A stretch of DNA of 64,000 nucleotides from Ricordea florida (taxonomy: Eukaryota > Cnidaria > Anthozoa > Corallimorpharia > Ricordeidae): contig OX453275.1 of assembly GCA_949710005.1 (NCBI GenBank), positions 29,198,718-29,262,717 of the forward strand, in the 5' to 3' direction. Shown piece by piece: positions 1 to 64,000 of this stretch (the first letter of the stretch is position 1; every line of letters starts with the position of its first letter). Under the pieces are notes generated by a model. It did no database searches, was not told the origin of the DNA, and saw only the letters and a program-made list of their open reading frames with translations. The position numbers and the translations under genes were made by a program.

Positions 1-170
1 CCTAGAGGAACAATATGTTTTATATAATTCACAACACCATACAAATGTACATGGACAAACTAATACACGCAACTTAAAATTATCCAAATTTGATGAGAAG
101 TGGTTTCATTAAAAAAAATTAATTATCTATTACTAATAAATAATGGATTATCGAAAGTTATGGTCATTAC

Positions 171-1866
171 CAGCTGGCTTTAGCGCTTTTCTGTTTCGAG
201 GGGTGGCTGGAGGGGAAGTAGCATTTCCCCCCTTGCTTTCTACTTTTGCCACTGGAGAACCAGGAGGAGAAGAAAGTGAAGCACTTCCATCCCCATTTGA
301 GACCGCAGGTGTGCCAGGCCAGGGAGGTGTAGACACTCTGTCATTTATCCAAGTATCCCCCCTGTTGTTTGGCCTAGCTTCTGGTGTCACTGGGGGGGAC
401 TGTGATGTAGTGCCTTGGCTTAAAGGCTGACGGCCCCTTGATGTACTTGGTCTGTCCTCAGTTTGACCTAAGCCTACAAGAATTTTATTTGATTTTAAAT
501 CTTTCCACACAACACTGTATGGTCTAATTTTGTGGTTTTTCAGTGTCTTTGACCTATAGAGGTGTACAAACGTGCATGAAATGTGTCAAAATTGCTTTTC
601 AATAGCAAACCTTGAGTAATTGCATCAGGTGAACTTGCTTTTCTGGCCAATGATGACTTCTTTGGTTTTGACTTTGAAGCGAAATCTTCCTCGTCATCAG
701 ACAAGCCCAGCCCAGCCAGAGGATCATCTTCATCAAACTCTGCAAACACAGCAGAATCAACCATGAGTACAAAGAAAAAATATCATGGTAACAAAAATGC
801 ACAAAACCTATACACAAATCAAACCATCTGACCAAAATTAGACATTCTTACTGGCACTTCAATTGTATCTTGTAAACTTGTGGATGATACAAGTAGAAGT
901 GTCTCTTTACCTCCAAAATCAAACTTCTTCCGTGGTTTTGTAGATTGGCCGGCCTTAACCAATTCAGTACTCTCCTTTTTGGGATTATCCATCCTTGAGG
1001 ATTCACCTGAAAATAAGTATAAGAATATTTAACAATAAAAAAATAACAGCAAGATTAATTCAGCACAACTGCATGATATACTGTAGCTATAGGAACAAAC
1101 TGAACTTGCCATAAAACTGTCCACACTATTATAAACGACTATCATCACAAGTGTAAAGCCAACCAAAAAATAGGGACTGGGTACGCTTTATCAAGACCAC
1201 CAGTCTACAACAACCTGTGCTAGTGACTTTGGCTACAAAAGATCAAAGTGCTTGTTTGATAGCCTAATCATGATGCACATACAATTGCAAAAGGGTCAAG
1301 TAGTGTCAACAAGTTGTTTTCCTTGATTTACAAGAAGTACAATAGTAACCTATTCAACCGTACTTAAGTTATGGTCTTGCTGTTTGGGGTCAAGCATGCA
1401 AGACCTATCTCACTAAAATCTTACTATTACTGAAGAAAGCACTTTGTTTGCTGTACTTTGCAGGCAGTTATGACTATGCAATTCCTTATTTCTAGATGCC
1501 AGAGTGCTAACAATACATTTTCTTTATTACGAGTCTGTACCATCTCTCATGCATGATGTTAACAATAAAAACACACCAGCGAATATTTTAAATTTATTTC
1601 AGAAAGTGTCTTGTATCCACTCATATAACACAAGATCATCTACTGCAGAATGTTTTATGTCAAAAGTTCTCGATTAGAAATACAAAAAACTGTTACCATA
1701 TAACACCAACGTTATAACACCATATAACATTATTTATACTACTACATAAGAAATTTCTGTTATTTGATTGGCTAAGAGCAGTGGTATTTCTGCTTAATTT
1801 GAAATACCTACATGTGAAAATTACAAACCTTTTGCCAGTAGTAGTATAAACAAATAATTGCATGAT

Positions 1867-1898
<32 letters not shown>

Positions 1899-4800
1899 AG
1901 ATATTTCAAAACTGTCTCAAATTTCACTCGCCTAACGGCTCTTGAAATTACGTACAACAATTTTGAAATATCTCTCGTGGTATTTATACCAAATATCACT
2001 ACAAACCATGCTATTACCTATACTAATAGAACTGACTAAGAATATATTCAAAAAAGTTGTTCTCAAACTGCTTTTTAACATTCTATCAAAGGAAGATGAC
2101 TATATTCAAATCTCCAGTATTATCAAAAATATAGGTGAATGCTAATTTCTCTTACTATCATGATTCTCACTATTCCAAATCTCAGCCAATATAAGTTGTG
2201 TTTTGGCTCTGTTAGTTTATTTTAGTAATTAGTTAACAAATATGATCAATGTACTTAGCTTTTCATGTCAAATTTACCAACCCTTATTGCCCCATTGCGA
2301 TTAGCTCTTTGGCTATTTGCAAGGCAAATTAATGATTGCATTAATTAATTATCAATAAAGTGTGTGTGTGTCTGTATACCCTACAGGACAAAACCAAGCA
2401 ACTTTGTCAAAACATTACCTAAAAATTATTTGTTTTCTCTGAAACTACCTTGGACATACATCCTAATAAAAAATTAATGATATACCAAAATTAATTTTAC
2501 CAAACATTTATCCCTTGAACAGCAGTGTGGTGGTACAGTAATTGTGGAGCAGCACAAGAAAATGAAAAAAAAAACTTTGTTTTTGCTTCCTCCAGGTAGC
2601 TTTTTCTTTGTTTTACTCTGTCACTTTTTTTACTGATAACTTAAGTGTCTGAAGTTTGTCACACTGCAAAAGCAGAATGAATGCACGTAAAAAAGAGCCA
2701 AAAGGAATTTGGTGTCATTATTGTTGGTGTAGTATTCAAGTAAGTTAAGTTACCCTTTGACAATGCTGATGACACTGAATCTGCTTTGGCTGCAGTGGGT
2801 TCAGGGGAGGTACTGCTCTTTCTTGTTACTTGTTTCTTGGTTGAGTCTTGTGTTTGTGGTGCTGACTTGCTAACTGGTGTGGAAGGTTTGCTGGCGGTAT
2901 TCTTTCCTAATGATCCTCCAAATAAATTTGATTCTAAATCATCTAAACCCTGTTAGAAAAAGATATTAGGTATACTTGTGGTGCGTAATTTACTGTACAT
3001 GTACATGTACATTCAAAATTTAAACATGACCCCAAACCAACACCACAAGGACTTTTCAAACAATCTCTTAAACACACGTTTACGTCAGTTCAGCAACTGA
3101 TAAACAAAACAAAACATGTAATTAATCAAAATAACAAAAATTAATAAGTGACACAAACTAATAAAAAGACAGTTAATAACATACACATGTAATGCTTAAT
3201 CACAATATTGCACTTACAGCCAGGCTATCAGCCATCTTCTTGGCATCAGCTTCAGAGAAGGACTGTTAATAAAATAAAAAAAAATTAATACTTGTATCAC
3301 CATTATTATCCAGCCATTATTCTAACAAGTATTCATAATAAATGACTTTGTGTTAACAACATTTGGATTTGGCCTCCATGGGTTTTAACCAAAAATTGGT
3401 TTAATAGGATATTAGAAACATACATGTAAACCTACATGTACCATGTTGTTAATGCAGGCCTTCTGACAGGGTGCGGGAAAAAAAAAAGAAAATTGTGCGG
3501 GTTTTGGGAGGCAAATTGTGCGGTAAAAAACGGTGATTGTGCGGGAATTGTGCGGGATTGCGCAATCGTGTAAACAAACAAATATTCGATCACCGGGCCC
3601 AAAAAAAGCCGACATGGAGGAATTTCTGGATAAATGAAAAGTGCAACAACTCCCCTCTTAGTTTGGCAATTAAACATAAACCAAATTTCTATTTTGCTAC
3701 AACTTTGGCCAAAGTTTCTATCAACAAAATCATGTTGCGTGACACGATCGATTAAGTTTATTCAAAACCGTAATTCCCGGGCGTAATTCCGCTTCGAAAT
3801 AAAATGTTTTCGACCAGAACAAGTTACTTTATGAAAAATCTTTGATGTGTAGAGCGAATATTATTTCGTGAAGGTTTAAAACTCTTCACGCTTGAAATTG
3901 CTGCAAGATTAGACTGAGACTAGTGCCCAGGCCGGCACGGAGCTATGAAGAGCTGCCTTGTTGTTTTTATATCCGCTCGAACTGTTCAATCGCGGAAAGC
4001 GGCGGATTTCTCGATTGTTTTGCCAGGTAAATAGCCTAAATATAGCCTAAAAAGTTTCTTTAAACCTTGGCAATCGATGGGAATATTGATTTAATTAGAT
4101 TTTCAACCAAATATTTCCATATTGTGCGGGATTTCGCCGATTTTCAGAAATTGTGCGGGATTGTGCGGCTTTGATCGAATTGTGCGGTCCCGCACCCGCG
4201 CACCCTGTCAGAAGGCCTGTTAATGCCTGAAACTTTGGATTTACACCAAGTTAAACAGATGCAATGTACTACATATTGCTATGTTATTCTAGTTTTCCAA
4301 TTTCTATAAGATGACCTACATGTATACATTATCAGGGAAACAAAGTGCATAACCTAATGCTGATAGTCTTAAAACAACTACATAATAAAAGGTAGTGAAG
4401 AACAGGGCTTACTTCGTCGTCCTCATCATCATCAAAACCTTCTTCAGCCATCTGAGCCAGGCTGCTATAGAAATCTTCATCTGTAGAGCTAAAATAGGAA
4501 CACTGATTTTTATACTTAATAATAGGAGAGTTTGCTATTTAACAACCACACATACTGCAGCACCTCAATTGCAAATATAATATACTTCATTTATATTGTA
4601 CATATTCTATATAAATGATCATATGCGCATTACAATCAGTCCAATAGACCATGACACCGGGAACACACCCTACTCTTTTCGAACAGTGCCATGGGTTCTT
4701 TTACGTCCCACATTACAGATAGAGTTGTGAGACGGGGCCTACGGTTTATCGTCGTTATCCGAGAAGACTAGACAGTTTAACCATTTGCAGATGTCATTAC

Positions 4801-7645
4801 AAAGCCAGCACCTTCTACTCAATTATTTTAAGACCATGAGTGTTGGTCCGGCCGGGGATTTGAACCCGTGACCTCCCGCATGCTAGTCCAGTGCTCTACC
4901 AACTGAGCTAACTGGTTGAAGAAGATGCACAAAACTATAGCAACGTGCAAAACGACTTAAGACACCACACCTTTTGGGGCGGTGTCAGTAATTTACATAT
5001 AATAGTAAATCAGAAATTTAAGTTCTCCTGTGTTACCAAATTGTTACCAGAGCCAAACCATGCTGAAAACTTAAAACATACAACATTGACAGAGGAAGAG
5101 GAAGGGAGGAGCTGGAAAATCACCAAGGCTTTGTGTGGGTGGTGATTTAAGGAAGGAATGGGTGCTTTTTACTCCTAGTGTCTCAACAATTTTGGACATA
5201 GTTATGCAGTAGTATTACAGGGGTAATAAAATTGCTCTTGGGGAACATTCATTGATGCAACATAAATGAGAAAGAGAAACTGGACAAGGCAATAAGTGGG
5301 GACCAACACACATACTATCATGAATTGTGCAATGTGATTGGTTAACATATTTACTGTCTATTCTGCGATAGATATTGAGTAGCAAAAACTCCCATGCTTG
5401 GAAGTAGCCTTTGTAATTTAATAATAAAAAAATCAGTAATGTTAGTATATGTAAAATAGACAGTAATTTGAAGGGTAATTTCTTGAGAAAAAGTGCACAA
5501 ATTTATACATATAGATAACAGTTATATGGCTTTCTACTATAAGAATTAGACTAATTGGTATTGTTTCTCCAACTTGTAGTCTACTTCTTAATTATAAAAC
5601 TCACCCAGATGTTAATGAGCCTGGTTTAGTATTCTTGCCTGAAGTCTAAGATTAAAAAATGAAATCAAAATAATTCAAACAATAATCCATGGTATAAAGG
5701 ACGCTAAACACATACAACTTTCAGTTTCTGACAGAGCATAATACTGTGAACCTCGCAGGCATTTTCTTTCATGTTGATAAAATAAACTTATGACTAAAAT
5801 TACATGTCCTGTGAACTGCTATGGTGATTTTAGTAATAAAGAATTAAAAGTTATAAACTTTTGCTGTAAAACAGTTTTGTATTACACTTATTAAATTATT
5901 AAATTTTTGATGGCAGTAAAGAAATACCTCTTGCGAACTGGGAAAAACGAGATTAGTAAGATAATTTATCTGATGGATATTCCTTCCGAGACTCTGTTTT
6001 ATATCAGGCCATACTAGAGAATATGGCCTGAAAAACTGACCAATTACAGTATGCAATTTTACTGATTGGAAGATATACCGTATTTACTCGTGTATAAGTC
6101 GACCTGTGATGACCAAAAAATCATCCCAAAAAATCGCCCTCGACTTATACACGAGTCATACACAAAGACCTGACCAAGCATTCCAAGAAATTAGCATAAT
6201 AATTGCCAGAAGTCCGTTACGAAAACCGAGTTTACAAAACCAGTTCTAATTGTGCTCGAGTTTTGTCAGTTTTCGGCACATTTTTCGTCAACAAAAAAGT
6301 GTGAAATTCTAAATGTTAAGTCGTTTAAACGTAGACCTACTGGAGATGATTTCTATTGCGTCTTTTGATCTGTAGAGCAGACATTTTTCTTAAAGCTTTG
6401 CTGGTGTTTACGGTGCTGAACTTGCGTTTTCATCGTACGATTACAGTAGCTTAGTGACCTGGCAAATGCTGGTACACCGCCATATTAAGATGGCGGTGTT
6501 TTCATCAAGTGATCCTTCGAAGCTCTTCGGCATTCCACTGGTCTTCTAAATCTCCTTTCAAACTCAACATTCAGATAAAGGCTAGTTAAATGCAATGCGA
6601 TTTACAGGTACTTCCAATATTGTAAAAGAATTCTCTAGAAAATCGAAGTGCTCGAGTGTGCTTAAATCGTGATGATATAAACAGTCCTAATAAACTTCAA
6701 AGCACATGATTATACTTCGCTCTGCCTTTTTTAAGTTACCGTATTTTCAGTATATTCTTAGGAAGAAAAGATCAAATTTCTTGGGAAATTTCTAGTGGAC
6801 TGAATTTCACTACTTTAACTCTGGGGGGTCGACTTATACACGAGTTCGACTTATACACGAGTAAATACGGTAATTATTACAGTTATTGTATTAAACAAAT
6901 ACTACAATAATATTAATAATAAATGAATTGTTTTAATTTATACAATGTTACAGGGTATTCCATCCTAATGCATGGTTCAGTTTTCCCTGTTACCATTACC
7001 CCCCCCCCCCCCTCACCCCTGGTAATCCCCAGGACAAATCCAGCCTTTCAGGCCTGGGACTGGGGAATTGTCTAAGGTAGGTCTGTCTTGGGGTTAGACA
7101 GGTCGGGCAAATAGAAAATAATCTCTCTAAGTTGAATAATGACTCCTCAAAAACAAGTTCTTTGTTTCAAGTTTTCCAGGCAATATTTCATAATATTAAA
7201 GGTTATTGAAAAAACATTATGTGATTGTTGTTCCAGGGGTGGGAAATTGCCCCTTTTGGCTTGCTCAGGGGTGGGGAACGGACTGCCAAAAAAAAATAAT
7301 TGCAAATCCCCAGAGGTATGCCTGGGGAGGGATGGTAACTGGGAATATTGAACCAACATGATGTATGATGATGTAATGAATTTATGAAGCACACTTTTTA
7401 ATATGAATATGTTCAGAGGCGCTTTACACTTCTATCGGGTGAGATCGGATGTCACCATAATGAACAGCATACTATTCACTGTAAATTGCTTGTGAAACAT
7501 ACTGCCTTTGTGGATGGTCTTTGCTGTTGGTTCTTTCCTTTAACTTGTGGCTGGGAACCCACTCCAAAGATGTCATCTAGGAATTTGACGTAAAAATGAT
7601 ATGATTTAAACAAAAACAGCAAATGCACGCACGCTTATTTATTAC

Positions 7646-7676
<31 letters not shown>

Positions 7677-7758
7677 AGATACCCAGTGTCACTAAGCAAT
7701 TGTTCGGCAATATTATCAGTGACCAATGCGATCATTTGTTCACCCTGTTTAAATATCG

Positions 7759-7796
<38 letters not shown>

Positions 7797-8661
7797 ACAA
7801 TTTGCCACTTCTCAAAAAATACTGCTCTGTCAGAAAGACTTCAACTGATGTTTGGTGATAGGTATTATTTTATTGGAGAACTTGATCTGAAAAACACATG
7901 AAGATATCCACGTACGTTTTAAAGCAAAAGAAGGCTCAAACCTGCAACATTGATTTTATCCTCAATCAGTGTTTGACCTGACACAATAAAGATTCGTCTT
8001 ACAACCAAACAAAATTGACAATACGAGCTTCGCGATCTTGGTTTGCTTATTTTAAGCAAATGCAATTTAGCCTAAAAACGAGTACTTTCATCAATAATTA
8101 TTATAACTTACAGAAACATATTTACCATCTCCTCCTCCGCCGAGGACAGAGTCCAGGTCCTTATCTAATGCTGCTCGACTGGAGGCTAAAAGTAAAATGA
8201 TGGGACAGGATTTTCAAAATACTCGGTGTCCGGCAGTCTGATTTTCTTAGCTTTCAGATTAGATTTTTAGATTATGCCAATTAGGTTAAGGATTAGGGCT
8301 AGGAGACAAGGAATATGGATGTTTATATTAGGTAATCACCGATTAAAATCATAGCACGAGAAAATTTCGACTGCCGGACACCGAGTATTTTGAAAATTCT
8401 GTCCGGCTGCAGGACATATAGACACAGCGTAATTTATATAAAGCACCACAGCATTTTATATATACAGTCATAATAAGCTTTCCACCTAGTGGAAATGGCA
8501 TGTTAGGACGTAGAAAGAGGAAGGAAATGTTACGTTAAGGTACTGCAAATATTCATAATAGTTAAGGTTCTTTGCAAATAGTTTGTAAATAATTACAGTA
8601 CCGTACCAGCCCGTCCACTGGTTGACCTCCGAGAGGAAGATGCTGGAAATGTGTTCCCTGC
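171..8661 (-). CDS. FBF1: Fas-binding factor 1 (FBF1/albatross), N-terminal exons; continues beyond the left edge
   Basis: Ten exons join in frame on the minus strand: 8607-8661, 8126-8185, 7503-7576, 5605-5645, 4413-4488, 3218-3262, 2754-2949, 911-1006, 611-739, 171-473, each with AG/GT borders and matching phases. The product is acidic and low in complexity. It contains a DDIFGVG block, DEDFYSSLAQMAEEGFDDDE, then SFSEADAKKMADSLAGLDDL and EFDEDDPLAGLGLSDDEED. These match in order the conserved N-terminal blocks of vertebrate FBF1 (SEADP...LDGMDADILG and EDPLRGLLSYDE), recalled from memory. FBF1 is known as a distal-appendage (transition fibre) protein of centrioles, required for ciliogenesis and keratin/junction organisation; its coiled-coil C-terminus would lie left of this window. 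The exon at 8607 starts in phase 0 with no ATG, so at least one 5' exon is missing; an ATGGCG on the minus strand near 8818 is a candidate but I could not splice it. The gene shares its 5' intergenic region with RNASEH2C. Confidence 0.85.
3456..4218. mobile_element. Non-autonomous hAT-type DNA transposon (MITE) in an FBF1 intron
   Basis: The 763-bp insert starts AGGCCTTCTGACAGGGTGCG and ends with its inverted complement, and is flanked on both sides by the 8-bp direct repeat GTTAATGC (3448-3455 and 4219-4226). An 8-bp target duplication is the hAT signature. Both ends carry several copies of a subterminal ATTGTGCGG motif in opposite orientation, typical of hAT transposase-binding arrays. There is no transposase frame. 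It sits between FBF1 exons 3218-3262 and 4413-4488. Confidence 0.85.
4644..4920 (-). mobile_element. tRNA-derived SINE, family 1, copy 1
   Basis: Read on the minus strand it opens with a tRNA-like head: box A TTAGCTCAGTTGGTAGAGC and box B GGTTCAAATCC. The acceptor stem is unpaired and the anticodon region degenerate. A body follows containing TGGGACGTAAAAGAACCC-like sequence and ending in CCCGGTGTCATGGTCT. The same head-plus-body is found at 61117-61413 in the opposite orientation, which proves a dispersed repeat, not a tRNA gene. Confidence 0.85.
6077..6872. mobile_element. MITE with 27-bp terminal inverted repeats (ACCGTATTTACTCGTGTATA...)
   Basis: The left end and the inverted right end share ACCGTATTTACTCGTGTATA followed by AGTCGA. 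The motif CGACTTATACACGAG occurs as an additional inverted copy inside each end. Flanks suggest a short TA-containing target duplication, but this is not decisive. No coding capacity. It lies in an FBF1 intron. Confidence 0.7.
6975..7347. mobile_element. Possible MITE with degenerate GTTACCAT(N)CCCCCC termini
   Basis: The left end reads CCCTGTTACCATTACC followed by a 13-C run; the right end, inverted, reads TCCCAGTTACCATCCCTCCC. The termini are similar but imperfect, and the interior repeats 'CCCCAG/CTGGGG' motifs. No target duplication is recognised. Confidence 0.35.
7636..7796. repeat. Two (ATT)n microsatellite blocks
   Basis: ATT/TTA trinucleotide runs at about 7636-7676 and 7758-7796, separated by about 80 bp of unique DNA, in an FBF1 intron just 5' (on the minus strand) of exon 7503-7576. 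Confidence 0.9.
8203..8405. mobile_element. MITE, about 200 bp, with ~36-bp inverted ends
   Basis: The left end GGACAGGATTTTCAAAATAC continues CTCGGTGTCCGGCAGTC. The right end is its inverted complement with one change. The interior has no coding frame. It starts 18 bp upstream (minus-strand sense) of FBF1 exon 8126-8185, so it abuts that splice acceptor. Confidence 0.75.
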
Positions 8662-8976
8662 CTGCAAGTAAAGAGTGAAGACGTTGACATAATATTCTCA
8701 GCAAAAAACACTTTCAAAAAATGGGAGCCATTTGATTTTCATACTTTTTTCATCCCATCAGAACGACACGTACAAATTAATTTTAAACTTGACGCCACAA
8801 AACGGAAAATCCGCCATATTGAAACCGTCACTGTAAACAGACGCATACGCTTTCATTCTACACCGCTGACAACTGGTGTTTACTCCGACTAGAATTTTTC
8901 CGCGCCTTGAAGTTTGCACGGCCTGGTGGAAGGTAGCAAAAAGTTTGAACTGTTTAGGCTTTGGTTTGGTTTTAAC
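8662..8976. promoter_or_regulatory. Short divergent intergenic region between FBF1 and RNASEH2C, probable bidirectional promoter
   Basis: The first recognised FBF1 exon (minus) and the RNASEH2C start codon (plus) are about 315 bp apart, and the missing FBF1 first exon must fall within or close to this gap. No TATA box stands out. A shared, housekeeping-type bidirectional promoter is inferred from geometry only. Confidence 0.5.
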
Positions 8977-11900
8977 ATGGCATCTGGTAACGTCGTCGTT
9001 TCCCAGAGTTCTATTTCAAACTGTCCCGAGTCAAACAGGATTCATCTTATGGCATGTGAGATCAGTCATGACGGCAATGCTCCTGTCATGGGCTACTTTG
9101 ACTCAACGATACGAAAAGAAGGAACTGGTACAACACTGGAAAACGGTGCAAAAAGTAAGAACGGCACAGTATCACATGACTTTGACTCTCTAACATTCTG
9201 AGCCTCAAGAATTTGATCGAAACACAGTAAACCAAATTGCAGCCACATTTGCGTGGAAGGGTGAAGGGGTGGCTGGTGGGGCTGGGTGGCCCTAAGGGGT
9301 ATTGATGGTCCAGATTGGGGGAAGAGGACATCAAAAAGGGGGTATTTAAGAATCACAAGAAAATGGGTAAATCAAACGAGTTGATTAAGTAAGTTATACC
9401 ACCGTAAGGTAAAAAGGAGGTGCTGACGTTTCGAGCGTTAGCCCTTCGTCGGAGCGAATGACGAAGGGCTAACGCTCGAAACGTCAGCACCTCCTTTTTA
9501 CCTTACGGTGGTATAACTTACTTAATCAACTCGTTTGATTTACCCATTTTCTTGTGTTTCAACTTCCCACCGACGCAGCACCAGTTTCTTTAGAAACTAT
9601 CCCCACAATACTTATTTAAGAATCACCTTGTTTACCCTGGGATAGAACAAAAGTTTTGGAATCAATGCTTTATATGCCCAGGTGTTTTGGAGTACCCCGC
9701 TCCCCACAGGCAGTCATTATGCAAAGTATCAATAATTATTGTCTAAGAAGAAGAAGAGAGAAGAAGACCTTTATTTTGACATGATAATGATTAAAGCTAA
9801 CAAGCTTGTGGGGTCATGAATACAAGAAAACAAATGGAGGGGGGAGGTGTGTGTTTTGATTTAAGTCTCAAATAGGGTGTTAATAGTCACAGAGCATATT
9901 ACATAGCATATTCTGAGCAAGGGTTTTGGGAACATTGCTTAGACCCTCATGTTTTTAAAGCACCCCTTCCCCCACGAGCAAGGGTCTCTTTTTCTCTATA
10001 AAAGTCAAACTTTTAGATTCAAGTTCTTCCATTTTCAGCCATGTTCTATGATGAATTATACCCTAAAAACAGAACAACTTTGTTGACAGGCTTAGGATGA
10101 GCTCCATAAGCTTCTTATAATATATATTTTTATATTCATAAGCTTCTATCTGGTGACAAGGTTTACTAAGATCTATAGTTTCTCAAGCAATTACACACTA
10201 TTCACTTTCCCTTTTTCCTAATTTGCATGCCAAAATTGCTATCATCAGTCACCATTAATTCCTTTGGCATTAATAATAGCTTTTCATTTATCCGATTCAC
10301 TAGTGTCCATTGACGAGTTGTTATGGCTCTGTTGTATGTTAAAATGAATTTCAGGTCAATGCGGTTTCAAACTAGTTTGAATTGTTTTTTCCTTTGTGTT
10401 AGATTATTGGAGGATTATGGAAAATAATCTGAAATGAAGGAAATAACAAATCAACCTAGTTTGGAACCATTTTGACCTGAAATTCATTGTAACTTACAAC
10501 AGCTCCACCAATAACATACATGTAATTAATAATTTCCTATTGTGGGGGTAGTTTTTAAAGAAACTGGTGCTGCCTGGGGAATTGAAACACAAGAAATTGG
10601 GATAATCAAACAAGTTGATGAAGTTATTTATACCACTGTAAGGTATCACCCCATTTTACCCTACAGTGGTATAAATTACTTTATCAACTTTTCTGATTAC
10701 CCCTATTTCTTGTGTAGTAATTTTTTATATAAACTACACACATATCACATTCCTAACAATTGCTCTGATGAAGGAGTGATGCTGATTATGTCTGCATCCC
10801 ATTAAATCCTAATGTGATAGAACTTACTTTATCAACTTGTTTCACAAGGAAGAAAGTGTGTGTGCAATAAAATACTGTGCATAGGTGAATTGTGCTCATG
10901 TACCAGCCCATTTAAGGTTATTGAACAGTTCGTTAATTTCTCAGTGTATCATATTTTCTTTCAATTGTGCTTCTGTGCTCTGTTTCTGCTCCCTATAGTC
11001 CTCAGTGCTTCCTTTAGAGGGCGTGAATTGAATGGCTCAATTGTGAAGCTCCCAGCAGGATATAAAGGCTATGTTGTGAATGAGAACAAGAAACCTCTGA
11101 CTGATGAAGAGGTATGGGTAGTCAATCGGTACTTTGTTAGTAATCATTTACAAAGATAACAATTAATTGAAATCATAATTATGGTACATGTATTTTTTCC
11201 TAGTGCCAACGGTTGCACCAGACAATGCGGAGATAACTGGTTTATATTGTTTCACTGGAAAGGTTATCACTATCAGATTTAACTTTAAAGCATTTTTGCA
11301 CTGGTTAGTTGATTGGCTACAAGGGCAGGCAATATGAACTGGAATTGTACTCTCTTGTGTTCTCACAAGAAAAATTCCCATTTAAATACTGGCTTTGCCT
11401 TTTATAAATGTTTGTCTGATTCTTTTTCTTGCCAGTTTGCAACCAGGTTCTTTGTTGTCCTCCTCAATAAGAGAATGTAAAGAAGACACATTTTCATTGC
11501 TAGGTTAAAGCTTTCCATTACTTATTGAATTCTTCTTGAATACAGATTGCAAACTGTTAAAAGTATAACAATATTTGTAATTTTGTGTACTGTACGGTTG
11601 TACATTTGACATCACATGCACAAAGTCTGTCAAATCTGAACCACAAAATTTGAGGTAACGTGTCACCAGCCATAATGACTGTTTTGCATTCAGCCTTTCA
11701 AGCAGTAATAGCCAAACATGTTTGCTTTGTATTGCTGTTTTTAGGAGCATGTTATAAGAGCTTCACACAAATTCTCTCAGTTTATGTACTGGAACCTGGA
11801 AACACCACCATCAAGCAATGATGCTGTTATCAAAGCTATGCAATGGATAAATATAGCTTCAGCAGTGAGTAGATTAAATAATCATATGAGATATTTAACT

Positions 11901-12187
11901 TAACATTTAATGGATCTCGACGCATGCCATTACTTGCTTTAGATGGAGCTTTTTATTAAACTAAAACCTAGGTTTGTTGGGGCACTTCATTGGACATAAA
12001 TAGATAAGTGTTAAAGGTTTTGGCCTTACTTAATTGATACATGTATTACATTTTGTCATAACTATCCCAAAACAATTGTCCATAGATGGTGTTTCTCTTT
12101 ATGATACAACATTTTTTTGCTCTCTTTCTACAGCTTCACAGCAGTGATACTGACAACCAGTATGCTACACCAGAGAACATCAGATGA
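8977..12187 (+). CDS. RNASEH2C: Ribonuclease H2 subunit C, complete gene
   Basis: Four exons splice cleanly: 8977-9154, 10999-11111, 11745-11864, 12134-12187 (stop TGA), giving a 154-residue protein; the human protein is 164. Exon 1 encodes IHLMACEISHDGNAPVMGYF, matching the human LHLLPCEV..DGPAPVGRFF block. Exon 2 encodes SFRGRELNG...GYKGYVV, matching the conserved SFRGR...GLVGYV strand pair. Exon 3 encodes the FSQFMYWNLETPPSSNDA block, matching FSRFTLWGLETIPGPDA. RNASEH2C is a non-catalytic subunit of the RNase H2 heterotrimer, which removes ribonucleotides from nuclear DNA and degrades RNA:DNA hybrids. The ATG is the first in frame, directly after the divergent promoter. Intron 1 (1.8 kb) contains two palindromic repeats. 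The conserved blocks leave little doubt about identity. Confidence 0.93.
9361..9550. repeat. Near-perfect palindrome, family A copy 1, in RNASEH2C intron 1
   Basis: Two arms of about 88 bp starting GGGTAAATCAAACGAGTTGA are inverted complements around a short spacer at 9450. The centre of each arm carries the block GACGAAGGGCTAACGCTCGAAACGTC. A shared tail (GTTTCAACTTCCCACCGACG...CTTTAGAAACTATCCCC, to about 9606) follows. The same arms and tail occur at 51490-51730, so this is a dispersed element. Confidence 0.9.
10586..10850. repeat. Diverged family A palindrome in RNASEH2C intron 1
   Basis: Arms at 10586-10716 (ACACAAGAAATTGGGATAAT ... inverted complement) share the TTATACCACTGTAAGG core of family A but lack the central block. 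A degenerate version of that block, CTGATGAAGGAGTGATGC, lies outside the arms at 10768. Confidence 0.65.
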
Positions 12188-15124
12188 GCTATAGAGAATT
12201 TGTATTGTATTGAGTCCATTTCCAAGAAAGAGTAACAATTTGGAGGTTATTATCAATACTACTGCCCCAGCTGGGAAATGTACCAGACCGCTGTACAGCA
12301 CAATGCTCTACATGTACATAGTTGTTGTACAATACACCAAGTGGCAGTTCTACCCAGTCAAATGCAAGGCCCAGTAATGTACAACTTATGCATCCCTTTA
12401 ATGATAGCAAAAATTGTGGTTTGTCATAGTACATTTATGTGGCAGTTTTTTTTTTGACCGTCATAAAACCAAAAACAAAGTGTGTTTCCCAAGACCATGG
12501 CTGCTCTGGCAAACTTGCTGTGACTTGGTTTGTTTTATCCCATTTGTTCAGCAAGAAGATTGTCTCGTTTCATAAGGTGTAAGATTGCATGGGAATAAAG
12601 GTGTTGTGAGTTTAAGTGAGGGTTACTTTTGCCAAATGAACTAGTGGAAGACATTAACAACCTTCAGCCTCTTCTCTACAAAATCTGCCACCTCTTCCTT
12701 TCTGATAAAGTGGTTTCCTGATATTCACTGCTGTAAACAGCCTTGAGAGCAAATGATTCATCGTGTAGAAAAATTCATATCTACTTCCAACCTTTTGCAT
12801 CTTTAAAGAACCAAAATTACTCGTGTTTTAAATTATTCATTAATCATAATATCTTAATTAGTACTAATACAGTCTACCTCTGGCTCCTCTTAGCAGAGAT
12901 AAACAGAATCAGAAGTTTCATGACTGAATGTACTGCATCTGTGATGTTTGTTAATTTTGTTTTGGGTGCTTAAGGGAGTTAAGAGGCCATGGTATCATGT
13001 ACCAGTACAGATAAAAAAGTTAAGTGAAGTCTGTATTTGTTTTTATTATAACAGTCCCCTCCTTCTTGACTTTCAATTTAATAAATACGCACCATGCTTG
13101 TAATTTAAACTGTAACACCTTGTAAACTGCTCCCATGAATAAAAATAAAATGCAGCCTGAGAATTCACTCTAGGAATTTCAAAATAGAAAGTCACAGTGC
13201 TTGTAAAATTTCATTTTGCATTTTGACTCTGGAAACAAAAGAGCTATTGAGTTGACTCAATCCTTTCACTTCCTCCATAATAAATTAATACATACCAGTA
13301 GTCAAGAAAATAGCAGGTAATGACATTATCTAAGTAGGTACTGGTACCTGACAGAATTGGAGTTGATCCAACTGAACATTTTGTGTGAAAGAATGTGACA
13401 TCACTACTGTTACTTTGAGCAAATGGAGATACTGTCTGAAAATAGCCTGGAACCATGGATTTCACCTTGGTTTGCGACAAAAAGTTGCAAAATTGTTGAG
13501 ACACTTGAGTAACAAGCACCCGTTAATCCTTTAACTCACCAATGACAAAGCCTTGCTGATTTTCTACCTCTTCCTCTATCTTTCAGTGTTGTAGGTTTCA
13601 GTTTTCAGCATGGTTTTGAATAGGTAGCAACATTGATAAGGGGGAAAGGAAATGTAAATGTTCAAAACCATTATTACTGATACCCCAAAAGGTGCAGTGT
13701 TGAGTAATTCTACCTCTCACAGCTTCCTACAATCATATAGCACATTGAGAACAAATTTACTGACCACTGGCCCCTTAAAACAATTTATTATGCCTTCACT
13801 TCAAAGGTTGTCTGAATTACTTGTTATAAGACCCGAGCTTGATTGCTTAAATAAACTGGAAGGTCAAAACTGAATTAAAATCTGCTAGAAATGACAAGAG
13901 ATGAAGAACAATATAGCACTATCTTTAACAACAACTTACAAGCAATCTGGTGAAGAACTTACTGTATCTTAATATTTGTTAATGCCAGCATTGTTTGTTT
14001 ATAAACATGTATTTCACTTAAGGCAATATCTGCCCTGAATTTTTTTTTTAGTTTTAGATAAGTGAATACCATTTACTGGTAACTAACATTAGCAACAGCA
14101 TGAACCTCAGCAGCATGGTTAAATATCAGTTCAACAAATGCATGGGATCATTTACACTCAATAAACTAGGTTTATTGCTAAGTAATTATACAGTAACTGC
14201 ATCTTTGCGTGCCTGAGCATTTTAATGTCCTCAACCCGATACTAAGGATTTTGTAATACTTTAACTGCTGCCAACCATTTTTGCAAAATAACATTGAAAT
14301 TACCTCGTGTTAAGAATCCTGTGAGACCAAGGGTTTTTTGTGTGTTTGTATGCATCTGTATAAGTACTATTGCTGTAAATGGAGAAACAGCCTGAGTGTG
14401 TCATATTTCCAGACTCACATTTTTCTTATGGTATCACTGGTTCTCAAGAAAACAAAATCAAACACCTCTGAAACCAAGCAAACATTACAAAGTCATGAAC
14501 CAGTTTTCCTTTACCCACTGACATAGTTTAAGATGACTGTGTTACATTAGTAACTTAAACCTGGCAATAAATTTAAACCATGTATCCTTTCTAACTATTA
14601 TGTTTTTAGCTCAATCCTTTCTGCCAAGGGTAAACAGTTGGCAAACTAAAAGGACCAAGAAGCAGAAACATCCAACTGAGTTTGTGTGTATGTCTATCCA
14701 AAACTGCAATTATAGCTATTCATAACCTACTTTTTCTTTAACAATCTACTTTGTTTGGTAAATTAAGATCGTTCTGTACTTATCTTGTAAGCCCTAAAGG
14801 CAAAATAGTACTTTACATTCACATTTTCTGAGTCACCATTTGCTAAAACCTCTTAGTAAAACATAGCAGTTTAACAGACTGATGCAACTGTCTTGTGCTA
14901 ATGTAGTGAAGTGCATGCAGATATATGCAACTACATGAGCACTCTTTCCTTAAATATATGAACTAGAAATCCACAAACATTGAAGGTGAAGTGTATAACC
15001 AACTGGAGATAAAGTGGCTTTCAAGCCAAGCGGAAACCGGACTTTCATTTAGGATGAACGGCATGTTACTGCTAAATGCCAGTGTTTCTCCTCCTGTAAT
15101 GAAAAGCTGTGTAACTTCTTCAAT
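12188..15124. other. Convergent 3' region between RNASEH2C and PDXDC1
   Basis: No conserved coding frame is visible. It must hold the RNASEH2C 3' UTR, with AATAAA at 12594 and again at 13138 as candidate poly(A) signals, and the PDXDC1 3' UTR from the other side, with minus-strand AATAAA candidates near 13784 and 14171. The remainder is AT-rich, and the short ORFs in it show no domain. Confidence 0.5.
12594..12599 (+). terminator. Candidate poly(A) signal of RNASEH2C
   Basis: AATAAA lies about 410 bp after the RNASEH2C stop codon and is the first good hexamer on this strand. A second lies at 13138. Usage cannot be decided without transcript data. Confidence 0.4.
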
Positions 15125-18100
15125 TCAATCACTGACTGAAGAAGACTCTCTCCCTGCAGTAACTGTCGGTGACTTCTTTGTTGAAGTCACTTCAACAGCC
15201 TTTTCTGCGGCATCTTCATCTTGAACCTGCATGTGGTATTTGTAGATCTTTTCTGTTGTATGCAGATAACCTTTGGGGAAAAAAACGTGTTGAATACTTG
15301 TCTAAGAGAACAAAAATAGCAGGGGTACATGTACATAATTATATAATGGGCTAACCATGAGGTCAAGATGGCTGATATTTGCTAAGTGTTTTTTTGTATT
15401 TTCATTAAATGAGACCTGAAACCCATAAGACACTCAAAACCTAAAACAATATCGAGACTGGTTAGAAAAAAAAGACAAAAACAAAAATGAAAGCCAAACA
15501 CCTGTTTAAGATAAAGGCTTTATATTGAAAACTGGATGTATTGATCAATTCACCTGATGTCAGGTTAAAGGCTCTTCCGATTGTCTTGGGTTCTTCGCGA
15601 AGTGGAGATAGCCAGTTTACAAAAGAGCCAACAAGAGGAACTTGGCGTAAGAGACCCTACAAAATAAAACATCAATCTAATGTAATATTTTACAGGACTC
15701 TGTTTAAACTAGCTATTTCAATTACTAAACCAGATGTTCCTGAACATAAAAATAATGACAAAACAATTGAGACTTAAAAGTGTGTTTTCTACATCATTTT
15801 GTTTACCTCTTCCATAAGTTTCTCTTCAGCATCTTTGACCAAGTCATTTTCTGCTGCTTCAATACCTTTTTGTATTGCATCTGCCATTTGCTCCAGATAC
15901 TACAGTATAAGTAAGAAAATATAGTCAAGATGTTGAACACTCAAACATAGAAAATTATTGTGTAGTAAATCAATCAATCAAACAAAAATAGTTGTGACAT
16001 AATGATTACATAAAATAATAAATAAGCCAATGAAAACTTTTCATGAAATGTCATAAACCAATTCCAACAATAAAGTTGAACACACTCCCCCCTCTTCTAG
16101 TACCGTATTTACTCAAAATTAATAAGCGCCACAGCACTGTTTTAGATGCAGAGTTTATACAAGGGTGTCCCTTAATTGAGGGTTGTGCTTATTGAAAAAA
16201 ACAAATCAAACAAAAAATGATCTTCTTTCTTTTCTTTCTTTTTTCATTTAAAACTCAAAATGAACAGTAACTAAATATATAAATATATTTCACTATTTTT
16301 CTATGTGTCATGTGGCACATTTCAATTGTTCTTCTTTCTGTTTATCAATTTCAATTTTTCTGTCTCCTTAGGCTTGTTGTGCTGGCAAAGCTAGTACACA
16401 GCTTTTACCACAGAACTATGTATTGCAAGAATAATGGAGAGTGAATTGAATGGGCAAGCAGTGAAATATAATCACTTTGAACAAAGGAACATTGACTTTC
16501 ATGAGAAGAACTTTCTGTTGCTTTGTTAATCTTGCATTGTGCCATTGTGGTATTACAAAATTCCCTAAATAAGCACCACACTTGAAGTCTGGTGTTTATT
16601 ACTGGTAACCTTTTTGTCTTGGATGAAGCGCTTATTTGGGGGTGCCGCTTGATTGAGTAAATACAGTAATTTAATTCATAATGTAATAATTATCTGTGCA
16701 CATTGATCATCAAAAAATAAAACTTTCAGAAATGACTGCATCATGGCCTTTACTATGCCAAGTATTTATTGCAACTGTTTTAAGATAATTTTTTGGCACC
16801 TGTACTGCATGTATTGGGTTGTTTGGTGTTTTAGTGATGCGGCTGACACCAAACGCGGAAATTGAGGCACCTTTTTCTGGTACAGAGCCATTATTTACTG
16901 AAATAAAGTATCACTGGAACTCTGTGTGGCAGGATTGACTGTTATGTCAATATACCTTGCTTGAACTTTCCAATTCTGTGGCTGCTTGGCAAACAAAATC
17001 CACCACTGCTTCAACAGATGATGTTGGGGGTATCTGGCAAAATTGAATCAGCCATTAATCAGCTTACATGGACATTTTTCACATAGATTTCCCTTGAAAA
17101 AGCACAAACAAATGGTGTGAAAGACAAAAAGTTGAAACTACTGATACTGCAAAATTAATAGGGTACTGGCAATTGCATGCACCAAGCAACACATACACAG
17201 ATATTCAACGTATTTGCCACATGTATTAACATACATTTCAAATGATTCACTTGTTAGCTAATTACCTTAGGTTTTTACACTTCATTGTACCTGCACACAC
17301 ACTTTGTAAAGCACTTTTGGGCTTTTATAGAAAAAGCACTCGAGCTGCTATTATAAATGAAATCAATAATAATATAATTATACCTTATAATTATCTATGT
17401 ATGTAGTGTTAGTATTATAAATAGTGTACATTAAGTATTGTAAGTAGTGCTGGTATTGCATCGTAAGAAGTGTTAATATTGTACCAGAAGCAGTGTTTGT
17501 AAATTATGTTAAGAGTCAAAGTTACGCGAGATGTGAGACATTATGTTATGTATAAGGCTACAAATATCAAGAGATTCCTGTAAAGTTTAAAAAGTAAAAA
17601 CCAAACGTTTTCGGCTGTTTGCCATCATCAGGGTTAAAAACATGACATGCGTGCGGACGGTCATGTTTTTAACCCTGATGATGGCAAACAGCCAAAAACG
17701 TTTGGTTTTTACTTTTTAAACTTTACAGGAATCTCTTAATATTTGTAGCCTTATACATAAGATACTTTTATCAAACGAACATTATGGACATGTGAGACAT
17801 TGTTAAGATGTTCTTTGAGTGATGAAATAATTATATAAAGTTGTTTGAGAAAAATTATATGTCCCCATAATGGGTGCAACAAGCCACTGCTGTTACAAGA
17901 AAAATTGAATAATATTACACAGCAGTACCTTGTTTATAATGATACAATTAAGGCCTTCTTCAGTTCGTCCTTTGCTAAACACATCAGCCATTTCGTCACA
18001 AATCTTGGCCAGGACCTCCTTATTCCAATCATTTAACTCTACTTTCTTAGCCTCTCTTAGCTTTCCTATATCTTTGCTGGTCCAGTACCGTGGGACACAC

Positions 18101-19462
18101 CTAATCAAATTTGTTCAAACAGATACATGTATAATTTATAATATCGCAAATTATGCAAAACATTGTGAAAAATTCCCGTATAAGGACCATACACCAGGGT
18201 AAAAGGCCGCATAGTGCTGTGTACAACTGTGCCCAGCCCATACGTTATGACATCAAGCCAAATATTGGACATCCCATTCTATCAGGCCTCCCCAATCAGT
18301 CAATATGTACATTCATAATAGGCAATCTAGAACTAACACCTCATGTCGCAAATAAAGCTAGGATACCAAGGAGGATTCCATAGGGTAATGAGAACGGTGG
18401 AACAGAGAATTACCTTTGAGTTGTCATTTGAATTTGCAAAAATCATATCTGAATTCTCAAACTTACAACAGAGCTCCAATTGTAGGTGTTGAAGTCTCTT
18501 CAATTTCTACAGGTAAGATGTGCTCCTTCCCCTCTGTTGCTAGAGTAAATGCAGCCTGTGATAGAATCATTGTATCCAGCCTTGCCTAAATCAAATAGGA
18601 ACAATGGAAGCCAAATAATCATCTGCTATAATTTACCTGTCTTACAATTATTCTTATAAAAAAGTACTTTAAACTGAAGTGTTGCATTAATTTGAGAACG
18701 GGTATAAGTTAAAAGAATGAAAAGAGAAGTTAAATATGTTCAATCACGAAAGAAAACTACAGCTAAATGGAACTTGCCTTCTAATATCATTACACATATA
18801 TAACCAAACAAATACTTATAACTGTACTACAGAAATTATAAGATCTGAGATCAGACATAGTTGATGCTATGCTTGTTTGAAATAATGAATGTAACTTTAT
18901 AAATGGCTACAATTCACTGACCCAACATTATCAGTGTCATATGGAATTCACTCCCCAAGCAATGATTCTTTTCTACAGAAATGAACTTCCCCTAACCATT
19001 TCAGGTACATGTGCAATAAGGCCCAGAAATGATCATCACTACTGAGTTTTTTGAAATATGGTAAAAATCAGGATAATGTCAAATAATGGTCCCTTTTTCT
19101 TTCTTGATGAGGGTTTCATTTAATAAAAAACCTAAATTGGCTACCAGAGTCTTACTGTAATGCATGTAAGAGGCTAGTAAGAGTAATACAGCAATGTACT
19201 AACCACTTCTTCCTTCAAACAAATAACAAAATCCTCTATGTTTTCACACGTTGTCCCACATACTGTAAACAAACAAAGAACCAGGGTAAGTGCACAGTTT
19301 TTTAATTCTTGTTTTTCATTGATTGGAGGTTGTCCTGCAAATTGCTAATAATAATAATAATAATAATTGTGTAACACCTGTTTTTGCTTCTTGTTTTGTA
19401 TTGTTGCTTAATCTGACCTCTTTTGTAATTTAGCTTCTCCTACAATATTATAGAATAAACTA

Positions 19463-19509
<47 letters not shown>

Positions 19510-22500
19510 TACTATTATTATTATTACTGCAGTAGGTATAAAATATGGCTGGTATGGTACTTAAGTCAACTATTTAGAGGGGATTCTGAATTCTGATTTT
19601 TCTGTGAAGATTCAAGACTAAGACTACACTTTAACTTTGCCACAAAATTATGTATAAGTTAGAAATTCCATTTCTTGGATTACTCTGTCCTGTAGTTATG
19701 ACCAGTCCCTAAGAAGTTATATGGTCTTACTTCTTGCAGAGAGAAGAGGGTTGAATCTGATACAGCATCCATCCCTTGGTAAATCTACAATATCAATGCA
19801 AACAGCTGGAATTTCATGGGCCAACTGCTGGGCAAGCTGCAAGAAAAAAATTGTACAGTACACAACATAGGACAATTAGACAATGAATTTATTTCACGGT
19901 CAGCAACAAACACAAGCTTTACAGTCAACCTTGGCTGCATTATATTATTATATACTTGCAAAGGCCTTAAAATCTAGAGAAGAATTTTACTGTAGTGGCA
20001 GAGAAGCAAGGTACAAATGAGAGCGTCTTACCAGCCTGTTAAGTGTGTCTCTGGATGACGAAAGAACGCTGCCTGGTTCTGGGGTAGAGGATGCAGAGGA
20101 AGACGACAGTTCTGTATCATCTACATATGACAAAACAGCGAAATCACTGATCTGTTCATATCTTGAGAGCTAATTAACATTATTTGCACAGCATTGAACT
20201 ACAAAAGGAGTTTGCACTTTTTGCACTGGTGTTACACTTTTTGAATTGGTGTCACACTAATGACCACTTGTGAATTCCCCGACTACTAACAACAATTACC
20301 CGGCAACTTGAAATCAATAGTGACAACCCTGTTAGGGTACAACAGTGTAGTGTTTTTTGCATTGACAGTATGGAGAAAGGAATACAATAAAACAGAACAC
20401 TACTGGTAATCAACATACCCTGGTCATCATCTTGTTCAGAAGTACTCTCTTCTGTTTCTTCATGGCTACTTCTCCCACTGACAGGAACAGGGGATGCTTT
20501 GTACTTAAAAACTACAACAGGTGACATACAGTGTGGCTGTGACTAGAAGAGATGAACAAATTAAGTTTACATTAAAAAGTTTTTTTCCTGACACCTTACC
20601 ACACCTGATAGGTGGATAAACGGTTTTATAATAAAAAAATTAACTGAAAAAATAAAAATTAATAATTCCATACTCCCTGAATTCAACTAATCATTTAAAG
20701 CATAATTACTACCAGACTAGTATTCCAATAAAATGATAATGATACAAAAGACTAAGTGGTACAGTCAACAAAAGGAACTTACTATTCTCTTGATGGCAGT
20801 TGGCATTCCATCCAGACTGATACAAAGTTGTTGGGACTGAGAAAAATAAAAGCATTGAAGATATGAACAACAGTAGATACGTGTAACCTCTAAGACAAAA
20901 TGAAGGCAAGGCCTTCCTACATGTATGTCCACCTGGATAGGAAGGGTAGGGTCTGAATTGAAGCTGATAAGGCTGAATTGGGATGGAGCATGCTTAAATC
21001 TTGTATAAAAAATAAACTACAGTATGTGGTTTGTTCCTGTACTCACTAGTTGTGCTGCATGAAGAACCATCTCTCTCATTTTATCCAGACCTGAGATTCA
21101 ACAAAAAACTGATTGAATTTACAACAGGCCTATAGTCTACAATGAATGACAATAACAATGATTGTTATAAAATAACTTTTTTGTAACAAGAAACAAACTA
21201 TTCATAACAATAAAAATGATACTTATACACATGTTAAAAATACTAGTTAATAGTGCCACTACTATTAACTTTTATTTCTTTTTTTAAAAAAAAGGACACA
21301 GCAAAAGAAAACAAAGAAAAGGATGTAAAATCATTCCTACTAAAACAGGTTATACATAATAAACATTACAATTCTCCTACACAAATTTCCTCTTCTATCT
21401 AGCTTCCTGAGAAAAAAGGAACTTCAAGTTAACTTAAGGGACACCTGCTATAACAAAATTTATAAAGGAGCAGTCTTTCTATAATAATAAAATTATATTT
21501 ATAACTAGGAGTTTAAATGTGAAAGTAGGTGCTGGCGTTGGACATGGAAGAGGATACTGATGAAATAATGTGAGGGACGACACTTTGGTAAGCATTAGAG
21601 GGATGCCTTCTGTGTTCATGTATCATATACCAAGTTTTATAATGAGCTGCTACTTCTTAGTCTGGATAAAGGTGGACTCAGATTTCTGAGAGTTGATTTT
21701 TGTCTCCTTCAAACAGTTCATTTCTGCATAAACTTTAAAATCTTCTTAATATTTATCCTAAATGGTTCCCAGTTGCTACATGTACGTTTCCTAGCTTTGT
21801 AGCATCTTTCCCTTTTCCTTATTGTTGTTTTCCAATCTTGGTTATTAGCATCTGTGTGATGCAGTTGTTTCACACATACAACGCCATTTCTCATAACTGG
21901 GATGTTCGTGACATAAAGATAAAAAAGGTGTTTACTTAAACAAAGCCTAATCAAAAGCAATCGGACTTCAGACCACTTAAAAATCATGGCATTCATATAC
22001 GGTGTAGGTGCGATGTGAACTTGCAATATGTCACCCACGTCCTGTTCAATTTTGAGGACATCGATTTTCCCATGATATAAATATTTCACACATTCAGCAA
22101 GCTTTATCTTTACACTGTCACATAGACCATCAAGAATGTTGGAATTCGCAAGAGTCAGCCACCTCAAAGATTGTGCCACATTAACAGAAAATAGAACATT
22201 ACTTGCATGACTGCAAGTCATCTGCATCAAATGGCAAACAACTTTGTGCAAAGTAAACTGGTTCAAATATTTGTGACGCAAATTTGCAATTCTCCACATT
22301 TCCTCACTATTGGAATGCAAAACACAAGATTTTCAGAGAAGAATAAGAAAGTATACCAAGACATGGCAAATTAAAAAATAACCCTAACTTAAAATACCAT
22401 GAATGATAGACATGATAACATGACAATCGACTGTGCAGACTTCCGATCTTACATCACACAAATTTTTTATTTTTTATTTTTATTTTTGCTAATACCAAGA

Positions 22501-25500
22501 ATAGGCTGCTGCTTTGATAAGGCTTGCCAGCAAAAATTTACAATTTTTGTAGATGTATGGTTCAGGAAAATAACCCATTGAAGTATAATTCTTAAGAGTC
22601 AATTCTTGAGACTCCTGAAGCTTGATCTTTGAATATTTACTACAGCTATTTTAATAATTATTATTCACTGATTTTTAATATTGTTTTCTTGCTGTGATTC
22701 TCTGACTGGTAATGCACATATAATTATTGGTAAATCTGATTTATTATTTGACAGAATAGAAATGAAATTCTGGTGAGATGATGTCTCCAAAGGTAGGAAT
22801 ACATAATGACACTTAACAGTAATCACATGAAAAGAGAACGTTCTTAAATCAAATGTACAGTTGCATATAACATACCAATGGTCTGGATGCTGATCCAAAG
22901 AGGAAGTACAGCCAGTCGGTCAGGACGATAGCTTTGATTGAGGCCTGAAGCTTCTGCCTAAAAGCAATACAACAAACCAAAACTGTATCACCCCATGTTC
23001 AACTACAACAATGCAGCAAAAAAACTGGTTCATACAACTCAAACACAAGGCAGGTTGAACTACAACAGGCTATTTAATACTGTACTAATCTTAACTATGT
23101 TCAAATCTGATTGGCTATCAACTGCCCTGATTTCAGCCTTAATAGGACAGTTAAATAAGACAGTACGCATCATGCCTGAGTAATTGGACGGTATGTGCCA
23201 TCACGCGAGCGCTTAAATGGTTTTTTTTTTCACTGCTAACAAAAAAAATCTTGGAATTTCATGTGTTTTGATTTAAAAAAAGAAGTTTATATATCACAAA
23301 TTTTGTTAAAGTTATGATTAATTGGTAATAAGACTTTGTGTCGTCCAATTTGGTCTGCAATCATACTCTTGATTAAACAAAACGGACTCCCGCTACACTG
23401 TCGTCCGATTTTGTTTATCACTCGTATGATTACAGACCGAATTGGACTCCACTCAGTCCTATTACCATTACAAACAACAGACACAAATCTGCTGAGTCTC
23501 ATTTACTCACCAAGTCAAGATCTTTTGCTCTGTAGAATGTCTAATTTTCAAAGTTAAGTGTCCAGGGCAACATGAATAACAAACCAGCCAAATGAACAAT
23601 ACACTGCCTCAAAAGGGCACACCTTGTGACAGTAGGACCCCTCCATTCTAATAAACTTGCCAAGAGGAAATACTGTTTGAGACACACGTAATGGGGCTCA
23701 AGATAAAGTTTAAGTAGCGCTCCGGGTAGCATCGATAGCGAAAACAATAGGCCCACGGCACAAGGAGCCGTTAGTAGCCAGGATGAGGAAACGTGTTAAT
23801 TAAGTTAACATGAGCTTCTTCATTGGACAATTCGCTATTAGCGTGAAATTCAAACGCTTTTTCCAAAATCTAAGCCATTTAAGTTCGATTGCAACACTGG
23901 AACTTTATAAAATGACTTCATTATATAAAGATACATGCACATGCAAAGTACGAAAAAAATCGTATGTGAGGAAAACCTTATTTGGAGATCGATCTCGCTG
24001 AACACAATTAATGTTTCTTGCTTTCATCAAAAATTTGACAGCTTCGTAAATTCGATACCCCCAAACTTGGGTTAGACTACCCTTGGTTCGTTTGCTGCAC
24101 TGAGTTTGTTCTTTCAGAATGTAGATGTTCGTTCTAAGTAGGAGCTCGTCTGTTGCCGATGATGTGGAACATCTTGACATCAGATAGGCCGAAAATCAAT
24201 TTCTTCATCTGCCAATCACGGGAAGGTCTTGGCAAGAATGAAGTCCTCTTGTTATTACAGTCTTTAGCAGAACAGTGAACTAAAAATTGTCATCTCGCAG
24301 CGAAGGCACGCAATCGCTAAAAACAAAATCAAAGACTAAAAATAGCACAGTGACAATAAAAACAATGGAATAAGGAAAATAGAGAACACACATGTGCTTG
24401 TGTCTTTCGTTGACCTCAATTAGCGTTGTTTGCGTTTTACGTATTCACCCACAATTACGCAAGGTGAGATTTGTGAGCTACAAAACTGAAAGCTTGCCTC
24501 AAGCTCATTGCAATTGGCTTCAACTTCTGGTCTTGATCGAAAATAAACAAAAAGCTTTCTCTTGCGGGATTTGTTTTTCGCGTCTGAAGAAAAGTTCAGG
24601 ATAGCAGCTTCCTCGCGAGTGGACTGCATCAGCTGCAGATGTTTATCATCAATCTCTGTATGGTTCCCACTCGTTGTGACGCGACAACAACACGAAGCAG
24701 GAAAAGGCATCGAGAAATTCTCTCAGAGAATGTAATTGAAAAGTATCTACAACAATTTACAAATGAGATTTGTTATTTACAAATTTGAGCTTGCCTAAAT
24801 GTTGAAAATAACATCAAATTTTAGCACGCAAAACGGCACAGTCCCGGATGTAACATGAACTCTGGCCTTTGGGAGTAACGAAACTCGTGACGCTCACATA
24901 CGATTTTTCTCAGACTTTGTATAACAATAGTTCATGACCTAATCTTTCTATTTTCGGTATTTCCGAGGATGTAATTTAGCCAATTAGAAGGCTCCATTTT
25001 AATTATTTGAGCCAATTATGAAGGTGCCGCAGCGGACATTCCTTGCATTCCAGTGCCGTTCGTGCTATCGTGCTTAGCCGGAGCGTTACTTAATTAGAGA
25101 GCTTAAATGTAGTTTAATTACCCATCCAATGTAAGTCGCAAGAAGGGACCGACTGAAATCAGATTAGAGTTAAATCACACAAGGAAAAGGAGAGAATGAA
25201 CTACGTACGTGTTTGATTACTAATTGTTGGAAGCATTTGATGAAATGTTAAGTAGTATATAAGTTATGTAACATTATTGTATTATTTTGATTGACCAAAG
25301 GATACACAGTAAGGAGCACTGGGTAGAGAAAACCACTTGCCAATATTCAGCGTCATGCTGTCACATGCAGGGGCACTCTGTTCCAATGACAACAATCTTT
25401 TTTAGTTAAACATTTTGAATGTATCAAGCAAGGATGACCTTCCAATGTTTCAAGGCCGATTCATTATTAGCGGCTCCTGGTTCAGTGGTTGTAGGACATC

Positions 25501-28500
25501 GTACAGCTGTATGTACCATACCTGGTTACATACTTATTGCCACCTCAAATATTGCCTTTAGAACACTGTAAATCCACTTGAGTTGGTTTTGTTCCTATCG
25601 CATCAGCCATATGTGGCTAAATGCTAGTGACCTGTTGTTTCCTCTCACCAATTCAAACTCTATTTACTTTTTATTGCTAGTAATGTTATCATTTCATAAC
25701 AAAATTGATATGTAGCTACTTGCACCCAATCTTTTACTATCCCAGGCCTGCAAAAGCTATTTTTTTAATACTAACTGACAAGTATGGATCTGAAGTACAG
25801 TAACTTTTTAATCACTGAGAACTATGAATTTTGGATTGATTACAAACATCCAGGAAGAAACCAGCTGAATAAATAATGGGAAAATCAATAATCATTCTTC
25901 CTTAATAAAATATAAATATTTCTAATATACTATTTTCTTTGACTACCTACAGCTGCACATGCCAATTTACTGACCTTTAATGAAGAAGGAACTGTTTCAA
26001 GGCACAGTGTTGCCAGCGTGTCTCTAAACATAAAAACAAAAGGCATTAGTCAATAAAATAGCTGCTAAGTTTTACACAACAAAAAGGCACTATTGCCAAC
26101 TATTAAGTCACTATCATTGCATCGCATTATGTAGTATTACTCCACATAAGATACTTACCCTTCTATGTGAAGCCAGAGGCCATTTTGGGTGCAAAGTTCC
26201 CTTAGTCTACCAAGATTGTCAGTGTGTCCAGCTAATGGCGTACCTGTTCAAACAAATATAAAATATTAACTTTTATAATAATATTAGGCACAAAAGATTG
26301 GGTTCACCATATAAGTTATCAAAGTAAGTTATCAAACCACATGCCACAAACATTCATTCTCTATCACAGCCGTGACAAGTTGATGGCTGTGTATATGTCA
26401 ACTCATTATGGGCCATTTGAAACAAGACAGGTCATTCAATTTAAAACTAAACATTTCATTTAAAAAATCCAAGCTTTACAGATGTGTATTTCATGTGTTT
26501 GCTTGGTCAAGTTTGATGTACAGCTAAATGAATTTGTTACAAACATAATATTCACCAACTTTTAAAGTAGCTACTGTTTTCAAACTCTAAAACAATACCT
26601 ACACTTGTACAGTACTCTAAGCCTTGTATTAAGAGGTTAACCAACTGCCTCCCTTAAGTGAAAGGTGGGTGACTGGGATACCCAGGGGCTTCCACTATGG
26701 CCAGCCAGCCCCTAGATAGAATACTGGCTGGCAAATCCCTACAATCCATGAGCCCCCATTCCAGGCACCAGTCAAACTGATGAAACAGTGGAAGGAAGAA
26801 AAATAGGGATTGGGGAGTAGGAGGATGCTAAATGAACTGCGTCACAGACCACTGCACGAACACTGGACGAAGAAATTGGCCAATTCTAGCAGTGTGCACA
26901 GCTAGCACATACCATGCGAGCCTGCAATTAAGAGATTGACTGCTGGATGCCCACTAGGCTTGTGGGCCACTTGACTGCTAAGCTTATAACCGCCTGACCG
27001 CTACGCTGACTCTTGATTTACCTGCATGTATTTCCAGCCAGGACAAAGCAAATGCCCTTGGACATTAATTAATTAATTATCAAACTTAGTCAGCAGTATG
27101 GAAAACATTTATGTTTTGATGACTGTGTCAGATGCAGCAACGTGCCAGTACATTATTCCACCACTTAATTAAAATGGGATTAGATGTTCGTCCATGGCAG
27201 CCTCAAACATTTAAACCTGCCTCATACAAAACATAGGGAATAGATCATTTTAAGCTTGTAAGCTTTAAGATTTTTCATATTAATTTGAAGTTCTGAAGAA
27301 GCTTTTGAATGACTTGTAGTTTTTCCTTGCTATGTTTCTTCATACTTGAACATTACCACCCACCTGCATGTGCAACAAGAAGAAGTGGTGTCTTCCCACA
27401 AGATATATCATCATTAAAAAGCCTCTCAAAGGCAGCAATATCCTGTGTAGTAATTCAGAGAAAGCGTTGATTGAGTTATATGAGGCTGAATAAAAATTAA
27501 TAAATAACTCATTATTATCAAAATTATTGATCAGATATAAGGCTATTTTCATGAATGCTAGCATTAAAAGAACCTGTGACTTTAAGTATTTGGCAATTTA
27601 ATAATCTATTGATGCATTAAGAACGTAGGCAGCCTCAATCAAACAACAATTTTTTACATCCATAGTCTTTTTACTGGCACTAAATGTAATTCTCTAGTTC
27701 TTTTATCACTATGTGGCACTGATCTCTGATCCACAAAAAAATTGCTCATGCAATTCAGAAAAATACCTATCTTGAGGCAATAGCTTGAGTTTGTTCTATC
27801 AGGCTACCTGTCTGATAAGCCATGACAAGTTCAAACAAAAACTCACCATTGTATGTGGAGATCCAAACACTGTGTTGCATGGAACTAATAATAGGATAAA
27901 GCAAAGATCATCCCCACAATCTTAAGTTAGTTACTTGGAAATTAAAATAAAGACGTAATTTTTGGGAAAATGCATTCCCAAATCTAAAAGCATAAAGGAA
28001 TTTATAATTTGATACAAGACATATCCACTGCATACTTGTAATTGCCAAGTACTTAAGCTGATAGTACAATGTAGTTGGAATTGCATGTAAACTTGCACAA
28101 TGTGTTATAAAACAAACCTTTACAAACACTTGACTGTGGTAACCCAAGCTGATAAAAAAAGAAAAAAAAATAAAGAAACCACATTCATTTCCCGATATGG
28201 TAATAAGTCTCATCCCTTTTACTGCCTTAGCCACTTTAGCAAGTCTGCTGAGTTGTGTCATCATCACATATCTTGTCTTGATAAAAAAATTATGCCCTCA
28301 ATGCCTTACTGACATGCATTCCTTAGATCATATGTTTTTGCACTGTCAATTACCTTTATCCGTCTGGGACTTATTCCAAATAATATTATGGTGGACAAGC
28401 AAAACTAAAGAAGATGTTATACTACGTGACAGTATGATTCTGTATGGAATTTTTGACAATAGAGAAAACTTATACTCCATGAATTCCTCACTTCTTATAG

Positions 28501-30775
28501 CAAAGTACTTCATATACAGTTACTGTAGCTGCTTTATACAAGAACAAAAGATTTGTTTTGACAGTTTTCTCACATTTCTAAGAGAAAAAAATCAATATAC
28601 AATGGGAAATTGCTGTTCATAATAACAAAAATAAAACGTTAAAGACTACACTGTATATAGAGATTTCTTCTGTGACTTTTTTTTCGCTTTCTGCTAAATA
28701 CTTTTCTTTTCTTTTACGTTTACTAACCCATTAAGTAACTAGACATGTACTAATATTCTAATTTGTATGTTAAGTAGTCAAGTTAACAATAAAATAACAA
28801 AAAGGTCTGCTCAGTTGTTTAACTGAAATCATTTGGGAGGTTTTCATTTGGTAGTTTTTACTAGGCCAATATAAATGAAACTGACTACAATTATTAAGTA
28901 TAGACTGAACAAATTTCTTATTTCTGCAATTGTTTACATGGGGAAAAGCTCACCTGGGCACATAGGTAATACCCTAATGCATTACAGGAACCGGAGCTGA
29001 CATAGACAACAGGAGGCCTGCAATGTTGTTCACATGTCAGTTGGCAAAACATTAATCATGATCATGCCTAATTTTAGTTCTAACTCAAATCATTTAATAT
29101 TAAACAACATGGGTCATTTTTCCCAGTTTTCCACATAGCAAACAACCACGTATAAAATGATGAGGGAATGCACTAATGAATTTATTATGAAAAGTGTTTA
29201 ACTGTTTCCATGTCTTCACACTTGGTACTGAAGTTCATACTAAAGATGAAAGAGTCAGTGCACAGTTACCATTACTCAGTACATGGCCACAAGTCATTAC
29301 TGACAATGGGTTTAGAATAAGTTTGCAATCGTTTACAATTATCATGCATAGTATTCTGACAGTTGGTTTGTTAGAGCATCCACCATAAGCGACAGAAAAA
29401 CGTCCTTATAATCCGTTGACGAAAGAAGTTGGCCAGTCTGTCATGAACAGCTCCTCTGGGAGCCACCTGACTAGCAAAAGCAGTGACCAGTCATCACTAG
29501 CACAGTATACATGTATGTCCATGTTTATAGGAAAAGGCTGACTATACAATATTTTAGGGTGAGCAAAGTAAATTAATGCTCACTCTCGTAGTTACTAAGA
29601 GTGTGTAAACACTACCTTCAAATTTACTGAGGCAAGCTCCTTATCTGTTACCTACAGTGTAGGGTTTATATTAGTGTCACTTGGTTCTTTCCCTGTAGCG
29701 TACCTTGTGTAGAGTGCTGTAAATCCTTCTGATGCAAATTTGGGATACTTCACACGGAGAGCAAGCCTACAGACTGAAAAAAGGAACACAATATTCTTTT
29801 CAATAGTTTGGTAAGTTTCTAGCCAAACTGGTATTGCATTGATCAGGAATAAAAGTATAAAGAACTGAACTTATCAAATATAAAACAAGTTGATAAAGTA
29901 ACCTAAACCCAATGTAAGATTGCACTGGTGCTAATGTTTCAAGCATTTGACAGTTTTTCTGATAGAAGACTAATGCTCTCTAGGGGTGGTAAAACTTTCT
30001 CTATCAAGTGAAGTTCCTTTAAAACTCCATTTCTTGCAAAATACTTTAACTGGTTTATACTCTATCATAGTTAGTATTGCATGTTTTTCTGCAACAGAAC
30101 TGAATTCTTTCTTATACCAAATATCACTCGAGTGGTATGTTTTGAAAGAGAATGTGAACATTCCTACTGTATATCCAAAAGCAATCCTAAAAACAAACCT
30201 TTTACAAGGCCATCCCATTGGTGTTCATGAAAACAGGACAATGCATTTTCATACCTGCAAATTCAATACATCAATGGAAGACTGATGAGATACAGTTAGG
30301 TAAGTATTTTTTGTAAAGGGGTTTTTTATCATTCTTGGAGTTTTCAATTTAAATCAGCTACTTTTATCTATAATCTGTTGAACGTTTAATAGTTATATTA
30401 TTAAACAATCCACAGATTTTACTCACAAACACTACCTGGACAGTGATACTTTTATTTTTTCTAGAATTAATCCTTTTGCATCCAAGATGTACTTACTGTT
30501 ACTGTAATGTAGCAAAATCATATATTAATAGTAAGACGTAGTGATGTTGGGGTTAGACCAAAGCAAGTACTATAAATTAGAAAACAGTCCCAAGAAAGTA
30601 CGCGCGCTGATTGGTTAGAAATCGTGTTTCTATAACTCAATAGAAACACAGAACTAGCACGAATGTTGACGTAATGATGACGCGAGCAAAGAGAATTTAC
30701 ATTTTGATATTCAAAGTTAACAAGTTGCTTTTCTTTTCTTCGTCGCGGTGTTTTCTTAAAGAAATAGAAAACATG

Positions 30776-30814
<39 letters not shown>

Positions 30815-30829
30815 AGTTTGGGAGAACTC

Positions 30830-30860
<31 letters not shown>

Positions 30861-30861
30861 C

Positions 30862-30892
<31 letters not shown>

Positions 30893-33800
30893 CTTTCACT
30901 CGTGTTTCTATAACTCGATAGAAACACGGTACATGTTTTCTATTTCTTAACTGTAAATCTTTATAGGAGTACAGTAAGCTTTGCTAGCTGCCAGACATCA
31001 TTAACAAATTTAAACTGCCCTCTTCCTAGCATGAGCAAGGAGCTCAAAGATTTCTACTAACAATATTCTTAACCAGTTTTTGACTCGAGTAATAATTTAC
31101 TATACTGATAAAAATGGATTGTGATAGATATTTCACAGTGGTATTTACCCAAAAAGCTTCGACAGCCAATGTGAGCAATCTGACTTAATACAGGCAGATA
31201 GCTTCTTAATACAAGATTCATCCAACAAGGATAGGTAAAGTGAAAGGGTATTCACAATAACACTGGTATGTGTGTGATGGTCTGGGGAACAAACAAACCT
31301 GTAAAACAGAAACAGGATGTCACACAATGAAGTCAATTTGACCTTTATGCAATAATACTGTTCATAAACTTCAGCTGACTATAAAAACATGATAAATATA
31401 GAAAGAAATCAAGCAGTTTCTTACTGAGTGCTTGTTTTTTCATGGTTCACAAGACTTGTGATTTGTGACAGAACCTTGCTCAGCTCTGTTTTCCTGTTTG
31501 TTTATAATGCAAAATGAAAAAGTAAATTATGTATACTATGCTAAAAGCAAACACTGCTTAGTAGATACACACTGTACATTAGAAATATAAACAGACTGCT
31601 CTATCAAAACACAGACAGTATATGTCAAAGTACTTTGAAATACTGTTACTAGTAAATAGGATAGTTTTGATACATCAAGATAATTGCTATTATTTCAGTA
31701 ATATTATTTCATGGCATGGGGCAATAAAAAATTATCTGTGAACCACGGATGTGATTTTATTCCGTTGACTGTAAATGTCCATTTACACTGTAAGCAGCAC
31801 TTGTAGATAAGCTGCAACCCACTTTGGAAGCCCAAATTTTTTAAAAAATTTGAAGAGAAAATAAAGTTTGAATTTTCAGTGACAAGAAAATTCCTTATTT
31901 AGAACTGGGCCATACACAAGAAAGCAAATGCTTAGTACACCAGATTTTAATAATAATAATGACCTTTATTGAAAACATTTCCACATAGTGTCTCTTCATT
32001 TTGTCAATGTGCAAATTAAGTTAAATCAATCAAATCAAATCAAATGTTGGTTTTTGGGAAGAGGGGAAAACAGGAGTACCCTGACAAAACCCTCTCGGAC
32101 CACAGTAAAAAACCAACAAACTCAGCACACATATGACGCTGGGGCCAGGAATCGAACCCGGGCCACAGTGATGGAAGGTGAGCACTCTCACCAACCCTGC
32201 TCCCCTAAATATAGGAAAAGTCACTTGATGTGTTAACCTGTGGATTGCTGGCTATGAATCCCTTCACTAATGAAAATAAAACACAGCAAACAGTAATTTG
32301 AAAAGAAAAAAAAAACATAGTTTTTAATTAATTAATTAAGAGATTTCTATGGTGCATTTTCCTAAAGCCCAAATGCACTTTACAGTGTCAAATAAATTGT
32401 AATCTGTACAGTAAAAACTTCAAATATAGCAATATAGAAAATCTAAGAATCAAAAAAGTCAAAAGTCAAAGTCCTAAAATTCGAAAAAGTCCAAAGTCTA
32501 AAAGTAGGTTTGTTGAAAAAGATAGGTCTTGTAAATCACGAGCCACAGGCTCGTGATTTACAAGCCCTTCGAGTGTTCTTCCAACATTCCAAGTTGTTTA
32601 GTACGCCAGTAAATCCAAAGAAACTGTAGTTTACTGCTTCTATAAACTAACTTTAAAAACAGAAAATGTTTCTCTTTTTTTATAGGTGTATCGGCACAAT
32701 ACCCCTGGTTTTCTACCAGTCGCATAGCATCTGAGTTATTGTATAAAATAGAATAATGATTTAAAGAGCATTCAAATTTGCAGTGTAGGTCAGTAGCAAT
32801 AGCTGGCTGATGTACGTGTCCCTAATATCACAGCTGCAGTGATATAAGACTAATTTTTAATTTATTTTTTTAATGTTAGTTTAGTGTAGGTCAGTAGCAA
32901 AAGCTGGCTGATGTACGTGTCCCTAATATCACAGCTGCAGTGATATAAGACTAATTTTTAATTTATTTTTTTAATGTTAGTTTAGTGTAGGTCAGTAGCA
33001 ATAGCTGGCTGATGTACGTGTCCCTAATATCACAGCTGCAGTGATATAAGACTAATTTTTAATTTATTTTTTTAATGTTAGTTTAGTGTAGGTCAGTAGC
33101 AATAGCTGGCTGATGTATGTGTCCCTAATATCACAGCTGCAGTGATATAAGACTAATTTTTAATTTATTTTTTTAATGTTAGTTTAGTGTAGGTCAGTAG
33201 CAATAGCTGGCTGATGTATGTGTCCTTAATATCACAGCTGCAGTGATATAAGACTAATTTTTAACTGATGCAAATTAAGGAACAGCTTAATTTTGAAGCA
33301 AATGGTCAGTTACATAGAACTAAAGCTTAAAAAAATGAATTTGTGCAAAATGGTTAATGCACTGCCCACAGCTTTTAATGCAGGTCTGGGTAGTTATCAT
33401 TAATACAGCTACATGCTGTCAGTAAATGTACATGTAAATTAGACATGAGGATACATGCAGTAAGAAGGTTTCTGGTTTCCATAGCAAAGAACTGAGGTTG
33501 ACAATTACTTTCTACTAATTATTATAGACACTGGGGCAACGTTGAGAAAACCTGAGCTTAAGACATGAAAGATAATTTGACACAAATTTATTCACTAGTC
33601 AAAAAAGTAGCATAATCTTTGAAAAATGCATACTGGGTATGTTTTCACTTCATTCTTGGAGAAACACGCAATCACTCTTCAGTTCAAAAGGTTCCAATAC
33701 AGCAGACTGTCTACAGTTACAGTTACAGAATTTTCTATCTCAGACATGCATGAATATGAATTTTTTGCTGCATCACATCAAATGCAAATTTTGACAAGAA

Positions 33801-36243
33801 AAAACAGCTGGATAAATACAAATTGAAGTCATGCCAAGTGACAGAGGTAAAGCAGTTTCCATGGCTTCGTGAATTACCAGCTGTGCTTGTGAGCTCATAC
33901 ACATGCAGATCACTAAGAGATACCACAACTATTTAATGTGCAGCCACTACTTCTCTCATAAAAGCTGAAAACAATTTTGCAAATTCAATAATATTCTTAA
34001 AATCAGTACAAACTGTAGTTAGTATAAAAATACATCTAACAAGTCAAGCTATCAATAATTATAGTAAAATAGCTGAGATAAGTCTGGTCCTGTCTTAAAT
34101 TGCATATGCAAAAGGAAGAATTAAAAGACAATGCAGAGGGAGTTCAATTGCTTTACCAAGAATATAAAAAAATTGGTAACAACAAAGTTTGATGGGTTTT
34201 AAACATGGCAGCTTGTACACTCAATACGTCTTTAGTATGCTCCTTTTCAAGGGTTTATAATAAATGATGAAAAAACCAAAGAAATTGAATTATCCATGTA
34301 CAATGTCATTTATCAAACTTTTGATGGAAAATATTAATTTATATCAGTCATAAAATGAAGTCTCATAAAGGCTTATTCAACAACAGTCATTCCAGTCTAC
34401 AAGACACCCACGATTTACAAAGAGCCACAAGGTATCAGTCGTTACTGATGTTAGAACTACGCCTTAACAGCAAATATTCCCCGAAAAGATGCTTATGCTT
34501 TTACACTTCCTTGCAGTAAAAATAACTGGCTATCCATTTTACTGTTAGCGCAAAGATAGGGACTAGTCACTAGTGACTGATGAAGAAACTACTCCTTTCT
34601 AGTATTTACAAATTGGAACAAATTAAATAGAGGACACAAATTCCTGGAAGACCTGCACAAAGGGATTGCTACAAATCATTGTGGAATATTTAGAGTTTGT
34701 CACATAAAGACCAGATAAAAATAACTTGAAAACAAGACATTCTACTCAATTGAAACTGAGTTAGTAAAGTAAGCCTCAAAACATTGACAGAGATCGGAAA
34801 GTTTTGTTTCATAAATTCATGCATTAGTTATCCATGCAATATCATTATTAAGTGTTTGTCATAACTGCAACTAAGACCTGTCTGCCAGTCCAAAATGAAA
34901 AAGTCATTAGCAGATTAGGGATTGGCTTATAGTTATCATTTGGCTACAGTGATAACTACACCATATTTTGCAAAGAGGAATAAGCATATTGGGAAGGGCA
35001 AGCTCAAGGAAGTTGTACTGCAAAATCAACAAAAAGTTGCACAAAAAAATATTTTGACCATTGCAACCTGAAACAGAGTGGTTTTCATAAAGTGGCTTTC
35101 TCCCCATGACTCTAGTTACCAGGAATTGTTGCCTTGCGAGAATCTACTTTAAAGTAAAGGAAACTGTTATATGCCTCTTACGTCTTCAACTAATATCAAT
35201 ATCTGGGTCGCCTGCCTAAGAGAATTGCTTAAAGACTAAAACGACTGCCACAGAATCTCTCGGTTAGCACTTGGCAGTATTACATGTACAGGATGTTTTT
35301 TACATGTACATACATGAAGGATGCATTACTTGGAGGCATACTAACAAATCAATAAACTGGTGCTGGGCAATAAATGCAGAAATTTGATCCAAACTTATGC
35401 TTAGATAGTTGAAAGAAAAGTGCACATTGTAAGCAGGTTGGCAATCAGGTCGGATCAATGAATTGTAACTTCATTCATTATTTCAAACCAGCATAACATC
35501 AAACTACGCTATCTCCGATGAATTAATGTATTCTTGATCAGCCGTGATTCAGTTAAGGTATTTTGAGTGAAATTGTAAACCAGGAAAATAAACATGCTAA
35601 GAATATTTAGTAGTTTGATAGCATTTGACTTTAAAAAGGTTCACTTACGATTCCGGTTCCACACCAGTGCTCTCTACAGAACTATCGGACTCAACTTGTT
35701 CCTTGGCTCTGCGTTAACAACAAAAACGAGCTCTCAAAACATGTTGAGAGATAATCTTAACACAATCTTTTATCTTATATAAACACACATAATTACATAA
35801 CCTCACGGGAGCAAAACGACGAATCTTAGTAAGGTCAGCTGTGGCGCAAGCTCGACAAGATACATTTAAAAAATTCTAATTCAATGGATGAACTCACCTC
35901 AAACTTGAGTCAAATAGAAACTTCACACAGTTAAGTATGTCTTTGTACACTTCCTGGAACACAGGAAATACCTTTATCAGTTAAGGAACGTGTTCCAAAG
36001 TTCTCTAAACTTTTATGTTACAAACCAATTCGAGTACAGCTGACTACAACGTACACAACAACAAACAGAAACCAAAACAAATTTATACACTTGGCAAAAA
36101 AGAACACAAATTTGGAGGACAACCAATTAAACGCGAAAGGGACAACTTACTAGATATTGTTTATCTTTTTCATTGCCATCCTCTGATGTAACTTTTGCGC
36201 CTTTTTTATCTCCGTTTGGAGCCGGTGAAACGACATCCGCCAT
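15125..36243 (-). CDS. PDXDC1: Pyridoxal-dependent decarboxylase domain-containing protein 1
   Basis: Exons recognised, 5' to 3': 36151-36243 (ATG), 35898-35953, 35649-35708, 31425-31493, 31149-31298, 29704-29773, 28954-29017, 28118-28148, 27847-27884, 27364-27442, 26159-26243, 25975-26023, about 25301-25377, 22876-22957, 21047-21090, 20783-20836, 20419-20542, 20032-20120, 19731-19836, 19204-19262, 18467-18585, 17929-18100, 16956-17033, 15807-15899, 15554-15656, 15125-15270 (stop). Phases agree at nearly all joins. Diagnostic blocks: YLCAQ-LGLPQSSVCK-VPCNTVFGS, PLLLVAHAG, GHTDNLGRLRELC, WLHIEG, CDSMTLNIGKWFSLP, LPLWISIQ, SPVVVFKY, GLLRQVPLVGS..NWLSP and FNLTSG. These follow human PDXDC1 (788 aa) almost end to end; this one is about 730 aa. 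The fold is a group II PLP decarboxylase; its substrate is not established. A small exon between 31149 and 29773 and another between 25301 and 22957 are probably missed, because the phases do not join there. Confidence 0.95.
16100..16668. mobile_element. MITE-like element with GTATTTACTCAA termini
   Basis: The left end ACCGTATTTACTCAAAATTA and the right end (TTGATTGAGTAAATACAGTA) are imperfect inverted repeats, with internal 'ATAAGCGCCAC' / 'GTGCCGCTTGATT' motifs. The first ten bases match the ends of the 6077-6872 element, so the two families may be related. It lies in a PDXDC1 intron. Confidence 0.55.
17570..17755. repeat. Palindromic element with hammerhead-like cores in both arms
   Basis: Arms of about 75 bp (ATCAAGAGATTCCTGTAAAG... 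and its inverted complement) flank a GC-richer centre near 17660. Each arm contains a CTGATGA...GCC.AAAACGTTT block. It lies in the PDXDC1 intron between exons 16956-17033 and 17929-18100. Confidence 0.85.
17599..17635 (-). ncRNA. Hammerhead-ribozyme-like motif (short stem III)
   Basis: On the minus strand: AACC (stem I), CTGATGA core (plus-strand 17625-17631), a U bulge then GGC-AAACA-GCC (stem II), GAA, self-complementary AACGTT (stem III), U at the cleavage position, GGTT closing stem I. The only departure from the consensus is the unpaired U at the base of stem II. The matching right arm (17671-17707, plus) has the core G changed to A and should be inactive. Confidence 0.5.
19461..19528. 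repeat. (ATT)n microsatellite
   Basis: About 60 bp of TTA/ATT trinucleotides with two ACT interruptions, plus a shorter (TAA)n at about 19346-19367; in the PDXDC1 intron between exons 19204-19262 and 19731-19836. Confidence 0.9.
21718..22320 (-). CDS. Unrecognised 200-residue ORF, same strand, inside a PDXDC1 intron
   Basis: The longest intronic ORF of the PDXDC1 locus. A plausible acceptor (TTTTGCATTCCAATAG at about 22306) would start an exon reading EEMWRIANLRHKYLNQF. Sequence features: Leu/Cys-rich helices (VVCHLMQMTCSHASNVLFSV; LDGLCDSVKIKLAECVKYLY), no signal peptide, and a basic tail KTTIRKRERCYKARKR. The composition looks like a folded helical protein, not random frame. I do not recognise the family. 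It is either a nested gene, a retrocopy, or an unprocessed alternative exon of PDXDC1 (unlikely: no counterpart in known PDXDC1). The stop lies 598 bp upstream (PDXDC1 sense) of exon 21047-21090. Confidence 0.4.
   Translation of the reverse strand: MHSNSEEMWRIANLRHKYLNQFTLHKVVCHLMQMTCSHASNVLFSVNVAQSLRWLTLANSNILDGLCDSVKIKLAECVKYLYHGKIDVLKIEQDVGDILQVHIAPTPYMNAMIFKWSEVRLLLIRLCLSKHLFYLYVTNIPVMRNGVVCVKQLHHTDANNQDWKTTIRKRERCYKARKRTCSNWEPFRINIKKILKFMQK
23905..24710 (-). other. Two same-strand ORFs in the large PDXDC1 intron; possible nested 5' exons
   Basis: Minus-strand ORFs at 24420-24710 (starts MPFPASCCC, basic SRKRKLFVYFRSR stretch) and 23905-24180 (contains SSATDELLLRTNIYILKE and WGYRIYEAVKFLMKARN) are denser in CpG and GC than the neighbouring intron, as is the DNA up to 25.1 kb. 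They could be 5' exons of the gene whose 3' exon is 21718-22320, but I could not join the phases. I recognise no domain. Confidence 0.25.
26640..27010. other. PDXDC1 intronic segment of probable repeat origin, unresolved
   Basis: This stretch is richer in GC and in GGCTGGC/GCCAGCC motifs than the surrounding intron and looks like a decayed interspersed repeat. I find no inverted ends, tRNA head or coding frame that would class it. Confidence 0.25.
28197..28622 (+). pseudogene. LINE reverse-transcriptase ORF, C-terminal fragment (zinc-knuckle end)
   Basis: A 141-codon plus-strand frame encodes CPQCLTDMHSLDHMFLHCQL (CxxC...H...C zinc-binding end of non-LTR ORF2), then SVWDLF, an ILYGIFD block, SLLIAKYFIYSYC and FDSFLTFLREKNQYT. 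This is the order seen after the RT domain of CR1/L2/RTE-type LINEs. The upstream RT domain is absent: a 5'-truncated insertion, antisense in the PDXDC1 intron just upstream of the 31-nt exon 28118-28148. Confidence 0.75.
30600..30950. repeat. Palindromic repeat with GTTTCTATAACTCGATAGAA arms
   Basis: At 30760-30945, the arm CGTGTTTCTATCGAGTTATA continues through AAACACTCGTGAAAGTTTGGGAGAA and is inverted around AAACACTCGCCTGCGGCTCGTGTT. A further, weaker copy of the terminal motif lies at 30625. It is in the PDXDC1 intron between exons 29704-29773 and 31149-31298. No coding content. Confidence 0.75.
31985..32212 (-). mobile_element. tRNA-derived SINE, family 2
   Basis: On the minus strand, a box-B-like GGCCCGGGTTCGATTCCTGG is followed by GCGTCATATGTGTGCTGAGT, GGTCCGAGAGGGTTTTGTCA and a TTTTCCCCTCTTCCCAAAAA block, and ends in a (TTTGA)n tail at 32030-32045. 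Box A is degenerate. The architecture (tRNA head, unrelated body, short A/T tail repeat) is that of a SINE, and the body differs from family 1. It sits in the largest PDXDC1 intron. Confidence 0.8.
32783..33264. repeat. Minisatellite, 101-bp unit, about 4.7 copies
   Basis: Units begin GTGTAGGTCAGTAGCAATAG at 32783, 32884, 32985, 33086 and 33187, with very few differences between units. Each unit contains the perfect palindrome ATATCACAGCTGCAGTGATA(T). In the PDXDC1 intron between exons 31425-31493 and 35649-35708. Confidence 0.95.
33265..35640. other. PDXDC1 intron without recognisable elements
   Basis: Plain AT-rich intron sequence. I see no ORF with a domain, no inverted ends and no tandem array. 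Confidence 0.5.
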
Positions 36244-37104
36244 GTTGGTAGTGAAACGAGCCACGCAGTCACTCGCAACGTCATGGCTAATATCCAGACC
36301 TCTATCGTCAGTTGAAAGATCGCGCCGAATGCCAGCAGTCCATACAAAATAGGTACGCAATACGTACATGTGTCTGCCATTTGGAAATTATTGTTGGAGA
36401 TAAGGAATGAAAAGATGACACTGTGAAGTAAATTATCAACTACAAGGTCGGTAAGGTAAATTAGATTCGAAGACCGACGTTTCGATCACTCTGACGAAGG
36501 GCTTATGCTCGAATCGTTGGTCTTTGAATCTTTTATGGTGGCTAATTTATGTTATTGATCTTGTGGTTGATAATTTACTTAAGTGTTTCACTTCCCCACC
36601 GACACTCTACACAGTTTCTCACGAAACTAAATCCCCTGTCGTTTGATGACAACATATTGTGATGAACAGGGAGCAAAAGAAAGAACATTACAGACCTGTT
36701 AACACAATAACTGAACGCAACTTTGTGTCTAATGTTTTCTAATGAGAAGGGTAATACAACATTGCTATGGTTCATTAACACATGGTTCAAAGACAGTGCT
36801 CATTGCCTGGTAAAAGGTAATTCTAAATTATGGGAGTGTGATAAAAACGATATAACTACACTACATTTTATTGTTCATTAACACAACACTTTGCATGCTT
36901 GAATTACAGTGTCTATTGCCTAGTAAAAGGTTATTGGAAATTTTGGCAGTGACAAAAACAAACAATATTACTACACTGCAATTTTATTGTTCATTAACAC
37001 AATAGTATGCATGACTGAAAGAGTTTGGCAGTGATCAAAACAATCATATCACTCAGAACACTTTTATGGTCCATTCAAACAGCAGTTAACATTCTTGAGA
37101 GTGT
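36244..37104. other. PDXDC1 5' flank with a degenerate palindromic repeat
   Basis: The first ~100 bp must hold the PDXDC1 promoter/5' UTR. At 36425-36645 is a diverged family A-type palindrome: AATTATCAACTACAAGGTCG ... inverted ...GTGGTTGATAATTT, with a central CTGACGAAGGGCTTATGCTC block and the GTTTCACTTCCCCACCGACA tail. The rest (36650-37100) contains diverged short direct repeats ('TTATTGTTCATTAACACAA', seen at about 36870 and 36980), and no gene. Confidence 0.6.
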
Positions 37105-38116
37105 TTATTGTTGTTTTTCAATGTTCAGCACTACCTTTGTCTTGTTGTTATAGGTAACATAAACTTTTGGCAGTGACAAAAACATATCATCTAGCTGATC
37201 TTGAGTAAGTGACTCAAGAATTTGCTCCAATGTATCATCAAAGAATGTTAAGTTAATTGTTCCATTGTCATGCTGAAACAAAACCCTGGAGGTACCAGTG
37301 CTTTTTGCAAGAGGCTGGTCTTTGTTTCAGGCCACAGCTTGGACATTCTACGATTTTTGTTTCGAGTGAGGAGATCTTTTTATTGCAGTTACAGCAAGAG
37401 TTGTATTGGCTGCTGTTGTTTATTCCCAAAACTGTAGCTTCAATGGAAGTTGATGTTGATGTTAGGGGCAGCTTGTTAGTAAGGCAAAGTGGTTCATGAA
37501 AAGGAACTGCTTCAACAATCACACAGCCAGTTTTTGCTGTGTTAAGGTGAATGTTATTGTTGGTGTCTTTTCTGACTCTCAAGTTAGTGAAATGATAGGT
37601 GTTGTCTTCCGCCACTTGTGAGGTGAAGTCTCCCCATAAAATAAGTTTGGCAGATCCATAAGGGTCAACGAGATGAGCTTCTGATTGGTTCAATATACCT
37701 GATTTAGCAGTTGAGAATTTTTTCACAGCTGTGAGGTTTATTAGCTTTGCCTTCATGCTTATCAGTTGGCCAACAAACACCGAGTTAAGTAATGACAGGT
37801 TCAATGTTTGTGGCAAAGTTTTCCTTTCAAAATCCAGTTTATCTACTTGGGATAGTTGTACATCTGGTCCCATACACACACTGGTTGAGCTTTTATCTAA
37901 GCGGAATGCGCTGATCTTAACTGGACTCTTGCTTTTACTGTGCTTGTTGAATTCTTCTATACATGGAGGAGAGAAGCAAACACCGCGTTTCACATCATCT
38001 TCACCACTTTGTATTTGGACGTCAAAGTACTTTGTTTTGTTGCTTGTCAGAATTGGTGACACATTGTGCAAATAGCCTGTTATAAAACTTTCATGCTCTG
38101 CTTTTTGTTCTTCCAT
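37105..38116 (-). pseudogene. OB-fold / replication protein A-like single-strand-binding protein, one-base frameshift
   Basis: An ATG at 38116 opens a 282-codon frame that ends at 37268. It has an N-terminal FITGYLHNVSPI...KYFDVQIQ OB strand block, a central EAHLVDPYGSAKLILWGDFT OB block, and near the end a zinc ribbon (CCNCNKKI...CPSCGLKQR). Just after KKHWYLQ the frame breaks: a GGG run at 37284-37286 has one G too many. In the next frame the natural continuation is LFQHDNGTINLTFFDD... to a TAA at 37105-37107. With the break ignored it resembles the OB3 end of RPA1. Proteins of this kind are common in cnidarian genomes and may be transposon-borne. Either a young pseudogene, or an assembly/sequence error. 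Confidence 0.7.
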
Positions 38117-38746
38117 GGTTGACTATCCAGAAATAGCTGAGGAAACAAAAAAGGAAAGAAATCAAACATAGTTGTAACAACTTGTCAACACCTCCCCCAT
38201 ATCTAAAACAAAAGTTACTTACCTATGACTTAACAGGTGCTTAAAATTAATTTTATGTACTGATCATGGAAAAAAATGTAAGTGTCACTCAGTGGCAGAT
38301 CCAGACTTCTTTCAAAGGTAAATGCCTGAGAACATTCTCCAGCCCTTCTGGCCTTGAATTAGAATGGTGGTAAAAAATGTTCAGCCTTTTGTGCCTTCAA
38401 ATTTGAACCATAAGGTCAGGGCTTATCCCCCTCACCCAATTCCATGCCTTTGATTAGATCTGCCACTGGAACCACAGGCATTAATATCACAAGCCAATTT
38501 TTTTTTCAGTAATATATTAAAACAATATTATTATAGTGGACCCTAAATATAATGAAGGGCCAAGGGACTGGTGTTATGTGTTCAAGAGAACAAGTTTTTA
38601 TTAAATCAATGGTGTTGACATATATTTTAGCATAAGTGAAGGTAACAAATATTGTTTGTTATACAGATACAGATGTCAAAAGCTTCAGTCTAGAGAAACA
38701 GTATCTTTTGGTACTGCTGGTTGGTTTTGTTGTTTTGTGATAAAAT

Positions 38747-39082
38747 TTAGCAAGAGCTTGTTATTCGTTTGTTATTTTGCAAAAGCTTGCTTGCTGCCAG
38801 TCTTTTTAGTCTTAAAAAGTTATTAAAAAAACAGTCACACTTGTGCAGATATGTTACATACCACAACACTAACCAATACAATCTGGAAGATTTTGGAGTA
38901 CATTTTCTGAGAATACACTTCAGCTTGTACCTAACTTTTCTCTTTTTCATGGACCTTGTAGTCTTTTTCGGTAATCTAGATGGCTCTCGGTCTCTACGTC
39001 GTTTCACTTGTTTGACTTTTTTGTAATGGCCACGAAACTCTTTCGCACAAGAAGGTGGTAAGCGCTCAACAATGCTGATCAT
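38747..39082 (-). other. Basic ORF upstream of the RPA-like gene, uncertain
   Basis: ATG at 39082 followed by a strongly basic stretch (KQVKRRRDREPSRLPKKTTR) ending at a plausible donor near 38932. It could be a leader exon of the RPA-like gene, but splicing to the acceptor at about 38137 meets a stop before the 38116 ATG, so it would not extend that protein. Confidence 0.25.
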
Positions 39083-39339
39083 TGCACGGTAAGAGTTCCT
39101 ATAATTTATCTTCAGGTAATAGTTATAAAAAAAATAACTTAAGTTCTGATATCAATGCTAGGTTCGCTTAAAATTATTCTAAGATAATAGATATCAAGAA
39201 CATTACTAGTTCTTGAACAAATTCCTGCGTATAAACAGACCACAGCTTTCGCAGCAATGATAGATGTTTTCACCTCAGACGTGGCAGAGCTTATGACAAA
39301 ATGTTTCAAATAGGGCTTATTTATTCCCTCGTCGGGCTT

Positions 39340-39460
39340 TGTAATCCCCAATAGGGGCTCAATAATCCCCAAAAGGGGCTCAATAATCCCCAAACGGAGC
39401 TCAATAATCCCCAAAAGGGGCTCAATAATCCCCAAAAGGGGTTCGATAATTCCCTTAACG
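39340..39460. repeat. 21-bp minisatellite, about five to six units
   Basis: The unit GGGGCTCAATAATCCCCAAAA recurs with single-base changes. On the minus strand it translates as the heptad GIIEPLL inside a 159-codon open frame (39139-39618). Because the unit is a multiple of three the frame stays open through the array; coding status is unproven. Confidence 0.85.
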
Positions 39461-40504
39461 GGCTTTTGTTTCCCCTCATGGGGCGTAAGCACAGGAGTAA
39501 CTCTGTAGCGCAGAGCTGCATATCGATCTTGAAAGCATCTTTCAAAGCCATTAAATCGGCCAGGTTGACCCGTACTTCGAAATCTGTGGCATACTGAAAC
39601 AACACCTTTCAAATTCATGAAATTAAGAGAACCTTACCTCACCTTCGAACGTTCACAGTAGAAAAACGATGCAATGCTAAGACTTCGTTTGTCCAAACGT
39701 GCCTAGCCAAACTACCACTTCGTTCGTCGAAGCGTGTGTTGCCTTCCTTCTCACGTGATCGTGACGCAATTGCTGACTCACTTCTTCGTATTCTATTGGT
39801 TCCGAATGTTGACTTTGATTTGTAATTTATTCGCAACCAATGGTAAAGATTACGATGATTCACGATTGAGTCGCGACATTCATCGAGATTTACGACAGTT
39901 TCACGACAAATGGTTACGCTTTACCCACCAGTCATGTACTAAGTCACAAAATGGACTTGCAATGGAAATCTCAGTCAAACTACGTGAATAAAATGTCACA
40001 CTTGTACTATATGAAGCAGTGATCAAAACTTCTGCAGCTCTGCATGGTGTCTGCACATTTGCATATGCAAATAGCAGACACAACAAGATGCAGAGTTTAA
40101 TTAGCAACATTAGAAAACTCAGAAGCCTCTGTATAAAAAGAATCATGCAGATTGAGAAGGGTTTTTCTTCGATAAATTTAATTTCTTTTTTAATTTTGCT
40201 GTAAAATATGTTTTTAAAGGACTCCGGAGGTTTTAAAAAATCAAACAGTTTGTGTAGCATTGTTGCTTCCTATAGTTTTCTGATTAATCTGACGTCGATG
40301 AAATTCAGATTATTTGTTTCGAGGGTATTACTGTGGCTCACAAATGTCATGCAAAACCACATTCCTTTTGCCATTTAGCGAATTTTGGGCGACTTGTTTT
40401 AGGAGCGTTTTAGCGGCATTTTAGCAACGCTTTAGCGATATTTTGGCAACTTTTTAGCGACTTTTTAAATAGCGGTTTTTCGCGAATTTTCAAACGACTT
40501 TTAA

Positions 40505-41905
40505 GGCGGTAACCGGTCAATTCGCTAACGCGTCATTTCGCTAACGTCCAATTCGCTAACGTCTTAGGTCGTTTCGTTAACGTCTAAGGTCATTTCGCTA
40601 ACGTCTCATAAATCGGTAAATTGGAAGCATGTGTAGATGGTTTACCTTGCAATATTGAGTATTAAAGTTCTTTTGCAATAAGTTTTAGTTGATTACCAGT
40701 TTCGTAGTATGTTTCGACAGATGTATTTTCCGCTGGTATGAAGTTTATGCAGTTCGTTAGCAGCTTATGTTTCTCGTCTTTCTCTTTTTTTTTTTTTGGA
40801 GCACGCCGTTATGGCGTGTCTCCAGGGAGTTTGTGGTTGCTTGGGTTTAGTATTTAAGGCTTCAAAGAGTTGCTCGATTCCTCTCGCTCGCGTTCTCCTT
40901 CCTGACGTTTATTTCATTTCATTTCATTTCTCGGTTCGGCAAGATTTCCGCACCGGTCCCTACTTCATTATGCATGCATCAGATGAATTGTTCACATGTA
41001 ACTAAAATTACAGGCGGCGGATTCCAGACCCCTACGAAAGCTGATCGCCTACGTCAAGCGACAGTGGATCGAGAATGCAGTCTTCTCGCCAAAGGACTGG
41101 AGCGTTTACCGGCAACCAATCCGCACAAACAACGACATCGAAGGATGGCATCACGCGCTCAACCGTCGAGCTGGTGGTAAAAGTAATTTGCCGTTGTATA
41201 TTCTCATCGAGCTACTACACCGTGAGGCGAAACTTACTGCTATCAGTTCCAATCATAGAATTCACAAAGATTATTAGGGTTTCGGATTTATACTATTTGC
41301 AAACTAAGTCTGACTTACAGTGCACCAAGATTATTTATAAACTAGTCTTCGGTCTTAGAGTTCGCCAACAAATTATTTGTAAATATTTCACAGGTGTAAT
41401 TATTAAAGATGTTCATCGAAACACTTGTTTCCTATTTCTGTAGTTATATATTGTATTAAAATAGAATTTTAGATAGAATATCAATAAAGACAACGACATT
41501 TTTTTATTTTTGTGCAAGTTATGTTTCGATCGGTATCAGTTTCGATCGATACAAGTCTCGTACAAAACATAGAAGTGTCATTACGTCTTTATTCCTGTAA
41601 ACTCAGGCTCGCGTAAGACTCACCTTGTCCCAGAATACACATCGGCCACTTTACGTATCCGCTGACCGTGATGTTATAAGACCGCAGTATGATGTTTACC
41701 GATATCGGCGATACTACGAAACTGGTAATCAACTGAAACTTAATGCAAAAGAACTTTAATACTCAATATTGCAAGGTAAACCATCTACACATGCTTCCAA
41801 TTTATCGAACTTACCGATTTATAAGACCTTAGCGAAACGACCTTAGACGTTAACGAAACGACCTAAGACGTTAGCGAATTGGACGTTAGCGAAATGACGC
41901 GTTAT
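40505..41905. mobile_element. Mutator-like (MULE) DNA transposon, internally deleted
   Basis: Long terminal inverted repeats at 40529-40710 and 41711-41901 (about 185 bp, over 90% identical by eye). Their outer halves consist of repeats of TTCGCTAACGTC. The inside holds the 3' part of a transposase frame (41010-41277). Copy B lacks the insertion, so it entered after the duplication or was lost there. The right end is truncated relative to the left and about 45 bp of host sequence is missing at the site, so the expected 9-bp target duplication cannot be read. Confidence 0.8.
41010..41277 (+). pseudogene. MULE transposase, C-terminal exon fragment
   Basis: Open frame reading RPLRKLIAYVKRQWIENAVF, WSVYRQPIRTNNDIEGWHHA and LNRRAGGKSNLPLYILIELL, to TAG at 41275-41277. 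RTNNxxEGWH followed by a LNRRAG-type block is the hallmark end of MULE-domain transposases in invertebrates. The frame begins after a splice-acceptor-like TTACAG. The DDE core is absent, so this copy cannot move itself. A partial copy of the 54.6-kb MITE (40938-41001) lies just upstream. Confidence 0.75.
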
Positions 41906-43809
41906 AAGCAGCTTTTTACAGACTTTTTAGTGTCTTTTGTAGCGACATTTTTTAGCGAATTTTGTAGCATGGATTTTTACGGCCATGTATGATAATGTAT
42001 GGCTATAAATGGCTGTTTTGATATATATGCCTGTTTACGTTGAACCATGACAAAAAGTCGCTTAAAGAAGTTACCATAGGAGTCGCCAAGAAGTCGCCAA
42101 AAAGACAAGTCGCTAAGAGATTCGCTACAAAAGTTGCTAAAAAGTCGCTAAAACACTGCCTGTTTACGTTGAACCATGACAAAAAGTCGCTTAAAGAAGT
42201 CACCACAAGAGTCGCCAAGAAGTCGCCAAAAAGACAAAAGTCGCTAAGAAATTCGCTACAAAAGTTGCTAAAAAGTCGTTTAAATAGGAAAAGAAACGCG
42301 TTTTTTTTGCACGGCATTTTTGAACCACTGTAAAATTAAATTCTTGCAAAGAAAAAGTTTTCTCGAAAATGAAGCACGTGAAATTTAATACCCTGCCATT
42401 TAAATCACGTGTCAAGTCCAGCTGTAAGCACAATTCGACAGTGTCGTGTAGTAATCTAGTACAGCTCTACTTTTATTGCAAAGGAACATGCCAGCCCATC
42501 CCCAGTTTTTCTTTCTTTTGTTTCTTACGTGAAACTATCGCTATGGAAAAATATCATTCGACTGTATTGTTTTAAACCCAGATCGGCATTTTGAGAATTT
42601 TCGTGAAATTTTATTACCCGACAATAGGAGTTCATTACACGGACCGGGTGATGGGCTTCTGGCGACAATGAATTCATATTTTGGACAAGTCGCGAAATTT
42701 CAACCTGACGAAATATGCCTGTTCCATTTTTCCTCAAAAATAAGTAATAAAAAGCTTTATATTACATCCTGGAGTTTCTTACTATTCTTGTAACTCAATG
42801 ATTTAGCATGTCAAAGCGATTAGTTTTCTATTTTCCCATTTACTTTCACACAGGGCTGTCGCTCAACTTGTCAAAACGGCTCCACCATTGTTGGATTAAT
42901 GGATGTTTTCCTCCATTAAGCAATTTTCTAACTCAAAAGTTATTGAGGAAACAATAACAATAGTAAGTAGGTAGGTTAGTAAGAGACTTTTGAGGAGAAA
43001 GACATGTGACAGTAAAATAAATTAGAGCAGGCCCCTGATTAGAGATAAATTTGAGGCCGTCTGACGATAAATACTAAAAACACAACATGGCTACAGTAGA
43101 ATAGTAAACTTAAAGTTTCGAATGAAAAGTGCCTAAACGAGAGAGTAAAATTAAAATCAGATTAAGTCGTTTGTGTTCATAATAAAACTGTAAAACTGTA
43201 AAAAGTGTTAAGATAAATCTAAAATAATAACAACGGTAAAAGTAACTGAATTTTCGACCGCCTTGTTCTTGAGGAGTCATTTCAGGGTTATTTATACCGT
43301 TTTTAATAACTTACACCTGGTTTAATATTTTTTAACAATTTGATTAAAGAAAGTAGTTGTGGTGTTTAGATCGGAGTAACGCGTTCATTAGGCGGGCCTA
43401 TCGTTTTAACTACACAAACAAGATCATTTTTACATCTAATCAGATGTATCTGGTGAGTAAGGAAAAACGGAGTGGTCTTATCGACAGAATCGTTAGTGGC
43501 ACTTATTATGTATTGCGTGACCTGTTTCCATGTAAACGTAACTGGGCTCTTAAAAGACACAGGCTATGACCTCATGGTCCCTAAAGTGAAAACCTAACTC
43601 AAGTGAAAACTGAGTGGTTTTAACGCACTTTTTAAATATCTTTATTTCTTAACATCTAACAACTTCATTTCTGTTATTTTTTCATAATATGTTTTTTTTA
43701 TTCTAGTTCAGTGTTGATCGTAAAGCCACTCACATGTTATGTTTGATCTGTTAAATGATTAATAAAGACGTTTCAACTAAGACTGCGGTCCATGCCTGGG
43801 TTTTGGTTG

Positions 43810-44736
43810 TCAGTCTTTTTCGGTTCTTAATAGCTTTCTTACAGCAGCTAACATCGCTCGACGAACATTTCTCATTTTCCAACAATAGATTATCGGATTC
43901 AAAGAGGAATTTAAGAACAACAGAGTTTGTGTGTAGTAAAACAATGTTCTTCTTGTAACAGTTGGACCATACAGTGTTATTGCTGTCATACTGCAAGAAT
44001 GTGGAAGATAGCAAACTAACAACAGAAGGTAAACATAGAACGCGCTAATCGCCGCTGACTTCTTGGCTCCTGGAGTTTGAGCCATTTCTCTGCCTTGAGC
44101 ACGTGCTACGAGTTTTTCTTGTCTTGTTATGGCCTTTCTATGGCGCCTCACAACAAAATAAATTTTAAGGTATATCAGTGATGTAGCTGTGAGGCAAATT
44201 AAGCCTGCAACACCATATGCCAGTACTATGATATCCGTGTCCAGCCATATCAAAGTCAGTTGTGATAACACACTCGTGGACCAAATAGCTACAATTGCTG
44301 TACCAACCCGCTTTTGAGTTACAAAATGACGGTATCTAAGGTGAAAATGAACAGCCATTAGCCTGTCCACGCCAATGGCTAAGTCATTTAAAAACGAAGC
44401 TGATGAAAGTACAGCTACAATAAGAATGAAAGCTGATGTAGTTGAACATCGGAGGTAACTGTATTTTCCTGCCAGTGTTTTCACAATTAATGCAATGTAC
44501 AAAGGTTGGCCTAACAACCCTACGGCAAGATCGGACACCGTCAGGCTGAGGAGCAAAGTTTTTAAGGGCTTTGATAATGTTGCAGCCTTTCTTAAACCAT
44601 ATATTGTCAAACTGTTAGCTGTGATGGTGGTAAAACACAACACTCCGTTAACGCAGCAGTTAACAATAAGCGTTGGACGTAGATGTTCAGTCTCCGAGAA
44701 ATGTTGAAGCGATTTGTTGCATAGTGGAGTTGCCAT
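43810..44736 (-). CDS. Rhodopsin-family (class A) GPCR, paralogue 1, intronless
   Basis: 308 residues, complete, single exon. N7 is a glycosylation site (NKS). TM1 has N41 (TITANSLTIY) and TM2 has D69 (SLTVSDLAVG). A Cys precedes TM3, and TM3 ends VDRLMAVHFH, a DRY variant. TM4 has AIWSTSVLS, TM6 has VCYLPHSC (CWxP variant), and TM7 has LNSSLNPIIYCW (NPxxY) followed by a short basic tail. It therefore has all the switches of a working plasma-membrane receptor. Small single-exon receptors with such short termini are expanded in cnidarians (melanocortin/adenosine/amine-like clades); the ligand cannot be deduced. Part of duplication copy A; its twin is at 49021-49950. Confidence 0.95.
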   Translation of the reverse strand: MATPLCNKSLQHFSETEHLRPTLIVNCCVNGVLCFTTITANSLTIYGLRKAATLSKPLKTLLLSLTVSDLAVGLLGQPLYIALIVKTLAGKYSYLRCSTTSAFILIVAVLSSASFLNDLAIGVDRLMAVHFHLRYRHFVTQKRVGTAIVAIWSTSVLSQLTLIWLDTDIIVLAYGVAGLICLTATSLIYLKIYFVVRRHRKAITRQEKLVARAQGREMAQTPGAKKSAAISAFYVYLLLLVCYLPHSCSMTAITLYGPTVTRRTLFYYTQTLLFLNSSLNPIIYCWKMRNVRRAMLAAVRKLLRTEKD

Positions 44737-45111
44737 CTTCAGTTCAAAGAGTTCACCGAATCGGGTCTCAGTTGAGTTGAATTGAGTTTCGGGTTAACAG
44801 GTTATGCGGGAAACCGCTTAGTACTCGCCTTGGTACAAGGGATGCGCAGTGTGGACTTTAAACGTACTTATGATATACCTTTTGTGGATATATTAAATTC
44901 CACTGTCGTCTGTCCAAGCTGTGACTCACATAGCGTAGAATGCCTATTGTTCTCGGGACATTTACTTACAGTTGGAAAAAGTGTATAGGTCTGCCATGAC
45001 GCTTGTCATAATATTCATCGATGCTTCGAACAAGCTGTTTTCATTGGTTGCTATGAATGCGCGACAATACTCATTACCTCATGATGGGGCGGCAAACTAA
45101 ACAATGAACTC

Positions 45112-45540
45112 AAAGTGATGAAAAATGGTAGGGTTGTGGGATGTGGCTTGAAATGACAATGTCAAAATGTAATAAGGGTACGTTAAAGCCACATATATGC
45201 GCACTGAGGCGACAGTGGTAGAAGGGATTAAACCCTGTTGCCACCAAAAAAAAAAGGATGAAAAAATTGAGCTCAAAAGCCAGCAGCCATGGACAGCTGT
45301 TTCGGCCTTGTTAATTTTTCATCACTTTGACACTCATAATGTGGGAACCTAGAGCTCATCTGCTAGCTGTGCCATGCTGATGAGGCCTAACAAGGCCGAA
45401 ACAGCTGTCCATGGCTGCTGGCTTTTGAGCTCAATTTTTTCATCCTTTTTTTTGGTAGCAACAGGGTTTAATCCCTTCTACCACTGTCGCCTCAGTGCGC
45501 ATATATGTGGCTTTAACGTACCCTTATTACATTTTGACAT
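45112..45540. mobile_element. Palindromic element containing a hammerhead ribozyme, flanked by 14-bp direct repeats
   Basis: Arms at about 45167-45310 and 45393-45539 are inverted complements (GTCAAAATGTAATAAGGGTA at the outside; AACAAGGCCGAAACAGCTGT at the inside). The sequence TAAACAATGAACTC occurs at 45098-45111 and again at 45541-45554, as if the target was duplicated on insertion. The loop side carries a complete hammerhead motif. No coding frame. Unique to the interval between the two duplication copies. Confidence 0.8.
45371..45415 (+). ncRNA. Hammerhead ribozyme, type I, minimal stem III
   Basis: Every consensus element is present. GCCATG (45371-45376) pairs with CATGGC (45410-45415) as stem I. 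The CTGATGA core is 45377-45383. Stem II is GGCC-TAACAA-GGCC (45384-45397). GAA is 45398-45400. ACAGCTGT (45401-45408) is a self-complementary stem III, and C45409 is the nucleotide 5' of the predicted cut. Hammerheads with a tiny self-complementary stem III are known from Penelope-like and related animal retroelements and act mostly as dimers. The inverted left arm retains only the GCC-GAAACAGCTGTC-CATGGC half. Confidence 0.8.
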
Positions 45541-46270
45541 AAACAATGAACTCGCCGCCTATTGTTTCTTTCTTTGTTTCACCGAACTCAACGCGCTTTT
45601 GTTATTTTTAAAAATATCGAAACAACTCACCGCACGCGTGTGTTTTTTGTTCGTTTCTCAAAAGCCAAACATCCACGCATTAACTCATTTTCGCGTAATG
45701 GATTTGCATTTGCTTTAAGGAGGTTTCGTTGTGTGGAATATGTAACACTGGAATCAAAGCTCACTTTGTTAATCTTCATTGTGTCTGCGCGAGCAAGACA
45801 ATTGTGTCGTAAATAAAACAATTCTTTCACTGTCTGCAGTTTGCGCGCGGAAGCGAAAACGAACTATAAACAACCTATTTGTTCCGTCTTAGGATGCTTT
45901 TTAACTTTCGTGTATCCAGAACAGCCGGTGAGTGAATTTAAATAATGGAATAAATCAGCTGGAACAGTAAGCTCAGTTTTAAAATTCGCGGCAATTATGA
46001 ATCATTTTACACACGAGTGGCTTTTATGAATGGGTATTGTTTTAGTCTTGGTGACCATTGTTATTCGGTCTTAGGCTTGAAACAATAGCCCACTTGCTCG
46101 AGACGCGCCATTTTCAAACGCAACTACAACTAGCAGTTTTTAAACCGAAAAGAACAGTGGTTCCCGTTGACCGATTTTTAATCTTTAAACATATTCCGGT
46201 AGAAAAAAGATAAATTTTTTATTTTCCGTTCGTGGGTTGGCGAAAATCAGCAGAACTTTTAAGAAATTTC

Positions 46271-46609
46271 CTTGAGTCAAATAGAAACTTCACACAGTTA
46301 AGTATGTCTTTGTACACTTCCTGGAACACAGGAAATACCTTTATCAGTTAAGGAACGTGTTCCAAAGTTTTCTAAACTTTTATGTTACAAACCAATTCGA
46401 GTACAGCTGACTACAACTTACACAACAACAAACAGAAACCAAACAAATTTATACACTTGGCAAAAAAGAACACAAATTTGGAGGACAACCAATTTAACGC
46501 GAAAGGGACAACTTATTAGATATTGTTTATCTTTTTCATTGCCATCCTCTGATGTAACTTTTGCGCCTTTTTTATCTCCGTTTGGAGCCGGTGAAACGAC
46601 ATCCGCCAT
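46271..46609 (-). pseudogene. Truncated PDXDC1 5' copy (exons 1-2)
   Basis: 46271-46708 repeats 35899-36341: the PDXDC1 ATG (46609), the 31-residue first exon starting MADVVSPAPNGDKK, and exon 2 up to FLFDSS. The first donor is destroyed: the GT at 36150-36149 has become AT at 46516-46515, and homology stops inside exon 2 near its 3' end. No downstream exons exist here, so it cannot make PDXDC1. Confidence 0.9.
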
Positions 46610-49020
46610 GTTGGTAGTGAAACGAGCCACGCAGTCACTCGCAACGTCATGGCTAATATCCAGACCTCTATCGTCAGTTGAAAGATCGCGCCGAATGCCA
46701 GCAGTCCATACACAAGATGCAGAGTTTAATTAGCAACATTAGAAAACTCAGAAGCCTCTGTATAAAAAGAATCATGCAGATTGAGAAGGGTTTTTCTCCG
46801 ATAAATTTAATTTCTTTTTTAATTTTGCTGTAAAATATGTTTTTAAAGGACTCCGGAGGTTTTAAAAAATCAAACAGTTTGTGTAGCATTGTTGCTTCCT
46901 ATAGTTTTCTCAGATTAATCTGACGTCGATGAAATTCAGATTATTTGTTTCGAGGGTATTACTGTGGCTCACAAATGTCGTGCAAAACCACATTCCTTTT
47001 GCCATTTAGTGACTTTTTGGGCGACTTGTTTTAGGGGCGTTTTCGCGGCATTTTAGCAACGCTTTAGCGATATTTTGGCAACTTTTTAGCGACTTTTTAA
47101 ATAGCGGTTTTTCGCGAATTTTCAAACGACTTTTAAAGCGACCTTTCAGCAACTTTCTTGACTCTTTTTCAGCGACTTTTCAAGCAACTTTTTACAGACT
47201 TTTTAGTGTCTTTTGTAGCGACTTTTTTTTAGCGAATTTTGTAGCATGGATTTTTGCGGCCACAAAGTATGATAATGTCTGGCTATAAATGGCTCTTTTG
47301 ATATATATGCCTGTTTACGTTGAACCATGACAAAAAGTCCCTTAAAGAAGTCACCACAAGAGTCGCCAAGAAGTCGCCAAAAAGACAAAAGTCGCTAAGA
47401 GATTCGCTACAAAAGTTGCTAAAAAGTCGCTAAAAGAAGTCACCACAAAAGTCGCCAAAAAGTCGCTAAAAAGACAAAAGTCGCTAAGAAATTCGCTACA
47501 AAAGTTGCTAAAAAGTCGTTTAAATAGGAAAAGAAACGCGTTGTTTTGCACGGCATTTTTGAACCACTGTAAAATTAAATTCTCGCAAAGAAAAAGTTTT
47601 CTTGAAAATGAAGCACGTGAAATTTCATACCCTGCCATTTAAATCACGTGTCAAGTCCAGCTGTAAGCACAATTCGACAGTGTCGTGTAGTAATCTAGTA
47701 CAGCTCTACTTTTATTGCGAAGGAACATGCCAGCCCATCCCCAGTTTTCCTTTCTTTTGTTTCTTACGTGAAACTATCGCCATGGAAAAATATCATTCGA
47801 CTGTACTGTTTTAAACGCAGATCAGCATTTTGAGAATTTTCGTGAAATTTTATTACCCGACAATAGGAGCTCATTACCCGGACCGGGTGATGGGCTTCTG
47901 CCGACAATGAATGCATATTTTGGACAAGTCGCGAAATTTAAATCTGACGAAATATGCCTGTTCCATTTTTCCTCAAAAATAAGTAATAAAAAGCTTTATA
48001 TTACATCCTGGGGTTTTCTTACTATTCTTGTAACTCAATGATTTAGCAAGTCAAAGTGATTAGTTTTCTATTTTCCCATTTACTTTCACACAGGACTGTC
48101 GCTCAACTTGTCAAAACTGCTCCACCATTGATGGATTAATGGATGTTTTCCTCCATTAAGCAATTTTCTAACTCAAAAGTTATTGAGGAAACAATAACAA
48201 TAGTAAGTAGGTAGGTTAGTAAGAGACTTTTGAGGAGAAAGACATGTGACAGTAAAATAAATTAGAGCAGGCCCCTGATTAGAGATAAATTTGAGGCCGT
48301 CTGACGATAAATACTAAAAACACACCATGGCTACAGTAGAATAGTAAACTTAAAGTTTCGAATGAAAAGTGCCTAAACGAGAGAGTAAAATTAAAATCAG
48401 ATTAAGTCGTTTGTGTTCATAATAAAACTGTAAAACTGTAAAAAATGTTAAGATAAATCTAAAATAATAACAACGGTAAAAGTAACTGAATTTTCGACCG
48501 CCTTGTTCTTGAGGAGTCATTTCAGGGATATTTTTACCGTTTTTAATAACTTACACCTGTTTCAATATTTTTTAACAACTTGATTAAAGAAAGTAGTTGT
48601 GGTGTTTAGATCGGAGTAACGCGTTCATTAGGCGGGCCTATCGTTTTAACTACACAAACAAGGTCATTTTTACATCTGATCAGATGTATCTGGTAAGTAA
48701 GGAAAAACGGAGTGGTCTCTTCGACAGAATCGTTAGTGGCACTTATCATGTGTTGCGTGACCTGTTTCCATGTAAACGTAACTGGGCTCTTAAAAGACAG
48801 AGGCTATGACTTCATGGTCCGTAAATGGTTTTAACGCACTTTTTAAATATCTTTATTTCTTAACATCTAACAACTTCATTTCTGTTATTTTTTCATAATA
48901 TGTTTTTTTTATCCTAGTTCAGGGTTGATCGTAAAGCCACTCACATGTTATGTCTAATCTGTTAAATGATTAATAAAGACGTTTCAACTAAGACTGCGGT
49001 CCATGCCTGGGTTTTGGTTG

Positions 49021-49950
49021 TCAGTCTTTTTCGGTTCTTAATAGCTTCCTTACAGCAGCTAACATCGCTCGACGAACATTTCTCATTTTCCAACAATAGA
49101 TTATCGGATTCAAAGAGGAATTTAAGAACAACAGAGTTTGTGTGTAGTAAAACAATGTTCTTCTTGTAACAGTTGGACCGTACAGTGTTATTGCTGTCAT
49201 ACTGCAAGAATGTGGAAGATAGCAAACTAACAACAGAAGGTAAACATAGAACGCGCTAATCGCCGCTGACTTCTTGGCTCCTGGAGTTTGAGCCCGCATT
49301 TCTCTGCCTTGAGCACGTGCTACGAGTTTTTCTTGTCTTGTTATGGCCTTTCTATGGCGCCTCACAACAAAATAAATTTTAAGGTATATCAGTGATGTAG
49401 CTGTGAGGCAAATTAAGCCGGCAACACCATATGCCAGTACTATGATATCCGTGTCCAGCCATATCAAAGTCAGTTGTGATAACACACTCGTGGACCAAAT
49501 AGCTGCAACTGCTATACCAACCCGCTTTTGAGTTACAAAATGACGGTACCTAAGGTGAAAATGAACAGCCATTAGCCTGTCCACGCCAATGGCTAAGTCA
49601 TTTAAAAACGAAGCTGATGAAAGTATAGCTACAATAAGAATGAAAGCTGATGTAGTTGAACATCGTGGGTAACTGTATTTTCCTGCCAGTGTTTTCACAA
49701 TTAATGCAATGTACAAAGGTTGGCCTAACAACCCTACGGCAAGATCGGACACCGTCAGGCTGAGGAGCAAAGTTTTTAAGGGCTTTGATAATGTTGCAGC
49801 CTTTCTTAAACCATATATTGTCAAACTGTTAGCTGTGATGGTGGTAAAACACAACACTCCGTTAACGCAGCAGTTAACAATAAGCGTTGAACGTAGATGT
49901 TCAGTCTCCGAGAAATGTTGAAGCGATTTGTTGCATAGTGGAGTTGCCAT
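49021..49950 (-). CDS. Rhodopsin-family (class A) GPCR, paralogue 2, intronless
   Basis: 309 residues, complete, single exon, with the same key motifs as 43810-44736 (N41, D69, VDRLMAV, CYLPHSC, NPIIY). Differences from paralogue 1 are few: P21S, L to P just before the TM3 Cys, V to I in TM3, three changes in TM4 (RVGTAIVAIW to RVGIAVAAIW), and an added Arg in the third intracellular loop (REMRAQTPG). Both reading frames are intact, so the duplicate is either young or under constraint. The third-loop insertion and TM4 changes could alter G-protein coupling, but this is only inference. Confidence 0.95.
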   Translation of the reverse strand: MATPLCNKSLQHFSETEHLRSTLIVNCCVNGVLCFTTITANSLTIYGLRKAATLSKPLKTLLLSLTVSDLAVGLLGQPLYIALIVKTLAGKYSYPRCSTTSAFILIVAILSSASFLNDLAIGVDRLMAVHFHLRYRHFVTQKRVGIAVAAIWSTSVLSQLTLIWLDTDIIVLAYGVAGLICLTATSLIYLKIYFVVRRHRKAITRQEKLVARAQGREMRAQTPGAKKSAAISAFYVYLLLLVCYLPHSCSMTAITLYGPTVTRRTLFYYTQTLLFLNSSLNPIIYCWKMRNVRRAMLAAVRKLLRTEKD

Positions 49951-51489
49951 CTTCAGTTCAAAGAGTTCACCGAATCGGGTCTCAGTTGAGTTGAATTGAG
50001 TTTCGAGTTAACAGGTTATGGAAACCGCTTAATACTCGCCTTGGTACAAAGGATGCGCAGTGTGAATTTAAAACGTACTTATGATATACCTTTTGTGGAT
50101 ATATTAAATTCCACTCTTGTTTGTCCGAGCTGTGACTCAGTTATGGAATCTTCATACAAACGCAGTTGCCCTTGAAGTGTCAAAGGCCTTAATAGGTCGT
50201 TTCTCTGGGTAAGCAAGTGCGTCGACAACGGCTGTGGTTTTACGCGGTGACAGGTAAAAAAAACCATGAAGCGCTACTGAATTTGAGATATTCGACTTGA
50301 GGTTATGCAATCAGCGAGGCTTACTAAAGATACTGCTTGATTGACCGGTGTGACTGAATTTCCCTTTTCCATTAGTTTGACAGAATTTGAGCGGAAGCGC
50401 CAGTGACGTCAGGATGATTGAAGGTCCTCGTGCCCTTAAATGATCTTTCCTGAATGTTGCTGTCTCCTTTTTGACCACGACGTCATAGTAAAAAGGTTTT
50501 TTTTAAGTCTGACGAGACCCGACAAAACAGAAATCCCTTGCAGCTAGATTTCGATTTGGACTTAGCAATAGCAATTATAATTTTGTCTCTTCGTATGTAG
50601 GGAATAGATTACCTCAATGCCAAAACTTGTATCTAACGAGAGATCAACATGCGTTGATAAATTGGAACGCTGGTAACAGAGAGATCTCCATTGATATGCC
50701 GCAATTTTGCCATAAGGTCGGTGCCAATGTAAGTGTCTTATACTCAAAATCAGATATGATTTTGGAGAATATTAGACGAGTTAGGTGTCCAGTGGTCCCC
50801 AGCGTTACGGATAGAACTGACAACTAATGGTGAAATATCTTGCCGGCCTTGCTGGAAATTTTTGTAGCTTTTCGCGAAATTCTCTCAACAGGTACTCAGT
50901 GAAATTGGTCGTGTTTAGACTCACGTCGGAGTTGTCCACAGAACTTGGAAATTAAACTTTAAATTTATTTTTTAAAACAGGAAAACGAAGGAATTACAAA
51001 CAAACACAGAACACGCACATATATTTAAGCGTGATTATATAGCTTTTCCGTGCTTTTGTAGAGGGAGGACCAGAGCGGGCATACATGTTCAAATCTCTCT
51101 GAACACACTCTCTCTTATATATATAACGCGCTCCGTTCACGCCTTTCTGTTTTAACTAGGGCGTGTTTGGGATGCGTGTTTTATATGCTTGCATGATCAT
51201 GAAATATGGGTAATAATTGGTCTAGCGGTGAGTAAATAGAGCATTTATAGACCAAGAAAGTCGATCCTGGTCCATTTATGTACTGCACAAGGGCAATAAC
51301 TAACCATGTCGACTGAATGAGCACTATCAAGAGGCTCATTACCCTGGCACTATCAATATATAAAATCTATTATATGCCTAATATATAATGCAAGAAACGA
51401 AACATTTATAATTCAGAGAAGCACGCGGGAACCGCTAGTCCAGCCAATCATAATACAGGATTTGATCGGAGTAATTTTGAACCACAAGA

Positions 51490-51730
51490 AACTGGGTAAA
51501 TCAAACGAGTTGATTAAGTAAGTTATACCACCGTAAGGTAAAAGGGAGGTGCTGACGTTTCGAGCGTTAGCCCTTCGTCGGAGCGAATGTCTAACGCTCG
51601 AAACGTCAGCACCTCCCTTTTACCTTACGGTGGTATAACTTACTTAATCAACTCGTTTGATTTACCCAGTTTGTTGTGTTTCAATTTCCCACCGACGCAG
51701 TACCAGTTTCTTTAGAAACTATCCCCACAA
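51490..51730. repeat. Palindrome family A, copy 2, with tail
   Basis: Arms 51490-51583 and 51590-51671 match the 9361-9550 element nearly base for base (GGGTAAATCAAACGAGTTGA, TATACCACCGTAAGGTAAAA, CTGACGTTTCGAGCGTTAGC), but the right arm has lost the ACGAAGGGC part of its centre. The GTTTCAATTTCCCACCGACG...TATCCCCACAATA tail is shared too. Confidence 0.9.
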
Positions 51731-53003
51731 TATTTGAGTAATTTTGGTCCGGGTTAGGGAGGGAGTGTTGCTTTACGTGGGGATGTACCGCTGGGGCCCT
51801 GGAACCCTTAGCCTGTAGCAGAACTATTTAAGCTTATTTTGCCCCCCCCCCTCCACATCCTTCACAGCGGTATATGCCTATATAGTCAATATGTGACAGT
51901 ACACCCCCCCCCCCACCTCAAGGAATCTGGTCTTGCGAAGCTAGTCATATAATATATTTGTCATTTGATTTATTTCCGCAAAATAACGTGATTTGTCAGT
52001 GTTGCGCGGCACGCAGCTCCAGTGCAACACCCGGTATCATTGGTCAATCGAAACAACAGAACACATTCATCTTATGAGGCAACGCCACTAACCCTGAAAA
52101 CAAACTGAGCCGAAATTAAAGGTTATAACGATCTGCAAGATATTCCGCATCGTCTCACAAAGGGCTATCGCCTCTCTTTTACCATAGTTAGTAGTAGTCC
52201 GCTCTACTAACTATGCTTTTACCTTGCTGTGCTACAAATTAAATCAGGAGCGATTCGCTCCCGAATACATTCATTAGCAACTCATATTATGCACCCATTT
52301 ATTCGTGTATTTTCATTCCTCACCCAAGCAACAACAGTTTCTTTAGGAACTAACGCCATTCATTACTTACTAAGATCCTTCAGCTCCTTTTTTATTGAGT
52401 CAAGCGATAAGAAAGTCATTCAACGGGAAGTTCATCCCTATAATTTTCATCCGGTGCATAAACCAAGAAGGTTGTAGGTAGTGGTTTCCGCTAAAATTCC
52501 GAAATAAACTGTAGAAAAGAAGTTGGTGCGTGAAGATATTGAAATGAAGACTTTTCATGTTGCTGATCCAGCAAAATTTGGAGGGTGTACTGGAATAGGC
52601 ACTAAAACTGAGTTTTCTCATTGGTGCCTTGAGCATCACTGGATTAGCCCTGTTGATCTTGAATGAGGTCATTATTTGCCTTTATTACTTGGCTCTGACT
52701 CACAAGGACTGTGAACTACCAAATATGAAGATCTAGACCGGCATCTAGACCGATCTTATTGTAACAGTTGTTCTCAAAACGTTACAAACAAAGAATATGA
52801 AAAAAATTAGCTTGTACCTGTTAACAACACTAAATGGAAGAATCAGTATCTCTTCACGGGGAACCAGGTAAAGAAAACGACCAAACGCTGGAAAATTTGA
52901 GTCATGTCGAGGAAGCTACGAGCAAAGATGAATGCGAGATTGAGAAATTTATATTTGTTCATTTAATTTCTTGTTTGGCAAAATAATAAACATCTTATTA
53001 CTA

Positions 53004-53112
53004 GGTCGGTCTGTAAGGGAGAATCTTCATGGACTTTGGTCGTCGGTACAGACCTCACTGCGTTCGGTCTGTACTGGCGACCTTGGTCAAGATTCTCCCA
53101 TACAGACCTCCC
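53004..53112. repeat. Short palindromic repeat
   Basis: AGGTCGGTCTGTAAGGGAGA and ATCTT...GACTTTGGTCG are mirrored by CGACCTTGGTCAAGATTCTC and CCATACAGACCTCCC, around GGTACAGACCTCACTGCGTT. No coding content. Confidence 0.75.
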
Positions 53113-53753
53113 GTTCGGTTAATCAGAACTAAATTTAACAATTAGAATCACGAGCTTGAGTTAAAATAGATTATTGTTGTTTCAAGCGCTGGCATCTCCT
53201 CAACTCGTTTCTTATCACGGTGGATGGTGAGTACTTTAGCCAATCAGATTCCTGAATAGTTGCAGGAGCTGGGAATATGCGGTTTCTGTTTTTAATTTTC
53301 TGTTTCGTTTCATTGTTTGTTTATGGCTCACAATCATTTGTATGCCATCGGCAAATCTGTTCCTTCAACTTCCTCATATTATTTCGCAAAGTTAATTTGG
53401 TTTCTTGACTTTATTCATGACAAAGGTATTGCCCTGCCCCTCCCCCACCGGGGGGAGTGCGCCCGGTCCTGAGCCGGCCGGGGGAATCTTGATGGCGAAA
53501 AAAACTACCCAGATTTAAGGAAGCTTGTTTTTTTAATTATTGTCTTTTTTTTCCTTTTGGTTCTGTCTCTTACTTTACCGTTTCACTTTTCTACCTTGGC
53601 GTGGGAGCATAGCACGGTGCATCTCTGTAAACATCTATCTCCACTCCCCTTGTCGAAAAAGATTAAACCGCAAATTTTGAGCCGTGAGAAAATATTATAT
53701 CACGCAGCGATCGCATGTTGAATTCGCGGACAAATCGAGTTTGAAACAGAAAA

Positions 53754-56700
53754 ATGGCCGTCACTGACGCTTTTGAAGGCCTTGCTGTGAGAGGAACTTG
53801 GCTTCACACAGCTGTATGTGTGCTTCTCTGGAGTTCATTTATGCCCTCACTTATTGCTCAGAGACACGGTGAGTCATCATCGCGGTAGGTACGTGAAATT
53901 TACAATTAAATTCAGGGATAGATTGTGGATTACATTTCTCATACCCTTTTTTCATCTGTCTGGCTTCCAATAACGTTCGATTATTGTTTATATCTACGAT
54001 AACTTTATAGACCGCTGCCATATTCATTGACACATCGATTCAGTTTTCGTGCTGTAAGCCAGATCACTTGCGGGATCTTATCGCTTTATAAATAAACAGG
54101 ACATTTCGGATTTTGAAGCCCTCTTAATTTGTACAGGTAAAATTCACGCCCATGTAGTTTGGCGAACTCGGATTTTGGTGTTATCGCTTTCAGTTGTAGC
54201 TCTAGAGGCTGTTAGCATACTCGTAATTCGTCGAGTTTGAGGGCTCTGACGGCATGATTCATCTTGTAACTTTAGCTATTATAAACTTAAATATGACTGG
54301 TGGCTTTGAGTTTATCACGTGTTATATAATGTAGATGATGAAAAATGAACCGAGTCGAAACTGTGGTTTGCCGTCGACATTTTATATCTGTGCCAATATT
54401 GACAATGGCCGCGATTTTTTTTTTTTTTCGTTTTTATATACTGAAGCGTAGTCGAGGTACTCAACCTTACCAAACAAGCATGGTCAATAAACGATTCATT
54501 ATATGGCCGTTTTGGTTTGTTTTGTTTTGCGCGATAACGTGGGAAATCCCGAGCGGAAAAGATAGGGCCATCTACTACATAGCAAATATAATACTCAGTT
54601 TAATCTGCAACATGTTTGGGAATGATTTCCGCACAGGTCCCTACTTTATTATGCATGCTGTAGCCATATTGTTTCATTCTGCAATAACAAAAAATGTTTA
54701 CATGTGAACAATTCATTTGGTGCATGCATAATGAAGTAGGGACCGGTGCGGAAATCTTGCCCATGTTTGCCCTTCAGACATGTAGTTAATTTAACAAAGG
54801 ATATAACAGATGTACCGGAAATTGACAACTGATTTGAAATTAACTAATGATTTGAGGTTGACTGTACACCATCTGAGCTGACTTCTCAATGACTTTTTTG
54901 AGCTGGTGACAATGCTCAAAAGAGTTGAAGAGTATACTGTACCTCTACTGTACCATGGTACATAATAATGAAAACTTGTTGGCAGCAGCTGGGATTTTGA
55001 ATTTTCCTAAACGACCTAAACTGAAACATGGGGCGCTTTCCATTCAACCCAAAATTCCGGTAATTTCGGTTGTACATCAAATGGAACGGACCATTTCGGT
55101 TTGGTCCGACCCGAATATTCGGGACCATTGACCGGTCGGAATTTTCGTTGAATTTAAAACGTCTTAGATCGCACTGTATTAGAGAATTGTGGAAGTAGAG
55201 AATGGCTAGTCTGGCTGAGTAATCAGTCTGAGATTCTGGGTCAGTGTGTAACATGATCATTAGATTATCATAATTTCATCAGATAGTACAGTTATTGTCT
55301 AGGGGATTTTATGTAGCTGATACTTCTTTTTGATAATTTAAAATCTACTAGACTCCACTTTAATACTCCCCCTCTTCAGTGTCAGTGCAAAGATATTGGA
55401 TATTCTTGTAATGTTGTCATCACATAAGAGTCAACACATGTTAGAAATTTATGTTGATGATGTCACAATTAACCCTTACAAGCTTTACATACTTTCTCAT
55501 GGGTGCTTCAGGGATGTACATATAGGCAGGAGCGAATCACGCCCCTCATTCAGTCATTTGCTCCTGGTATAGGTATGTTTTAGTAATCATATATTTTACA
55601 AAACTTCATTGCTCGCCATTCAGGCTGTTCTATACCCCTTGGTATGGAACACAGACATATCACAGACTCCCAGTTACGTTCTTTAACTCATGATAGTGGA
55701 TGGGATGCCCCTGAAGGAAGACTGAATAACAAGAGAAGGGCCTGGTGCAGTGATGATAACAAGGCTAGAAGTGAATATTTTGAAGTTGATTTACAAAAGA
55801 TAAGGCATGTGTCTCGCATAGCTACTCAGGGAGTGAGGCACCTTTTAATTAGCTACTTTGTCAGATTATTTGTTATCAAGTACAGCTATGATGGCACATC
55901 CTGGTTTTCATATGGAGATAATCGAGGAGTTGAAAAGGTAACCAGTTGTAAGTAAATTGATTTCATTATTAGATCTTGTGTGACGGAAGTCACGCTACTC
56001 TCTTTCATGAACTTTGATATGAGTAATTAATTACTAACTGCTGATCTCGTGATTCATGCATGATACCTAAAAGACCAATTCATTCGCTACATCTCAGTTA
56101 GGACTAACAGAGCTTTCATTCCCGTTTCGGAGTTTTTCTCATTTTCTTACGACAGAGCGCTATCGCCAACATCCTCAGAAGAGAACAGCGTAAGTTCCTT
56201 GTTTTTGGTCCCATTTTTTCTATTCACATTGATTGTATTCAATTGTACCTTTGATCATTTTGATTGTAGTTTTTTACCACGTGTGACGAGAGCTATTATT
56301 AAACGAATCGATGTTAGAATCGTTGCACTGTGTGGTTAAACGGCGTACCTTCACCCAACACTAAGGCAGCTGTCGGAGTGAGGAACGCGACATCTTGAAT
56401 TGACTAGACATAATATTATTAACTGCAGCCCCAACTTTTGGAAGTCGTGCTGTGTTCTTGATAATAATATTGATAACATTTAAGCTTTAATCAGGTTTTT
56501 TATAAGAGTTGTTGATGTGTTGTATTGTTGTATATGAGCCTGAAATAAATTATTGAGACTGATGGTGTAATTCCCTATTATCATGAAATGTTATCTTACC
56601 TGATACTTTCAAACTTCCTTTGGCTCAAGGGAAAAATTTTTGGATGGCTACCCCCAACTTTGTTCCCAGAGTTTCTCCTCTGCCCCCTACTGGGAAGCAA

Positions 56701-59700
56701 GAGAATAAGGGAGAAAGGAGAGACCCTGGGAATGATTTGGGCAGGTCCAACAGCCATTGTTTAAGTATGTAGCTATGATTTGCGCAACCTTAGCTGTATT
56801 CCCAGAACCAGAAAACTCATTTGCACAAGGATTTCCCAGAACCCTATTGCTTATCCCAATATAATAAGCCAATCAGATCGCTCAAAATGTTAAGGCTGCC
56901 AACTTGGTATATACTAAAATTACGTATCTTAATTTATTATTACCACTTAGGAATTCTAACAAATTTCAGGAAATGTCAAGTTTTTATCTAGTTTGGTGTC
57001 TTTTTATTGACAGTGGATAACATTTTTTCTTGAACTCTTCCTGCTGATAGATTTTCACTGGGAATAGAGATGCTAACACTCAGAAGATAAACAACTTTAG
57101 AAGTACCTTTGTCACTAGATACCTCCGCATTTTCCCATTGACCTACGAGAAAGATATGTGTCTCAGAGTTGAGTTGTATGGCTGTGATAACTACAAAGGT
57201 AATGATTTAAGTGTTTTTATTAGTAGTTAAATACAATAATAGTAATGGTGATAGTGATACCAACGATAATTAACGTATTTAGGATACATAGTGACATCCT
57301 GCAATATGTCAGCCAGTGTTATAGCAATGTAGTATTATACAATCATGTAAAAGGTGTTTAAATGTATCTAGTAAAATCAGGATGTAGAATAAATGTTAAC
57401 TATAGTCAACTGTTGAGCATTTGTTTTGATATATATATTATTCAAACATTAAATGCTGATAAGCTATTTTGAGCCATTCTTTAGTAGAAATTTGTAAATC
57501 TACCAAATATTAATTTAATCTGTTGTTCTAATGTGCATTATAATGCAATTAAGTCCAGATAGATGAGAGTAAATCAGTCTATATTAATTGGTATTTGCTG
57601 TTGATAGCCAAAGTTGTTAGGGCTTTTGAAGCTATTTATAATGATTTATTTTATATTAATGTTTAAATAATCTTAGTTCGTCTTTAATTTTAGCCTTTAT
57701 AACTATATTGTCATTGGTAATTTGACTAGTCTAATTTTTCAGATGACTGCTCGAGTTACATCCAAAGTTCAACAGGATTTATCAGTAGCCCAGGCTACCC
57801 AATCAGCTATCCTTCCAGTGTTGACTGCACATGGATCATTTCAGCAACTCTTGGAAATGCTGGAAAAAAACTTGCACTTTTGTTCCTTCAATTTGATGTT
57901 GCTAGTGGCTTGGACCTGCAGAGCTGTAACACAGATTATGTTTATGTGCAGAATGGACACTCAGATCACTCCAGTCAAATTGGGGGAAAATACTGTAATT
58001 CATATCAACAACAAACACCAATAGTAATAACAGCTGAGGAAAACACAGTAAGAATAAACTTTCACTCAGATGGCAGCAGCAACACCCACAAAGGATTCTT
58101 GCTTCAGTATGTGGCCATCACACCAGGTAATTATTCATAATAATTAACTCACTAAGGAGGAAAGCTTTCAAGGTTGAACACTGTATGCTTATTTCTTGAA
58201 GTGTATTTTTATCAAAATGGAATCAAACATTCATTCAAAGTAATTAGTAATCTTTGTTTCATATGTATATATATAGTGCGCTGCATGCAGTTTTCAGTAA
58301 CACTGTTTAAATTCCCCCTATAAGCTAGTAGTCAATTCTTCATATTCAAAATGTGATTTAATTCTTCTGTAAAATAAAGTGAAAAATAAATACAGCCTAA
58401 AATGTAGTTAGTATGGTTGTTATTCAGAAAAATAAATCACTTTGAATAAATTAATAGGTAAATGTTTTGCTAAAACAGAGATTACCAATTGCTTTGAATG
58501 AATGTTCAATCCCATAAACAATTGATTTTAGACCTAATTTTCAATGATATAACTTGTGCTATATGGTGTTTCAGTCATTATGTTTAATTTGTCGCTGAGT
58601 ATCTTAGTAGAAACCAACTTGTATATTATCGCAAATCCTGCACTCTGATTGGCTAGCATATTCAGTATCTATTCTGGGAGACATAGTGAGAAGTAAATAT
58701 TAGCTGGCTAATAGAAATTCTTTATCTCACAGTAATCATCATGAAAAAACTGATCAAAATGGTTGTGATCATAGAATTGAACTTAAAATAAATTATTGTT
58801 ACAGTCAGCTAACTATACCTGTATATGTTAATTTAAGTAACTTTAATAATGGTTTACAACTACCTGTTGTTGTTAATTGACATTATGTTACATTTATTTG
58901 GTATTGACATATTTATTTTTTCCATTAGGGACAGGTGATGTACTAACAGCAGCAGCTTGTGATGGCGACTCTTTGGTGCTAAATTGTTCCAATTCTGTTT
59001 TCTCTATAAACATTATATATGCCTTTTATGGATCATACCCATACAGCTGTGGTCAGATGTTCAGCAATGTCACATGTGAAGCATCTGATGCAAACAGCAC
59101 GATCTTAAGACAATGTCAGGAGCTAAAGATTTGTAAAATTTCTGCTAATGGACGTATGTTTGCTCATAACTGTCCTGCTAGCCCAGTACGTAGACGGTTG
59201 GAAGTGTTCTACCAGTGCACAAGTAAAAAAATAAGAAGTATGTTAAATTTAATTTTTTTTTAAATTGAGGGGCATTGGTTTTTGGATCAATTTCTGTCAT
59301 CTTTCGAAAAATAATTCATACAAACACTTTAGTACAGCTCCTCAAGTGATATATGGACCCTGTCACTGTTAGAATACATCAGTACTCAACCGTGACCTAG
59401 AGACAGTAGTGATATTAGACAAATTCATATTCAGCACCTTGGATACAAATTCTCCATTATTTTGTCCCATAGTAGGTAATTAAAAAGTCTCGTGAGAAGG
59501 GAGATGGGGTTGGTACACATAAATGTGAGTATGGTACTAGGAATAGGGGAGTATTATACTAGGGAGAGTTACAGGATTTAAGGCCTGGAATGTTGAATAT
59601 TAGTAAGATCAGTATACACAATTTTCCTTTGTTGTTTGCTGAGCGTATTAAGCTATTTTCTATGGTACTCAGCAAAGCCAATTCCTGTGAGACTGACAAG

Positions 59701-61182
59701 AAATTTTGATTTCAAATTATTCTATATCCTGTATGTACCACGTTTGAGGGTAGAAGGGTATATATAGTTAAATCCTATGTGTAGCTTTCTTTTGGGGAGT
59801 ATAATCATGACGTGATTATTACGAATGTACCAGTATTGGATAGCTATTTTCTTTAGCTGGCTTTATTGGGGCCACCGGCCACAGACTGGGTTGTTCATTC
59901 CATGAGTAACCTTGTATCAGATGGGCTCTAGATAATTGTCAGACAGAATATGGCACAATAAAGAATAAGGAAAGCATGTTTCACCCACCAGTACCAGCAA
60001 CACGCAAGAGCACCACTGTACCAGCCACTACAGCACTCAGCTTCACTGTTAAGAGGAAGTCATCATTGCACTCTGTTTCAGACCAGACATCAGTATCATT
60101 CAGCAACACTGGCCACTCCACCTCACCTGCCTTCACAAACCAATCAGGAACATCCAGTTCAAAAGTTGCCCTGGTATCTTCTACATTATCAACAAGAAGT
60201 CCAAACGTTGGTGTCTCTACAGCAGTGGGAAAAGGTGACAAGGAGGCACTTAAAGAGAAAGGCTTGCCATCTGGTGCCATGGCTGGAGTTGTTGTGGTTG
60301 TGGTTTTAATCATCCTTATTGGCATATTAGTTGTGGTGGTCTTCCTTCTTAAGAGGAGGTATGTAACTATGAAAGCATTTATTGGACCTCAATTGGAATT
60401 AACTGTGCTTGCAGGTATAGGCCCTCGATGTCCCTGCAGCCTTATCCAAACTTTCAAAATCATGATGTTGAGTATGCACTAGCAGTATCATAATAGAATG
60501 TTTATATCGAATATAAATTATCAAACTCTTCATTTGGTCCATGTATTTTATTATCGCCCTTGAGAACGGCTCTCAATTTTTGTAGTAACAGATCGATATG
60601 AAATGCAGGAACTAGCTCCACTGTAAGTTCAATTTAATTGGCGAGTCTACACATGAGGTCAGGGTTAGAGTTCTTTAAATCACCAAAACCTAATAATGTT
60701 TGGTACCTATTTGTGTGTGGGTGGTTTGAAACGAATTCCTGATAAAAATACTTGCAAACGCATACATTGGTTTGTAGAGCAAAATTTTGTTACATTGTAA
60801 TTTAGTATCATTTTATCTATTATTGTTCAATTGATGTAAGAATGTGTCTTCAAAGGATTTTTTGATAAGCTCATGCAATGCGTTTTGTGATATGTTTGTA
60901 ATTTCAGACGTCGTAAAGAAAAGGGATCAACGGCTCCAGCAGTACTGTTCTCCCCTGGGAGGGAGACATTTTCTTCAGACAGTACAACACACCAAAGGTC
61001 AGAACTAGCCTGCTTGTTAATGCTTCAATTCTGCAAAGTGTTGTTCACGGTAGAAGGGTCACCGTGTGAAAGCGCTAGTGATTGCAGTCTTTGAGATGCT
61101 ACTCAACTTCTCCGCCGACCGGTTAGCTCAGTTGGTAGAGCACCGGACTACCGTGCGGGAGGTCGCGGGTTCAAACCCCGGG

Positions 61183-61231
<49 letters not shown>

Positions 61232-63756
61232 CTGTAATGGCATCTGAAAATGGTTAGTCTTTCTAGTCTTCTCGGTTAAGGAGGATAAATCGTAGGTCCC
61301 GTCTCACAACACTTGTTCCTAATAATCTGTGGGACGTTAAAGAACCCCGGCCACACACTGATCGTAAAGAGTACTGAGTAATGGACGTAGTTCCCGGTGT
61401 TGTGGTCTAGCCTTTGGGTTGGCACTTCACATACATTTAGGGATAACCTCATTGCGCATTTCCCCCTTGGATATAATTGTCCAAAGAAAAAATAATTATG
61501 AGTATGAATATGAGGGTGTTTTATGAGAAAGTTCGCCCCGGCGCGAGTTTCAATTCTTAGCGGCAATGCCGGAATACTTCGTTTCTTGTTCACGTGATGA
61601 CTTTGAAATACACGTTTGAATTGAATTGACTGTAATTATGCATGCGCTACCCGAAATACCGATTTTAAATCGAATCGAATGATCACTCTTCGGTTACTTG
61701 ATACCGGTGAGAGATTTCCTACCAGGACGAGACTTTCGTTTCGGCAATTGACTCGTCCGTCATGATTTTTCTGGTGGATTAGTGGTGAGGGTCTCCCAGG
61801 GGTTTTGGGGAACAAGGGAACGAAGGTGAAATATCGTAGGGAACAAGGGAACATGACCCCTGTTTTAGGGGACACGGGGGTTATAAGTGAGGGTCTCCCA
61901 GGGGTTTTGGGAAACAATGGAACGAAGGTGAAATATCGTAGGGAACAAGGGAACACGAGTCCTGTTTTAGGGAATACGGGAGTGACAAGTGAGTGTCTCC
62001 CAGGGGTTTTGGGGAACAAGGGAACATGCTCCTGTTTTAGGGAATACGGGACAAAAACTGGTCAAAATTCTGAGAGAAGGGTGTACGTGGCAAGCAGATA
62101 TGCCATAGGGAACAAATAAGGAAAAGCTGAGGAAAACATAGGGCAATTTTGGAAGGGAACAAGGACACCCCTGTGGGAGATCCTTAGTGGTGTCATGTAA
62201 ACGACTACAGAGCTACAACAGGGAACCAGGGTGAACTCGCGCGGGGCGAAAGTCGACCGGGGTTCGTGTGAGAGCTTTTGGCTCTTCCTTCACAGGGTTC
62301 GTGAAACAAAGTAAAAACTACGAACCAAAACCACTCTAATGGATCCAGAATTTCCAAAAGAGAGATTAACCTTTGTCCTGGACTGTTGTTTTACTAGCTG
62401 TAGATTGGGATTGTTTTCAGAAACGAAAGCAATATTATGCTATCCTGTCGGCGTATGTTAAGATGATGGCTTGTCAAAAACCAATGTGCAAAGCACTGTT
62501 AATAGTATGTGAATAGGCTCTACGTACCAGGGTAATTTTTGTTTTGTATTGTGACCATGAATCTTTATCTTTTCTTGCTGCCCATAACAGGTGCCCCGTG
62601 ACCAGTACTGGTTCTTCTAATGCATACGAAACTGTCAATCTGTTGTATGACAGGTAAGCAGTGTAAGCGCGGGCCAGAGATTCTTGTGTTTGAGTCATGA
62701 AATGTACCGTGGATGTGATAAGTGGAACACTAAAATTCATCAGAGGGCATCTATTGGTTGTTAAGAAATCTACTAGTATACTAATACAAATCCTTCATTT
62801 GATTGGCTGAGCTGCTGCACGCTATCAGCCATTAGAGTGCAGCACTTGGTTGAAGATCGTTTTTAAACTGGCGACCTCTTCGCGCTTTAGCGAAGTTTCG
62901 CTGGAAGATTTAGTACTTTGGTATTTTTTTACCGACACATTATTCGTTTATTATGATTTTTACTAAAACAATTAGATTATTCGCTCTCGATTTCTATGGG
63001 CGATATTTAGTGAGACCGAACTGAAGGCTGAAACAACTATCGCCCCGTAGAAATCTCGAGCTCGTGATCTAATTGTTAATAAACATCACCCAACCGCCTA
63101 ACTATTGGGTGAAGTAGGGATCTGATCGGCTGTCCAGTGGCGGTGTATTGAGCAATTACATAGTAACTTGGAGTTTTTTTAGCGAGTGGTAGTCGGCGAG
63201 GGACGAAACTCCGAGTAGACTACCAAACCTGATTAAAAAAGGAGCACACGTTTCCAGGCCTTCGCTCTGAATAAGGGTTGTAAAAAAACGCTCTAAAAAT
63301 CAGCTTTCCTGTTATCTTGTTGTGTTTCAACTAAGTTAAATGATTTATCAACTCGTTCGATATAGACTCTGTTTTCTGTTCGTGTTTCAATTTCCCACCG
63401 ATGCAGCGTCAGTTTCTTTGGAAAATAAAATAACTCCTTTATACTTAATCAATCAATCAATAAAACGCCAGAAAAAAAGGAATTTAAACGGATGATCAAA
63501 ACAGCTGCTGAGGGATCCAGAACAGAAAAGCATACAGGCATACCGCATGCAAAAATGCCGAGCAAAATGTTTTTTTTTTTTACCATGCTATTAACTTTGA
63601 TTATGCCTTGATAAACCTGTAATTACTAAAGGAAATATCCGTACACGTAAAGGTTTGAATTATGTGAATGCTAATTGTATTTTGTTGTAATATTGTCAGT
63701 GGTTGTTCTGGCGATACTCGTCATATCAGGGCTGCTGATCCCAATGCATATGAAAG
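53754..63756 (+). CDS. Discoidin-CUB-SUEL lectin transmembrane receptor with tyrosine-motif tail; continues beyond the right edge
   Basis: Exons: 53754-53868, 55624-55937, 57051-57198, 57743-58126, 58929-59237, 59947-60358, a small exon starting about 60415, 60592-60622, 60908-60997, 62591-62653, 63700-63756. The phases fit except around the ~60415 exon, whose end I could not fix. Exon 1 is a signal peptide (LHTAVCVLLWSSFMPSLIAQ). Exons 2-3 form an F5/8C discoidin domain (GCSIPLGMEHRHITDSQL ... CLRVELYGCD). Exon 4 is a CUB domain (GFISSPGYPISYPSSVDCTW ... CNTDYVYVQNG). Exon 5 is a SUEL/galactose-binding lectin domain (ACDGDSLVLNCSN ... AFYGSYPYSC ... LEVFYQC). Exon 6 gives a Ser/Thr-rich stalk, then a TM helix (MAGVVVVVVLIILIGILVVV) and stop-transfer KRR. 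The tail exons encode RYEMQELAP, then NAYETVNLLY and PNAYER. A cell-surface glycan-binding, possibly immune-type, receptor is inferred. Whether a kinase domain follows is unknown. Confidence 0.87.
54618..54762. mobile_element. Short MITE with ATTTCCGCACCGGTCCCTAC ends
   Basis: GATTTCCGCACAGGTCCCTA...ATTATGCATGC at the left is mirrored by GCATGCATAATGAAGTAGGG...GTGCGGAAATC at the right, 145 bp in all. A left-end fragment of the same element lies inside the MULE at 40938-41001. It is in intron 1 of the lectin receptor. Confidence 0.75.
55010..55145. repeat. Probable interspersed repeat fragment
   Basis: A stretch rich in opposed motifs (ATTCCGGTAATTTCGGTTG, GGACCATTTCGGTTTGGTCC, CGAATATTCG, GACCGGTCGGAATTTTCG) and higher in GC than the intron. 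It resembles the end of a DNA transposon, but I cannot find the second end. Confidence 0.35.
61117..61413 (+). mobile_element. tRNA-derived SINE, family 1, copy 2
   Basis: Head: GGTTAGCTCAGTTGGTAGAG (box A) and GGGTTCAAACCCC (box B), with a degenerate anticodon arm. Body: AAGTGCTGCCTCTGTAATGG, GTCCCGTCTCACAACA, GTGGGACGTTAAAGAACCCC and CCCGGTGTTGTGGTCT, matching copy 1 (4644-4920). It lies in the lectin-receptor intron between exons 60908-60997 and 62591-62653. The tRNA head better preserves pol III boxes than copy 1. Confidence 0.85.
61785..62170. repeat. Tandem repeat, ~103-bp unit, about three copies
   Basis: Units start GTGAGGGTCTCCCAGGGGTT at 61785, about 61887 and (as GTGAGTGTCTCCCAG) about 61989. 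Each contains GGGAACAAGGGAAC and CCTGTTTTAGGG blocks; the third is shortened. Both strands stay open over the array (periodicity artefact), so I do not call the ORFs genes. Intron of the lectin receptor. Confidence 0.85.
62930..63100. repeat. Imperfect inverted repeat
   Basis: CAATTAGATTATTCGCTCTC + GATTTCTATGGGCGAT is mirrored by ATCGCCCCGTAGAAATCTCG + AGCTCGTGATCTAATTG. No coding content; intron of the lectin receptor. Confidence 0.6.
63330..63425. repeat. Remnant of palindrome family A tail
   Basis: TTATCAACTCGTTCGATATA followed by GTGTTTCAATTTCCCACCGA and TGCAGCGTCAGTTTCTTTGG matches the tails after the palindromes at 9550 and 51671, without the palindromic arms. Confidence 0.65.
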
Positions 63757-64000
63757 GTGAGTTTAGATATTAAAAATTATAAATTTATGAGTCTCTTGAA
63801 TAGCAAGCGCGTCATTTCAGTTCAGTGGATCCTCAGTGCCATTTTCCCCGCGCAAATTAAAACGTTTGCTTTGGTTTACAGAATGCAAACGGGAGATGAG
63901 CCTCCTACACATACGTTCTTTGGGGGAGGGGTGGGGGATGGGGGAGGAGGACTGCATGACATAGCGTAAAGAACGCCTGCATATGGGGCTTACGTAAGAT

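Follow-up and report, generated by a model that had tools for sequence, protein, structure and literature searches.

Genomic context of the element

The sequence analysed in this study, hereafter the window, is a 64-kb stretch of the Ricordea florida genome (C4:29198718-29262717; 537.8 Mb in 48 contigs). A duplicated block is present in it (42302-44928 and 47541-50139), the copies of which are 94.7% alike over 3033 aligned positions, with most of the long stretches at 97-98%, and each copy contains a rhodopsin-family GPCR frame. The duplicated GPCR blocks of the preliminary description were recovered, with two frames that both contain 7tm_1; over their last 932 aligned bases the blocks are 97% alike. 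Smaller duplicated pieces are found nearby (35904-36349 with 46271-46715, and 40083-40508 with 46712-47140). The GPCR block duplication ends at 44928, before the element described below, and no empty insertion site is therefore available within the window.

Other repeats were also found in the window. Inverted copies of a repeat, 86% alike and 56 kb apart (61109-61313 and 4721-4925), include a tRNA-like sequence (Rfam tRNA, 30.7 bits) to which ARAGORN assigned no anticodon; this repeat is perhaps a tRNA-derived SINE. Two near-perfect palindromes about 42 kb apart (9350-9613 and 51466-51735) are 93-95% alike and perhaps MITE-like. The Rfam miRNA match on the palindrome at 9.4 kb is far under its gathering score, and the miRNA matches in the window, of which those compared fall on palindromes, were taken as chance. 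A tandem repeat with a 101-bp period occupies 32681-33286, some of its copies being 99% alike.

Structure of the insertion

The element is a 428-bp insertion (45112-45539) between exact 14-bp direct repeats (Table 1). The palindromic element with 14-bp flanking direct repeats that had been described earlier is therefore real, and its inverted repeats comprise 95 nt at 99%, 66 nt at 100% and 17 nt at 100% identity. The whole mapped element is accounted for by two arms, an inverted arm V and a forward arm F. The 5' half of the ribozyme lies in the forward arm only and CTGATGA is missing from the inverted arm, which corrects the first reading of the element. The outer ends of the arms form a P1/P2 pair, P1 and P2 being the two recurrent end sites defined below, and at the P2 end the next two template bases, GA, are common to the target.

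Table 1. Coordinates of the insertion and its parts in the window, and of direct tandem copies elsewhere in the genome (marked by contig).
Feature	Position	Strand	Remark
Left target-site duplication, TAAACAATGAACTC	45098..45111	+	exact 14-bp copy at both element ends
Inverted arm V, 202 nt, unit ~240 round to 182	45112..45313	-	outer end P2, inner end within hammerhead
Outer end at P2, minus strand, ATTTTTCATCACTTT	45112..45126	-	
Hammerhead 3' half only	45269..45313	-	3' side of stem II, stem III, cut site, 3' side of extended stem I
Forward arm F, 226 nt, unit 166 round to ~132	45314..45539	+	complete ribozyme
Extended stem I round hammerhead, internal loops	45352..45432	+	sequence and circular fold
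Type I hammerhead ribozyme	45371..45415	+	predicted cut after C45409
Outer end at P1, TACATTTTGACA	45528..45539	+	
Right target-site duplication, TAAACAATGAACTC	45540..45553	+	exact 14-bp copy
Direct tandem, period 258 bp	C5:24223971 and 24224229		
Direct tandem, period 258 bp	C14:7021184 and 7021442		
Direct tandem, period 259 bp	C3:12933813 and 12934072		
Direct tandem, period 250 bp	C16:10114088, 10114338 and 10114588		

The arms overlap in unit coordinates at both ends. The end of V overlaps the start of F by 15 nt (17 when the two bases shared with the target are counted), and the end of F falls inside V with an overlap of 152-154 nt, in which there is one substitution and a T-run of 10 versus 8. 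These overlaps imply that the source was circular or tandem, and a linear monomer is ruled out. Closing the arms on each other gives a unit of 261 nt, or 259 nt with the shorter T-run, at 44% GC. The two arms differ at one of 160 compared positions and have six minority variants in common. Judging from this single difference, against a median of 6.3% between insertions, the window copy is recent.

In the window unit both P1 and P2 carry TTTGACA (starting at u126 and u178), and both are preceded by ACCCT and, a few bases on, CATTTT (45520-45539 on the plus strand; 45112-45134 on the minus strand). This stretch is a possible recognition motif for the reverse transcriptase.

The hammerhead motif

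The complete hammerhead core with pairable stems reported earlier was borne out by the sequence, by the descriptor scan and by the Rfam match. All of the core (CTGATGA, GAA and C) is in place. Stem I has 6 bp (GCCATG/CATGGC), stem II has 5 bp with a loop of 4 nt, and stem III has 2 bp closed by the tetraloop AGCU. Stem III would be lengthened to 8 bp when two copies pair, because ACAGCTGT is self-complementary, as had also been noted. Two extra helices (GCTAGC/GCTGGC and GAGCTC/GAGCTC) are possible in an extended stem I, and both are drawn in the circular fold.

The best covariance match in the Rfam cmscan was Hammerhead_HH9 (RF02275) with 36.7 bits (E 1.2e-5 in the 64-kb window and 1.4e-7 in 701 bases). 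The covariance search proposed in the preliminary description was therefore positive in the expectation value but not in the score, which is below the HH9 gathering score of 52, and for this reason the motif is absent from a default Rfam scan. The HH9 scores were likewise below the gathering score in all 16 of the genome matches listed (58 candidates scored). When both strands of the 64 kb were searched with a structural descriptor, this hammerhead was the single motif found, while any descriptor motif occurred at 0.043 per dinucleotide shuffle and those with at least four pairs in stem II and at least six in stem I numbered seven in 3382 shuffles. A chance match, in favour of which the Rfam score under the cut-off could be cited, can practically be discounted given the E value, the rarity of comparably strong motifs in shuffled windows and the 465 core copies in the genome.

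A second type I hammerhead, with stem II GTTC/GAAC and the same stem III ACAGCTGT, was found at three places (L182, L183 and L184; 1521 on +, + and -, respectively). It sits in a longer repeat of >1 kb, which gave no match of at least 80 bits to the retrozyme unit. An inverted repeat of about 250 bp is held by L182 and L183, and a DDE_Tnp_4 transposase frame lies near L184. A looser, hammerhead-like core pattern that keeps stem II of the window hammerhead, CTGATGAGGCC...GGCCGAAAC, matched at least 120 viral contigs (viral_contigs) and one bacterial contig.

The retrozyme family in the genome

The strict ribozyme core was found at 465 places in the genome (218 + 247), with none for the reversed control. 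The possibility that all other copies lack the core, which would have spoken against the preliminary description, is thereby excluded, and the search for tandem or multicopy units that it proposed was successful on both counts: direct tandem arrays are present, mostly with periods of 258-259 bp, in agreement with the unit predicted from the window alone. With arm F as the query, 69 matches were obtained in the 40 scored of 1548 first-look candidates, direct tandems included. A pattern of 22 bases from the unit had no match in viral_contigs. The pattern ACCCTACCATTTTTCATCA, taken as a candidate for a tail that a LINE might have in common with the element, has 445 occurrences.

The element has a type I hammerhead, a unit within the range of about 170-400 nt, a GC content below 50%, direct tandems and target duplications longer than 4 bp, and it is a metazoan-type non-LTR retrozyme, an already known kind. 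Penelope-like elements encode a reverse transcriptase, often with a GIY-YIG nuclease. Since 428 bp is too short for a reverse transcriptase gene, a Penelope-like nature of the element itself is not supported. Of the two life cycles suggested earlier, retrozyme-like or Penelope-like, the former is upheld by the copy number, the tandem arrays, the type I hammerhead and the duplications of 9-17 bp, while the latter is at odds with the length of the element and with the tetraloop in helix III.

Arms, ends and duplications in 74 insertions

Of the 465 core places, 100 were listed and 84 were sampled, comprising all those listed on C1 (42) and C2 (34) and the first eight on C3. They collapse to 74 insertions, the window insertion not among them. 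Second places of insertions already counted (L154, L157, L167, L168, L178 and four on C2) were dropped, as was L196, which has the same flank as L195 and was regarded as a segmental duplicate. L236 and L237 also have common flanks and probably go back to a single insertion that was duplicated; both were kept in the 74. Segments were mapped on the unit of the window itself, and their median identity to it is 92%.

Thirty-five of the insertions are head-to-head pairs with the minus arm on the left and the plus arm on the right, 38 are solo and one is complex; a tail-to-tail arrangement was found in none of the 74. Because an intact ribozyme core was the criterion for sampling, long and two-armed insertions are favoured, and the proportion of head-to-head pairs could be overestimated by as much as a factor of two, with a floor of about 31% obtained by halving the pair count. 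In the best-match sample, 7 of 29 insertions were paired, or 8 with the 31-nt arm of L144. One insertion counted as head-to-head (L205, about 1265-1498) contains a nested inversion, with a strict core on the plus strand and, 71 bases further on, another on the minus strand.

The outer ends are confined largely to two sites. Among 108 outer ends, 41 are at P1 (u120-145), 55 at P2 (u163-186) and 12 were assigned to neither, so that 96 fall at two fixed sites, the ranges of which were set after the ends had been inspected. None of the 108 lies within 10 nt of the ribozyme cut. Both ends could be assigned in 27 pairs, of which 26 are P1/P2 and a single one (L126) is P2/P2; in the remaining 8 of the 35 head-to-head pairs one end was assigned to neither site. 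One insertion scored as solo (L163) has a short inverted P2 end with a score of 13 (99% point of the null, 9), and it may be a second P2/P2 pair, which would bring the same-site pairs to 2 of 28. Another (L179), the outer end of which is at neither site, has a hidden-arm score of 10, likewise higher than the null.

An exact flanking duplication of 9-17 bp was found in 36 of the 74 insertions, compared with 1.65% for mismatched flanks; the duplication of L160 is an internal artefact and 35 of 74 is the cleaner count. The commonest length is 13 bp (nine cases), followed by 14 and 9 bp (seven each). When the arms are added up, the 73 solo or paired insertions each cover between 173 and 992 nt, and a length of more than 275 nt in a single direction is reached by 32 of 116 single segments.

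Possible mode of integration

The window copy is probably a recent non-LTR retrozyme insertion that was made by twin-primed reverse transcription of circular RNA at the target. As twin priming predicts, the 5' ends point inward and one target duplication surrounds both arms, in the window as well as in 21 of the 35 pairs. From the anatomy, the family, the ends, the pairing rule and the duplications, which are observed directly, we infer an active ribozyme, a circular rather than multimeric template and the action of a reverse transcriptase. The type I hammerhead would cleave the retrozyme RNA into units of about 259-261 nt, which, to judge by the published retrozymes of coral, mussel and axolotl, would be circularised. 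A LINE-like or Penelope-like reverse transcriptase would then act in trans, nicking the target, and priming on the RNA would be internal, with two fixed start sites to choose from, P1 (...TTACATTTTGAC) and P2 (...CCATTTTTCATCACTTTGA). Priming from both nicked target strands, with P1 used by one strand and P2 by the other, would account for about a quarter to a half of the insertions. The resulting cDNAs, running in opposite genomic directions, would be joined head to head to give a palindrome with a duplication of mostly 13-14 bp, the outer ends corresponding to cDNA starts and the inner ends to variable stops. The palindrome is accordingly read as an imprint of the integration mode, and the activity supplied in trans may come from a Penelope-like enzyme.

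The same outcome could be reached if priming of the first and of the second strand differed and each had its own site, in which case the rule of one P1 and one P2 would be silent on the circle. The two sites do differ in sequence, and solo insertions favour P2 over P1 (22 against 12, with 4 ends at neither). However, solos with P1 only exist, and none of these 12 has a hidden P2 arm scoring above 8 (95% point of the null; arms shorter than about 9 nt would escape). Strand-specific sites are thus somewhat unlikely, though they are the strongest of the alternatives.

It is less probable still that the same retrozyme was twin-primed on an uncleaved linear multimer derived from a tandem array. Tandem arrays are present in the genome, and segments longer than one unit as well as arms crossing the cut site fit a multimer and a circle equally. 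A multimer, however, would offer several P1 and P2 sites, and same-site pairs are rare: 1 in 27 has a probability of 1e-7 under independent site choice and 2.6e-4 for a dimer with two of each site, and 2 in 28, with L163 included, of 9e-7 and 1.3e-3, respectively. Moreover, P1 and P2 each also work alone, as the solo ends show. The low number of same-site pairs agrees with a template on which P1 and P2 each occur once, i.e., a monomeric circle. The end of V lies within 20 nt of the start of F in 14 of 26 pairs against 7.6 expected (P 0.0065), under a null of uniform 5' ends that ignores copy choice, and this adjacency may be a modest sign of template continuity. A cluster of 5' ends at u186-212 (27 of 101 against 10.4 expected) was considered as proof of a circle and rejected, because the copies had been selected for an intact ribozyme, which is a partial confounder.

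Two independent insertions side by side, or a tandem array inverted later, are very improbable, although the family is multicopy. In those 21 pairs both arms are enclosed by a single duplication of at least 9 bp, the 35 head-to-head cases are matched by no tail-to-tail one, and the arms of an insertion have minority variants in common. The arms were compared in 24 of the 35 pairs and the window, each with at least 60 shared unit positions. Across these 25 pairs, minority variants are common to both arms at 72 of 4205 positions (1.71%), 3.7 times the permuted mean of 0.46% (maximum 0.84% in 300 permutations). In 19 of the 25 pairs the two arms resemble each other more than they do the median other insertion, but in only three do they resemble each other more than they do the nearest other copy, since later mutation blurs most pairs. 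The latter count is as expected for old copies, and one template is unproven by it.

A palindromic DNA transposon (MITE or foldback element) carrying a hammerhead by chance was rejected as extremely improbable: the long near-perfect inverted repeats, the 428-bp non-coding length and the flanking direct repeats would suit it, but the outer ends are different sequences (P1 versus P2) in place of matching termini, the inner boundaries vary among copies, the duplication length is variable (9-17 bp), and 38 of 74 insertions, or about half, were scored without an inverted arm.

With twin priming on circular RNA as the preferred reading, a narrower version of it can be put forward tentatively. It is quite possible, if short of an even chance, that a monomeric circle is the direct template and that its two priming sites engage both nicked strands, so that palindromes arise regularly and silence their own ribozymes. 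In the fold prediction for the locus transcript, which has no tertiary contacts in the model, the hammerhead costs 45.9 kcal/mol relative to the long hairpin, against 6.0 kcal/mol in the circle or in the forward arm alone. In a transcript of both arms, pairing between the inverted arm and the ribozyme's 3' half is possible and would block it, and according to this model the window copy and similar head-to-head copies should be poor ribozymes when read through.

Fixed internal starts at a distance from the ribozyme cut, lengths other than whole multiples of the unit and pairs with one of each site are marks in DNA by which template models can be discriminated, and they can be counted in any retrozyme-bearing genome. 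They also carry a warning that some palindromic repeats classed as MITEs may be retrozyme insertions. No earlier report of this insertion mode was found in the literature searched; most subscription papers lay outside its reach, and absence is not thereby proven.

Comparison with known systems

The element shares with the metazoan non-LTR retrozymes, as far as these are covered by the available text of PMC7229834, the type I hammerhead, a stem III of 2 bp with a tetraloop as in invertebrates, short tandem units, low GC, target duplications longer than 4 bp and a multicopy state. The coral retrozymes given there have units of 225 and 245 bp, compared with 259-261 nt in R. florida. Metazoan retrozymes form circles, for which a role as templates, primed at the target or in some other way, has been proposed (Cervera and de la Pena 2020, PMC7229834). 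Priming on circular RNA, as a means of spreading in animal genomes, is a hypothesis there, and the insertion ends in R. florida bear on it. Inverted, inversion or head-to-head copies are not mentioned in the main text of that paper, and in the available text of PMC7761336 inversion of the elements is likewise not mentioned, 'inverted' occurring in one reference title only. In Penelope-like elements, according to the same text, the non-conserved part of helix III is usually missing from the minimal hammerheads, in contrast to the window hammerhead with its tetraloop. The hammerhead repeats of Nematostella have large LINE-like target duplications, of 15 bp there and mostly 13-14 bp here, and the portion of PMC4918200 available has no mention of head-to-head insertions or fixed internal priming sites.

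The closest parallel for the mode of insertion is the twin-primed, 5'-inverted insertion of human L1, with which the present element has the inverted segment and the target duplication in common (PMC2912911, consulted in part, as for all figures in this paragraph). Further points of resemblance are the peak of target duplications at 14-16 bp and the microhomology at the junctions of the inverted L1 insertions. For L1 the template is a linear RNA primed at its 3' end, whereas in the R. florida element the starts lie at two internal sites. Inversions were found in 639 of 2068 species-specific L1 insertions and in about 10% of all human L1 copies, in a single Alu case and in 4 of 477 SVA insertions. 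Compared with these figures, the inverted share of 35 of 74 in R. florida belongs to a non-coding element of only 260 nt, i.e., a short element with far more inversions than are given there for Alu and SVA.
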